Shown in pieces: positions 1 through 50,114 of a DNA stretch of 50,114 nucleotides. Source of the stretch: Stappia albiluteola (GTDB lineage: Bacteria > Pseudomonadota > Alphaproteobacteria > Rhizobiales > Stappiaceae); contig NZ_JACFXV010000030.1 in NCBI RefSeq assembly GCF_014050225.1, forward strand, positions 1-50,114, in the 5' to 3' direction. Positions within the stretch are counted from its first letter, which is position 1, and every line of letters begins with the position of its first letter. Position numbers and translations under genes: made by a program. The notes beneath the pieces were generated by a model. It did no database searches. It was not told where the DNA came from and was given only the letters and a program-made list of their open reading frames with translations.

Positions 1-81
1 ACCCCGCGCAAATGCCTTGCCTTCAGGACGCCGAATGAGGTCTTCTCGGAACTCCTCAACCGTGTTGCACTTCAAACGTGA
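1..81 (+). CDS. IS30-family transposase, C-terminal fragment (cut by window edge)
   Basis: Frame 1 reads from the first base to a TGA at 79-81. It gives a 26-residue tail with the blocks RKCLAFRTPNEVF and LLNRVALQT, which is the characteristic C-terminus of IS30-family transposases (DDE enzymes that move the element by cut or copy and paste). Only the tail is visible, so intactness and the terminal inverted repeats cannot be judged. Eight bases after the stop, the sequence becomes the right half of a palindromic repeat (90-110) whose left half is missing. That is what an insertion into such a repeat would leave. The family call rests on the tail motif alone. Confidence 0.7.
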   Translation, partial: TPRKCLAFRTPNEVFSELLNRVALQT

Positions 82-405
82 ACCCACCTCCCCGCTTTCA
101 CGGGGATGACACCGGAGTGTGGGGCAGGCCGCATGGATATGCGGGTCGAGCCCGCGTATGACGAGCCGAGGGGTTGCGGCAAGGAGATTGCCCCACACTC
201 CGCCGTCATGCCGGACAAGGGAAGCGCAGCGGACCGCTGATCCGGTATCCAGAAATCAGCGCGGGCGTAGCCCGCCCGAAACCAAGGGTCGTCATCGCCG
301 GGCCATTGACCGGCGACCCGCCCGCCGCGCCTGGTTGAGGTGCGGGTGGCGCGTCATGCGAGCGGGTGTCCGGCAAGGCCCGGACATGACGATTGCGGAG
401 CCGGA
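82..405. repeat. Gene-free stretch built of palindromic repeat pieces
   Basis: No gene is supported here; reading frames in the stretch are low-complexity Arg/Pro/Ala-rich by-products of repeats. It holds a half copy of the composite repeat at 90-110 (CCCCG-loop-CGGGG then ATGAC) and a 49-bp hairpin element at 205-253. Further GTCAT-started hairpins lie around 291-318 (GCCGGG...CCGGC) and 356-388 (TCCGG...CCGGA). Every unit begins with GTCAT or ends with ATGAC, the signature shared by the repeats elsewhere in this window. Confidence 0.6.
205..253 (+). repeat. 49-bp hairpin repeat, family 2, copy 1
   Basis: Starts GTCAT, has the arms CCGGA and TCCGG, and ends TATCCAGA. A second copy of identical length lies at 1247-1295. 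The central parts differ at several bases (GGGAAGCGCAGCGG against GGTGAGCGAAGCTG) while the ends match. It lies outside any gene. Confidence 0.65.
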
Positions 406-672
406 TCACGCCTCGTCCCTGGCTGGGCGCGAGACGAGGCGGATGCCCGGCGCATGCGGAATGCGCGGTTCGGAAAAATCGGCGGGTGGGAGGAAGCTCA
501 GCAGCTCGCTCTCGCGGGCGAGATGCGCTTTTGCGAGGCGGTATTTCAAATAAATCATGAAGGCCACAATTGGCATCGTTGCAAAGGTGACGAGCGCGAC
601 GGCCTTCACCCAGTCCGCCGTCGAGCGCCAGGTGGTGAGTAAATCCGCAGCGAAATTATAGCCGTCCGCCAT
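406..672 (-). CDS. Small single-pass membrane protein, unknown function
   Basis: 88 residues, beginning MADGYNFAADLL. One hydrophobic segment (about residues 22-43, VKAVALVTFATMPIVAFMIYLK) is followed by a charged, presumably cytosolic tail. A strong ribosome site, GGGGAGG, sits about 5 bases before the ATG, which supports translation. I recognise no domain or function. It is an isolated gene with the repeat-rich spacer on both sides, and its leader contains a 10-bp hairpin (700-723). The last 20 or so residues run into sequence resembling the neighbouring repeats, so the C-terminus may have been altered by repeat insertion. The call as a real gene rests on the ribosome site, the membrane segment and the natural composition of the N-terminal 60 residues. 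Confidence 0.6.
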   Translation of the reverse strand: MADGYNFAADLLTTWRSTADWVKAVALVTFATMPIVAFMIYLKYRLAKAHLARESELLSFLPPADFSEPRIPHAPGIRLVSRPARDEA

Positions 673-699
673 TCATGCCTCCCCGAATGAAATGGTGAA

Positions 700-723
700 C
701 CGCCAGAGGAAGACCTCTGGCGG
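700..723 (-). promoter_or_regulatory. Leader hairpin upstream of the small membrane protein
   Basis: Perfect 10-bp arms CCGCCAGAGG and CCTCTGGCGG around an AAGA tetraloop, 28 bases upstream of the ATG at 672. Outer arms GTGAAC (695-700) and GTTCAC (731-736) could extend it. There is no U-run on either strand, so it does not look like a simple terminator. A leader structure or a protein-binding palindrome is possible. Confidence 0.4.
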
Positions 724-1026
724 CCGGGGAGTTCACAAGCCGACCACAGACGGCTGCGATGGCCTTTAGGGCAAGCCCTTGGACATGCGCCATCGCCTCC
801 CCGGCCATAAGGGTTTGGACCCCTGAGGTCGAGGAGGCATCAATTGCGGCTGATGCCAGCCGCTGTGGTAGGGGCTGTGAAACCCCAAGGCCAGCCCTTT
901 TCGCCGGCCCTGCATGAATTCTATCCTGAGAAATATACGGAGAAAAGTGCAATTCCCGGTTGGTGCCCACATTCATTCCGCGGCATGTGTTGGGAAATCG
1001 GGCGACGCGCTTTGCGCGGCTGATAT

Positions 1027-1076
1027 CTGGATCCCGCCTCTCGCAATGCGTTGGTGCGCATGCGGGCCGGGGTGAC
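1027..1076 (+). repeat. 50-bp repeat, family 3, copy 1
   Basis: Begins CTGGATCCC and ends GGTGAC, with the shared core TCTCGCAATGCG and GCGCATGCGGGCCGG. The second copy is at 1359-1408. Similarity between the copies extends upstream for about 25 bp (GCGCTT and GCGCGG blocks), so the true unit may be near 75 bp. Confidence 0.6.
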
Positions 1077-1111
1077 GGGAGAGTATGGGGCGGGCGCTGG
1101 TCACACACTTT

Positions 1112-1208
1112 GTCATGCCCACGAAGGTGGGCATCCAGTAATCGCCAACGCCGGAGGTCTTGCCTTAGGCGCATGTGTTTACTGGATCCCCGTTTTCACG
1201 GGGATGAC
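1112..1208 (+). repeat. 97-bp composite two-hairpin repeat, copy A
   Basis: Left part: GTCAT, hairpin GCCCAC-GAAG-GTGGGC (1117-1132), then ATCCAGTA. Right part: TACTGGAT, hairpin CCCCG-TTTTCA-CGGGG (1188-1203), then ATGAC. The outer GTCAT/ATGAC and the inner CCAGTA/TACTGG pair with each other, so the whole unit is a large inverted repeat. Its hairpins use different arm sequences. Same plan and almost the same length as 44964-45061, 46840-46936 and 49799-49896. Confidence 0.75.
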
Positions 1209-1246
1209 ACGGGATTTGGGGCACGCGGCCTGCTACACCCTCCGCC

Positions 1247-1295
1247 GTCATACCGGACAAGGTGAGCGAAGCTGACCGCCGATCCGGTATCCAGA
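1247..1295 (+). repeat. 49-bp hairpin repeat, family 2, copy 2
   Basis: GTCAT start, arms CCGGA and TCCGG, end TATCCAGA, as at 205-253. Preceded by the same CTCCGCC block as the first copy. Confidence 0.65.
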
Positions 1296-1358
1296 TGACA
1301 TGCTGCGGGCATGGCCCGCTCTCTATTTAAGAGGTGAAGCGCTTCGCGCGGTTGATGT

Positions 1359-1408
1359 CTGGATCCCGGCTCTCGCAATGCGCTTGCGCGCATGCGGGCC
1401 GGGATGAC
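1359..1408 (+). repeat. 50-bp repeat, family 3, copy 2
   Basis: CTGGATCCCGG start, TCTCGCAATGCG core, GCGCATGCGGGCC block, GGGATGAC end. Matches 1027-1076 with scattered differences. Confidence 0.6.
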
Positions 1409-1490
1409 ATCAGAGTTTGGGGCAACGCCCATCCGAAAACATGGGCCGTCATCGCCGGGCCCAGACCCGGCGATCCACGATCGGGCAACG

Positions 1491-1522
1491 AAAAACGCCG
1501 CCCGGACCGATCCGGACGGCGT
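1491..1522 (-). terminator. Rho-independent terminator of the cold-shock gene
   Basis: On the minus strand a 12-bp stem, ACGCCGTCCGGA / TCCGGGCGGCGT (one G-T pair), closes a TCGG loop and is followed by TTTTT. It starts 36 bases after the stop codon at 1559. Confidence 0.85.
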
Positions 1523-1558
1523 CCAACTTCTTCGACCTGAGTGACCTGAACCTGCGCC

Positions 1559-2140
1559 TCAGTGCGATGACGGAATATGGGTGCCCGCTCCGTCAGGCCG
1601 GATTTCGGCCGCCATCCGCCCCTTGGGGCCACGACCGAAGCGCACCAGCACCGTCTGGCCCGGTCGCAATTCGGTAATGCCGAAGCGGCGCAGCGTTTCC
1701 ATGTGAACGAAGATATCCTCCGTCCCCTCGCCCTGGGTCAGGAACCCGAAGCCCTTGACGCGGTTGAACCACTTGACCTCGGCCCGCTCCAACCCGCTTT
1801 CCGGCACGACCTGCACGTGGGTGCGGGAAGGGGGAAGCTGCGAGGGATGGACCGCCGTCGTCTCGTCCATCGAGAGAATGCGGAATGCCTGCAGGCCGCG
1901 CGAGCGTTCGACGACCTCGCAAACCACCCGGGCCCCTTCATAGGCCGTCTGGTAGCCGTCCTGCCTCAGGCATGTCACGTGAAGTAGAATGTCCGGTCCG
2001 CCATTATCCGGGACCACGAAGCCGTAGCCCTTCGCGACATCGAACCACTTGATGGCACCCGCGATTACGGAGACCTCGAGCGGCGCGTCGTCGCTCACGA
2101 ACTCTACGGGACGCGAATGCGTTGCGGTTTTCGCCCCCAT
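1559..2140 (-). CDS. Cold-shock protein with two cold-shock domains
   Basis: About 193 residues with two cold-shock domains joined by a linker. The first has the RNA-binding motifs KGYGFVVPD and DILLHV; the second has KGFGFLTQG and DIFVHM. Single-domain CspA proteins are about 70 residues; the double-domain form is typical of alphaproteobacteria. Family members bind single-stranded RNA/DNA, acting as RNA chaperones or transcription antiterminators in the cytoplasm. The ATG at 2140 is chosen; a GTG two codons earlier (2146) is equally possible because GGAG lies 4 bases before it. Domain 1 carries an unusual LLHV where FVHF/FVHM is usual, so RNP2 has lost its aromatic residue there. Monocistronic with its own terminator. 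Confidence 0.9.
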   Translation of the reverse strand: MGAKTATHSRPVEFVSDDAPLEVSVIAGAIKWFDVAKGYGFVVPDNGGPDILLHVTCLRQDGYQTAYEGARVVCEVVERSRGLQAFRILSMDETTAVHPSQLPPSRTHVQVVPESGLERAEVKWFNRVKGFGFLTQGEGTEDIFVHMETLRRFGITELRPGQTVLVRFGRGPKGRMAAEIRPDGAGTHIPSSH

Positions 2141-2304
2141 GCTCACCTGTCTCCGTCGTCTTGGCCGATACGCTGCCGTTACTTTTCAAGGGGACGACTT
2201 CGAGAAACCGATTCCCCGGGAAAAGGATACCACTGCTCGGCCGATGCTCCAGTTAAATTTATTCGAATAGCCACAGCAATTCGTCTTCACAACGCAGTTT
2301 GTCG

Positions 2305-3060
2305 TCAAATGAGTGATTCGCAAACCTTTGCGATGGGGGCGCGGATCACGAGATCGGCAAGATCATCAAGATGGGTTTCCTCCCTGTTCATGATGACGAG
2401 ACTTGCGCCCGCTCTTTTTGCCATAAGCGGCAGACTGGCCGCCGGCTGCACTTGCAGCGACGACCCCATGACGAGGAACAGATCACAAGAATCTGTCTCT
2501 TCCGCGGCACGCGTCAGGCCAATCTCGGGCATGGCCTGCCCGAAACTGACGACCGCCGCCTTCAGAAGCCCGCCGCAAGCCTTGCAGCGCGGCGCCCGCC
2601 CCTCATCCACCTCGACCTTCAGATCGTCGAGTTCATGCCTTTTCTGGCAGGAGAGGCAACTCGCATAAGTGCCGTTGCCGTGCAGTTCCACCAGTTGACG
2701 GTCGATCAGGCCCGAGCGCTGGTGCAAACCGTCGATGTTCTGCGTGATCACGCAGGAAAAGCGCCCGCCCCGCACGAGCTTCGCCAGCAGGCCGTGCCCG
2801 GCATTCGGCTCCGCGCGCCTGATTTCGGCGATCATCTTGTAGCGGCGATCCCAGTCTTCGAGCCTGGCATCCTCGGACGCCAGGAACTCGTCGTACTCGA
2901 TCGGGCGGAAGCGGCTCCAGATTCCGCCCGGCGAGCGGAAGTCGGGAATGCCGGATTCTGTGGAAATACCGGCCCCGGTAAAGCCCACGCCGCGGCGACA
3001 TTCCGCCAGACGGGCCCGCAATTCCTCCCGCGCGATGTTGATGTCTGAGACGACCGCCAT
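2305..3060 (-). CDS. cobB: Sirtuin, NAD-dependent protein deacylase
   Basis: 251 residues from the ATG at 3060. Motifs in order: the NAD-binding GAGIS near residue 30, GIPDFRSPGG, TQNIDGLHQRSG, the catalytic His in ELHGNG, and a zinc site made of CLSC and CKAC. Sirtuins remove acyl groups from lysines using NAD and release nicotinamide; bacterial CobB regulates acetyl-CoA synthetase among others. The frame stays open about 185 codons upstream, but that extension overlaps the divergent glyoxalase gene antisense and lacks sirtuin sequence, so the short start is used. No clear ribosome site precedes 3060, so a leaderless or unusual start is possible. The symbol is a family name. Confidence 0.88.
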   Translation of the reverse strand: MAVVSDINIAREELRARLAECRRGVGFTGAGISTESGIPDFRSPGGIWSRFRPIEYDEFLASEDARLEDWDRRYKMIAEIRRAEPNAGHGLLAKLVRGGRFSCVITQNIDGLHQRSGLIDRQLVELHGNGTYASCLSCQKRHELDDLKVEVDEGRAPRCKACGGLLKAAVVSFGQAMPEIGLTRAAEETDSCDLFLVMGSSLQVQPAASLPLMAKRAGASLVIMNREETHLDDLADLVIRAPIAKVCESLI

Positions 3061-3114
3061 ATTGTGACCCGCTGAACGCCTTCCATCATTGCCAAAGCAA
3101 CAAGAGGTTCTCCC

Positions 3115-3555
3115 ATGCGCTATCTGCACACAATGGTCCGGGTGAAGGATATCGACCAGTCGCTCGATTTCTACTGCAACAAGCTGGGGCTCGAGGAAGT
3201 CCGCCGCATCGACAACGAGGGCGGTCGCTTCACGCTGATCTTCCTGGCCGCGCCAGAGGACAAGGCGACCGCCGCCGAGACCAAGGCGCCGCTGGTCGAA
3301 CTCACCTACAATTGGGATCCCGAAGACTACCAGGGCGGCCGCAATTTCGGCCACCTCGCCTATGAGGTCGACGATATCTATGCCACCTGCGAGAAGCTGC
3401 GGAAGGCGGGCGTGACGATCAACCGCCCGCCGCGCGACGGCCGCATGGCCTTCATCCGCTCGCCGGACGGCATCTCCATAGAACTCCTTCAAAAAGGCGA
3501 CTCGCTGCCGGCGCAGGAACCCTGGGCCTCGATGGCCAATACCGGTGTCTGGTAA
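3115..3555 (+). CDS. gloA: Lactoylglutathione lyase (glyoxalase I)
   Basis: 146 residues forming a two-module vicinal-oxygen-chelate fold. The start [20 protein letters not shown] carries the first metal-ligand His. [19 protein letters not shown] and [10 protein letters not shown] supply the remaining ligand Glu, His and Glu. The enzyme converts the hemithioacetal of methylglyoxal and glutathione to S-lactoylglutathione in the cytoplasm. AGAGG precedes the ATG by about 7 bases. Divergent from the sirtuin gene with only 54 bases between starts, so the two share a promoter region. A terminator follows at 3581. Confidence 0.93.
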
Positions 3556-3580
3556 GGAGCGCCGAGCCTTCGAATGCAGG

Positions 3581-3606
3581 AGGGCGGCGCTTTTGCCGCC
3601 CTTTTT
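3581..3606 (+). terminator. Rho-independent terminator of gloA
   Basis: Stem AGGGCGGC / GCCGCCCT around GCTTTT, continuing into a run of T residues to 3606; 25 bases after the gloA stop. Confidence 0.85.
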
Positions 3607-3703
3607 GCAACGCACTCATCAGCCTGTGGATTATCCCCCGATTACCCCCTTGCCCCTCCCGAAAAACCTGCCTATAACCCGCCCACGTCGACGCGACGCA
3701 AGC

Positions 3704-3779
3704 GCGCCCATCGTCTAGCGGTCTAGGACGCCGCCCTTTCACGGCGGAAACAGGGGTTCGATTCCCCTTGGGCGTGCCA
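3704..3779 (+). tRNA. tRNA-Glu (anticodon TTC)
   Basis: 76 bases including an encoded CCA. Acceptor stem GCGCCCA / TGGGCGT (one G-T pair), anticodon stem CCGCC / GGCGG with loop CTTTCAC, T-arm CAGGGG TTCGATT CCCCTT. The D-arm TCGTCTAGCGGTCTAGGA is typical of glutamate tRNAs. The last bases, GTGCCA, could also pair with TGGCAC just downstream (3787-3792). Confidence 0.95.
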
Positions 3780-4036
3780 TTTCTTTTGGCACCTGTGTTG
3801 CCAGTGCAGCGTGCGACGACTCCCCGCCGAAATGACCACTCGCAGAGCGACACCATCGCCGACCTGGACGGCTTGCTTTCTGCGCACTGTCCCTTCCGCG
3901 CATTTGCGGATCAATTCGCATGGCCTGCCGCTTCGACTCTTCCCGCTTCGCAATCCGATACATCGGGCGTGCGCCAGTTGGACCGCGATGGCTGCCGCAT
4001 GTAGCATGATCCATTGTCCCCGAGAGGAGTGGTCAA

Positions 4037-4264
4037 ATGTCGGATCATGTCTACAAGCTGGTCGATCTGGTGGGAACGTCCCCAAACAGCATCGAGGACG
4101 CCATCAACAACGCGATCTCCCGGGCGAATGAAACGATACGCAATCTTCGATGGTACGAAGTCACGCAAATTCGCGGACATGTGGAGGGGGGCCGGACGGA
4201 CCACTACCAGGTGGTATTGAAAGCCGCGTTTACACTGGAGTCCGCCGGCAAATCCGCCGGGTAA
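4037..4264 (+). CDS. Dodecin (flavin-binding storage protein)
   Basis: 75 residues with the dodecin pattern: [19 protein letters not shown], then the aromatic flavin-stacking block [12 protein letters not shown], then the final strand [13 protein letters not shown]. Dodecins form hollow dodecamers that hold stacked pairs of riboflavin/FMN/FAD and buffer free flavin. GAGAGGAG lies 8 bases before the ATG. The gene stands alone; the 257 bases between the tRNA and the start contain no other supported gene. Confidence 0.93.
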
Positions 4265-4388
4265 GGATTCCCTCGACACGAAGACGATGCGAGCCTGCAC
4301 GCTTGATGCCCGCTGAATCCTCACAGGGGTTCATCCCCGTCACTTGAGCGACGTGCGATTCCACCAATCGAACCGGTAGGAAAATTAT

Positions 4389-4419
4389 GCTAACTCTACG
4401 GTAATTCCGTAGAGTTAGC
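4389..4419. promoter_or_regulatory. Perfect 13-bp palindrome over the ribosome site of the nuclease gene
   Basis: Arms GCTAACTCTACGG (4389-4401) and CCGTAGAGTTAGC (4407-4419) around TAATT. It ends three bases before the GTG start at 4423. The only Shine-Dalgarno-like bases (TAGAG) lie in the right arm, so an RNA hairpin would hide them. It could instead be an operator. There is no T-run, so a terminator is unlikely. Confidence 0.55.
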
Positions 4420-4422
4420 GCA

Positions 4423-5019
4423 GTGTCCAATATCTACCGGTTTAGGCCCAATCGAAACCGCAGGGCCAGCAGGCACACCTCACGAAAACCGCCGCCCTGG
4501 CTGCCGCTGATCGCTCTGGTGGCCATTAGTGCCCTCGTCGCCGCGCTAAACGGGGGCAGCCCCCGTTTTGCGACGCCAGCCCAGTCCGGAAGCTCGCACC
4601 CGGCCCTCATAGGCCGCGCGTCCGTGATCGATGGCGATACGATCGAAATCCGTGGCGAGCGTATCCGCTTCAACGGCATAGATGCGCCTGAATCGCGCCA
4701 GCTTTGCCAGGATGCGAACGGACACAATTATCGATGCGGGACCGCAGCGGCAAACGCGCTCGCCACCTTCCTGGCTCGGTCAAGCCCGACCCGATGCGAG
4801 TATGTCGACCGGGACCGCTACGGACGCGTCGTGGCGGACTGCTATCGCGCGGACGGATCGAGCGTTGCGGCGTGGCTGGTGCGCAACGGTCATGCACTGG
4901 ACTGGCCGCGCTATAGCCGCGGAAGATATGCGGCAGACCAGCGAACGGCAAAAACGGATCGTACCGGGATCTGGCAAGGGACGTTCGAAAAGCCGTGGGA
5001 GTGGCGTGCCCGGAACTGA
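4423..5019 (+). CDS. Membrane-anchored thermonuclease (SNase-like) domain protein
   Basis: 198 residues. A basic N-terminus (RFRPNRNRRASRH) precedes one hydrophobic segment (about 27-43), and a staphylococcal-nuclease OB fold follows from about residue 65. Catalytic landmarks are present: VIDGDTIEI, RFNGIDAPES, and DRDRYGRVVADC with the second Arg. Family members cleave DNA/RNA near metal; many bacterial anchored forms have unknown targets. The likely location is outside the inner membrane. Extra cysteines (QLCQ, YRCG, TRCEY, ADCY) could form disulfides. GTG is the only sensible start because the earlier ATG at 4387 stops at once. Confidence 0.82.
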   Translation: MSNIYRFRPNRNRRASRHTSRKPPPWLPLIALVAISALVAALNGGSPRFATPAQSGSSHPALIGRASVIDGDTIEIRGERIRFNGIDAPESRQLCQDANGHNYRCGTAAANALATFLARSSPTRCEYVDRDRYGRVVADCYRADGSSVAAWLVRNGHALDWPRYSRGRYAADQRTAKTDRTGIWQGTFEKPWEWRARN

Positions 5020-5125
5020 TGTGCGGCAATCTACGGCCGACTTGCCTCCGCCGGTGTAGCGATTGACATTTATCCTGCCCGCAGCCGATCTTTTGCGCCC
5101 GAATATTTCCCCGGAGCGACAGATA

Positions 5126-6043
5126 GTGACTGTTTCAAGACAGAAGATTCACGAAGACGGACCTGAATTCTCACGCCTTGCCTGGGGTGCCTGGCGCCTT
5201 GAATCCGACCCCGATGCAGCGGATCCTGCAAAGCTCGCGGACAAGCTCGAAGCGCTCATCGAGCTTGGCATCACCACGATCGACCACGCCGATATCTACG
5301 GCGGCTACGCCTGCGAAGCGATTTTCGGCGCAGCGCTGAAGGCCAGGCCCGGGCTGAAATCGCGCATCGAACTCGTCACCAAGGCCGGCGTCGCCCTGGT
5401 CAAACCGGCAAGACCCAACCATGTCGTCAAGCATTACAACACCTCGAAGGCGCATCTGGTCGCATCCTGCGAGCGGAGCCTGACGAACCTTGGCGTCGAT
5501 GCGGTGGATCTCTATCTGATCCACCGGCCCGACCCGCTGATGGATGCCGATGAGGCGGCGGAGGCGCTGACGAAACTGCGCGACGACGGTAAGATCAAAT
5601 CCGCGGGCGTCTCGAACTTCACGCCCTTCCAGTTCGACTTGCTGCAGTCCCGCCTCTCCTTTCCGCTGGTCACCAACCAGGTCGAGCATTCCGTCCTTCA
5701 TCTGGCGCCCCTGCATGACGGCACCTTCGACCATTGCCAGCAGCACCGGGTATCGCCGATGGTCTGGTCGCCGCTTGGCCGCGCCGCCCTCTTCGGCGAA
5801 ACGGGCGAACGCCATGAGCGGCTACGCAAGGTCCTGGAAGAGATCGCCGGTCAAACCGACGCCGCCGATATCGCGCAGGTCGCCCTGGCATTCATCCTGC
5901 GCCATCCTTCCCGACCCGTGCCCGTCCTCGGCTCGGGCAAGTTCGAGCGGCTGCAATCCATGGCCAGGGCCGACACGATTGCCCTCGACCGTCAGCAATG
6001 GTTTCGCATCTGGGAAGCCTCGAACGGCGCTCCTGTTCCCTGA
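5126..6043 (+). CDS. ydhF: YdhF-type aldo/keto reductase (NADPH oxidoreductase)
   Basis: About 305 residues. The sequence follows E. coli YdhF closely: GPEFSRLAWGAWRL, TTIDHADIYGGY (Asp/Tyr of the catalytic tetrad), LVTKAG (Lys), LYLIHRPDPLMDADE (His), GVSNFTPFQFDLLQSRL, and a C-terminal cofactor pocket VPVLGSGKFERL. The frame is open from a TTG at 5063, but the GTG at 5126 is preceded by GGAG about 10 bases upstream and aligns with the start of YdhF, so it is preferred. The physiological substrate is not known for the family. Single gene; a bidirectional terminator follows. Confidence 0.88.
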   Translation: MTVSRQKIHEDGPEFSRLAWGAWRLESDPDAADPAKLADKLEALIELGITTIDHADIYGGYACEAIFGAALKARPGLKSRIELVTKAGVALVKPARPNHVVKHYNTSKAHLVASCERSLTNLGVDAVDLYLIHRPDPLMDADEAAEALTKLRDDGKIKSAGVSNFTPFQFDLLQSRLSFPLVTNQVEHSVLHLAPLHDGTFDHCQQHRVSPMVWSPLGRAALFGETGERHERLRKVLEEIAGQTDAADIAQVALAFILRHPSRPVPVLGSGKFERLQSMARADTIALDRQQWFRIWEASNGAPVP

Positions 6044-6063
6044 CCAGGGTCTGGAAAAAGAAT

Positions 6064-6090
6064 AAGCCCGGCGCGAATGCGCCGGGCTTT
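6064..6090. terminator. Bidirectional terminator between ydhF and cysNC
   Basis: Perfect 11-bp stem AAGCCCGGCGC / GCGCCGGGCTT with loop GAAT. T residues flank it on the plus side and A residues (T on the minus strand) on the other, so it can serve both convergent genes. Confidence 0.85.
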
Positions 6091-6111
6091 CAAGGCAGTA
6101 CAGGGCTGACA

Positions 6112-8013
6112 TCAACCGTTGATGAAGCCGTGTTGCACTAGATACCGCACCACGTCATCCGCAAGGCTCTCGGCATCGCTCGCCGAAGTGTCGAGTGTGA
6201 TCTGGGCGTTCTCCGGCACCTCATAGGGGCTGTCGATGCCGGTAAAATTCTTCAGCTTGCCTTCGCGCGCCTTGCGATAGAGGCCCTTGGGGTCGCGCTG
6301 CTCGGCTAGTTCCAGTGGCGTCGAGACATAGATCTCAATGAACTCGCCCTCTTCCACTAGGTTTCTCGCCATCTGCCGCTCGGCGCGGAACGGCGAGATG
6401 AAGGAGACCAGCGTGATCAGGCCCGCATCCACGAAGAGCTTCGCGACTTCGCCCACCCGGCGAATGTTCTCCACCCGGTCGGCTTCGGTGAAACCGAGGT
6501 CGCGGTTGAGGCCGTGGCGCACGTTGTCGCCGTCGAGCAGATAGGTATGCCGCCCCAACGCGTGGAGCTTCTTCTCCACCAGGTTGGCGATGGTCGACTT
6601 ACCGGCACCCGACAGGCCGGTGAACCACAATACCGCCGGCTTCTGGCCCTTCAGCTCCGAATGCGCCTTCTTGTCGACGTCGAGCGCCTGCAGATGGATG
6701 TTCGAAGCGCGCCGGAGCGCATACCAGATCACGCCCGCACCGACAGTCTGGTTGGTGAACCGGTCGATGAGAATGAACGACCCCATCTCGCGATTGGTTT
6801 CGTAGGGATCGAAGGCAATCGGCGAGGACAGCGAGAGGTTGCAGAAGGCGACCTCGTTGAGGTGCATTTCCTTGGCCGCAAGATGCTCGAAGGAATTGAC
6901 GTCGATCTTGTGCTTGAGCTCGGTGACCGTCGCGGTGACCGTCTGGGATCCGGCCTTCAGCAGATAGGGACGGCCCGGAAAGAGCGCCTCGTCGTTCATC
7001 CAGATGACATGGGCTGAGAACTGGTCGGTCACATCGGGGCGCGAGTCAGGCGCACTGATGACGTCGCCGCGTGAGATATCGACCTCGTCCTCCAGCACCA
7101 GCGTCACGGAATCGCCGCTGACCGCAAGATCCTTGTCACCATCCATGGTGACGATGCGCGCCACTTGCGACGTCCGGCCGGACTTCGCGATAGCCACGCT
7201 GTCGCCGGGCCGCACGCTACCGCTGACGATCGTGCCGCAATAGCCGCGGAAGTCGAGATTGGGCCTGTTGACCCACTGAACCGGCATGCGGAATGGCCGT
7301 TTGCTCTCGTCTCCGTCAATCTCGATCGTGTTGAGGTGGTCGAGCAAGGTCGGCCCCTCATACCAGGGCATGGCCGGAGACCGGTCGATGATATTGTCGC
7401 CCTTCAGCGCCGAAACCGGCACGATTTCCAGGGTCTCGAAATCGAAAGTGCCGCCGAAGGCCTTGTATTCGGCCTCGATCTCGCGGAAGCGCTCCTCGCT
7501 GTAGTCAACGAGGTCCATCTTGTTAACGGCCACCACGACGTGGCGGATGCCGAGCAGCGAGACGATGAAGGAATGCCGCCGCGTCTGCGTCAGCACGCCC
7601 TTGCGCGCGTCGATCAGGATCACCGCCAGGTCGGCCGTCGAAGCGCCTGTCGCCATGTTGCGGGTATATTGCTCGTGCCCCGGCGTATCGGCGACGATGA
7701 ACTTGCGCCGGTCTGTGGCGAAGAAGCGGTAGGCTACATCAATGGTGATGCCCTGCTCCCTTTCCGCCTCCAGCCCATCGACGAGCAGGGCGAAGTCGAT
7801 ATCGCCGCCCACGGTGCCGTGCTTCTTGGAATCGCGCTTCAACGCGGCCAGCTGATCCTCGAAGATCAGCTTGGTGTCATAGAGCAGCCTGCCGATCAGC
7901 GTCGACTTGCCGTCGTCCACGCTGCCGCAGGTGATGAAGCGCAGGAAGCCTTTTTGCTCCTGTTCGGCCAGATATGCGGTGACCGCGCCGGAAACCCCGG
8001 ACATCTCGTTCAT
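6112..8013 (-). CDS. cysNC: Bifunctional sulfate adenylyltransferase large subunit / APS kinase (CysN-CysC fusion)
   Basis: 633 residues. Residues about 20-230 are the CysN GTPase with [15 protein letters not shown] (G1), DTPGHEQY (G3) and NKMDL (G4). EF-Tu-like beta domains follow to about 440. From about 455 a CysC APS kinase begins, with the P-loop GLSGAGKST (about 466-473) and [10 protein letters not shown]. CysN drives APS synthesis with CysD by GTP hydrolysis; CysC phosphorylates APS to PAPS. The fused form is the NodQ-type arrangement common in rhizobia. AAGGGG lies 6 bases before the ATG. It starts 9 bases after the cysD stop, as last gene of cysQ-cysD-cysNC. Confidence 0.95.
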
Positions 8014-8022
8014 GACAGCCCC

Positions 8023-8946
8023 TTAGAAATAGCCTTCGCGCTTCTTCTTTTCCATCGACGCGCTGTCGTCGTGGTCGATCATGCGGCCCGAACGTTCGGA
8101 CGTCCGGGCTACCAGCATCTCCTGCACGATATCCTCGAGCGTCGTCGCACCGGATTCAACCGCGCCCGTCAGCGGGTAGCAGCCGAGCGTGCGGAAGCGC
8201 ACGGTGCGCATTTCCGGCACTTCGCCATCCCTGAGCGGCATGCGCTCATCATCGACCATGATGATTGTACCGTCGCGCTCCACCACCGGACGCTTGTCGG
8301 CGAAGTAGAGGGGCACGATCGGAATATCCTCGGCCAGGATGTATTGCCAGATATCGAGCTCGGTCCAGTTGGAGAGCGGGAAGACGCGGATCGACTCCCC
8401 CGCCTTCACGCGCGTGTTGTAGAGCGACCAGAGTTCGGGACGCTGGTTCTTCGGATCCCAGCTGTGGGCGGAATTGCGGAACGAGAAGATGCGTTCCTTC
8501 GCGCGCGACTTTTCCTCGTCGCGCCGCGCGCCGCCGAAGGCCGCGTCGAACTGGTGCAGGCTGAGCGCCTGCTTCAGCGCGTCGGTCTTCATGACCTGCG
8601 TGTAGTAGGAAGAGCCGTGATCGAACGGATTGACGTTCTCCGCCTGCCCTTGCGGATTGGTATGCACGATCAATTCCATGCCCGCTTCCGCCGCCATCCG
8701 GTCGCGGAACGCGATCATCTCCCGAAACTTCCACGTGGTGTCGATGTGCATCAGCGGAAAGGGTGGCGGCGCAGGATAGAATGCCTTGCGGGCAAGGTGG
8801 AGCATGACGCTCGAATCCTTGCCGATCGAATAGAGCATGACCGGCTTCTTCATCTCCGCGGCGACTTCCCGGATGATCCGGATCGACTCCGCTTCAAGCC
8901 GTTTCAGATGGCTACGCCTCTCAGGCACGATATCAATCTCCAGCAT
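8023..8946 (-). CDS. cysD: Sulfate adenylyltransferase small subunit (CysD)
   Basis: About 307 residues from the ATG at 8946. It shows the PP-loop-like [60 protein letters not shown], and the typical C-terminus KKKREGYF. Together with CysN it makes adenosine 5'-phosphosulfate from sulfate and ATP. A TTG at 9006 would add 20 residues and begin 6 bases after the cysQ stop; those residues ([12 protein letters not shown]) are unlike CysD, so the ATG is preferred, although its upstream GGACGAG is a modest ribosome site. Confidence 0.93.
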
Positions 8947-9012
8947 CTCGTCCGTCGCAATACGGACGCAAAACCGACGGCCCGCTTCAATTGCCCGCCG
9001 TCTCAAAGTTTC

Positions 9013-9858
9013 TCAGGCCGGCGCGGCGGCAGTCTCGCCGATCGCCTGCCTCACCCTGCTTTCCAGGGCTTGATCGCCAAAGGCGATGAAATCGGGGTTC
9101 GCGAAATCCGTATCCGTCGCCTGACCGCGTTTGTCATAGGCAAGAGGAGTGCCGTCCGTCCTGATCACGGCACCTCCCGCTGCAGCAAGTACGGCCTGAC
9201 CCGCGGCCGTATCCCATTCCATCGTCCGCCCGAAACGCGGATAGACGTCCGCCTCACCACAGGCAAGCAGACAGAATTTCAGCGACGAGCCGACCGAAAC
9301 GCGATCCGTCACGCCAAGACGATCGAGAAAGGCTTCGGTCTCGGGAGAATTGTGCGAACGGCTCGCGACAGCGACCAGCGCTTCCGTCGGCGCCCGGCGC
9401 ACCTGAATGCGGGTTTCGGCATTCATTTCGGCATTGTCGGCCTCGAGGCGGTACGCTCCCGCTGCAAGCGACCCGGCAAAAGCTTCGCCACGCGCGGGTG
9501 CAAGCACGACGCCGGCGACCGGAACGCCGTTTTCGATCAGCGCGATATTGACTGTGTAGTCGGGCCGTCCGGAAATGAACTCCCTGGTTCCGTCAAGCGG
9601 ATCGACAAGGAAGAAACGCCCGGCGGACGGCGGAACATTCCCGGCACTCACCGCCTCTTCCGCGACTACCGGGACGTCCGGAAAGAATTGCTTCAGTTGC
9701 GCCAGGATGAGGTCTTCGGCCTGCTGGTCGGCCAGCGTCACCGGAGAATCGTCGGCCTTGGACTGGACTGAAGTTCCGTTCCGGTAATGCGAAAGCGTAA
9801 CGCGCCCGGCAGCCCAGGCGATCGCATTCAGGATCCGGATCGTATTCAAGTCGGTCAA
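9013..9858 (-). CDS. cysQ: 3'(2'),5'-bisphosphate nucleotidase (CysQ)
   Basis: About 281 residues of the inositol-monophosphatase fold: DDSPVTLADQQAED, VVAEEAVSAG, FLVDPLDGTREFISG (metal-binding DPLDGT), and EWDTAAGQAVLAAAGG. It hydrolyses PAP, the by-product of PAPS use, to AMP and recycles PAPS pools. The frame is open to 10014, but AGGAGGT (9870-9864) sits 5-6 bases before a TTG at 9858, giving MTDLNTIRILNAIAWAAG, the expected N-terminus. A GTG at 9864 overlaps the ribosome site and is excluded. The ribosome site is fully paired in a predicted hairpin (9863-9892). First gene of the sulfate-activation operon. Confidence 0.9.
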   Translation of the reverse strand: MTDLNTIRILNAIAWAAGRVTLSHYRNGTSVQSKADDSPVTLADQQAEDLILAQLKQFFPDVPVVAEEAVSAGNVPPSAGRFFLVDPLDGTREFISGRPDYTVNIALIENGVPVAGVVLAPARGEAFAGSLAAGAYRLEADNAEMNAETRIQVRRAPTEALVAVASRSHNSPETEAFLDRLGVTDRVSVGSSLKFCLLACGEADVYPRFGRTMEWDTAAGQAVLAAAGGAVIRTDGTPLAYDKRGQATDTDFANPDFIAFGDQALESRVRQAIGETAAAPA

Positions 9859-9862
9859 GGGC

Positions 9863-9892
9863 ACCTCCTGCGCGGGAACTGAGGCAGGAGGT
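9863..9892 (-). promoter_or_regulatory. cysQ: Anti-Shine-Dalgarno hairpin in the cysQ leader
   Basis: In the cysQ transcript, ACCTCCTGC (9892-9884) pairs perfectly over 9 bases with GCAGGAGGT (9871-9863) across a 12-base loop. The right arm contains the whole AGGAGGT ribosome site, five to six bases before the TTG start. It matches no riboswitch class that I recognise, and no larger aptamer is evident upstream. Confidence 0.6.
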
Positions 9893-10501
9893 AAAGATAC
9901 CGCCCCGGCAATGCAAGGAAACTGAACCCCAATTGCGGTCGCAACATGAGCATCTTTTTCCAAATGCACCCGGACTCGGGCGAATACAGGATCGGGACAG
10001 ACGCGAAAATCCATTCACAAACCGTGACACCATAATCGCGAGCAAAGGTGCCGACAATGAAAAGACAATCGATTTCAATGCGGTCCGCGAAACCCAAATG
10101 TTACGATGACCTCGCTCGAAGCCGGCCGACGCCATTTCGTATTTGCAGTGTCCTGCCAGTATGGCTAAGACGCTAATATGGCAAGCCGCCAAAATAAAAG
10201 GCACAGGACGACGGTCTGGTTTGCCCGATCCGGGCGCGCGGGGGAGGCCTTGAAACCTATGCGGATAACAGAAAGTGAAGAAAGGGCTCTTCCAATTTCC
10301 GCAAGGTTCACTCCATCCAGATCTCGCCACCCGACGAAATCGGGTGGGTCGTCGATGAAAATCTCGCTCCGAAAGAGATTGTGGTATTGCATGTAAGTAC
10401 CTGATCCGCGATACCCGTTTGCCGCATTCAGCTGACGAGCTGGGCAATCAGGAATTGCAGTCGAATTCAGCGAGCAAAACGAAATTTGATGGAATAGGGT
10501 A
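9893..10501. other. Divergent regulatory spacer between cysQ and the PKS gene
   Basis: 609 bases without a supported gene. It must hold the promoters of both divergent operons. A hairpin lies at 10327-10347 (CCACCCGA / TCGGGTGG around CGAAA) about 155 bases before the PKS start, with no T-run. An AT-leaning part (10170-10200) is a candidate promoter area. A minus-strand frame from 10392 contains FRSEIFIDDPPDFVGW, which looks protein-like, but it then degrades, so it is not called. Confidence 0.5.
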
Positions 10502-13500
10502 ATGGCGACCAGGCACTGTGACATTTCTATTTCCGGCTATGCTTCCAGGGTGCCTGGGGCAAATTCCGCCGAACAGTTCTGGTCAAACCTTACCAACGAA
10601 GTCTGCAGCGTCACCTCAATCACCGAGGACCGTTTCCCGCTTTCCAGATACGGCCATCCCGACCGCAACGTCAGTGGCAAGAGCTACACGTGGGCGGCAG
10701 GGGTAATCGATAACGTGTGGAGCTTCGATCCCACATTCTTCGGCATTTCCCCGCGCGAAGCCGTGCAGATGGATCCGCAGCAGCGCATCCTGCTCGAGGT
10801 CGTCTGGGAAGCGCTCGAGCATGCCGGCATCCGGCCGTCCGAACTTGCCGGCACTGATGCGGGCGTGTTCGTCGGCGCTTCGTCGCTCGATTATCACCAC
10901 CGCTTCGTCTTCGATCCGTCGGCCCTGGACATGCAGATGATGACCGGCAATACGCTGTCGATCATCTCAAACCGCATTTCCTACATCTACGATCTTCGCG
11001 GTCCGAGCTTCACCGTCGACACTGCCTGTTCGTCTTCGCTCGTTGCCCTGCACGAGGCGATCAATGCCGTTGAGAGCGGCCAGGTGGAAACCGCGATCGT
11101 CGCCGGCGTCAACATGCTGTTGAGTCCGCTGTCCTATCTCGGCTTCTCGCGCGCCTCGATGCTTTCGAAACAAGGGCTTTGCCGCGCCTTCGACGCCGAC
11201 GGCGACGGCTATGTGCGTTCCGAGGGTGCGGTTGCCTTCGTGCTTCGCCGCAGCGACATCGCCCGCGCGAAGGGAGACACGATCCACGCCCGCATCCTGG
11301 CATCCGGCCTCAACGCGGACGGGCGGACGGTCGGCATGTCGCTACCCTCGTCCGATGCCCAGGGACAACTTCTGCGCGACATCTACGAAGGGCTTGGGAT
11401 CGATCCTGCCGACCTGGCTTTCGTCGAGGCGCACGGTACCGGCACGCGGGTTGGCGATCCGGCGGAAGCAGGCGCTCTCGGCTCGATCGTGGCCCGCAGG
11501 CGCACCGCACCGCTGCCGATCGGCTCTGTGAAGACCAATGTCGGCCATCTCGAATCCGCCTCCGGCGCTGTGGGCCTTCTGAAGGCGTTGCTGTCGCTGA
11601 AAAAGGATTTCTTCCCGCGCTCGCTCCACTTCGATACGCCGAACCCGGATATCGACTTCGGCGACCTCAATCTCAAGGTCGCCGGCGAGGCGGTGAAGCT
11701 CGAAAAAAGTGACAGGCCGCGGCTTGCCGGCATCAATTCCTTCGGTTTCGGTGGCACCAACGCCCATGTCGTGATTGCTGACGGAGAGACGACGACCGCG
11801 CCCGACAGCGATGCGCCGGCCAACGCTCCTCTCGTCCTTTCCGCCAGGAGCGCGGATTCCCTCGTCCGCCTTGCCGGCGCCTATCGCCAGCGCCTTTCGG
11901 AAGCGAAAGGCGATGAGCCTGCCGCCGCCGTTCTTTCCGCCGCGGCGCACAGGCGCGACTGGCTGGATCACCGGCTTGTCGTATTGGGCGAAACCCCGGA
12001 GCAGAAGGCAGCCGCCCTTGGTGCCTATCTTGCCAATGAGCCGCACGAAGACATCATCACTGGGCGTGCACCGGCAGGCGGCGGCAAACTCGCCTTCCTG
12101 TTTTCCGGCAACGGATCGCAATGGGCCGGCATGGGCCGACAGGCGTTCGAGCAGGACGAAGCCTTCCGCAAGGCATTCGGCGAGGTCGACGCGGCGTTCA
12201 GCGCCATCTCCGGCTGGTCGCTCGAGGAAATGCTGTTTTCTCCCTCTCTTGAGCAGGAAATCGAGAGGGCCGAAATCAGCCAGCCCCTGCTCTTCGGCGT
12301 TCAGGCCGCGCTGACGCAGTCGCTGCGGGAAAAGGGTATCGCCCCGCAGGCGGTTGCGGGCCACAGCGTTGGCGAGGTCGCCGCCGCCTGGGCGGCCGAC
12401 GCGCTGACGCTCACCCAGGCCGTGCAGGTGATTTACGCCCGCTCGCGCTACCAGGAGCAGGTGCGTGGCCAGGGTACCATGGCCGCCCTGCTGCTTTCAG
12501 AGGAAGAGAGCCAAGCAGCGATACAGGAATCCGGTCTCGACGGCATCGAGATTGCGGCGGTGAACAGCCGCCGCAGTGTCACGATTTCCGGCCCGACCGC
12601 CAGCATCGACGCCTTTGCGAAGTTTGCACGCTCCAAACGCTGGGCGCTGCGCAAGCTCGGCATTGCCTACCCCTTCCATTCGCAGCTCATCGACCCGATC
12701 GAGTTGCCGCTGAAGCAGGCTCTCAGCGACCTGACGCCGGCAGCACCGGCGATTCCCTTCGTGTCGTCGGTTGATCCGGAGCAGGATGCGATCATCGCCG
12801 ACGGGACATATTGGTGGCGCAATGTTCGCCAACCGGTGCGGTTCGCCGACGCGGTGGCGAAGCTCATCGAGCTTGGCTCTACCGTTTTCGTGGAAATCGG
12901 GCCGCGGCCGGTGCTCACCACCTATGCATCCGACATGGTGCGGGAGAATTCCGGCAGCGGTCTTGTGCTGGCCAGCCTCGACAACAGCAAATCGCACCAG
13001 CGTTCCGACAATCCGGTAGCCGCGATTGCCGCGACCATCGTCGCGAATGGCGGCGCCGTCGATATCGCGCGCTTTGTCGGGTCCGTCGGCAGGCCGCTCC
13101 CGGACCTGCCGGCCTATCCATGGCAGATGCAGGACTTCCGTCCTGAAGAAACGGACGAAAATACGCAGGCAATGTTCGCCCGCTCATGGCCGCTGCTTGG
13201 AAACCGCCTGAGCGCGAGCAGCAGCGAATGGTTCAATCATTGTGATGCGAAGCTCAATCCCTTCCTCGGCGACCATCGGGTTGAGGATTCCGTCGTCTTC
13301 CCGGCGGCCGGCTTTGCGGAGATGGCGCTTCGCGCCGTATCGGAATGGACGGATTGTGATGCCGTCGAACTGCGGGATGTCGAAATCCTGCGTCCGCTCG
13401 TGCTGGATGGCTCCGATATCCAGGAAACGATGGTCCGGGTATCGGCTGACGACAGGGTAGTGGAGATCTTCAGCCGCCCAAGGCTGAAAGGCGCCGATTG

Positions 13501-16500
13501 GTCTCTCAATGTGCGCGGCCACTTCATCACGCCCTCGAAGATCAGGCAGCGCGAGGCATTGGATGCCGGCGCGTCGGCCTCCTCCGTGACGATTGATGCC
13601 GAGGAACTCTACCGCCTGACCCGCGAACACGGCCTGAACTACGGCCCGGCATTCCGCCGCGCGAAATCGGTGGAGCGCATCGACGAGCGCACCGCGCGCG
13701 TGGCGCTCGAACCCCGTCACGCCGATATCGGAAGCACGCGCTTTTCGCTTTGTCCGACGCTGCTCGATTCCGGCTTCCATGGCCTGTTCGCCCTGCTCGG
13801 CGACAAATCCGGCGATAACGGCAAGCGCAGCTTCCTGCCCGTACGCATCGGACGGCTGCAACTCGCTGCGACCGGAAAAGACCCCGCATTCGTCGACATC
13901 CGCATCACCAAGGCCTCACCGCGTTCGGTGGAAGCGAGCTTTGACCTTCTGGATGCCGACGGTGCTCTCGTCGCGCGCCTTACCGGCGCAAGGTTCAAGG
14001 CTGTTCAGCTTTCCGTCCCGCTGCAACGCGACAGCCTCGTCTACCGCACATATGCGCGCCTCCTTCCCGACCGCCAGGCGCCATCGGCCGTCGATGCTGT
14101 CCTTGGCAACGACGTCGCGAGCCTCGCCCTGAAGAGCGGTGTGATTTCCGCCGACGAAGCGGAGCCCGAGGATGCCGCGCTCCTGATCGAGGCCCTTGCC
14201 CGGTCGGTTGCTCATCAGACAATCGCAACGCTCGCCGATGCGGGCGAGTTCGATCCGGACAGGGCGATGTCCACCGGCGGCCTGCACGAATCCGCAAGGC
14301 CACTCGTCGGTGCGCTGCTGAACTGGCTATTGGACGCGGATTTCGTTGAGGAGACGGAGTCGGGCTGGAAAGTAACCGATCCGAATGAACAGCCCTCGCC
14401 GGCGGCGATCCTGTCGGCGGTCATGGAGCAGGCACCGGAACATATCGCCGTTGCCTCGCTGCTCGCACGCCTTGCGGAAGAACTGCCCGGGATCTTGCGC
14501 ACCGGCCTTTCCGAAAGCGCATCGTCCCTGTTCTCCTCAAGCCTGCTCGAAGCCACGCTGATTGCCTCGCCCGAAGCGCGCGCCTCGGATAATGGGGTGG
14601 AAGCCTTCGCGACGACCCTGATCGATGGGTGGCCGGAAGGGAAAACCCTTTCCATTCTCCTTGTCGGCGCGACCCGGCAAAACCTTGCGCGAGCCCTGCA
14701 GGCAAAGCTCGATCCTCACTATGCGGCTCTCGCCGTCACCGACACGCACGAGGCAACCCTTCAGCGGGCAAAGTCCCAGCAGCAGAAAGACGACGCCATC
14801 CGCTTCGTCGATTTCGACGAGGAAGCGCTGGAGGCAGAAGGTCCGTTCGACATGGTACTGTCTTCCTCCGGCCTTTCGGATTGCTCGCAAGAGGATCTGG
14901 CCCTGCTTCGAGGACAATTACGCACCGGCGGCCTGTTGATGGCAATCGAGCCGCTACCCTCGCTGGCGAGCGATCTGGTGCGCGGCGTAGGACGGGATTG
15001 GTGGACGAAGGGCGCGGGTGGCGAATTCGCCCTCTCCTGCCTGAAGTTCGAGGACGAATGGCAGAGCGAACTGGAGCGTTCGGGCTTCGACAACTGCACC
15101 ACCTTTCCTTTCGCTTCATCGACGGTCGAAGCGAGCGTATTGACTGCGCGAGCAGGCGGGCGGGAAACGCAGGCGGAAAATGTTGCCGCGGCACAACCGG
15201 CGATCTCGCCGTCGCTGCTCGTTATCGCCGACGACCTGCTCCAGACCCGGCGTCACCTCGAACACCTGCTGCCTGCCCTTGAGGCCGAAGGTATCGGTGC
15301 GATCCGGATTTCCTTTGGGGAACAAACGAGGCTCGATACCGCCGGGAACGGAACGATCGACCCGATCGGCGACAGGGACAGGCTCAAGGCGCTGATCGGC
15401 CAATGCGCGTCCGGGATCATTCACCTCGACGGCGCCTACAATGAAGATGGCAACGACCAGGATGCGGTTGATACGCGGCTTTGGTCGCTGACAAGACTGC
15501 TGAAAGCGATCGGCGGCGACACTGCCCGTTTGTGGGTCGTAGCACCCGGCGCCGCGCAGGATTTCGCGCGCGACGACGTCGAAGGCTCGCCCCGCCAGGC
15601 GGCCGCCTGGGCCTATGGCCGCGTGGCCATGAACGAATACAGCGACGTCGATCTGCGCCTTGTCGACGTGTCGCCGGACCTCGCCCCGAAGGATGCCGCG
15701 TTGCGTCTCGCTGCGGAAATCGCCGCTCCCGGCGAAGAGCGCGAGGTGGTGATAGCTTCGGATGGCAACCGCTACGGCCTCCGTATCCAGCGCGGCGCGC
15801 TGCTGTCCGAAACGCCCGAAAACCTCACGGGCGATGTCGCCTTGCGGCTCGACATCCGTCGACAGGGTTCGCTCGACGAGTTGCGTTGGCAACCGGTCGT
15901 CCGCCCCGCCCCGGAGGGAAGCGAGGTGGAAATCGCGGTCGAGGCGAGCGGCCTTAATTTCCGCGACGTGATGTGGGCGCTCGGCCTGCTGCCGGAAGAG
16001 GCCCTCGAAGATGGCTTCGCCGGCCCTACGCTCGGCATGGAATGCGCGGGCCGTGTGGTGCGTACCGGAGGGGCAGTCTCCAGGTTCAAGGTTGGGGACC
16101 GGGTTATGACTTTCGCGCCGGCCTGCCTTGCAAGCCACGTGACGGTCGACGAAAGCGCCTGCGCCGCCGTACCGGACGCGATGCCCTCCGCGGCGGCTGC
16201 CACGGTGCCCGTCACCTTCCTGACCGCCTATTACGCCCTCGTCCACCTCGCCCATATCGAGCGCGGCGAAACGGTGCTTATCCACGGCGGCGCCGGCGGC
16301 ATCGGCCTTGCCGCCCTTCAGATCGCCAAGTGGCGCGGCGCCGTGGTTATCGCCACGGCCGGTTCGCCGGAAAAGCGGGCGATGCTCCGTCTGGCGGGCG
16401 CCGATCAAGTGCTTGATTCCAGAAGCCTCGATTTCGTCGAGGAAGTGATGGACCTGACCGGCGGCGAGGGTGTCGACGCGGTATTGAACTCGCTCTTTGG

Positions 16501-18097
16501 CGAGGCGATGCAAAGAAGCATCGACGTGCTGAAGCCGTTCGGCCGCTTCCTGGAACTCGGCAAGCGCGATTTCTACGCGAACACGCATATCGGCCTCAGG
16601 CCGTTCCGCCAGAACCTGTCCTATTTCGGCATCGACGCGGATCAATTGCTTACGCGTCAAAAGCCGCTGGCCGAGCAGCTCTTCCGCGAAATCGTCGGGC
16701 ACTTCGAGAAGGGCACCTTCAAAGCCCTGCCCCATCGACGTTTTGCGGCAGCGGACGTCGTGCAGGCTTTCCGGCTGATGCAGCAGGCGGGACACATCGG
16801 CAAGATCGTGCTTGAAGCACCGGCCGTTTCCGCGACCGCTGAACAACCGCGCAATCTCAACCTCGATAGCGAGGCGACCTATCTCATAGCCGGCGGCTTC
16901 GGGGGCTTCGGCGCCGAATTGCTCTCCCGGTTGGCCGATAGGGGCGCGCGCACCTTGCTGGTCCTCTCGCGGCGCGGCGGGGAGAGCGACGATGCGAAAG
17001 CGGTGATCGAGCGCCTTGGCGCCCGCGGCGTGCGCGTCGAGGCGCGTGCCTGCGACATTGCTGACGAAATCCAGTTGCGCCGCGTCCTCAAGGAAGCACG
17101 CAAGACGCTGCCGCCGATAGTGGGCGTTTTCCACACCGCGATGGTGCTGAACGACACGTTGATCGCCAATCTGGACGAGGACGGCATTTCACGTGTGCTG
17201 CTGCCGAAGGTGCGCGGTGCCGAACTGTTGGACAGGCTGACCGCGGAAGACCCGATCGAGCATTTCGTACTCTATTCGTCGGCCACGACGCTCGTGGGCA
17301 ATCCGGGCCAGGCGAATTATGTCGCCGCCAACGGCTATCTGGAGGCACTTGCCCGTCGTCGCCGGACAAACGGCAAGCCGGGCCTGGCAATTGCCTGGGG
17401 TGCGATCTCGGATGCCGGTTATCTGGCGCGCAACACGGATGTGAACGATATCCTGTCGAAGCGCCTGGGCGGCCAGGGCCTTAGCGCCCGTGATGCCCTG
17501 GACGGTCTCGTCTCCCTTCTCGAGGCCGCCCCCGCGGGCGTCGAGAACGCTGCCATCGGCTATGCGCGCATCGACTGGCAGGGCGCGAGTCGCGACCTGA
17601 AGATCGTCGGCACGCCGCTCGCGGCCGGGCTTGGCGGAGGCAACGGCGAAGCCACGGAAGTTTCGGGCGACGCCCTCGACCTTGCCGCCATGCTGAAAGG
17701 GCTGGACCGGACGCGCGCGACCAAGACCGTCGCCGACATCCTCGCACGAGAGATCGGCAAGATACTGCGCATTTCCAGCGAGGAAATCGACCCGCAGCGT
17801 CCGCTTGCCGATGTCGGCATGGATTCGCTGATGGCTCTGGAACTGCGCATGAACGCCGAACGCCTGCTTGGTGTGGACATTCCGCTGATGGCGCTGGCGA
17901 ATGGCGCATCGTTGAACGACATGGCCGGCCGCATTGCTGCCCGCGTCTTGGGTGAAGCTTCCGCCTCGACGATCTCTGCCCCGGTTCAGACGCTCGCTGC
18001 GCAGCATCTGGACATGGACGGCATCGAGGAATCCGATCTCGCGAACATGGCCCGCGCTGCGGAGGCCAAGGCCAACGAGATGCGGTCGATCGTTTAG
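10502..18097 (+). CDS. rkpA: RkpA-like highly reducing type I polyketide/fatty-acid synthase
   Basis: 2531 residues in one module. Ketosynthase 1-430 (DTACSSSL, Cys176; His311 in EAHGTGT; His349 in NVGHLE). Acyltransferase about 520-820 (GHSVGE, Ser622; YPFH). Dehydratase about 895-1170 (His925, Asp1089). A region at about 1180-1550 resembles a methyltransferase that has lost its glycine-rich SAM loop. Ketoreductase structural half about 1550-1775. Enoylreductase about 1780-2115 (HGGAGGIGLAALQIA). Ketoreductase 2120-2300 (GGFGGFG, Tyr2273). ACP about 2400-2475 (DVGMDSLMAL, Ser2442). All catalytic domains for a saturated chain are present and there is no thioesterase, so another protein must release the product. 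The next gene is the obvious candidate. The layout matches S. meliloti RkpA, needed for capsular (K-antigen) polysaccharide. The symbol is by resemblance and synteny. Confidence 0.88.
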   Translation: MATRHCDISISGYASRVPGANSAEQFWSNLTNEVCSVTSITEDRFPLSRYGHPDRNVSGKSYTWAAGVIDNVWSFDPTFFGISPREAVQMDPQQRILLEVVWEALEHAGIRPSELAGTDAGVFVGASSLDYHHRFVFDPSALDMQMMTGNTLSIISNRISYIYDLRGPSFTVDTACSSSLVALHEAINAVESGQVETAIVAGVNMLLSPLSYLGFSRASMLSKQGLCRAFDADGDGYVRSEGAVAFVLRRSDIARAKGDTIHARILASGLNADGRTVGMSLPSSDAQGQLLRDIYEGLGIDPADLAFVEAHGTGTRVGDPAEAGALGSIVARRRTAPLPIGSVKTNVGHLESASGAVGLLKALLSLKKDFFPRSLHFDTPNPDIDFGDLNLKVAGEAVKLEKSDRPRLAGINSFGFGGTNAHVVIADGETTTAPDSDAPANAPLVLSARSADSLVRLAGAYRQRLSEAKGDEPAAAVLSAAAHRRDWLDHRLVVLGETPEQKAAALGAYLANEPHEDIITGRAPAGGGKLAFLFSGNGSQWAGMGRQAFEQDEAFRKAFGEVDAAFSAISGWSLEEMLFSPSLEQEIERAEISQPLLFGVQAALTQSLREKGIAPQAVAGHSVGEVAAAWAADALTLTQAVQVIYARSRYQEQVRGQGTMAALLLSEEESQAAIQESGLDGIEIAAVNSRRSVTISGPTASIDAFAKFARSKRWALRKLGIAYPFHSQLIDPIELPLKQALSDLTPAAPAIPFVSSVDPEQDAIIADGTYWWRNVRQPVRFADAVAKLIELGSTVFVEIGPRPVLTTYASDMVRENSGSGLVLASLDNSKSHQRSDNPVAAIAATIVANGGAVDIARFVGSVGRPLPDLPAYPWQMQDFRPEETDENTQAMFARSWPLLGNRLSASSSEWFNHCDAKLNPFLGDHRVEDSVVFPAAGFAEMALRAVSEWTDCDAVELRDVEILRPLVLDGSDIQETMVRVSADDRVVEIFSRPRLKGADWSLNVRGHFITPSKIRQREALDAGASASSVTIDAEELYRLTREHGLNYGPAFRRAKSVERIDERTARVALEPRHADIGSTRFSLCPTLLDSGFHGLFALLGDKSGDNGKRSFLPVRIGRLQLAATGKDPAFVDIRITKASPRSVEASFDLLDADGALVARLTGARFKAVQLSVPLQRDSLVYRTYARLLPDRQAPSAVDAVLGNDVASLALKSGVISADEAEPEDAALLIEALARSVAHQTIATLADAGEFDPDRAMSTGGLHESARPLVGALLNWLLDADFVEETESGWKVTDPNEQPSPAAILSAVMEQAPEHIAVASLLARLAEELPGILRTGLSESASSLFSSSLLEATLIASPEARASDNGVEAFATTLIDGWPEGKTLSILLVGATRQNLARALQAKLDPHYAALAVTDTHEATLQRAKSQQQKDDAIRFVDFDEEALEAEGPFDMVLSSSGLSDCSQEDLALLRGQLRTGGLLMAIEPLPSLASDLVRGVGRDWWTKGAGGEFALSCLKFEDEWQSELERSGFDNCTTFPFASSTVEASVLTARAGGRETQAENVAAAQPAISPSLLVIADDLLQTRRHLEHLLPALEAEGIGAIRISFGEQTRLDTAGNGTIDPIGDRDRLKALIGQCASGIIHLDGAYNEDGNDQDAVDTRLWSLTRLLKAIGGDTARLWVVAPGAAQDFARDDVEGSPRQAAAWAYGRVAMNEYSDVDLRLVDVSPDLAPKDAALRLAAEIAAPGEEREVVIASDGNRYGLRIQRGALLSETPENLTGDVALRLDIRRQGSLDELRWQPVVRPAPEGSEVEIAVEASGLNFRDVMWALGLLPEEALEDGFAGPTLGMECAGRVVRTGGAVSRFKVGDRVMTFAPACLASHVTVDESACAAVPDAMPSAAAATVPVTFLTAYYALVHLAHIERGETVLIHGGAGGIGLAALQIAKWRGAVVIATAGSPEKRAMLRLAGADQVLDSRSLDFVEEVMDLTGGEGVDAVLNSLFGEAMQRSIDVLKPFGRFLELGKRDFYANTHIGLRPFRQNLSYFGIDADQLLTRQKPLAEQLFREIVGHFEKGTFKALPHRRFAAADVVQAFRLMQQAGHIGKIVLEAPAVSATAEQPRNLNLDSEATYLIAGGFGGFGAELLSRLADRGARTLLVLSRRGGESDDAKAVIERLGARGVRVEARACDIADEIQLRRVLKEARKTLPPIVGVFHTAMVLNDTLIANLDEDGISRVLLPKVRGAELLDRLTAEDPIEHFVLYSSATTLVGNPGQANYVAANGYLEALARRRRTNGKPGLAIAWGAISDAGYLARNTDVNDILSKRLGGQGLSARDALDGLVSLLEAAPAGVENAAIGYARIDWQGASRDLKIVGTPLAAGLGGGNGEATEVSGDALDLAAMLKGLDRTRATKTVADILAREIGKILRISSEEIDPQRPLADVGMDSLMALELRMNAERLLGVDIPLMALANGASLNDMAGRIAARVLGEASASTISAPVQTLAAQHLDMDGIEESDLANMARAAEAKANEMRSIV

Positions 18098-18127
18098 GCA
18101 TGGATGGATCACGCGGGAGCAGGCGGA

Positions 18128-19504
18128 ATGGACGATAGTACGCGCGCTAGGTTGTTGGGCGAAATGCGTGGCAGCCGGCGGCGATCGCGGGATCGTTCCT
18201 CAAATGGCGCCGCCCACGAGGATTCGCCGGCGCCGGCGAAGCCCCGGACCGCGGGCAAGGTCAGCGCGTTCGACTTCTCTTCCCTGCCGGAAGTCCACCA
18301 ATTCGCCGTGCAACGCGCGGCGGCGGAAGTGATGGGGATCGAAAACCCGTTCTTTCGCGCCCATGACGCGCTGGCGTCCGCCACGACGACGATCGGAGGG
18401 CGCGACTACGACAATTACGCCTCCTACAACTATCTCGGACTGAACGGCCATCCGGCTGTCAACAAAGCCGCGAAAGACGCTATCGAGCGTTATGGCACAA
18501 GCGTCTCGGCAAGCCGGCTTGTCGCCGGCCAGCGCCCGTTCCACGCAGAGGTGGAATCCGCGCTGGCTGCTGTTCATGGCGTCGAGGACGCGATCGTGAT
18601 GGTCAGCGGGCATGCGACCAACGTCACGACGATCGGCCACCTGATGAAGCCGTCCGATCTGGTCCTGACCGACAGCCTCGTTCACAACTCGATTGCGGAA
18701 GGCTGCAAGCTGTCGGGCGCGACACGGCTGAACTTTCCGCACAACGACCTGGAGGCCTTGGAAAGGCTGCTCGAGGAGCACCGCCACAAACACGATCGCG
18801 TCCTGATCATCGTTGAAGGACTTTATTCGATGGACGGCGATTATCCGGATCTTCCGGCGCTGATCCGCCTGAAGCAGTCTTTCGATGCATGGCTGCTCGT
18901 CGACGAGGCGCATTCCATCGGTGTGATGGGCAATACCGGCCACGGCATTGCCGAGCATTTCGGCATTGACCCTCGTTGCGTCGAGATGTGGATGGGTACG
19001 CTATCGAAGACCTTTTCGGCCTGCGGCGGTTACATTGCCGGGTCGAAAGCCCTTTGCGACTATCTCCGTCTCAGCGCTCCCGGTTTCGTCTTCTCCGTCG
19101 GGCTGTCGCCGGCGCTTGCCGCAGCGACCCTTGCTTCCTGCAAGCTGCTCAACGACGAGCCCGAACGCGTGGAGCGCCTGCATCGCAACGGCCGCCATTT
19201 CCTGGAGAAGGCCCGGGAAGCCGGTCTCGATACGGGACCGAGCGCGGGGCTTGCGATCGTGCCGGTGATGGTCGGCAGTTCCATCGGTGCGGTTTCGCTC
19301 TCCAATCGACTCCTGGAGCGCGGCATCAACGCCCTGCCCATCATTTTTCCCGCCGTCGCCGAACGCTCCGCGCGGCTGCGGTTCTTCGTCACGAGCGAGC
19401 ACTCGCTGGAGCAGATCGAACGGACGGTAGAGATCGTTGCCGAGGAATTGGCGGCTGTCAAAACGTCCGCTTCGCCATTCGCGAGCATTTCCGCCAGGTC
19501 CTGA
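18128..19504 (+). CDS. rkpG: RkpG-like alpha-oxoamine synthase (PLP-dependent acyltransferase)
   Basis: About 458 residues. Fold type I aminotransferase of the group holding 8-amino-7-oxononanoate synthase, KBL and serine palmitoyltransferase. Landmarks: NYASYNYLGLNGHPAV, GTSVSASRLVAGQ, LVDEAHSIGVMG (PLP-ring Asp and His), and the PLP lysine in GTLSKTFSACGG (Lys294 from this start). Such enzymes condense an acyl thioester with an amino acid and release CO2, giving an amino-ketone. About 55 extra N-terminal residues, rich in Arg/Ser/Pro, precede the fold. The start at 18128 has GGAG 8 bases upstream; an ATG at 18104 is possible. It lies 30 bases after the PKS and is probably co-transcribed with it. 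It could off-load the PKS chain (inference). Confidence 0.85.
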   Translation: MDDSTRARLLGEMRGSRRRSRDRSSNGAAHEDSPAPAKPRTAGKVSAFDFSSLPEVHQFAVQRAAAEVMGIENPFFRAHDALASATTTIGGRDYDNYASYNYLGLNGHPAVNKAAKDAIERYGTSVSASRLVAGQRPFHAEVESALAAVHGVEDAIVMVSGHATNVTTIGHLMKPSDLVLTDSLVHNSIAEGCKLSGATRLNFPHNDLEALERLLEEHRHKHDRVLIIVEGLYSMDGDYPDLPALIRLKQSFDAWLLVDEAHSIGVMGNTGHGIAEHFGIDPRCVEMWMGTLSKTFSACGGYIAGSKALCDYLRLSAPGFVFSVGLSPALAAATLASCKLLNDEPERVERLHRNGRHFLEKAREAGLDTGPSAGLAIVPVMVGSSIGAVSLSNRLLERGINALPIIFPAVAERSARLRFFVTSEHSLEQIERTVEIVAEELAAVKTSASPFASISARS

Positions 19505-19520
19505 AATCGTGATCGGCCGG

Positions 19521-21173
19521 TCACAGGCCGAGCTTGCGCCCGAGCCAAGAGAGTTCGCGCAGCGCACGTGCCTTCAGGCCATGCAGGCGGTTGCCCCGCA
19601 ACCGGGCAAGCTGCCCGATCAGGAATTCGGGAGAGCAGGGCTTCAGCGTGACGGGGTCTATGCAGCGGATGTAGTCGACGAAGGCGATATAGACGAGTTC
19701 GTCGATCGTTCGCCTGGCATTGCGGTGAGCTGACAAGCCGATGTCGTCGGTCAAGCCCCAGCCGGCATAGAACGGCATGCCGTAGACGGTGACCGGTTTC
19801 GACCGCATGAGAGCCTCGAAACCGGAAAGCGACGAGATCGTTTCCACCCTGTCGCAGACGTCCAGCAGTTCCAGGATATCAATATCGGTCACGACCTGAT
19901 CGGCGAGACCGCGCAGGTCCGCATCCTCGACCTTTCCCCGCCGCAATCCCGCCTGCACGTCGGGATGCGGCTTGAAGAGAATATGGGCCCCGGGATTTCG
20001 CGCACGCACGAGCCGCAACAGATCGAGGTTCGCATTCTCGGTTCGCTCGCAATCTATGAGCGGGGAGATGGACTTGCGGATCCCGGCGTCGTCGCCCACC
20101 TGCCCGGGAACCAGGAGGATCTCCCGCTCCTGCGGCAGTTCCAGCGAATGTCCGCGCGATCCGACATTGTATTTGGTCACGCGGCCGGCAACGATCATCT
20201 CTCGAAGCAGGGCGCCGCGAGCGATCTCTCCTTCCCCCAGTGACGCATTGTTCAGGCGCTCCTCCATGCGGCTCGGGCGCGTCGCGTCAAAATAGATGCC
20301 CAGGTCGTCGACGGCGAAGGAGGCGCCCCGCACCAATCCCGCGCCCAGCCCCACCGAACGAAGAAAACCGTCTTCGATGCGAAGGAAGGGGACCTGCCTC
20401 GCCGCTGCGATCGCCTCCGCCGACCGGCTGGAGGCGCCAGCCCAGCACAGCACGCGCCCGCCGCGGCCGGCCGCCCGGTCGATTGCGTCCTCGACGCTGG
20501 CGCAGAAGGTCACGGGGTGATCGGAACTGCCGAACGCGGCCTCGATTGCTGTGCGGTTCCAGGCTTTCACACCGACACAAAACGACGGCCTGACGTTTTC
20601 CCGCCGCTGTCGGGCCGCCGCTTCCAGCGCTTGCAGCGCATCTGCCGGCGGCAGGACTTCGCGTCGCCTGTAGGGGCTCGGGAACCGGATTGCATTCGTC
20701 CCCACGGCCTCGAGCAAGAATGCGGGACCGGCCGATGTTCTATGCGGATCACCGTCCGCATCACGCAATCCGGGATCGATCGAACGGATCAATGCCGTCA
20801 TTTGATCGCGGTCCGGGACGCCCTCCTCCCCCGCGGCCATGAAGGCAATGGCTTCGCGCAACGCTTCGGCCGGCACCGCCGTCCGCATCAATATTTCTCG
20901 CGGGATTTCGATAAAGAGAAAGCTTGCCGGATCGACGAAGGCCTTGTCGACCTTGCCCGAGAGCGGGCCCGGCGCGGCAAGGAAAAGGCGCCGCTTTCCC
21001 GCAAGGCAAGCTTCCTTCGCCTGTTTGAACGGCTGCGGCGCCAGGGTCACGGCCAGCGCACGCCGTTGCGACATTCCCTTCAAGCCGGAGCAACGAGTAC
21101 TGGCGGCCAACCTTTTGATCAGTCGGCGATAAGGCTTGAGCGCCGGATCGGCGATCCTTACCCGAAGGGTCAT
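19521..21173 (-). CDS. KpsC/LpsZ-like capsule protein, single Kdo-transferase-type module
   Basis: 550 residues. From about 200 onward the KpsC signature is clear: FLRIEDGFLRSVGLG, DDLGIYFDATRPSRMEE, LLVPGQVGDD, ILFKPHPDVQAG, and VYGMPFYAGWGLTDD (about 464). E. coli KpsC (about 675 residues) carries two such modules that alternate Kdo linkages on a lysophosphatidylglycerol primer. Here only one is recognisable, and the first 200 residues are divergent. Likely inner-membrane-associated and cytoplasmic. The start overlaps the stop of the upstream KpsS-like gene by 4 bases, showing translational coupling. It converges on the rkpG-like gene with a 16-base gap and no visible terminator. Confidence 0.85.
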   Translation of the reverse strand: MTLRVRIADPALKPYRRLIKRLAASTRCSGLKGMSQRRALAVTLAPQPFKQAKEACLAGKRRLFLAAPGPLSGKVDKAFVDPASFLFIEIPREILMRTAVPAEALREAIAFMAAGEEGVPDRDQMTALIRSIDPGLRDADGDPHRTSAGPAFLLEAVGTNAIRFPSPYRRREVLPPADALQALEAAARQRRENVRPSFCVGVKAWNRTAIEAAFGSSDHPVTFCASVEDAIDRAAGRGGRVLCWAGASSRSAEAIAAARQVPFLRIEDGFLRSVGLGAGLVRGASFAVDDLGIYFDATRPSRMEERLNNASLGEGEIARGALLREMIVAGRVTKYNVGSRGHSLELPQEREILLVPGQVGDDAGIRKSISPLIDCERTENANLDLLRLVRARNPGAHILFKPHPDVQAGLRRGKVEDADLRGLADQVVTDIDILELLDVCDRVETISSLSGFEALMRSKPVTVYGMPFYAGWGLTDDIGLSAHRNARRTIDELVYIAFVDYIRCIDPVTLKPCSPEFLIGQLARLRGNRLHGLKARALRELSWLGRKLGL

Positions 21174-22456
21174 AGCGGCACTCCGATCGCACGTGCCCGA
21201 GCCAGCCGCGGCGGCGGGTCCACATAGCCGCCCGGCTCGTTGAGATCCCCGCGAAGCATACGGGAACTCATGGCCTCGACCGCGGCCTCCAGACCATCGG
21301 CGTTATGGATGGAGCCCCGCGCCAGCAAGGTTGCGGCCACCGCCTTGCGGAAATCGAGAAGCAGAGCGGCATCCGGTTTCTTTGATGCCTTCCAGAAGTC
21401 GTCGAGGCTACCTTGATGGGTCAGTCCCGGCATGTCGTAGAGCGCCGGAGAAAGCGTCTTGACCGGACAATCCTCCATCAGCGCATCCAGGCCTGCAGTG
21501 GAGTTGACGGTGACCAGCCCCTTCGCTGTCCGCGCCAGGTCTTTCAGCGAGCCTCCATCCACAAACACGACCCGTCCGGCTATCCTTTGCTTCAGCGCCA
21601 TCTCGTCCAACCGCCGCCGCCAACGGCCGAGACCGTTGTCGTTGGGATGCGACTTCACGACCAGAAGCGCCTCGTTCGGCGCGTGGGCAGCGAAGGAACG
21701 CAGCACCACCTCGAGCGCGGCCGCCATCGTGTTGAAAGGCGAATGCGCAGTCAGCTGGTAATCGCCTTCAATCTGCAACGGCACCAGAAAAAACGGCGCG
21801 TCGGCGGAGAGCAAACGCTGCTGGGCCTTAGCGGCACCCCTTGCGCGGGCGGATCTCGTCGCAAGCCGCAGCGCCCATGCGCCATAGTCGAGGAGAGGAT
21901 GCAGCGGCGTATGGCGCCTGTAGAACGGATAGGCCGGCCGGCCAAGCAGGCTCGCCAGATGATAGGAAACGTCTTGCCACGCTTCCAGCACGAAACTTCC
22001 GGGGTAGCGCGGGGAAAGGTCGATTTCGCCGACGTCGGACGCAATGCGCCGGATGGCTGCCGGATCGTCGGGAAAATGGCTGAGGACCGAGTAACCGCCC
22101 CGTTCGATCGTCATCCAGCCGGGACGCAGGTATCCGAGTTCGGTCGCAATGACACGCACGCCGCGCATGGCCGCCGCTTCGATGGCGACGCGGTGATAGA
22201 ACCGGCGGTCGCCATGAACGACGAGATCCGTAATCCGGAGGCGATCGAGGAGGTCGCCGACGTTGCGCGCCCAGTCCTCAGGGCGACCGCGATAGGATCT
22301 TGTGCCGCGCCCATGCCAATGGATCCAATCGCCCAGGCAGAAATTGACGCGCGCGACCTCGTGCCCTTCTTCGGCAAGGCGCCGGCCCAGCCTCCGGTAG
22401 AGCGGCGACAGCGGCCCCTGCAGAAACAGAAAGCGGCGCGAGGTTTCGGGGGGCAC
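21170..22456 (-). CDS. KpsS-like capsule polysaccharide protein, paralogue 2
   Basis: About 428 residues. KpsS-type motifs: RRFLFLQGPLSPLYRRLG, VNFCLGDWIHW, YRGRPEDWARN, ATELGYLRPGWMTIERGG, SHFPDDPAAI, VVKSHPNDNG, VTVNSTAGLDALM. KpsS in E. coli adds the first beta-Kdo to the lipid primer of group 2 capsules. The frame is open to 22654, but GGGAG lies about 7 bases before a GTG at 22456. That start leaves eight residues before FLFLQGP, matching the seven in the upstream paralogue. An ATG at 22501 lacks a ribosome site. It begins 16 bases after the stop of paralogue 1 and overlaps the KpsC-like gene by 4 bases. Confidence 0.85.
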   Translation of the reverse strand: MPPETSRRFLFLQGPLSPLYRRLGRRLAEEGHEVARVNFCLGDWIHWHGRGTRSYRGRPEDWARNVGDLLDRLRITDLVVHGDRRFYHRVAIEAAAMRGVRVIATELGYLRPGWMTIERGGYSVLSHFPDDPAAIRRIASDVGEIDLSPRYPGSFVLEAWQDVSYHLASLLGRPAYPFYRRHTPLHPLLDYGAWALRLATRSARARGAAKAQQRLLSADAPFFLVPLQIEGDYQLTAHSPFNTMAAALEVVLRSFAAHAPNEALLVVKSHPNDNGLGRWRRRLDEMALKQRIAGRVVFVDGGSLKDLARTAKGLVTVNSTAGLDALMEDCPVKTLSPALYDMPGLTHQGSLDDFWKASKKPDAALLLDFRKAVAATLLARGSIHNADGLEAAVEAMSSRMLRGDLNEPGGYVDPPPRLARARAIGVPL

Positions 22457-22472
22457 GGCTCTCTCCCGCCAG

Positions 22473-23828
22473 CTATCGGGAAAACCGGTCGCCGGCGGCA
22501 TGATACCAGCGATTCGTGCGCTGGCCGCTTGCAAGGATCTCGTCGAAGTCCACCGGCAGGCCATGCGCCCTGGCCTTGGCGACGCGCGGCTGCAAGCCTC
22601 TGAGGACCTGTGGGCAATTGACCCGATCGCCGATGATCCGGGACACGATTTCACGGGCTGCGACCCGCTGCCCTTCGCGAACGTAGAAGTTGCCCTTGAC
22701 CTGGATCCCGGTCGCCATGAGCCGCTCCAGTGCGATTACCAGATCCGGATCGGGCTTGGGAGGCGCGCGCCAGAATTCGTCCAGCGGACGCTGCGAGGCG
22801 ATGCCCTCGATATCGTAGACCGCGATTCCCAGGACCTTTGTCGGGCATCCCACCCGCGCCGCATGCAGCGCCGTCGTGCTGTTGACCGTCAGCATGCCGG
22901 CGGCGTTTCTCAGCAGTGTGTCGAGATTTCCGCCGTCGATCACATAGACCCGGCGCTTCAGACCGTATTTGCGGGCAAGTGCCCTGAGCCGGCTGCGCCA
23001 GGGCTCGATCCCCTGATCGAGCGGATGGACCTTGAAGACCAGCCGCGCCTGGCGGGGCGCGTGGCGGGCAAATGAGGTCATCGCCACTTCCGCCGCTTCC
23101 AGCAGATGATCGAATGGCGCGTTGTAACGCAGCTGGTAGTCGCTCTGCAGCTGAAGCGGGAAGACGAAATAGGGCAAGCCCGCATCCACCACATCGTCGA
23201 TCAGATAGTTCGCGTGCCTGTTTCGATGTCGCGACAGGAAAAGCCGCGGGATCATCCAGAGGTATTCGGGGATCGGGTGGTAGTATTTGTCCTGCGAGAA
23301 AAACGGAAACAGGAACCAGAAAAACACATTGATAAGATTGAAGACGACTTCGTAAAACGCTTCGAGATGGAAGGGGTGGTTGTAGAGAGGTCTGCGGTCG
23401 ATCGGCGGGAGGTTCCGCGCCGCCTCGATAATGGAAGCCGGATCTTCCGGAAAGTGGGAGAGCGCGGACATTCCACCCCGTTCCAGGGTGATCCAGTCGG
23501 GTCTGAGATACCCGAACTCGCAGGCGATGGCCTGCACATTCATCCGCTGCGACAGGTCCCTCGCAGCCGCGTGGTACGGCAGGCGATCCTGATAATAGAG
23601 TATATCCGTAACCGCATTTTCCCGAACGAAGCGCTCCAGGAATACGGGCCAGTCCTTCAGGCGGCCGCGATATTGCGTGCACCGTGCGTCGTGCCAGAAG
23701 AACCAGTCGGCCGGGCCGAAATTGATGCGCAGGGCGCGATGCCCCTGCGCTTCGACTTCGTCGGCGACCGTGCGAAAGAAGTAGCCGGGTGGTCCCTGCA
23801 GGAAGAGGACAGTCCGGAAATCCGACAC
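22473..23828 (-). CDS. KpsS-like capsule polysaccharide protein, paralogue 1
   Basis: 451 residues beginning MSDFRTVLFLQGPPGYFF. It shares with the next gene the blocks INFGPADWFFWHD, YRGRLKDWPVF, CEFGYLRPDWITLERGG, SHFPEDPASI, VFKVHPLDQG, and MLTVNSTTALHAA. This indicates a tandem duplication followed by divergence. An aromatic stretch (VVFNLINVFFWFLFPFF, about residues 160-178) absent from paralogue 2 could give membrane contact. Proposed role: Kdo or other sugar transfer to the lipid primer of a capsule. It starts 67 bases after the export lipoprotein gene. Confidence 0.87.
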   Translation of the reverse strand: MSDFRTVLFLQGPPGYFFRTVADEVEAQGHRALRINFGPADWFFWHDARCTQYRGRLKDWPVFLERFVRENAVTDILYYQDRLPYHAAARDLSQRMNVQAIACEFGYLRPDWITLERGGMSALSHFPEDPASIIEAARNLPPIDRRPLYNHPFHLEAFYEVVFNLINVFFWFLFPFFSQDKYYHPIPEYLWMIPRLFLSRHRNRHANYLIDDVVDAGLPYFVFPLQLQSDYQLRYNAPFDHLLEAAEVAMTSFARHAPRQARLVFKVHPLDQGIEPWRSRLRALARKYGLKRRVYVIDGGNLDTLLRNAAGMLTVNSTTALHAARVGCPTKVLGIAVYDIEGIASQRPLDEFWRAPPKPDPDLVIALERLMATGIQVKGNFYVREGQRVAAREIVSRIIGDRVNCPQVLRGLQPRVAKARAHGLPVDFDEILASGQRTNRWYHAAGDRFSR

Positions 23829-23895
23829 CGCTGCTTGTCTTTCTTCGCCTGGTCCCTCGTCAGGTCGGCGGAATTGCCGAATCCGAAGAACCGTC

Positions 23896-25029
23896 CTAGT
23901 TTGAAATTGCGTTGACCGTGTTCACATTCGACAGCAATGGCCCGATCAGCTGCAGGAACTTGCCGAATTCGGCCGTCGGGTGGTTCGCCACGTAGATGAC
24001 GTCCTTGTCCCGCATCTCCATCGCCCGCGCGGTGAAGAAGGCTTGCGGCTCGCGGAAATTCAGCCTGTAGACCACCGGAAAGGTTTCGCCCGAGACACTG
24101 CTCGCCAGATCCGGTCGCAGCAGCCGCACGAGCGCCGCATCTTCGTAGCGGAATAGGAAGACGCCGCCGGCATCGGCGAAGAAATCCTTGAGCCCGCCGA
24201 CCTGGGCAAGCGCTTCGGCCAGCGTCACCGTCTGCGTCTTGAAGGGCACCAGAGTCGTTTGCCCAACGGCACCGAAGGCGGAATAGGTGCGCGGCTTGTG
24301 CGACAGGAGAATGTTGTCGCCGGAAACCAGCGGAATATTGTTTTCGGGATAATCGATGAGATCCTCGAACCGGGCCGTACCCGAACGATGGCCGCGCTTC
24401 AGCGTAACCACCGTTTCATAGACCGCTTCCCGCGCGCCGCCCGCCTGCGCAACGAGCTCCAGGAGTCGCGAGCCGCGAATCGACAGCGGGTACTGCCCGG
24501 GCTTCGCCACATCGCCGACCACGACAACACTGTTGCTGGCATTGTTCTGGACGGTAACGGAGACCTGAGGTTCGATCGCCTTGCCCTTGAGCTTGTCCTC
24601 GATGGCGGTCCTTAGGCCTTCGACGGTCAGGCCGTCCGCGTGTATCCGGCCCGCATAGGGGATGAATATGAACCCGCTCTGATCGATGACCGTCGGCACC
24701 TGCACCGATTTGCCGGTTGCCGTCGAGAACAACCCGTCCGGCGCCGCTTCCCAGATGCCGATGACCAGGCCGTCGCCGACGCCCAGCACGCTGTTCCTGC
24801 CCCGACTGCCGATCTCGCCGAATCTCTGTGCGAACGTGACCGGCCGGTAGCTTTGGATGGAACGCGCAGAATTCCTGTCCAGCGTCACGGTGGCATAGTT
24901 CGCCTCCGTGGTGCCCGACTCAATCTCGTCGGCAGTAATGGATATGGCGGACGGCCCCTGCCCGGGCAGGGCGGCGCAACCAGCCAGCAATAGTGCCAAT
25001 AACGGAGCAAATATCGTTCGGTTCGGCAA
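23896..25029 (-). CDS. Capsule/exopolysaccharide export lipoprotein (Wza/KpsD family)
   Basis: 377 residues. The N-terminus LLALLLAGCAALPG is a lipoprotein signal with the lipidated Cys at 18. The polysaccharide-export domain includes LGVGDGLVIGIWEA and PYAGRIHADGLTVEGLR, followed by SLBB-type beta-grasp repeats (SVVVVGDVAKPGQYPL; TTLVPFKTQTVTLAEALAQVGG). Proteins of this family form the outer-membrane channel for capsular polysaccharide. It is the first gene of a four-gene minus-strand operon with two KpsS-like genes and the KpsC-like gene. The inner-membrane ABC transporter (KpsM/KpsT) expected for such a system is not in the window. Confidence 0.9.
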   Translation of the reverse strand: MPNRTIFAPLLALLLAGCAALPGQGPSAISITADEIESGTTEANYATVTLDRNSARSIQSYRPVTFAQRFGEIGSRGRNSVLGVGDGLVIGIWEAAPDGLFSTATGKSVQVPTVIDQSGFIFIPYAGRIHADGLTVEGLRTAIEDKLKGKAIEPQVSVTVQNNASNSVVVVGDVAKPGQYPLSIRGSRLLELVAQAGGAREAVYETVVTLKRGHRSGTARFEDLIDYPENNIPLVSGDNILLSHKPRTYSAFGAVGQTTLVPFKTQTVTLAEALAQVGGLKDFFADAGGVFLFRYEDAALVRLLRPDLASSVSGETFPVVYRLNFREPQAFFTARAMEMRDKDVIYVANHPTAEFGKFLQLIGPLLSNVNTVNAISN

Positions 25030-25473
25030 TTCAAACAGTCTCCAACCCGGACGCTTCTGTTATCACCATAGATTGCATTGTCAAAGCTGCTATGGCTTCG
25101 TTGCGAATGTTCATCTGTCGGCGTGACCCGCGGGTCACACGCATCGCCTGCGCGACCCGACGAAATACGATCAACATAAAAATTTAGTGAAAACAGCGCA
25201 TTGCGCGTCTTCCATCATCGATGGCTCACCCAAACCCGCGCAAACGTGACGTCATGGAATCGACTGCGTAGAAGGGAACTTCACCCGCATTTCTCGGCGC
25301 CGGCGTCAACTTACGATACGTAATATCGACAATCGGGCCACACCGATTCTGCCGGGCGGAATTAACGCCGCGTTTCCATGCTCATAGGATGCTGAAAACA
25401 TGATAGGATTTGTTGGGAACTTGGCGCATGCGCCGGGCGTGGTCAGGCACGGGAAGTTCCACGCCTTGCGGCC
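25030..25473. other. Divergent promoter region between the export lipoprotein gene and tamA
   Basis: 444 bases without a supported gene, between two divergent operons. It contains a perfect 16-bp palindrome (25123-25138), smaller palindromes TGACGTCA and TACGTA, and an AT-rich patch (25165-25195). Confidence 0.55.
25123..25138. promoter_or_regulatory. Perfect 16-bp palindrome, candidate operator
   Basis: GTGACCCG followed directly by its complement CGGGTCAC, about 94 bases upstream of the capsule-export operon start. A two-fold symmetric, loop-free site suits a dimeric repressor or activator better than an RNA hairpin. Not matched to any regulator I know. Confidence 0.45.
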
Positions 25474-27495
25474 TTGCGCCAAAGACCGGTAAACCTTGGC
25501 TCCCGGGCATCGCGCCTTGCCCGTGAACGAGACTTGAAAGACGCGAAACCGATAGTGCCGAGTAACCGAGTCGCCAAGAGCAAAGGCTGGATCGTGCCGC
25601 CCCCTGCGGTTGCTTTTGTATGCGCCCTTCTCGGCACCTCGGTTTTCCAGGTCGAGAAGGCGTATTCGTTCGAGATTTTCGGCTTCACGCTATTTGGCGA
25701 AAAGAAAGAGGAGCCGTCCGTCTCGGTTCCGGACCCCCTGCCCTATACCGCGACGATGACGGTAACCGGCGACGGCAGCGAACTTGAGGAAGGATTGCAG
25801 TCGGCTTCCGAGCTTGTGTCGAATCAGGATCAGCCGCCATCGGGCGAGGCCGGCCTGATCGCCCGTGCCATCACCGACTTCGAGCGCCTTGTCGGGAGGC
25901 TCTATCTGGATGGCTACTACGGCGGTACCGTGGACATTCGTCTGGGCGGCGTACCATTGCAGCAGGCACTGGAAAGCGGTGACATTCCAGACACCCGCCC
26001 CGTCCCCGTGACGATTGCCGTCGCGGCCGGGCCGGTCTTTTCTTTCGGTGACATCCGCATCGTCTCGTCTGACGGGAAGCCCTTGCCAGGCAATGTGTCG
26101 GATGCTTCGCGATATAACCTGAAACCGGGGGAGACCGCGGGCTCCGGCAAGATCCTCGCCGCCGAGAAAGAGGTCGTGAGCGCGCTTCGGGCGCTCGGTT
26201 ATCCGCTTGCGCGTATCGACGAGCGCGAAATTGTTGCGGATCACAAGACGCGCAAGATCGACGTGACGCTGAGGGCCGACCCCGGCAGGGAAGCGGCCTT
26301 CGGCACGGTTTCCGTCGAGGGCACGGAACGCACGGATCCGGAATTCGTGCGCACCTATTCCATCATCCCGACCGGCCGGCGCTACGACCCGGAAGCCCTC
26401 CGCACGGCGGAAAAGCGGCTGAACGATCTGGGCATCTTCTCCAGCGTACGCCTGGTGGAAGGCGACACGCTGACGCCGGACGGGATGCTGCCGATCACCA
26501 TTCAGGTGCTTGAACGGAAGCGAAATGTCATTGGAGTGGGCGCAAACTGGTCAAGCTCCGAAGGCTTTGGCGTCGAGAGCTACTGGCGGCGGCGCAACCT
26601 CTTCGGCAAGGGAGAAACGCTGAGCATCGAAGGGTCCGTCGGTCGCCTCGGCGAGGAATCCCTGACCGAGCTCGAATACGCCGCCCGTATCGCCTTCGAG
26701 AAGCCCGGCGCTTTCGGCCCGATGACGAAATTCACCACCAGCCTCGGCGCCAAGCAGGAACATCCCGACGCCTACCGCAGCCGCAGCATCACGGCGGACG
26801 CTTTCCTCGTGCACGAATTCAGCGAGACGCTGACCGGCCGTGTCGGCGCGGAGGCCTTCTTCGCCGACGAGCAGGACGTCTTCGGCGACCACGACTATTT
26901 CCTGGTCGGAATCCCGGCGGACCTGCATTTTGACAATCGCGACGACAAGCTGAACCCGACCAGGGGCGTCAATGCGATCCTCTTCGGCGAGCCGGCCTAC
27001 GACATCCGCAATTCGCAGGCGATGGTCTTCCTGCAGGGCGACGTTTCCACCTATGCCGCGCTGGACGACGCCAGTCGCTTCGTGCTGGCGGGCAGAGCCG
27101 CCACCGGCAGCATCCTCGGCCCTTCGCTGGAAGACATACCGGCTTCGCGCCGCTATTTTCTCGGCGGTGGCGGCACCATACGCGGCTATGCCTATCGAAA
27201 CGTGGGGCCGCGGCTGAACGGCGAAGTCACGGGCGGCCGCAGCTTCGTCCTGGTCTCCGGCGAGGTGCGGGTAAGGGTTACCGAAACCATTGGCCTCGCC
27301 GCCTTTGCCGATGCCGGCAACGCTTTCGACGCCATGTATCCGGACTTTTCCGAGCCCCTGAAGGTGGGCCTTGGCGCCGGCGTGCGCTATTTTACCCCCG
27401 TCGGACCCTTGCGCGTCGATGTCGCCGTACCGCTTTCGCCCGACAAGGATGATCCCAGCTTTGCGGTCTATATCGGCCTGAGCCAGGCCTTCTGA
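25474..27495 (+). CDS. tamA: Autotransporter/translocation assembly outer-membrane protein TamA
   Basis: Up to 673 residues of the Omp85 superfamily. A hydrophobic export segment (PPPAVAFVCALLGTSVFQV) is followed by three POTRA-type repeats to about residue 300 (for example FGTVSVEGTERTDPEFVRTY) and a C-terminal 16-strand barrel with the conserved FLGGGGTIRGYAYRN and a terminal aromatic strand (IGLSQAF). With TamB it moves proteins or phospholipids to the outer membrane. The start is unsure: TTG 25474 (GGAAG about 10 bases upstream) is the longest; TTG 25534 and GTG 25555 are alternatives that place the hydrophobic segment nearer the N-terminus. tamB follows 36 bases later. Confidence 0.92.
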   Translation: MRQRPVNLGSRASRLARERDLKDAKPIVPSNRVAKSKGWIVPPPAVAFVCALLGTSVFQVEKAYSFEIFGFTLFGEKKEEPSVSVPDPLPYTATMTVTGDGSELEEGLQSASELVSNQDQPPSGEAGLIARAITDFERLVGRLYLDGYYGGTVDIRLGGVPLQQALESGDIPDTRPVPVTIAVAAGPVFSFGDIRIVSSDGKPLPGNVSDASRYNLKPGETAGSGKILAAEKEVVSALRALGYPLARIDEREIVADHKTRKIDVTLRADPGREAAFGTVSVEGTERTDPEFVRTYSIIPTGRRYDPEALRTAEKRLNDLGIFSSVRLVEGDTLTPDGMLPITIQVLERKRNVIGVGANWSSSEGFGVESYWRRRNLFGKGETLSIEGSVGRLGEESLTELEYAARIAFEKPGAFGPMTKFTTSLGAKQEHPDAYRSRSITADAFLVHEFSETLTGRVGAEAFFADEQDVFGDHDYFLVGIPADLHFDNRDDKLNPTRGVNAILFGEPAYDIRNSQAMVFLQGDVSTYAALDDASRFVLAGRAATGSILGPSLEDIPASRRYFLGGGGTIRGYAYRNVGPRLNGEVTGGRSFVLVSGEVRVRVTETIGLAAFADAGNAFDAMYPDFSEPLKVGLGAGVRYFTPVGPLRVDVAVPLSPDKDDPSFAVYIGLSQAF

Positions 27496-27531
27496 TCGCC
27501 AACCCTCGTTCCAGAAACACGAACGGCATCT

Positions 27532-30500
27532 ATGCGAATCCTGCGTCGCCTCCTGAAGGGAACAAGCATTGCGCTGCTCGGCATCGCCACGCTTGCGCTG
27601 GCCCTGTTCGCCTCCCTGCAGACCGACCCGGGCCGCAACCTTCTTGCCGCAGCAATCAATCATTTCGGCTCCACGCCATCGGCGGGCATCACGGTTCGGG
27701 ATGTGCGGATCGGCTGGGATCTCAATGCGTCGGTTGGAGCCCTGGCGCTCAGCGACGCCGGCGGCGTCTGGCTGGAAGCTGACAACCTGTCCGTGGACTG
27801 GGAGCCGGCAGCCCTCCTCAACCGCATGGTCAGGATCAAGGCTGTCCGGCTCGAAACACTCGACGTCAAGCGTCGCCCGCAACCTGCCCCGAACGAGGTC
27901 GAAAGCGAAGCTTCAGAAAGCGGCGGCATCACGCTGATTCCACTGGAGGTTGGCGAACTCGCCATTCGCGACATCATCCTGCAAACGCCAGTCGTCGGTG
28001 CGCCCTTGCAGCTCACTGCATCCGGTTCGTTTGCGATGACGAAGAAGCCTGCGGCCATCGATGGCTCCCTTGCCGTCACTCGCACCGACGGCGAGGCTGG
28101 AAGTCTCTCCGCGGAGGGGCGCTTCCTGCCTCAGGAGGGACGGCTCGCATTCGACCTTGCCCTCGAAGAGCCGCGCGGCGGCCTCGCGGCGAGGCTTCTT
28201 GAGATCGAGGACCTGCCGGCAATCGATTTCAAGCTCACCGGAGACGGCCCGCTCGACAACTGGGCCGCGCAGCTCGCACTGTCGCTTGACGGCCGCCAGA
28301 CGGTGTCGGGCGATGCAAGGCTTGCCAGCGAGGCGGATGGTTATCGTCTGGCCGCCAGCCTCGACGGCGAATTGAGCCCGCTCGCCCCTCCGCTGATGGA
28401 GGCGTTCCTTGCAGGCCGCACCTCCCTGTCCTTGCTTGCCGATCTCGATCAGGCCTTCGCGCCGAAATCGGGGAAGCTTTCCCTGTCGACCGCCACACTC
28501 GACCTTGATGCCGAAGGCGAAGGCGATCTGCCGAGCGGCCGCGTATCGGCAGATGTCGATCTGAAATTGTCGGCCGGCGACAATGCGCTGATCGCGCTCG
28601 ACCTTGCCGACCGCCGCGTCACCATCGGCGACACCACGCTGAAGGCTACGCTTTCCGGCACCCTGGAAGCGGCCGACTGGACGCTCGACCTCGATGCGCG
28701 AAACCCGGGCACCGCGGAAGCCTCGCTCGCAGCCCTGACGCTGCAGGCCTCGGGCAAGGGCGCAAGCCTTGACGGGGCCGACGTGAAAAGCCCCTTCGAC
28801 CTGGCGTTGAGGGCCACCGACATCGCCACGCGGCTCGAGCCGCTGCAGCCGCTCGACGGCAATCTCGACCTGACGACGACGGGCAGGCTCGACAGTTCGG
28901 AAATGCTTGTCGAACTTGGGCAGACAACCCTCTCGCTGGCGCGCGAACGGCTCACACTTTCGCAGGCCAGGCTGACGCCCGATGCAGTGACCGCGAACGG
29001 CGCCGTCAGCCTGCCCGATCTATCCCGCTTTGCGCAAATCGCGCGGCAGCCGCTCGGCGGCGCCGTCGAAGGCACGTTCTCGCTCTCAGGCGACCCGAAA
29101 GCGTTGTCCGTGTCCGGCTCGGCCGATCTCTCCGCTTCCGCCCTGAAGACCGGCGTCGCACAGGCGGACCGGCTGCTGGCGGGCACGACCCGGCTCAGCG
29201 CCGCCGGCTCCTACGCACCCGCGAGCGGCGTCGCGATCGAGCGGCTCGGGGTGACCGGAACAGACCTGTCGCTTACCGCAAACGGCAACACGGATTTCGA
29301 GACTCTGGACGGCATGGCCGACCTCACCCTTGGCGCGCTGTCGCGCCTCGATCCACGGGTGAAAGGGAGCATTTCCGCCACCGCCTCGCTTTCCGGCGCC
29401 ATCAACGCACTTGCCATCAAGGCCGATATCACATCCGACGAACTGGAACTTGAGGGGAAGGCGCTGAAGGACCTGGAGGTCAGTGCCGATCTCGTGGCGG
29501 ACCGTTCCGCCCCTTCCGCCGATGTCGAACTTGCGGGCACGATGGACGGCAAGCCGCTTGTTGGCAGCGTGAAGCTCAAGTCGGAAGGCGACGGGTTCAC
29601 CGCCGATGCCCTGTCGCTTGCCGTCGGTGCCAATCGCATCGACGGCAACCTGCTGGCGCAGGACATCACCGCGTTGCCCGCGGGGCTGACCGGCAACCTG
29701 AAGATCGATGCTCCGGACCTTGCCGATATCGGCCCTCTTCTCCTGACGGAGATTTCCGGCTCGCTGAAGGGCACGGTATCGATCGCGCCGGAAAACGGCA
29801 TTCCCGTCATCCGCAGCGACGTCGACGGCGAGGCGATAGCCGCCAAGGGCGTCACGATCGGATCGGCCAGGGTGCAGGCAACGGTTTTCGATCCGCTGGG
29901 CGAGCTTCGCGCCGAGGGGGCGGTTTCGGCGAAAGACATCGCGAGCGGCGGGACCACGGTCGAGACCCTTGCCCTGACCGCGAAGAACCAAGGGCCGCGT
30001 ACGGATATCACGCTCGACGCACGGCTTGCCGGATCGGCCGGCAAGGACGGCATTTCGGCCGCCGGCGCGATCGTCTCGGGCGCGGACCGGATCGACATTT
30101 CCCTCGATGCGCTGGACGGCACCTGGCAGGGGCTGAAGACCGGCCTCGCCGAGCCGGCCCGCATACGCGTCAGCGGGGGCAGCGCAACCTTCGAGGCCTT
30201 TTCTCTGCAGCTTGGCAGCGGCACGGTCGCAGTCTCCGGCACTGCCGGCGAGACGCTGGACCTCAACGCCACCGTCAATGCCGTACCGCTGGCGATCGCC
30301 AATCCCTTTGCCGGCAATCTCGATCTTTCCGGCACGGCATCGGGCCGGGCGCGGGCAACCGGCGCCGCCTCAAACCCCGCCGCCGACTGGCAGATCGAGC
30401 TTGCAAGCGTATCGGCAGCGCCCCTGCGATCCAACGGCATTCCGCCGCTTTCCGTCAGTTCGAAGGGAACGTTGAAAGGCAAGACGGTCGATCAGACGAC

Positions 30501-31878
30501 TGTCGTCAGCGGTCCCGGCGGAATGCAGCTCACCGCCGCCGGCACGGCGAACCTCGGCTCTCCCATCAGCGTGGACATGACCGTCAAGGGCCGCGTTCCG
30601 GCCGAGATCGCGCGCGAGAAGCTCACCCTGTCGGGGCTGTCGGGCAGCGGCGCGGCAATCGTGGACGCCAGGGTCAACGGCCCGCTCACCGGGCTCAGGT
30701 TCTCCGGCACCGTTACACCCGAAGGCCTGCAGGTCACGGTCCTGTCGTCCGGCCTGACGGTCACCGATTTCACCGGCAACATCGCCATCACCAACGACGG
30801 CATCGAGCTTCGACAGATCCGCGCCCGCCTCGCCGGCGGCGGGACGCTCGCCGCCAGCGGCACAGTCGGCCTGACCGGCGGCATGCCGGCCGCGATCAGC
30901 GTCACCCTGGACGACGGCCACTACATGGACGGGAGCACGATATCGGCCGTGCTGAACGCGGCGCTCGATCTTACCGGCCCGCTGGCCGATCCCGCGCGCG
31001 GCGCAAGGCTCGCGGGCTCCGTATCGATCGAACGGGCAGATATCAACATTCCCGAAAGGCTGCCGGGCGCGATCAGCCCCGTTGCGGTTCGCCACGTCAA
31101 TGCACCGCCCAGGGTCGCCCGGCAGGTCGCAGCACTGCGCCGCGACGAGGGCGACGGCGCGGGCGGCGGCGGCACCGCGCCGATCGCACTCGACGTGACC
31201 GTCAGTGCTCCCGGCAAGATCTTCGTGCGCGGCCGCGGTCTCGATGCGGAACTTGGCGGCACGCTGCGTCTCGTCGGCACGACGAACGACCCCCAGGCGA
31301 TCGGCGGCTTCAACCTGATCCGCGGCCGGATGCGGATATTGAGCCGCACGCTGGACTTCTCGAAGGGCGTCGTCACCTTTACCGGTTCGCTGATGCCGCG
31401 CATCGATTTCGAGGCGACGACGACCACGTCGCAGGCAAGCGTCGTCATCGCCGTCCGGGGCGAGGCCGAGGCGCCGGAAGTGACGCTGTCCTCCTCCCCC
31501 TCCCTGCCGCAGGACGAAATCCTGGCGAACCTGCTGTTCGACCAGAGCATCTCTAATCTGTCGCCGGGGCAGATCGCGCAGCTGGCCGCCTCGGTCGCCA
31601 CGCTCACTGGCGGTCGGGGCGGCGGTCCGCTCGGCAAGCTGCGGGAGAGCCTGGGACTCGACACCATCGACGTCACCGACGGCGGCAAGGACGGTCCGTC
31701 TGTCGCGGTCGGAAAATATATCAACGACAATATCTATCTCGGCTTCACTCAGGGCACGTCGGGTGCCTCGAGCCGGGTTACCGTCGATATCGATGTCTCT
31801 AAAAACCTGAAACTACGCGGCGAAATCGGTGCCGACGGAGAATCGAAGACCGGCATCTTCTTCGAGCGGGAATACTGA
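27532..31878 (+). CDS. tamB: Translocation and assembly module protein TamB (AsmA-like/DUF490)
   Basis: 1448 residues. One N-terminal membrane anchor (about 9-25, TSIALLGIATLALALFA) is followed by a very long, repetitive beta-taco region rich in D, L, S, A and G. The C-terminal TamB domain includes GGFNLIRGRMRILSRTLDFSKG, SSSPSLPQDEILANLLF and GVFLERE-like ending FFEREY. TamB spans the periplasm as a hydrophobic groove linking the inner membrane to TamA, and AsmA-like proteins of this class transport phospholipids. Length is usual for alphaproteobacteria. Adjacent to tamA as in most genomes. Confidence 0.95.
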   Translation: MRILRRLLKGTSIALLGIATLALALFASLQTDPGRNLLAAAINHFGSTPSAGITVRDVRIGWDLNASVGALALSDAGGVWLEADNLSVDWEPAALLNRMVRIKAVRLETLDVKRRPQPAPNEVESEASESGGITLIPLEVGELAIRDIILQTPVVGAPLQLTASGSFAMTKKPAAIDGSLAVTRTDGEAGSLSAEGRFLPQEGRLAFDLALEEPRGGLAARLLEIEDLPAIDFKLTGDGPLDNWAAQLALSLDGRQTVSGDARLASEADGYRLAASLDGELSPLAPPLMEAFLAGRTSLSLLADLDQAFAPKSGKLSLSTATLDLDAEGEGDLPSGRVSADVDLKLSAGDNALIALDLADRRVTIGDTTLKATLSGTLEAADWTLDLDARNPGTAEASLAALTLQASGKGASLDGADVKSPFDLALRATDIATRLEPLQPLDGNLDLTTTGRLDSSEMLVELGQTTLSLARERLTLSQARLTPDAVTANGAVSLPDLSRFAQIARQPLGGAVEGTFSLSGDPKALSVSGSADLSASALKTGVAQADRLLAGTTRLSAAGSYAPASGVAIERLGVTGTDLSLTANGNTDFETLDGMADLTLGALSRLDPRVKGSISATASLSGAINALAIKADITSDELELEGKALKDLEVSADLVADRSAPSADVELAGTMDGKPLVGSVKLKSEGDGFTADALSLAVGANRIDGNLLAQDITALPAGLTGNLKIDAPDLADIGPLLLTEISGSLKGTVSIAPENGIPVIRSDVDGEAIAAKGVTIGSARVQATVFDPLGELRAEGAVSAKDIASGGTTVETLALTAKNQGPRTDITLDARLAGSAGKDGISAAGAIVSGADRIDISLDALDGTWQGLKTGLAEPARIRVSGGSATFEAFSLQLGSGTVAVSGTAGETLDLNATVNAVPLAIANPFAGNLDLSGTASGRARATGAASNPAADWQIELASVSAAPLRSNGIPPLSVSSKGTLKGKTVDQTTVVSGPGGMQLTAAGTANLGSPISVDMTVKGRVPAEIAREKLTLSGLSGSGAAIVDARVNGPLTGLRFSGTVTPEGLQVTVLSSGLTVTDFTGNIAITNDGIELRQIRARLAGGGTLAASGTVGLTGGMPAAISVTLDDGHYMDGSTISAVLNAALDLTGPLADPARGARLAGSVSIERADINIPERLPGAISPVAVRHVNAPPRVARQVAALRRDEGDGAGGGGTAPIALDVTVSAPGKIFVRGRGLDAELGGTLRLVGTTNDPQAIGGFNLIRGRMRILSRTLDFSKGVVTFTGSLMPRIDFEATTTTSQASVVIAVRGEAEAPEVTLSSSPSLPQDEILANLLFDQSISNLSPGQIAQLAASVATLTGGRGGGPLGKLRESLGLDTIDVTDGGKDGPSVAVGKYINDNIYLGFTQGTSGASSRVTVDIDVSKNLKLRGEIGADGESKTGIFFEREY

Positions 31879-31913
31879 CCGCCCGGCCAATGCCGGCCCC
31901 GCGTTTATCGGCC

Positions 31914-32672
31914 TCAGCAGAGCCAGCATCCGTCGGGCGCTTGCGCCTGCGTCACCGGATTGCCGTCCGCGATCCACTTGCCGATGCCGGCCGAGACGTT
32001 GCGGATCTTGCTGTAACCCGCCCTTTCCGACAGGAAACGCGAGACGACGAGCGAGCGGGCTCCCTGCTGGCAGATCAGCACGATCTCGTCGTCCTTGCCG
32101 GCAAGAGCTGAAAGGTCGTCGAAGAAGGTCGGGTTTACCTGACCCTGCGCGTCGAAAAAGGTGAGCAGCTTGCTGCCTTCGATCACGCCGGTTGCCTTCC
32201 ATTCGTCGGGCCGGCGGATGTCGACCACCGTTGCGCCTTGCGATAGCTTCTCCTTCAGGCCGTCATTGTCGAGGTTGGAGAACTTGGAGCCCGTCACCTT
32301 CAGCAACTCGATCTCGAAGCGGAGCGTTGCGTCGGGCGGAATGACGCCGCCGGCGCCCCGGCTGCCATAGGCCAGTTCCGGCGGAATGATGAGTTCCCGC
32401 TTGCCGCCCACCTTCATGCCGATCACGCCCTGCTCCCAGCCGCGAATGACGCGCCCGACGCCGGGCGTGAATGAAAACGGCTGCTGACGGTCGAGGCTGG
32501 AATCGAATTTCGTGCCGTCTTCCAGCCAGCCCGTGTAATGCACCGTCACTTCCGCGCCGACGACCGCCTCCTCGCCGGTGCCGATGACGATCTCCCGGAT
32601 CTGCACTTCCTGCGCAAAGGCTGGGGCGGAAAGAACGAATGCGACGGCGGCCGCCATCAATTTCCTGAGCAT
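31914..32672 (-). CDS. Secreted FKBP-type peptidyl-prolyl isomerase fused to a rhodanese domain
   Basis: 252 residues. Signal peptide 1-21 ([17 protein letters not shown]). FKBP domain about 22-128 ([58 protein letters not shown]). Rhodanese domain about 132-240 ([10 protein letters not shown], catalytic loop CQQGARS with Cys201). The C-terminus ends DGCWLC, a CxxC pair at residues 249 and 252. FKBPs speed proline isomerisation during folding; rhodaneses carry sulfur on a Cys persulfide. The signal peptide puts both in the periplasm. Whether the CWLC tail works with Cys201 is unknown. Convergent with tamB, 35 bases apart. Confidence 0.9.
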
Positions 32673-33288
32673 GGGCTAAAACTCCGCGGTCCGGCCCGGC
32701 AGTCCCCGCCGCCGAACCTTGATGATGCGCAGAACATAAGGCCGGCTCGCTCGCATGCAAACCAGCCAAATTGGCCTGGAGGAACACGTTTCGGTCAGAG
32801 CGCGCCGGTGCTGCCATGCGAGATGGGCCTTTCAGGTTCCGTAACGAAATAATTGCATTCGGCGCCGTTGAAATTGGTTGTATCCGCACCGAGCCGCACC
32901 TTATGATTAAAAAAAGGCGGGCGTGGACCCGTGTCTTGGGAGGAAGAAATACGGGTAGCTGCGCGAATGCCGCGACAGCGAGAAATCGCGCGACCTGAAA
33001 TTCTCCGATCAAAATCAACCGCCCACCGATCCGGTATGGTGACGCCGTACCGGATGGTGACGTTCACATATCCAACCGCAGCCGGCGGAGGGGCATCGAC
33101 AGAAAGGCGTGGGGAATGCCCATCAAACTACCGCTACTGAAGAGAAGGGGCATATAAATATTCCGCATCTCAAATCCACAAACCCTGATAATTATACCAA
33201 TCATAACAACACCCCTTAGGTATATATGCATCAAATATGGATATATTATCTAAGTTTGACTTTATATTCTCGCCCTTTTTAGAGAATA
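32673..33288. other. Long spacer with inverted repeat and AT-rich leader
   Basis: 616 bases with no supported gene. It divides the divergent FKBP-rhodanese and YcbB-like genes. An 8-bp-arm inverted repeat sits at 33029-33055. From about 33145 to 33290 the composition shifts to strongly AT-rich (runs such as ATATAAATATT and GGATATATTATCTAAG), unlike the GC-rich surroundings. Confidence 0.6.
33029..33055. promoter_or_regulatory. Inverted repeat with overlapping direct repeat
   Basis: Arms ATCCGGTA (33029-33036) and TACCGGAT (33048-33055) around 11 bases. ATGGTGACG occurs directly after each of two positions (33036 and 33054), giving an overlapping 18-bp-spaced direct repeat. This suits a two-site protein-binding region about 235 bases before the YcbB-like gene. 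Confidence 0.35.
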
Positions 33289-34965
33289 ATGGCTCATGGC
33301 ATTAGTCCGCGAGGGAGCACGGACGCTTTGTATTTTATCAGGCAATATATCGCTTATCCGGCGCTTTATTCACTATGCGCCCTGGTCGGACTGATGCCGG
33401 TTTCGTCCACCCTTGCGGAACGCCCGCAGGAGCCCTTGATCCTGCAGGTGCGCGAAGTCCTGGCCGAGGAACCCAAGCTCCCCCTGCCCGTTCAGGCCCG
33501 CCGCGATGACCTGCTCGCCTATTACGGCGACGACAGTTCGATGCCGCTGTGGATCGGCACCGGCAATATGGCGAAATTGCTGGACCGTCTCGGACGCGCG
33601 TCGCTGGATGGATTGAACCCGGAAAGCTATCCGCTCGAATTCCTCGAAGATCTGTCGGACGAAGCCCGGACCGCGCCCGCTCCCCGGCTGGCGGAGATCG
33701 AACTCTGGTACACCGCGCATTTCCTGCGCTACGCGGAGGACCTGAAGACCGGCCGCGTCGTACCGCGCATGGTGCACCCGGATGCCTATATGCCCCGCAA
33801 GGCCATCATCGGCGTCAATGTCCTGACCGCTCTGCAGCAGCTGGGCGATGTCTCGGTCTTCTTCAATGCGTGGGAGCCCTACAATCCGACCTATCGAAGG
33901 CTTCGCGAACACCTCGCAGCGTTTCAGGACATGGCCGTCACGGGAGGTTTCGTTCAGCTGCCGCCGGGCAGAGATGTCGAAACCGGCGAGACCGACAGTC
34001 GAATTCCGCTGTTGCGCCGGCGTCTTGCCGCGGAAGGCCTGATCGGATCGACGACGGGCGACGCGGTGCTCGACGACGGCCTTGTCACGGCGTTGCGCAA
34101 GGCCCAGCACCGCTACGGCCTGGCCGAAACGGGCAAGCTCGATGCAGCGACGGTCATAGCGCTCAACATCCCGATCGAGCGGCGGATCGAACAGATAGAA
34201 CTCGCCATGGAGCGTCAGCGCTGGCTGCCGGAGCTGATCCAGGGCATCACGCTGCTGATCGATAAGGAACAGGGCAAGCTGCAGCTCATCGAGAATGGCC
34301 GCCTGCGCAAGACGTTGGAGGTTTTCCCGAACTGCCCGGATCGCCTTGGCGTCATTCGCGCTGCGGCGCTGAAGGAAATCGCGCTCAATCCGGCATGGAA
34401 CGTGCCCGCCGGCTACCTTGGCGAAACCTTGCTGCCATTGCTCAAGAAAGACCCTGCCGCATTGGCTAAACAGGGCTTCAGGCTCTCATGGAAGGGCGCC
34501 GAAGTGCCGCTCGCCTCTCTGCCCTGGAAGGACATTTCGGAGCGGGAGATTTCCATCCGGCAAGACGATATCCGTCTGTCCCTGGCCCCCGGACCCGCCA
34601 ATCCGCTCGGCACCTTCCTCATTCGTTTCGAGGGTACGTCCGACATGTTCATCCACGCGCTCGCCGAAGCCCCGCAAGACGGCAGCCGCTGCGACATGGC
34701 GCTGCCCTCGACCGCATTCGGCATCGTCGGCGGTCTCGATTTTGTTGCGGAGCTGATCGATCCAAGGCTGCTGCCGGTGACAGGCCTGAAGGAGTTGATC
34801 GCACGCGGTAGCGCGGTGACCTTTCCCGCCCGCCAGAACGCGATGGCGATTGCCCTGTTCCAGTCCGCCTGGATCGACGAGCGGGGCGATATCCGCTTCG
34901 GCCATGACGTCAATGGCGAGGACCGCCGTCTTCGCCAGGCCCTCGTCGGGCGCTTTACCGGATAG
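33289..34965 (+). CDS. YcbB-like L,D-transpeptidase family protein with altered catalytic motif
   Basis: 558 residues. A signal anchor or signal peptide lies within residues 15-43. The central part has the YcbB/LdtD scaffold and peptidoglycan-binding helix bundle (LLRRRLAAEGLIG, VTALRKAQHRYGLAETGKLDAATVIALN), then LAMERQRWLPE and KTLEVFPNCPDRLGVI, with NPAWNVPAGYLGETLLP matching the YcbB catalytic-domain entry. Active enzymes carry an upstream His and a (S/T)HGC(I/V)R motif. Here MFIHALAEAP gives His456, but the nucleophile region reads GSRCDMAL: Cys468 is kept, while the His-Gly before it and the Arg after it are lost. It may be inactive or chemically changed. GAGA lies 5 bases before the ATG. 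Confidence 0.8.
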   Translation: MAHGISPRGSTDALYFIRQYIAYPALYSLCALVGLMPVSSTLAERPQEPLILQVREVLAEEPKLPLPVQARRDDLLAYYGDDSSMPLWIGTGNMAKLLDRLGRASLDGLNPESYPLEFLEDLSDEARTAPAPRLAEIELWYTAHFLRYAEDLKTGRVVPRMVHPDAYMPRKAIIGVNVLTALQQLGDVSVFFNAWEPYNPTYRRLREHLAAFQDMAVTGGFVQLPPGRDVETGETDSRIPLLRRRLAAEGLIGSTTGDAVLDDGLVTALRKAQHRYGLAETGKLDAATVIALNIPIERRIEQIELAMERQRWLPELIQGITLLIDKEQGKLQLIENGRLRKTLEVFPNCPDRLGVIRAAALKEIALNPAWNVPAGYLGETLLPLLKKDPAALAKQGFRLSWKGAEVPLASLPWKDISEREISIRQDDIRLSLAPGPANPLGTFLIRFEGTSDMFIHALAEAPQDGSRCDMALPSTAFGIVGGLDFVAELIDPRLLPVTGLKELIARGSAVTFPARQNAMAIALFQSAWIDERGDIRFGHDVNGEDRRLRQALVGRFTG

Positions 34966-34970
34966 CTTGC

Positions 34971-35603
34971 CTAGTGAGGCATGGGGATGGGGCCGACATC
35001 GACAGGCACGCCATAGCCGGCAATCACCGCGGGGCGCGCGGCAACCGTCCTGTACCAGCGCAGCACGTTCGGATAGGCGGTCAGGTCGATCTGCTGCCAT
35101 TCGAAGCGTGCCGCCCAGGGGAAGATCGCGATATCGGCAATCGAATAGTCGCCGGCCACGTATTCATGGCTGGCCAGTTGCCGGTCGAGCACGGAATAGA
35201 GCCGCTGCGTCTCATTGAAATAGCGCTCCTCGGCATAGGGCGCCTTGCCGGAATTGTATTTCAGGAAGTGGTGCGCTTGACCGAGCATCGGGCCGAAGCC
35301 GCCCATCTGCCACATCAGCCATTCGATCACGCGCAGCCGCTCCGGCAGGGGCGATGGCAGGAACTTGCCGGTCTTCTCTGCGAGGTAAAGCAGGATCGCG
35401 CCGGATTCCATCAGGCTGACGCCGGCTTCGCGGTCGACGATGGCGGGGATCTTGTTGTTCGGCGAAATCTTCAGGAACGCGGGACGGAACTGCTCGTCCT
35501 TGCCGATATCGATCGGGTAGACCGTATATTCCAGCTCGCATTCGTGGAGCATGATGGAAACCTTGCGCCCGTTCGGCGTGCTCCACGTGTAAAGATCGAT
35601 CAT
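34971..35603 (-). CDS. yfcG: Glutathione S-transferase, YfcG/nu-class
   Basis: 210 residues. The thioredoxin-fold half has TPNGRKVSIML in place of the usual Cys/Ser motif, then ISPNNKIPAIVD and MESGAILLYLAEKTGKFLP. The helical half has GGFGPMLGQAHHF, YSIADIAIFPW and ARPAV. This follows E. coli YfcG closely; that family binds glutathione or its disulfide and has disulfide-bond reductase activity. Cytoplasmic. Convergent with the YcbB-like gene (5 bases between stops). Confidence 0.93.
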   Translation of the reverse strand: MIDLYTWSTPNGRKVSIMLHECELEYTVYPIDIGKDEQFRPAFLKISPNNKIPAIVDREAGVSLMESGAILLYLAEKTGKFLPSPLPERLRVIEWLMWQMGGFGPMLGQAHHFLKYNSGKAPYAEERYFNETQRLYSVLDRQLASHEYVAGDYSIADIAIFPWAARFEWQQIDLTAYPNVLRWYRTVAARPAVIAGYGVPVDVGPIPMPH

Positions 35604-35871
35604 CGCGCTTCATCCAAATCCCTGAAACCCGGCCCAATTCTCACACGAAAGCCGCAAACCGGCCGCGTGATCCGGCTTCGTCACATTGCCCGAAGCCCGG
35701 GACGCGCACAATATCTCCCGCAGGCTACCCGCTCCGGCTGAAGTCACTGTTCGGTCTGCGGAAACAGTCAGTCAAATTGAACCATCCGCAAAAACGCACA
35801 ACATCGGCATCATCGCACCGCAGCATCGAACCAGCGGCCGCATGCCCAACATCAAGCCGGAGTCCGCATCC

Positions 35872-36450
35872 ATGATCCGCTTCGCCACCGCCGCCCTCCT
35901 GAGCGCCCTGGCCGTTTCCCCAGTTCTCGCCGAACCCATCGCCTACACGCTCGACAAGTCGCATTCCAATCTCGCCTTCTCCTACAACCACCTCGGCTAT
36001 TCGACGACGAGCGGCCGTTTTGCGGACTGGAACGCCGAACTGCTGATCGACGAAGAGAACCCGGCCAATTCCACGGTGAAGATGACGATCGACGTCGCCA
36101 GCCTGGATACTTTCTGGGGCGAGCGCGACACCCATTTCAAGAGCGGCGACTTCTTCGACGTCGGCAAGAACCCGACTGCCAGCTTCGTCTCCACCAAGGT
36201 GGAAAAGGTGGGCGAGAAGCAGCTTGCCGTATCGGGCGACCTGACGATCAAGGGTATCACCAAGCCGGTGACCCTTGACGTGGTGGTCAACACGATCGGC
36301 GAGCATCCGTTGGCCAAGGTTCCCGCCGTCGGCCTCAACGCATCCACCGTGATCAAGCGGTCGGACTTCGGCATGGACCTCTACGTCCCCTACGTCGGCG
36401 ACGAAGTGACCGTCACCTTCAGCGCCGAAGCGCTCAAGGCGCAGGACTGA
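35872..36450 (+). CDS. YceI family periplasmic lipid-binding protein (first copy)
   Basis: 192 residues from the ATG at 35872: signal peptide MIRFATAALLSALAVSPVLA, then the YceI lipocalin-like barrel (YTLDKSHSNLAFSYNHLGYS, GRFADWNAELLIDEE, SFVSTKVEKV, GDLTIKGITKPVTLDVVV, KRSDFGMDLYVPYVGDEV). YceI proteins bind isoprenoid-type lipids such as polyprenyl chains. A longer frame from 35686 is rejected because its extra residues would precede the signal peptide. GGAG lies about 10 bases upstream of 35872. First gene of a YceI-cytochrome b561-YceI set. Confidence 0.93.
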   Translation: MIRFATAALLSALAVSPVLAEPIAYTLDKSHSNLAFSYNHLGYSTTSGRFADWNAELLIDEENPANSTVKMTIDVASLDTFWGERDTHFKSGDFFDVGKNPTASFVSTKVEKVGEKQLAVSGDLTIKGITKPVTLDVVVNTIGEHPLAKVPAVGLNASTVIKRSDFGMDLYVPYVGDEVTVTFSAEALKAQD

Positions 36451-36515
36451 CCCGAACGACCCGGGCGCGCGCGAGCCCCGCGCGCGCCTCTTCTCCCGCA
36501 AGCAGGAGCCCGGCC

Positions 36516-37100
36516 ATGCTGCGCAATACAAGGACAGGATACGGGGCGATCGCCATTGCCTTTCACTGGACGATGGCCGCGCTGGTCTTCGTGCTGTTCG
36601 CGCTCGGCCTCGTCATGACCGGGCTGCCGCAGACCGATCCATTCACCTTCGCCCTCTACCAGTTGCACAAGTCGCTCGGCATGACCTTCCTGGCGCTTGC
36701 CGTTGGCCGGCTGGCCTGGCGCGCCGTCAATCCATCGCCGCGCCTTCCCGCCACGATGCCGCGTCTCGAGCGTCTGGCCGCCCATCTCGGCCATGCCGGC
36801 CTTTACGCCCTGATGCTCGCCATCCCCCTGTCCGGCTGGCTGATGGTGTCCGCTTCGCCGTGGGGCATTCCGACCATCGTCTTCAATGTGCTGCCGGTGC
36901 CGCATCTGCCTGTGCCGGAGGTGCTCGGCGGCAAGGCGGAAGCCGAAGCGACGCTGAAGACGGTTCACGAACTGCTTGGCTGGTTCATGCTTGCCCTCGT
37001 CGCATTGCATGTCGCCGCCGCCCTCAAGCATCACTTCATCACGCGGGACGCTGTGCTGACCCGCATGACATCGCTGAAGCCCGCCCGTCAAACCACCTGA
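36516..37100 (+). CDS. cybB: Cytochrome b561 (CybB family)
   Basis: 194 residues with four hydrophobic helices. Heme-binding His candidates lie in AFHWTMAALV, YQLHKSLGMTF, LGHAGLYALM and LHVAAALKHHF. Membrane-bound di-heme cytochromes of this family pass electrons from quinol, and a homologue in E. coli oxidises superoxide. Pairing with YceI genes, which bind isoprenoids, recurs in many proteobacteria and hints at ubiquinone chemistry (inference). It lies 65 bases after the first YceI gene and 49 before the second, so all three are probably one transcript. Confidence 0.93.
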   Translation: MLRNTRTGYGAIAIAFHWTMAALVFVLFALGLVMTGLPQTDPFTFALYQLHKSLGMTFLALAVGRLAWRAVNPSPRLPATMPRLERLAAHLGHAGLYALMLAIPLSGWLMVSASPWGIPTIVFNVLPVPHLPVPEVLGGKAEAEATLKTVHELLGWFMLALVALHVAAALKHHFITRDAVLTRMTSLKPARQTT

Positions 37101-37149
37101 CGCGACAGGCGATCCCGCCCGATCGATCTTCGACAAGAGGCCTTCACAA

Positions 37150-37710
37150 ATGTCCTTCGCCGTACTTCGCCTTGCCGCTCCCCTGGCATTCGTCCTCGCC
37201 GCGTTCCCGGCAATGGCCGGCGCGCCTGTCTGGAAGGTCGACAGGGCAAGCAGCGAGCTCGCCTTCACGGCGGTACAGGCGGGCGCGCCTGTCGAGGGCC
37301 GCTTCGAAGACTGGACGGCGGAAATCTCGTTCGACCCGGCCGCGCCGGAAACCGCCCGGATCCGCACGACGGTCAATGTCGCCTCCGCCCGCACCGGCCA
37401 GGCACAGATCGACGGTACGCTGCCGTCCGACACCTGGTTCGACGCACCGGCGTTTCCCGAAGCCGTTTTCGAGGCAAGGGGTGCGACGGTCACCGGCGAA
37501 GGCAGCTATGAGGCTGCCGGAACTCTGACGATCAAGGGCGTATCGGTTCCCGTTTCCCTGCCTTTTGCCCTGGAGATCGACGGCGACACGGCCACCGCCG
37601 CCGGCAAACTGGAGCTTTCGCGCGATGCCTGGAAGATCGGCGCCGGCATTCCCGAAGGCACGGTGGCAACCGCCGTCAGCGTATCGTTCCGGATCACCGC
37701 GACGAGATAG
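37150..37710 (+). CDS. YceI family periplasmic lipid-binding protein (second copy)
   Basis: 186 residues with signal peptide to about 23 (LAFVLAAFPAMAGA). Barrel landmarks: WKVDRASSELAFTAVQAG, GRFEDWTAEISFDP, AVFEARGATVTGEG, GTLTIKGVSVPVSLPF, ELSRDAWKIGAG. It differs clearly from the first copy: the HSNLAFSYNHLG block becomes SSELAFTAVQAG. The two are therefore divergent paralogues and may hold different ligands. Ends the YceI-CybB-YceI set. Confidence 0.92.
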   Translation: MSFAVLRLAAPLAFVLAAFPAMAGAPVWKVDRASSELAFTAVQAGAPVEGRFEDWTAEISFDPAAPETARIRTTVNVASARTGQAQIDGTLPSDTWFDAPAFPEAVFEARGATVTGEGSYEAAGTLTIKGVSVPVSLPFALEIDGDTATAAGKLELSRDAWKIGAGIPEGTVATAVSVSFRITATR

Positions 37711-37859
37711 CGCCCGGTTTCGTCCGAAAAGATAACCAGACCGCGCTTGGCGAGCGTCTCCCGAATGGCGTAAAAGGCGGCCAACGACACATGGACCGCC
37801 CGCATGCGAGCCGGGCCGAGAGGCCTGCCGCTCCGTGCGCCTGAGGGAGAGGAAGGAAT

Positions 37860-39494
37860 ATGTCCGAGCTCAAGCCGCCGCCCTACCAGCACACGCCGCT
37901 CTTTCCGCTGGGCAAGGACGAAACGCCCTATCGCAAGATCACGTCGGACCACGTATCGACCTCGACCTTCAACGGCGAGGAAGTGCTCGTCGTGGAGCCG
38001 GAGGGTCTGCGCCTTCTGGCCGAGGAAGCCTTCGCCGACATCAACCATTTCCTGCGTCCCGGCCACCTGGCCCAGCTTCGCGCGATCCTTGACGATCCGG
38101 AGGCGACGGAAAACGACAAGTTCGTCGCCTTCGACCTCCTGAAGAACGCCAATATCTCCTCGCACGGCGTCCTGCCCATGTGCCAGGACACCGGCACGGC
38201 GATCATCATGGGCAAGAAGGGCCGCCGCGTCTGGACGAAGGGCGGCGACGAGGCCGCATTGGCGGAAGGCTCGCGCGACGCCTATTTCAAGAAGAACCTG
38301 CGCTATTCCCAGCTCGCGCCGCTGTCGATGTTCGAGGAAAAGAACACCGCCAACAACATGCCGGCGCAGGTGGAGATCTATTCCGAGGGCGAGGACGCCT
38401 ACAAGTTCCTCTTCATCGCCAAGGGCGGCGGCTCGGCCAACAAGACCTTCCTCTACCAGGGCACGCCGTCGCTGCTGACGCCGGAGCGGCTGATGGACTT
38501 CATCAAGGAGAAGATCCTGACGCTCGGCACCGCCGCCTGCCCGCCCTATCACCTGGCGATCGTCATCGGCGGCACCAGCGCCGAAATGAACCTGAAGACG
38601 GTCAAGCTTGCCTCCGCGCGCTACCTCGACGCCCTGCCGACCGAGGGTTCGGAGGCCGGCAACGCCTTCCGCGATGTCGAGATGGAGGCGGCGATCCACA
38701 AGCTGACGCAGGCGACCGGCGTCGGCGCGCAGTTCGGCGGCAAGTATTTCTGCCATGACGTGCGCGTCATCCGCCTGCCGCGACACGGCGCCTCGCTGCC
38801 GATCGGCATCGGCGTTTCCTGCTCGGCCGACCGCCAGGCGACCGCCAAGATCACGAAGGACGGCATCTTTCTGGAGGAGCTTGAGCGCGACCCGCACAAG
38901 TATCTCCCCGAGGTCGAGGAAGGTCACCTGTCGGACAAGGTCGTGAAGATCGATCTTACCCGCCCGATGCCCGAGATCCTGGGCGAACTGACCCGCCATC
39001 CGATCAAGACCCGGCTCTCGCTCACCGGACCGCTGATCGTCGCGCGCGACCTCGCCCACGCCAAGCTGCGCGAGCGGCTGGAGCGCGGCGAACCGCTGCC
39101 CGACTACATCAAGAACCACCCGGTCTATTACGCCGGCCCGGCCAAGACGCCGGAGGGCTATGCCTCGGGCGCCTTCGGCCCGACCACGGCGGGCCGCATG
39201 GATGCCTATGTGGACCAGTTCCAGGCCGCCGGCGGCTCGATGGTGATGCTGGCCAAGGGCAACCGCTCGCCGCAGGTGCGCCGCGCCTGCCAGGCCCATG
39301 GCGGCTTCTATCTCGGCTCGATCGGTGGGCCCGCCGCCCGTCTAGCGCAGGACTGCATCAAGAAGGTCGAGGTGGTCGAATTCGAGGAACTCGGCATGGA
39401 AGCGGTCTGGCGCATCGAGGTTGAGGACTTCCCCGCCTTCATCGTTGTCGACGACAAGGGCAACGATTTCTTCCAGGAACTCAACCTCGGCTGA
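37860..39494 (+). CDS. fumA: Fumarate hydratase class I (iron-sulfur)
   Basis: 544 residues. Both domains are present. Cluster-binding cysteines are seen in [20 protein letters not shown] and GVSCSADRQ, and the C-terminal beta domain contains [14 protein letters not shown] and [21 protein letters not shown]. It interconverts fumarate and malate in the TCA cycle through an oxygen-sensitive 4Fe-4S cluster. GGGAGAGGAAGG precedes the ATG. A strong terminator follows at 39534. The preceding spacer carries an antisense protein-like stretch (see findings). Confidence 0.96.
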
Positions 39495-39533
39495 TCAGAC
39501 CCAATCAGCCCAAGGTAATCTGGACACAAAATT

Positions 39534-39566
39534 GCGCCGGAACCCAAGGTTCCGGCGCTTTTATTT
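39534..39566 (+). terminator. Rho-independent terminator of fumA
   Basis: Perfect 11-bp stem GCGCCGGAACC / GGTTCCGGCGC with a 3-base loop, followed by TTTTATTT; 40 bases after the stop. Confidence 0.92.
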
Positions 39567-39894
39567 CGCATATTGAATTGTTGAACGCGTCTCTTTCAGG
39601 TACCCTTTTTGGGCATAAAATGAAACGTGGGATTGCAGTCCGCTTCGCCGCCAGGGAATACGCGCAATTCAACCGTTTCTTACCAAGGTAGCCGGAACAT
39701 CTCTACGTTAACGAGATCGCAAGCGGCAGAAGCTATTGATATACCGCGGCAGCAATGCGGATGTTCTTGTTCGAACACCTGCATAGGCAGTCGTAAAGTG
39801 CTTTCCAGGACGGGATCGGGGCGGGCAACCGGCTGCCGGATTTCCTGATGCTGCATCTGGGCCAGGTATAGTTGAGTAAAGAGTGGGGTATGAG
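39567..39894. other. Promoter and leader region of the ErfK-type gene
   Basis: 328 bases with no supported gene. Contains a 10-bp palindrome TGTTCGAACA (39768-39777) preceded by a GTTCTTGTTC direct repeat. The GTTC spacing does not fit the alphaproteobacterial LexA box (GTTC-N7-GTTC). Confidence 0.4.
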
Positions 39895-40494
39895 ATGCGT
39901 AAGCTTCTCGCATGCGTAGCATTACTCGCCGCCGCCCTGGGCGCTACATCGGCCTTTGCACAAAGCGGCAATCAGTTCTTCGATCCCAACACCAAGAAAT
40001 GGATTACCTACGGTCCGACCGCCCGTTACGGCGGCAAGTCGCCGATCAAGCGCGAGGTGGTGAAATACGCCGGCGCCTATAGCCCCGGTACGATCATCAT
40101 CGAGACCGACGAGCGGCGCCTCTATTACGTAATGCCGGGCGGCAAGGCGATGAAATACGGCATCGGCGTCGGCCGCGAGGGCTTCCAGTGGGCCGGCACG
40201 CAGCGCATCTCGCGCAAGGCGGAGTGGCCGGGCTGGACGCCGCCGCCGCAAATGCGCGTTCGCGAGGCGCGCAAGGGCCGCAAGCTGCCGGCCTACATGC
40301 CGGGCGGCCCCAACAATCCGCTTGGCGCGCGCGCCCTCTATCTCGGCAGTTCCTACTACCGCATCCACGGCTCCAACGAGCCATGGACGATCGGCACCGC
40401 CGTCTCGTCCGGCTGCATTCGTATGGCCAATGAGGACGTGATCCACCTCTACAACCTGGTCGATGTGGGAACGAGGGTGGTTGTCCGCCGCTGA
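39895..40494 (+). CDS. L,D-transpeptidase, ErfK/YbiS/YcfS type
   Basis: About 199 residues from the ATG at 39895: signal peptide MRKLLACVALLAAALGATSAFA, then a YkuD catalytic domain with IETDERRLYYVMPGGKAMKY, YRIHGSNEPW (His158) and the intact active site SSGCIRM (Cys174). These periplasmic enzymes make 3-3 cross-links in peptidoglycan or attach proteins such as beta-barrel OMPs or lipoproteins to it; the latter is documented in Rhizobiales. A GTG four codons upstream (39883) is possible but less likely, since GGGG lies 6 bases before the ATG. In contrast to 33289-34965, all catalytic residues are present. Confidence 0.93.
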   Translation: MRKLLACVALLAAALGATSAFAQSGNQFFDPNTKKWITYGPTARYGGKSPIKREVVKYAGAYSPGTIIIETDERRLYYVMPGGKAMKYGIGVGREGFQWAGTQRISRKAEWPGWTPPPQMRVREARKGRKLPAYMPGGPNNPLGARALYLGSSYYRIHGSNEPWTIGTAVSSGCIRMANEDVIHLYNLVDVGTRVVVRR

Positions 40495-40502
40495 CCCTGC
40501 AG

Positions 40503-40527
40503 GCCGGAGGCGGGCCTCGCCTCCGGC
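40503..40527 (+). terminator. Hairpin terminator after the ErfK-type gene
   Basis: Perfect 10-bp stem GCCGGAGGCG / CGCCTCCGGC around GGCCT, 8 bases after the stop. The T-run is poor (TGGCCTTCTCC), so termination may be partial. Confidence 0.6.
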
Positions 40528-40606
40528 TGGCCTTCTCCGTCAAGGGTTGCGGTCGAACCGATCCCGCCTAAACTGGCCCTTCGGTCATGCGGAGGGCCAT
40601 TGCCTC

Positions 40607-41005
40607 ATGCGGTGCAATCCGGCGGAAAGGAGAAGGAGCTTGCTGGCGATGCTGGCGGCGCTTTCGGCCCATCCCGTCCTGGCGGCGGACGATCTAGCGG
40701 CGCGCGGCGAAGAGATCGCCGAGTTGCATTGCTCGCGCTGCCATGTGGTCAGCCCTGAAAACCGCATGACGGGCATTTCCTCGACCCCCTCCTTCATGAT
40801 CCTGATTTCAGCCCTGCCCGACTGGCACGAGCGTTTCGCGAGCTTTTACGCTCGCCTGCCTCATCCCGCGCATGTGCGCTTCGAGGACGATGCCCCGCGT
40901 CCCGAGGATCTCCCCGCGACCACGAAAGAAGTCATTCTCAAGGTCGAGGACATCGACGCGATCGTCGCCTATGCGGAGAAGCTGGCAGCCGAGGACGGCC
41001 ACTAG
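40607..41005 (+). CDS. Small periplasmic c-type cytochrome
   Basis: 132 residues from the ATG at 40607: basic start MRCNPAERRRSLL, signal segment ending ALSAHPVLAAD, then one heme site LHCSRCHV (CxxCH). The rest is ISSTPSFMILISALPDW and a C-terminal helix EDIDAIVAYAEKLA, as in mono-heme cytochrome c fold proteins whose last helix packs on the heme. The distal Met ligand may be M in SFMILI, which is uncertain. GGAGG lies about 11 bases upstream. The frame is open from 40463, but that would bury the signal peptide. Electron partner unknown. Confidence 0.82.
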   Translation: MRCNPAERRRSLLAMLAALSAHPVLAADDLAARGEEIAELHCSRCHVVSPENRMTGISSTPSFMILISALPDWHERFASFYARLPHPAHVRFEDDAPRPEDLPATTKEVILKVEDIDAIVAYAEKLAAEDGH

Positions 41006-41024
41006 GCGGACCCTGCTGGCCGGA

Positions 41025-41393
41025 TCAGCGATCCCGGCTCAATCCCTTTTCCTCAAGCTCCTTGAGATAGCCACCCCACAGCACCTCGCGCTCGTGGCCG
41101 AGCTTCAGGAAATAGTCCCAGGAGTAGATGCCGGAATTGTGCAGGTCGTCGAAATGGAGCTTCACCGCGTAGTTGCCGACCGGCTCAATCTCGATGATCG
41201 TCACGCCGCGCTTGCCGGTCACCGTCTTGCGCTGGGAGGGCGAATGGCCCTGCACCTCGGCCGAGGGCGAACAGACGCGCAGGTATTCGGCGGAAAGCTC
41301 ATGCGCCTCGCCATTGTCAAAGCTGACGGTGAGGATGCGGCGATCCTTGCTCAGGCGGATCTCGGTCGGCCAGGCTTTCTTCTCTTCGCTCAC
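41025..41393 (-). CDS. DUF971 domain protein
   Basis: About 122 residues from a GTG at 41393, with AAAGGA 9 bases upstream. It contains WPTEIRLSKDRRILTVSFDNG, ELSAEYLRVCSPSAEVQGH, VTIIEIEPVGNYAVKLHFDDLHNSGIYSWDYFLKLG. This is the whole DUF971 fold (gamma-butyrobetaine hydroxylase N-terminal-like). DUF971 proteins are small cytosolic proteins often found near iron-sulfur or Mrp/ApbC genes; the function is not settled. The frame is open to 41450, but the added residues (MPDRREGLSSRPIRKGHPL) are not part of the family. Convergent with the cytochrome gene. Confidence 0.88.
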   Translation of the reverse strand: MSEEKKAWPTEIRLSKDRRILTVSFDNGEAHELSAEYLRVCSPSAEVQGHSPSQRKTVTGKRGVTIIEIEPVGNYAVKLHFDDLHNSGIYSWDYFLKLGHEREVLWGGYLKELEEKGLSRDR

Positions 41394-41642
41394 GAGCGGG
41401 TGTCCTTTCCTGATTGGCCGAGACGATAGTCCTTCGCGGCGATCTGGCAAGCCCGCGCCGTGCAGACATCCGATAAATCCTCCGAAATCCTGAGCCGGAG
41501 TGTCACGCTTTTGCCGAAGATCAATTGACGCGCCGGTGCAAAACGCTACCTTCGAAGACCTGAAGCGATTGAAAAGGCAGGCGCGACGGGACGGTAAGGT
41601 ATCTTGCCGTTGCGCGCGAGGCGCCGGGCCGGGGAGCGGGTT

Positions 41643-42704
41643 TTGGTAGCGGATACGGAAAACGGTAGCGTTCGGGCCGGTTCGGCGGCAACTTCTCCCG
41701 TAACGGGTCAGCCGATGATCGACACGTTCGGCCGCGCCGTCACCTATTTACGGGTGTCGGTCACGGACCGCTGCGACTTTCGCTGCGTCTATTGCATGGC
41801 CGAGGACATGACCTTCCTGCCGAAGCGCGAGGTGCTGACGCTTGAGGAACTTGACCGGCTCTGCTCCGCCTTCATCGCCAAGGGCGTGCGCAAGCTTCGG
41901 CTGACCGGCGGCGAGCCGCTGGTGCGGCGGAACATCATGAGCATGATCCGCGGCCTGTCGCGCCATCTTGAAAGCGGCGCGCTGGAAGAACTGACGCTGA
42001 CCACCAACGGCTCACAGCTGCATCGCTTCTCGGGCGAGCTCTACGACTGCGGCGTGCGCCGGATCAACGTGTCGCTGGACACGCTGGAAAAGGATCGTTT
42101 CCGCGCCATTACCCGCTGGGGCGACCTCGGCAAGGTGATGGACGGCATCCGCGCGGCCACCGACGCCGGCCTCAAGGTGAAGATCAACATGGTGGCGCTG
42201 AAGGGCGTCAACGAGCATGAAATCCTGCCGATGACCCGCTGGTGCCACGAGCACGGCTACGACCTGACGCTGATCGAGACGATGCCGCTCGGCGAGATCG
42301 ACGGCGACCGCACCGACCAGTATCTGCCGCTGTCGCTGGTGCGCGCCCGCATCGCGGAGGAATTTACGCTTACCGACATCCCCTACAAGACCGGCGGCCC
42401 GGCGCGCTATGTCGAGGTTGAGGAAACCGGCGGGCGGCTCGGCTTCATCACGCCGATGACCCATAATTTCTGCGAGAGCTGTAACCGCGTGCGCATCACC
42501 TGCACCGGCATGCTCTACATGTGCCTCGGCCAGGACGACAGCGCCGACCTGCGCGCGCCGCTGCGCGCTTCCGAAGGCGACGAGCTGCTGTTTGCCGCCA
42601 TCGACGAGGCGATCGGCCGCAAGCCGAAGGGGCACGATTTCATCATCGACCGGCGCACCAAGCGGCCGGCCGTTTCCCGCCATATGAGCGTTACGGGCGG
42701 CTGA
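41643..42704 (+). CDS. moaA: GTP 3',8-cyclase MoaA (molybdenum cofactor biosynthesis)
   Basis: About 353 residues. The radical-SAM cluster motif CDFRCVYC follows [22 protein letters not shown] binds SAM; the second cluster uses CESC and the Cys of TGMLYMC (C-x2-C-x13-C); the chain ends in the functional Gly-Gly (SVTGG). It rearranges GTP to 3',8-cyclo-dihydro-GTP as the first step to molybdopterin. Start choice: a TTG at 41643 has GGGGAG 6 bases upstream and is preferred. A TTG at 41604 (AAGGT 3 bases upstream) and an ATG at 41715 (MIDTFGRAV, no ribosome site) are alternatives. No other moa gene is nearby. Confidence 0.95.
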
Positions 42705-42707
42705 ACC

Positions 42708-43031
42708 ATGGCGCCCGCCTCGCCGCTCGATCGCTGGCCGGCAAGGATCGCAGCCGTTCTGATCGCGGTTGCGGGCCTTGCGCTGATGGGCTGGCTCGGG
42801 CGCGACGAGTTGAGTCGCGGCACACTCGCCTTCAGCGGCGGAGGAACGCCCGTTGCCGGTTCCGCGGTCGACAGCGCGCCTGCCAATCCCCGGCTTGACG
42901 CCTGCCTGTCGGAACGCGTCGGCGCGGTCGACAAGATGCGCGAGGAAGGCATCGTCACGCCGGCGCAATACGACACGTTCCGCGCACGCGCCGTCGCCTT
43001 CTGCGAGGCGGAATTCCCGCCGCAACGCTGA
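42708..43031 (+). CDS. Small membrane-anchored protein, unknown function
   Basis: 107 residues. One N-terminal hydrophobic helix (about 13-29, RIAAVLIAVAGLALMGW) is followed by a periplasmic domain of about 75 residues ending ARAVAFCEAEFPPQR. Two cysteines (LDACLSER, AFCEAEF) flank a helix KMREEGIVTPAQYDTF and could form a disulfide. It starts three bases after the moaA stop and is therefore probably co-transcribed with it. I recognise no family; natural composition and position support it as real. Confidence 0.7.
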   Translation: MAPASPLDRWPARIAAVLIAVAGLALMGWLGRDELSRGTLAFSGGGTPVAGSAVDSAPANPRLDACLSERVGAVDKMREEGIVTPAQYDTFRARAVAFCEAEFPPQR

Positions 43032-43158
43032 CCCCTGGCCGGCGCCGCCGCTTTCCCGGCAAGACCGGCCTCGACTTGCCGCTTTCGATCATGCAAGTCT
43101 TCCCGCAACAGAGAACATGGTCCCGCAATGACGGGTTCGAGATCGGGAGGTCCGGGCG

Positions 43159-44319
43159 ATGATCATGCCCTTCACGTTCAACACCACGGCGCGGATCGTC
43201 TTTGCCGAGGGCGCGGCCGAGAAGCTTGACGAACACGCCGCATTTCTCGGCAACCGCGTGCTGCTGGTCACCGACAAGGGCATGATCGGCACCGGACTCG
43301 TCGCACCTATAGCCGACGCGCTGCGCAAGGCCGGCCGGACGGTCGAGATCTTCGACGACGTGCTGGCCGACCCGCCACGGGCGATCGTCATGGCGGCGGC
43401 GGCCCAGGCCCGCCACATGGATGCAACCGGCGTGCTCGGTCTTGGCGGCGGCTCGTCGCTCGACGTTGCCAAGCTCGCCGCCCTGCTCGCTCCCGGCACC
43501 GAGAGCCTCGACGCCGCCTTCGGTGTCGGAAATGCGAAAGGCCCGCGCCTGCCGCTCGCCCTGGTGCCGACCACCGCCGGCACAGGCTCGGAAGTAACGC
43601 CCATCTCCATCGTCACCGTGGAGGACGACGAAAAGCGCGGCGTCGTCTCGCCCGTCATCCTGCCCGATCTCGCCGTGCTCGACCCGCGCCTGACGGTCGG
43701 CCTGCCCGCGCATGTGACGGCGGCGACCGGCGTCGACGCCATGGTGCACGCCATCGAGGCCTATACGTCGAAATCGGCCAACAACAATCCGCTGTCGCGC
43801 AACCTCGCGACGGAAGCGCTGCGGCTGCTGGGCGGCCATATCGAGCGCGCCGTTTCGGATGGCGGCGACATGGAAGCCCGCTCGGCCATGCTGCTCGGTT
43901 CGATGCTTGCCGGACAGGCTTTCGCCAATTCTCCGGTCGCGGCCGTTCACGCGCTTGCCTATCCGATCGGCGGCCGCTTCCACGTGCCGCACGGGCTTTC
44001 GAACGCGCTGGTGCTGCCGCATGTGCTGCGCTTCAACGCGCCGGAGGCTGCTTCCGCCTATGCGGAGCTTGCCCCGCATGCCTTCCCGGCGCTTGGCACG
44101 GGCGGCGGCACGCAGGACGTCGCGGCGCGATTCATCGAGGAACTTGCCGCCCTCACCGCTAGGCTCGGGCTTGAGACGCGCTTGCGCCAGGTCGGCATCA
44201 GCGAGAACGACCTTGCCATGATGGCGCATGATGCGATGAAGCAGACGCGCCTTCTCGTCAATAACCCGCGCGAGGTGAGCGAGGAAGACGCCTTCGCCAT
44301 CTACCGCGCGGCCTATTGA
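43159..44319 (+). CDS. Iron-containing alcohol dehydrogenase (group III)
   Basis: 386 residues. The NAD-binding part has VTDKGMIGTGL and GLGGGSSLDVAKLAALL. The metal-binding part has GVDAMVHAIEAYTS (Asp/His), HALAYPIGGRFHVPHGLSNALVLPH (two His) and PTTAGTGSEVTP near the active site. Group III enzymes reduce aldehydes or oxidise primary alcohols/polyols using Fe(II) or Zn(II). Substrate cannot be told from sequence. GGAGG lies 9 bases before the ATG (a second ATG is two codons later). The thioesterase gene starts 14 bases after its stop. Confidence 0.92.
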   Translation: MIMPFTFNTTARIVFAEGAAEKLDEHAAFLGNRVLLVTDKGMIGTGLVAPIADALRKAGRTVEIFDDVLADPPRAIVMAAAAQARHMDATGVLGLGGGSSLDVAKLAALLAPGTESLDAAFGVGNAKGPRLPLALVPTTAGTGSEVTPISIVTVEDDEKRGVVSPVILPDLAVLDPRLTVGLPAHVTAATGVDAMVHAIEAYTSKSANNNPLSRNLATEALRLLGGHIERAVSDGGDMEARSAMLLGSMLAGQAFANSPVAAVHALAYPIGGRFHVPHGLSNALVLPHVLRFNAPEAASAYAELAPHAFPALGTGGGTQDVAARFIEELAALTARLGLETRLRQVGISENDLAMMAHDAMKQTRLLVNNPREVSEEDAFAIYRAAY

Positions 44320-44333
44320 CGGGACGGTCGGTC

Positions 44334-44777
44334 ATGAGCGAACGAGCCGAGCCGTTCAGCCGGGACGCCTTTCGTCTGTTCCGGCCGATCCCGACGCGCT
44401 GGATGGACAACGACACCTACGGCCACGTCAACAACGTCACCTATCTCAGCTATTTCGACACGGCGGTGAACGGCTGGCTGATCGAGAACGGCGTGCTGTC
44501 GCTGACCGCCTCCGAAGAGGTCTTCCTGGTGGTGGAAACCACCTGCAGCTATTTCAGCGAGGTGACGTTTCCCGACCTGATCCACGCCGGCGTACGGGTG
44601 GCGCGGCTCGGCCGTTCGTCGGTCACCTATGATATAGCTCTGTTTCGTAATGACGATCCGCAGGCCGCCGCCCAGGGCCGCTTCGTGCATGTGCTGGTGG
44701 AGCGCGACAGCCGCCGCCCCGCCGCGATCGAAGGCGCAAGGCGGACGCTGCTGGAGAGCATTCTGGTCACGGCGTGA
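44334..44777 (+). CDS. Hotdog-fold acyl-CoA thioesterase
   Basis: About 147 residues: IPTRWMDNDTYGHVNNVTYLSYFD carries the 4-hydroxybenzoyl-CoA thioesterase-type catalytic Asp and the HVNN motif, followed by the hotdog helix and the strands SEVTFPDLIHAGVRVARLG. Such enzymes hydrolyse acyl-CoAs in the cytoplasm. The ATG at 44334 is used; a TTG at 44316 would overlap the dehydrogenase stop by 4 bases. Its position suggests translation coupled to the dehydrogenase; a joint aldehyde/acyl clean-up role is only a guess. Confidence 0.88.
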   Translation: MSERAEPFSRDAFRLFRPIPTRWMDNDTYGHVNNVTYLSYFDTAVNGWLIENGVLSLTASEEVFLVVETTCSYFSEVTFPDLIHAGVRVARLGRSSVTYDIALFRNDDPQAAAQGRFVHVLVERDSRRPAAIEGARRTLLESILVTA

Positions 44778-44808
44778 GGCGGGCGCCCCTTGCCGCAGCT
44801 TCTCCTGC

Positions 44809-44898
44809 GTCATGCCCGGGCTCGACCCGGGCATCTATGCCGCATTGCCGCCCGCCGCTGCTTTACCATGGATCGCCGGGTCGAGCCCGGCGAAGACG
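44809..44898 (+). repeat. Composite repeat of the CCCGGG type
   Basis: GTCATG, hairpin CCCGGG-CTCGA-CCCGGG, CATCTA, about 35 bp, then CCATGGATC, hairpin GCCGGG-TCGAG-CCCGGC and GAAGACG. Same plan at 49934-50035 and, reversed, at 46711-46803. Confidence 0.6.
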
Positions 44899-44963
44899 CG
44901 GGGAGAGGCAGTGCGCCCATCCGGTGGCCGGGAGTAGCGCAAGCACCCGCCTCGCACCGCGGT

Positions 44964-45061
44964 GTCATCCCCGGCTCGACCGGGGATCCAGTAACCGACT
45001 GAACCAGTGATCAAATCTCGGGTGCCTGTGGTTACTGGATGCCCACCTGCGTGGGCATGAC
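44964..45061 (+). repeat. 98-bp composite two-hairpin repeat, copy B
   Basis: Left part: GTCAT, hairpin CCCCGG-CTCGA-CCGGGG, ATCCAGTAACC. Right part: GGTTACTGGAT, hairpin GCCCAC-CTGC-GTGGGC, ATGAC. The order of the two hairpin types is the reverse of copy A. Confidence 0.75.
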
Positions 45062-45134
45062 AGAGGTTGGGGCGACAAGAGCCCACCACCTTCCCCAAGG
45101 TTATCCACAGGTTGGAAACAGGTTTTGAACCGGT

Positions 45135-45611
45135 TTATCCGGCCGTTTTCAACAGCCGGCCCTTCTCGCGGTCCCAGTCGCGCTTCTTTTCCGTCTCGCG
45201 CTTGTCGTGCAGCTTCTTGCCGCGCGCCAGCGCCAGTTCCAGCTTCGCCCGCCCCTGCTCGTTGAAATAAAGGCGCAGCGGAATGAGCGTCTTGCCATCC
45301 TTCTGCACGGCGCTGGCAAGCTTGCCGATCTCGCGGCGGTGCATCAGCAGGCGGCGCGGGCGGCGCGTCTCGTGATTGAAGCGGTTGGCCTGCAGGTATT
45401 CCGGGATATAGGCGTTGTAGAGCCAGAGCTGGCCGCCCCTTTCGGCGGCATAGGATTCGGCGATGTTCGAGCGCCCTTCGCGCAGCGACTTCACCTCGGT
45501 GCCCTTGAGTTCGATCCCCGCCTCGAACACCTGCTCGATTTCATAGTTGAACCGGGCCTTGCGATTGTCGGCGACGACCTTGCGGTCGTCGCCTCCCTTT
45601 TTGGCGCTCAT
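45135..45611 (-). CDS. smpB: SsrA-binding protein SmpB
   Basis: 158 residues with the full SmpB pattern: [59 protein letters not shown], and the basic C-terminal tail [21 protein letters not shown] that enters the ribosomal channel. It partners tmRNA in rescuing stalled ribosomes. No tmRNA gene is visible here. It follows dapA by 34 bases on the same strand, a linkage common in alphaproteobacteria. Confidence 0.97.
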
Positions 45612-45645
45612 CGGCTGGCTGCCTTCATGCGTATCTCCGGACCGC

Positions 45646-46524
45646 TCAGTTCAGCAGGCCGGCATGGGTCATGGCCGCCTTGATGCGCTCCTGCGTCGGC
45701 GCGGAAACCGGCACCAGCGGCAGGCGCAGTTCGTTCTCCATCTTGCCAAGCAGCGACAGGGCATATTTCGCACCCGTCGGGTTCGGCTCGATGAACAGCG
45801 CCTCGTGCAGCGGCGCCAGCCGGTCCTGGATCTCCAGCGCGGTGGCATAGTCGCCGGCGAGGCAGGCAGTCTGGAACTGCGCGCACAGCCTCGGTGCGAT
45901 ATTCGCCGTCACCGAGATGCAGCCCTTGCCGCCATGGGCGTTGAAGCCGAGCGCGGTGATGTCCTCGCCCGAAAGCTGGACGAAGTCCGGCCCGCAGGCC
46001 TCCCGCTGCAGGCTGACGCGGGCCATATTGGCGGTCGCGTCCTTGACGCCCTTGATGTTGCGGCAGGTCCGGAACAGTTCCGCCATGGTCGCCGGGGTCA
46101 TGTCGATCACCGAGCGGCCGGGAATGTTGTAGATGTAGATCGGAATGCCGACCTCGGCGTCGATCGCCTTGTAGTGGGCGATAAGGCCCGCCTGGTTCGG
46201 CTTGTTGTAATAGGGTGTTACGACCAGCAACCCGTTGGCGCCGGCCTTTTCCGCGTGGCGGGCGAAATCGATCGCTTCGAGCGTGTTGTTGGAGCCGGCG
46301 CCCGCCATCACCGGCACGCGGCCGCCCGCCGCCTCGATGCAGAGCTCGATGACACGCTTGTGCTCATCATGGGTCAACGTCGGGCTTTCGCCGGTCGTTC
46401 CCACCGGCACCAGCCCGTGCGAGCCCTCTTTTATCTGCCAGTCCACCAGGTCCTGGAAAGCTTTCTCGTCGACCGCGCCGTTCCTGAAAGGAGTGACGAG
46501 AGCGGGCATCGATCCCTTGAACAT
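45646..46524 (-). CDS. dapA: 4-hydroxy-tetrahydrodipicolinate synthase
   Basis: 292 residues forming a TIM barrel. [17 protein letters not shown] gives the substrate-binding Thr pair, [13 protein letters not shown] carries the catalytic Tyr, [11 protein letters not shown] follows, and the Schiff-base Lys is in [10 protein letters not shown]. It condenses pyruvate with aspartate semialdehyde for lysine and meso-diaminopimelate synthesis. AGGA lies 9 bases before the ATG. Upstream of smpB in the same operon; a repeat-rich spacer lies behind it. Confidence 0.97.
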
Positions 46525-46710
46525 TGGGACATTCCTTTTGGCATTTGGTGGTTAAACTGGCCCGATATTACCGGGACCGGCACAATAGTCGGCGAACAAG
46601 TGCCGGGCAACAAGGAACGGGAGTTTTTCGGGTGCTATTGCAGGGCAACCGCAGCCCTTCCTCGGCCGTCATGCCAACTCTGCCGTCGGATGGGGCTCTG
46701 CCTCTCCCCG

Positions 46711-46803
46711 CGTCTTCGCCGGGCCTGACCCGGCGATCCATGAAGCGGCGGCGAAGGCTGCGGGTGTCATTTGGATACGCGGGTCAAGCCCGGCAAGGAC
46801 GAC
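46711..46803 (-). repeat. Composite repeat of the CCCGGG type, inverted copy
   Basis: Read on the minus strand it follows the unit at 44809-44898: a GCCGGG/CCCGGC hairpin next to CATGGATC, with CGTCTTC at the outer end. The partner hairpin CGCGGGTCAAGCCCGGC lies at 46780-46796. Confidence 0.5.
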
Positions 46804-46839
46804 CCGAGAGGTTTGGGCAAAGAGGCCGCTACAAGCTCT

Positions 46840-46936
46840 GTCATGCCCACGCAGGTGGGCATCCAGTAGCCGCCGATATCCGCGATTTTATCACTGAATC
46901 AGCCGTGTACTGGATCTCCGCCTGCGCGGAGATGAC
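46840..46936 (+). repeat. 97-bp composite two-hairpin repeat, copy C
   Basis: Left part: GTCAT, hairpin GCCCAC-GCAG-GTGGGC, ATCCAGTA. Right part: TACTGGAT, hairpin CTCCGC-CTGC-GCGGAG, ATGAC. The right hairpin uses arms seen in no other copy, yet they still pair perfectly. Confidence 0.75.
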
Positions 46937-47019
46937 AGAATGCGTGGTACCCGCCTGCGCGGGAATGACAGTACAGTGAGGCCCCTGCATTTGCGGATTG
47001 GGAACAAGAGGAACACCCG

Positions 47020-47928
47020 ATGACCTTGACCGACACTGCATGCGAGGGCGAGGAGCCGGCCTGGACAGCGCGCCAATGGCGGTCGCGAAACGGTTTACGA
47101 TTGAGCGCTCGCGAGTGGTTCCCGGCACAGGGCGCGTCAGCGAAACCGGTGCCCGTGCTCTGTCTCGCCGGGCTCTCCAGGAACGCCCGCGACTTCGCCC
47201 CCCTCGCCGCCAGGCTGGCAGGAGAAGGATACCGGGTGATCGCCATGGACTATCGCGGCCGGGGCGCCTCCGACCGCGATCCGGACTGGCAGAACTATTC
47301 GATCCCGACGGAAGGCGACGATATCCAGCTCGGCCTGGAAGCTTTCGGCATCGCCGCCTGCGCGGTCGTCGGCACATCGCGCGGCGGCATTCACGCCATG
47401 GCGCTGGCCGCGCAGAAACCGGATCTGGTCAGGGCGATCGTGCTGAACGATATCGGCCCCAAGATCGAGTTCGAGGGCCTGAAACGGCTATCGGAAATCA
47501 TCGGCAGGGAAATGACCGCCCCGTCCTGGGAGGCGGCGGCGGCAAGGCTGCGCTCGCTTTACGCGGATAGCTTCACCGGGCTTTCGGAGGGCGACTGGCA
47601 CCGCTTCGCCCGCCAGCTCTATGTAGAGACGGACCAAGGCGTCGTGCTGGACTATGACCCGGCGCTCGGCAACGGGCTGGCGGATCTCGCACCGGATAGC
47701 GTTCCGGATTTATGGCCTCTTTTCAGTAGCTTGAAGAACATTCCTCAGATGCTGATCAGGGCCGAGAACTCCGACATCCTGAGCAATGCAACGCTGGAAC
47801 AGGCGCGGAGCCTGAAGCCGGAGCTGGAGGTACTGACCGTCGAGGGGCAAGGCCATGCGCCGTTGCTGTGGACCGCGACGGAGCAGGATGCAGTCGCCTC
47901 CTTCCTGAACAGGAAGATCGCGACCTGA
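47020..47928 (+). CDS. Alpha/beta-hydrolase fold protein
   Basis: 302 residues. VLCLAGLSRNARDFAPLAARL provides the oxyanion region, YRVIAMDYRGRGASDRDPDW the typical loop, the nucleophile elbow is VVGTSRGGIHAM (Ser in GTSRGG), the acid is probably Asp in ENSDILSN, and the base His is in GQGHAPLL. Esterase, lactonase or C-C hydrolase chemistry is possible; the substrate is unknown. Convergent with the porin gene. The residues before about 25 are poorly conserved-looking, so a later start cannot be excluded. Confidence 0.9.
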   Translation: MTLTDTACEGEEPAWTARQWRSRNGLRLSAREWFPAQGASAKPVPVLCLAGLSRNARDFAPLAARLAGEGYRVIAMDYRGRGASDRDPDWQNYSIPTEGDDIQLGLEAFGIAACAVVGTSRGGIHAMALAAQKPDLVRAIVLNDIGPKIEFEGLKRLSEIIGREMTAPSWEAAAARLRSLYADSFTGLSEGDWHRFARQLYVETDQGVVLDYDPALGNGLADLAPDSVPDLWPLFSSLKNIPQMLIRAENSDILSNATLEQARSLKPELEVLTVEGQGHAPLLWTATEQDAVASFLNRKIAT

Positions 47929-47976
47929 AACGACGGTTTGCGACACGAATAATCAAACGAAAATCAAAAAAGCAAA

Positions 47977-47998
47977 GCCCGGCGGTTTCCCGCCGGGC
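47977..47998 (-). terminator. Rho-independent terminator of the porin gene
   Basis: On the minus strand a perfect 9-bp stem GCCCGGCGG / CCGCCGGGC closes a GAAA tetraloop and is followed by TTTGCTTTTTT; 27 bases after the porin stop. Confidence 0.92.
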
Positions 47999-48025
47999 CA
48001 GCTATCGCAGTCCGGGAGGACTGGA

Positions 48026-49339
48026 TTAGAAGGTGCGCTGGACGCGCAGCACGACGTTGACAGCGTCCTTGTCGGACAGACCGCCGATGCCCGAGCTGTA
48101 GTCGTCGTTGTAGTACTCGACTTCAGCACCGATATCGAGGCCGGAAACCGGGTTCCACACGATGTTGCCCTGGACGTTCCACTCGTCGAGGTCCTGCACG
48201 CCATTCGGATGGTCGATGCTGATGTAGCTCGCCGTGATGGACGAGTTCAGGGTCGGGGTCCAGAAGTGGGTGAAGCCCGCGCCGATCTGCCATGCGTCGG
48301 TCAGGTCGAGGTCGCCGTTCGAGAAGTCGACAACACCGTCCGCAGCCGAGCCGTTGACGTTGCCAGCATAGTTGACGGCACCCTGCGAGTACGAAGCCTG
48401 CAGGCCGACATAGTCGCCCGGAGCAAGCATCGGTACGTTGAAGGTCACGCCGGCGCCGATCGCCCAGCCGAGCTCGGAGTCCGGAGCGTAGCCGAGGCCA
48501 CCAGCAGCGGTAGCGAGCGGGCCGTAGGTGGTCTTGTCATAGTAGACATGGTGCAGGGCGCCCATGATCTGGGCCGAACCCCAGCCCTGGTCGACGCGAA
48601 GATTCGCGACGAAGTCGGGGATCTTGTGGCCGCCATAGAGATCGGCTGCAGCAGCAGTGCCAAATCCAGAACCGGTCGTGAGGAGCGCGGTCGGAGCAGT
48701 ACCGGTGACGATCGTCGTCGTCCCAGTAATCGCAGCAACACCGAGGATCGAACGACGACGGTCGGTGCCGTCTTCGGCCGAGACCGAAACCGAGAAACCG
48801 TTGCCGAAGGCGTAGGTGTAACCGAACAGGTTCTGGTCGCCGTTATCGGAGAAGCCCTGGTTGAACACCGCACCCCAGTTGTTGCCGGTGTAGAAGTCGT
48901 AGAACGACGTCGTACGGCCGGCGGTCAGGCCGCCGAACTGGATGAAGGCCTTGTCGAGGTTGACGCTGTCATTCGACGAGGAGCCGGTCGTGTTGGTCAC
49001 GAACAGGTCCAGGTAGGTGCGCAGCAGGCCGAACTCGGTGTTGGTGCGGGAGTCGAGACGGATATAGCCACGAGCACGGAAGGCCGTGGAGATGTCGCTG
49101 TCTTCGTCCCAGGAGTTGTCGGAATCACCGAAGTCGTTGAAACGGAATTCCGTACGGATACGGCCGCCAACGCGCAGGCAGGTCTCGGTGCCCGGAATGT
49201 AGAAGAAGCCCGTACCGAAAGCGTCGCAGATACGGACGTAGTCTACCGGCTCCGGAGCAACCGGGAGATCGGCCGCCTGGGCGCCGGTAGCAGCAGCGGC
49301 AGCAGCCGCAGCGCCGAGCAGAATGCTCTTGATGTTCAT
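48026..49339 (-). CDS. Major outer-membrane porin, RopA/Porin_2 family
   Basis: 437 residues. Signal peptide MNIKSILLGAAAAAAAATGAQA, then the family start ADLPVAPEPVDYVRICDAFG, a Cys pair in the first hairpin (RICDAFG and ETCLRVGG), the barrel strands, and a C-terminal aromatic strand VVLRVQRTF recognised by BamA. Trimeric 16-strand porins of this family are the main general diffusion channels of Rhizobiales. GGAGG lies 7-8 bases before the ATG. A Thr/Ala/Gly-rich loop (about residues 190-230, GTTTIVTGTAPTALLTTGSG) is probably surface exposed and variable. A long plus-strand frame over this gene is a composition shadow. Confidence 0.94.
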   Translation of the reverse strand: MNIKSILLGAAAAAAAATGAQAADLPVAPEPVDYVRICDAFGTGFFYIPGTETCLRVGGRIRTEFRFNDFGDSDNSWDEDSDISTAFRARGYIRLDSRTNTEFGLLRTYLDLFVTNTTGSSSNDSVNLDKAFIQFGGLTAGRTTSFYDFYTGNNWGAVFNQGFSDNGDQNLFGYTYAFGNGFSVSVSAEDGTDRRRSILGVAAITGTTTIVTGTAPTALLTTGSGFGTAAAADLYGGHKIPDFVANLRVDQGWGSAQIMGALHHVYYDKTTYGPLATAAGGLGYAPDSELGWAIGAGVTFNVPMLAPGDYVGLQASYSQGAVNYAGNVNGSAADGVVDFSNGDLDLTDAWQIGAGFTHFWTPTLNSSITASYISIDHPNGVQDLDEWNVQGNIVWNPVSGLDIGAEVEYYNDDYSSGIGGLSDKDAVNVVLRVQRTF

Positions 49340-49798
49340 TTCCTGACCTCCAAATCAGTCAATCGAGGAGCCTGGCCAGTGCAGGGGCACCTTGAAGTGC
49401 CAGTCTCCGTTTCCCCGCGAATGAAGTCTGATTGCCACCGTTCGGAGGTTGGATGTCCGTGGCGGGCAATTCAGGTGCGACGTTTCCGCCGCTCGCAAGA
49501 CTGACCATACGCAACCGGACTTGCGGTTCAACCGCGAATAGCCCGCTTCGGCCTTATGGCGGCCGTTTCAAATCTGCGTGTTGCACGAAAGCCACGAAAC
49601 GGGGGGCGGAATTTAAGATATCGTTCAGAAACGGGCACTTTTTCGACTGAACCGGGCTGTTGAAAGAGTGTCACAGATCGGCATTCCGCAGCGTCTTCAA
49701 AGGGAATCACACAGGAGAATCGCTGCGACCCGAAGTAGCCGATTCAGCCTGTTTCCCGCTTCCGGAGGGGCGGTGCGGGCGTTGCCCAGCACTCGGAT
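49340..49798. other. Porin promoter and leader region
   Basis: 459 bases with no supported gene. A weak promoter match for the porin lies on the minus strand: TTGAAC (49531-49526), 16 bases, then TATGGT (49509-49504), implying a leader of about 155 bases. The leader has a small hairpin GGCAC-CTTGAA-GTGCC near 49386-49401. Low confidence without transcript data. Confidence 0.35.
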
Positions 49799-49896
49799 GT
49801 CATCCCCGGCTCGACCGGGGATCCAGTAGCCGCCGGACTCAGTAGCTGAATCTCAAACCCCGGCGGTTACTGGATGCCCACCTGCGTGGGCATGAC
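49799..49896 (+). repeat. 98-bp composite two-hairpin repeat, copy D
   Basis: Left part: GTCAT, hairpin CCCCGG-CTCGA-CCGGGG, ATCCAGTA. Right part: TTACTGGAT, hairpin GCCCAC-CTGC-GTGGGC, ATGAC. Closest to copy B; the 30-odd central bases differ, but both keep CCGCCG / CGGCGG-like blocks next to the inner arms. Confidence 0.75.
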
Positions 49897-49933
49897 AGAG
49901 TGAGTGGCCGCTTCTCTGCCACCCCCTCGATTC

Positions 49934-50035
49934 GTCATGCGCGGGCCTGACCCGCGTATCCAGGCAGCGCCTGATCTTGCCGCCACCGCCCATGGATCGC
50001 CGGATCATTTCCTATTACTGGGCCCGGCGAAGACG
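49934..50035 (+). repeat. Composite repeat of the CCCGGG type, with widened loop
   Basis: GTCATG, hairpin CGCGGGCCTGACCCGCG, TATCCA, spacer, then CATGGATCGCCGG. The second hairpin's loop is enlarged (ATCATTTCCTATTACTG) before GGCCCGGCGAAGACG. Confidence 0.5.
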
Positions 50036-50100
50036 AGGGGAGAGGCCGTGCGTCAAGTCGAAGGTCGCGAGTCAGGCAGGCGTCTGCCCGGCACACCGAT

Positions 50101-50114
50101 GTCATCCCCGGCTC
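50101..50114 (+). repeat. Start of a further composite repeat, cut by window end
   Basis: GTCATCCCCGGCTC is identical to the first 14 bases of copies B and D; the rest lies outside the window. Confidence 0.55.

What the first reader, a model, noticed from the sequence alone, without database searches (positions are those of the whole stretch)
10502..25029. PKS + alpha-oxoamine synthase + Kps proteins: a possible sphingoid-like lipid anchor pathway for capsule
Seen: a fully reducing PKS with no thioesterase, followed 30 bp later by a PLP alpha-oxoamine synthase, converging on KpsC/KpsS/KpsS and a Wza/KpsD lipoprotein. Known: S. meliloti rkp-1 (rkpA, rkpG and others) is needed for K-antigen; KpsC/KpsS build a Kdo linker on a lipid primer; serine palmitoyltransferase-type enzymes condense acyl thioesters with amino acids. 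Inferred: RkpG off-loads the RkpA acyl-ACP onto an amino acid to give a long-chain amino-ketone, and the Kps enzymes glycosylate that lipid instead of lysophosphatidylglycerol. The product and the order of steps are untested as far as I know.
Basis: partly seen in the sequence, partly recalled or inferred. Interest (0 to 1): 0.75.

Follow-up and report, generated by a model that had tools for sequence, protein, structure and literature searches.

The report
Capsule locus with polyketide sphingolipid genes
Beside its capsule genes this bacterium carries a two-gene factory that probably makes a sphingosine-like lipid, which may be the greasy anchor on which the capsule is built instead of the phospholipid known from E. 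coli.

Summary
In detail: a KS-AT-DH-ER-KR-ACP polyketide synthase without thioesterase, an alpha-oxoamine synthase (AOS) 30 bp downstream, and a convergent operon of a KpsC module, two KpsS and an OPX lipoprotein. In 71 of 80 named relatives the AOS lies just downstream of such a PKS (fused to it in one); in 7 others it is fused to an ACP. A 2025 paper shows that a PKS/AOS pair in Pseudomonas makes sphinganines from L-serine, and most likely phosphoglycerol sphingolipids. Kps genes co-occur strongly (7 of 11 AOS-positive versus 10 of 278 other class genomes), and their KpsS lie on their own branch with one exception. That the lipid is the capsule primer is inferred. Against it: 15 of 71 PKS-linked genomes lack Kps genes, and a paper title reports a phospholipid anchor in S. 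meliloti. RkpI, an LTA-synthase-like partner in many relatives, could make the sphingoid base into a lysophosphatidylglycerol mimic, reconciling both views. The window's genome lacks RkpI; in 51 genomes it occurs in 0 of 14 with two or more KpsS and 25 of 29 with one.

The parts
10502..18097 (+). RkpA/WcbR-type monomodular (iterative) type I PKS/FAS, KS-AT-DH-ER-KR-ACP, no thioesterase
   Evidence: Pfam domains; motifs
18128..19504 (+). RkpG-type PLP alpha-oxoamine synthase
   Evidence: Aminotran_1_2 170 bits; best NCBIfam model bioF 350 bits, below its cut-off of 426; member of the RkpG/Sga AOS clade
19521..21173 (-). KpsC-like beta-Kdo transferase, one module of the C-terminal (beta-2,7) type, plus a poorly conserved N-terminal region
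   Evidence: 6mgd 179 bits versus 141 (6mgb) and 125-128 (E. coli KpsC-N entries); Foldseek rank 1 is 6mgd; QXXXD, HP and EDGFL motifs
21170..22501 (-). KpsS paralogue 1; the ORF extends to 22654, likely start near 22501
   Evidence: Capsule_synth 249 bits; QXXXD and HP motifs; tree
22473..23828 (-). KpsS paralogue 2
   Evidence: Capsule_synth 231 bits; QXXXD and HP motifs; tree
23896..25029 (-). OPX (Wza/KpsD/VexA-like) outer-membrane export lipoprotein
   Evidence: Poly_export and SLBB; PRK15078 117 bits, below its cut-off of 333; LAGC lipobox read from the translation

Best explanation
The locus is the lipid-primer and linker part of an ABC-transporter (group 2-type) capsule system. The PKS builds a long, mostly saturated acyl chain on its own ACP. 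The AOS releases it by decarboxylative condensation with an amino acid, most likely L-serine, giving a 3-ketosphinganine-type lipid that a reductase turns into a sphingoid base. KpsS-type enzymes start the beta-Kdo linker on this lipid or a derivative of it. A split KpsC extends it: beta-2,7-type module in the window, N-terminal (beta-2,4) type module on contig C37 beside a KpsE-like gene and ABC transporter genes. The OPX lipoprotein exports the finished chain. In many relatives RkpI, an LTA-synthase-like protein, may first add a phosphoglycerol head, making a sphingoid mimic of lyso-PG; the window's lineage lacks RkpI and has two KpsS. Shown by sequence: gene content, module types, motifs, co-occurrence, fusions in relatives. 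Shown elsewhere by experiment: a PKS/AOS pair makes sphinganines. Inferred: chain length, amino acid, reduction step and use of the lipid as capsule primer in this organism.
For: PKS beside the AOS in 12 of 12 copies in 289 class genomes and just upstream in 71 of 80 named loci: 70 by script plus L063, whose PKS ORF ends 154 bp before the AOS ORF; in one of the 71 (L117) the two are one polypeptide and in one (L097) a gene lies between. ACP-AOS in 7 others of the 80, four with an acyl-AMP ligase in the same protein. The AOS belongs to a 63-row clade, 100/97, of RkpG-type, Sga-like and C61-type AOS that leaves out all 21 other AOS of the tree, SPT, BioF, KBL and ALAS references among them. Capsule_synth genes at E<1e-40 in 7 of 11 AOS-positive versus 10 of 278 other class genomes, Fisher p 2e-7; at E<1e-30 in 56 of 71 PKS-linked named genomes versus 0 of 7 ACP-fused ones. 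KpsS, the enzyme that meets the lipid, splits at 95/96 into 65 rows (64 from genomes or plasmids with this AOS) and 10 rows (9 of the 10 KpsS taken from genomes without it, plus the third KpsS of G325, which has both kinds). RkpI-type protein in 4 of 11 AOS-positive versus 2 of 278 other class genomes. KpsC-N-type module, KpsE-like and ABC transporter genes on C37. SgaAB: C24, C26 and C28 sphinganines, L-serine almost exclusively, most likely phosphoglycerol sphingolipids (PMC12134224, sections 7-9 read).
Against: No product is known for this organism. The title of Fraysse et al. 2005 (seen only in a reference list) reports a phospholipidic anchor on the poly-Kdo capsule of S. meliloti 1021, a strain for which rkp-1 is said to be needed for poly-Kdo secretion. 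15 of 71 PKS-linked named genomes and 4 of 11 AOS-positive class genomes have no Capsule_synth match, so the lipid has other uses too (some of these are draft MAGs). The window's genome lacks an RkpI relative and an SDR close to the A3-type RkpH (best 127 bits; none at 1e-70). RkpH is not specific anyway: its profile matches 100 of 289 class genomes at E<=1e-70. One PKS-associated Streptomyces AOS (L140) lies outside the AOS clade. KpsS of one genome without this AOS (G256) lies inside the AOS-linked branch, though G256 has an RkpI-type protein. Genomes are related, so the Fisher values overstate independence.
Confidence: 0.55

Rival explanations
1. The PKS/AOS pair makes a free sphingolipid for the membrane or for interaction with hosts (as SgaAB does), and KpsS/KpsC use ordinary (lyso)phosphatidylglycerol; the genes adjoin only because envelope genes cluster.
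For: SgaAB makes free sphinganines (PMC12134224). PKS-AOS without any Kps gene in 15 of 71 genomes and without a KpsC/KpsS match in 6 of 7 stretches of 20 kb fetched from the order of G320 (7 of the 17 genomes found). Title of Fraysse 2005.
Against: Strong genome-wide co-occurrence; the KpsS split by presence of the AOS; rkp-1 mutants are KPS-deficient (passage in PMC4881576). Five of the 8 Kps-negative genomes have KpsE/M/T-like genes in the PKS-AOS locus (cluster labels); for N. europaea profiles match too, below NCBIfam cut-offs but over Pfam's for the ABC parts.
Confidence: 0.25
2. Same anchor role, but the amino acid is alanine or glycine, or the ketone is kept, so the lipid is a 1-deoxysphingoid or amino-ketone without a C1 hydroxyl.
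For: The best NCBIfam match is bioF, and SPT models score below cut-off; the window's genome lacks RkpI and an A3-type RkpH.
Against: PfSgaB prefers serine almost exclusively (PMC12134224); RkpI in relatives would need a hydroxyl to modify.
Confidence: 0.12
3. The acyl-amino lipid modifies the polysaccharide, LPS or another glycolipid rather than serving as primer.
For: An LpxC-family gene and a gene annotated as GNAT beside PKS/AOS in Paraburkholderia dioscoreae suggest N-acyl chemistry on a glycolipid.
Against: Neither gene is annotated or seen at the window's locus; the neighbours there are linker and export proteins.
Confidence: 0.08

Closest known systems
rkp-1 region of Sinorhizobium (rkpA-G-H-I-J) and the wcb capsule cluster of Burkholderia
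   Same: RkpA/WcbR-type PKS next to an AOS, with KpsS; Rhizobium loci L080 and L111 show PKS-AOS-SDR-PF00884 protein-KpsS, matching the rkp-1 gene order (gene roles of rkpG-J recalled, Kiss 1997 not held)
   Different: Window lacks rkpH and rkpI at the locus, has two KpsS, a KpsC C-module and an OPX gene in the same locus
SgaAB sphingolipid cluster of Pseudomonas fluorescens MYb115 (PMC12134224)
   Different: No capsule link made in that paper; the three candidate loci have no KpsC/S match in 20 kb; that they correspond to SgaAB is not verified
E. coli group 2 capsule: KpsS/KpsC linker on (lyso)phosphatidylglycerol
   Same: KpsS, KpsC-C and KpsC-N type modules, KpsE-like protein, ABC transporter, OPX
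   Different: KpsC modules are separate proteins on two contigs, KpsS is duplicated and lies on the AOS-linked branch, PKS/AOS present
Fungal highly reducing PKS + AOS pathways (fumonisin, sphingofungin)
   Same: PKS-derived sphinganine-like products (named in PMC12134224); off-loading by an AOS is recalled; the solved sphA chain matches the AOS profile
   Different: Free secondary metabolites, no polysaccharide link

Membership tests
rkp-1/wcb capsule-lipid module | Monomodular KS-AT-DH-ER-KR-ACP PKS next to an RkpG-type AOS | tested here: met
rkp-1/wcb capsule-lipid module | KpsS-type gene in the genome | tested here: met
rkp-1/wcb capsule-lipid module | RkpI (LTA-synthase-like) partner in the genome | tested here: not met
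   Stappiaceae relatives L053-L059 and L061 give no match either
rkp-1/wcb capsule-lipid module | RkpH-type SDR in the genome | tested here: inconclusive
   no SDR close to the A3 or L053 type; the divergent Rhizobium type (L080) was not searched, and 13 generic SDRs match A3 at E<=1e-25
PKS-derived sphingolipid pathway (SgaAB type) | AOS coupled to an ACP-bound PKS chain | tested here: met
   adjacency in the window; PKS-AOS and ACP-AOS fusions in relatives; clade 100/97
PKS-derived sphingolipid pathway (SgaAB type) | Serine-specific SPT activity and sphinganine product | not testable with these tools
   shown only for PfSgaB in PMC12134224
Canonical serine palmitoyltransferase | Passes a curated SPT model | tested here: not met
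   300, 271 and 203 bits against cut-offs of 640, 500 and 670
Group 2 (KpsS/KpsC) capsule system | KpsS plus KpsC-C and KpsC-N type beta-Kdo transferase modules | tested here: met
   QXXXD and HP motifs checked for the three window proteins only
Group 2 (KpsS/KpsC) capsule system | KpsE, ABC transporter (KpsM/T) and OPX | tested here: met
   C37: BexC/CtrB/KpsE family 230 bits, below its cut-off of 437.5; ABC_tran and ABC2_membrane over Pfam cut-offs; OPX in window
Group 2 (KpsS/KpsC) capsule system | (Lyso)phosphatidylglycerol as acceptor | not testable with these tools
   needs lipid analysis

The most novel reading that the evidence does not exclude
A large group of Gram-negative capsules is built on a PKS-made sphingoid lipid. 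RkpI turns the sphingoid base into a phosphoglycerol sphingolipid, a mimic of lyso-PG, which its own branch of KpsS primes with Kdo; in lineages like the window's, a second KpsS has replaced RkpI and glycosylates the base directly.
Probability: 0.28. Interest if true: 0.85.

Novelty: new variant of a known kind. Interest (0 to 1): 0.7.

Why it matters
The lipid end of ABC-transporter capsules is described as conserved in almost all such systems (passage in PMC10148158). A sphingoid anchor in many proteobacteria would break that rule, give a function to the rkpA/rkpG and wcbR/wcbT gene pairs, extend sphingolipids to many bacteria not counted as producers, and offer a reading of RkpI. Two lines of work, PKS-made sphingolipids and capsule lipid anchors, were not linked in the papers found here and can be joined by one lipid analysis.

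Tried and rejected
Treating the AOS as BioF or a canonical SPT: rejected, all curated models are below cut-off and the tree sets it apart.

RkpH (SDR) as a diagnostic partner: at first it looked clean (38 of 51 genomes at 275 bits or more), but the same profile matches 100 of 289 class genomes at E<=1e-70, so its presence or absence is weak evidence. The profile also leaves out the divergent SDR of the Rhizobium loci (132 and 131 bits against it). Searching solved structures did not identify the SDRs as ketosphinganine reductases.

Second AOS of the genome (C61) as a housekeeping SPT: it lies inside the AOS clade on a long branch and sits among phosphonate-type genes; left open.

Counting the two-KpsS/no-RkpI pattern as 14 independent cases: rejected, because the KpsS tree needs only 3 changes for the 'two' label.

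Calling the clade 'all PKS-coupled AOS': rejected on re-reading, since a PKS-associated Streptomyces AOS (L140) is outside it and the three C61-type rows have no PKS nearby.

Predicting the amino acid from sequence was not attempted. The N-terminal region of KpsC gave no clear relative.

Literature: 10 of 10 searches used; Kiss 1997, Mueller 2009 and Fraysse 2005 are not held.
Full report
What is there. The window is the whole contig C24 of a 4.36-Mb genome in 70 contigs. The PKS (10502-18097), the AOS (18128-19504) and the convergent minus-strand genes for OPX, KpsS2, KpsS1 and KpsC are as described. KpsS1 and KpsC overlap by 4 bp. The AOS groups with Stappiaceae (Roseibium, Stappia, Hongsoonwoonella), and L055 and L056 share the neighbourhood cysD - PKS - AOS - KpsC - KpsS - KpsS - OPX - tamA - tamB.

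The AOS works on a carrier protein. In 289 class genomes, 12 copies in 11 genomes score at least 435 bits, then there is a gap to 359 bits; all 12 adjoin a PKS. One of them, L117, is a single 2635-aa KS-AT-DH-ER-KR-ACP-AOS protein. Seven others are ACP-AOS proteins, four with an acyl-AMP ligase in the same chain. One is cut by the contig end (L109) and one stands alone (L114). A tree of 84 AOS, which took 40 of the 80 named loci and dropped 5 rows of the first tree, puts 56 RkpG-type, 4 Sga-like and 3 C61-type rows in one clade (100/97) that leaves out the 21 others, including SPT, BioF, KBL and ALAS references and a PKS-associated Streptomyces AOS. I take those three as the likely SgaAB type, unverified.

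What such a pair makes. In Pseudomonas fluorescens MYb115 the PKS SgaA and AOS SgaB are needed for C24, C26 and C28 sphinganines; purified SgaB uses L-serine almost exclusively over alanine and glycine, with acyl-CoA as surrogate donor; lipids 154 Da heavier are 'most likely' phosphoglycerol sphingolipids; homologous clusters are most frequent in Burkholderia (PMC12134224, sections 7, 8 and 9 read; other parts seen as passages). The words capsul, rkp and wcb do not occur in its main text.

The link to capsule. Capsule_synth (KpsC/S) genes at E<1e-40 occur in 7 of 11 AOS-positive and 10 of 278 other class genomes (Fisher p 2e-7); at E<=1e-3 the figures are 7 of 11 and 38 of 278 (p 3e-4). In the named set, 57 of 80 genomes match at E<=1e-3 (42 of 50, 15 of 30); 56 of the 71 PKS-linked ones match at E<1e-30, against none of the 7 ACP-fused ones (one weak match). 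Fifteen of the 80 bear Methylobacteriaceae titles and at least one genome (G186 = L084's) is in both sets, so these are not independent cases.

In a tree of 75 KpsS proteins (all KpsS-type matches, not those; one KpsS per AOS-negative class genome), one branch (95/96) separates 65 rows from 10. The 65 are 64 from AOS-bearing genomes or plasmids (two of them the same genome) and one, G256, from a genome without the AOS. The 10 are the other 9 KpsS from genomes without the AOS and the third KpsS of G325, which also has two KpsS of the AOS-linked kind. As KpsS adds the first Kdo to the lipid (PMC10148158, passages), this is what a different acceptor would predict, though shared ancestry may explain it too. 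Of the 8 AOS-positive genomes without Kps genes, five have KpsE/M/T-like genes in the same locus (L069, L083, L089, L121, L122; cluster labels); for Nitrosomonas europaea (L083) profiles agree, KpsE 274 and KpsM 122 bits below NCBIfam cut-offs, ABC domains over Pfam cut-offs. The lipid thus seems to go with ABC-type polysaccharide export even where no Kdo linker enzyme is found.

The linker. The window KpsC matches the T. dismutans beta-2,7 module 6mgd best (179 bits, against 141 for 6mgb and 128 for E. coli KpsC-N; Foldseek rank 1; model mean pLDDT 78). A second module on C37 matches E. coli KpsC-N best (222 bits against 147 for 6mgd) and lies beside KpsE-like and ABC transporter genes. The module identities of 6MGC and 6MGD are from PMC10148158. 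So the set for an ordinary beta-Kdo linker is present, but split. The catalytic motifs were checked in the three window proteins.

RkpH and RkpI. Rhizobium loci L080 and L111 show PKS-AOS-SDR-PF00884 protein-KpsS, the gene order of rkpA-G-H-I-J. The fourth protein belongs to the sulfatase superfamily that includes LTA synthases (LtaS model 40 and 19 bits for two of three relatives; annotated 'LTA synthase family' in Paraburkholderia dioscoreae). I call it RkpI by position. Its profile matches 6 of 289 class genomes: 4 of 11 AOS-positive and 2 of 278 others (Fisher p 2e-5). It matches in 28 of 51 genomes. Genomes with two or more KpsS-type proteins have it in 0 of 14, with one in 25 of 29, with none in 3 of 8. 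KpsS-type matches were counted by hand (full-length matches, leaving out the long frames with several matches that are KpsC) and tallied. The tree shows that the two-KpsS state arose few times, so this is suggestive only. RkpI could add phosphoglycerol from phosphatidylglycerol to the sphingoid base, which would give the phosphoglycerol sphingolipids of MYb115 and would also fit a 'phospholipidic anchor' in S. meliloti. A weakness is topology: LTA synthases act outside the membrane (recalled), KpsS inside. The window's genome has no RkpI match and no SDR close to the A3 type, so for this organism the reduction step and head group are open.

Verdict. Observation confirmed. The AOS acting on an ACP-bound PKS chain is very likely (about 0.9), a sphingoid-type product likely (about 0.7), and its use as capsule primer plausible (about 0.55). 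That rkp-1 makes a special capsule lipid is an old idea (PMC3557214, PMC4881576, passages); that this lipid is a PKS-made sphingolipid was not found in print in the searches.

Noticed in passing
G000:C61:10000-29999 (L037): A second AOS of the same clade sits with a PEP mutase-nucleotidyltransferase fusion, a TPP enzyme, inositol-phosphate synthase, CTP transferase, LptF/G and a glycosyltransferase: a candidate phosphonate- or inositol-containing sphingolipid locus. G022 (L050) shares several of these genes; G140 (L051) shares the PEP mutase relative.
   Followed up: partly
L092, L124, L131, L132, L095, L116, L129: Planctomycetota records, a Desulfobulbaceae MAG and Corallococcus carry the AOS fused to an ACP, four of them also to an acyl-AMP ligase: a PKS-free way to load the same kind of AOS.
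   Followed up: partly
L053:12235-13947: The Roseibium aggregatum KpsC copy has lost the QXXXD and EDGF motifs that its Stappiaceae relatives keep, so it is probably inactive.
   Followed up: no
L141:13911-16906 (Paraburkholderia dioscoreae plasmid pII): An LpxC-family deacetylase lies between PKS and AOS, and a gene annotated as GNAT acetyltransferase follows the AOS (no Pfam match for the latter); their role is unknown. L097 (Burkholderia lata) also has a 305-aa ORF between PKS and AOS.
   Followed up: no
L083 and G310:C36:71672-73910 (Nitrosomonas europaea): PKS-AOS-OPX-KpsM-KpsT-KpsE-like genes in one locus and RkpH-RkpI-like genes on another contig, but no KpsC/KpsS-family match in the genome.
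   Followed up: partly
window 6112-10014 and 25474-31878: The locus is flanked by what I read as cysNC-cysD-cysQ and tamA-tamB genes (no family search run); cysD, tamA and tamB relatives lie at the same place in L055 and L056.
   Followed up: no
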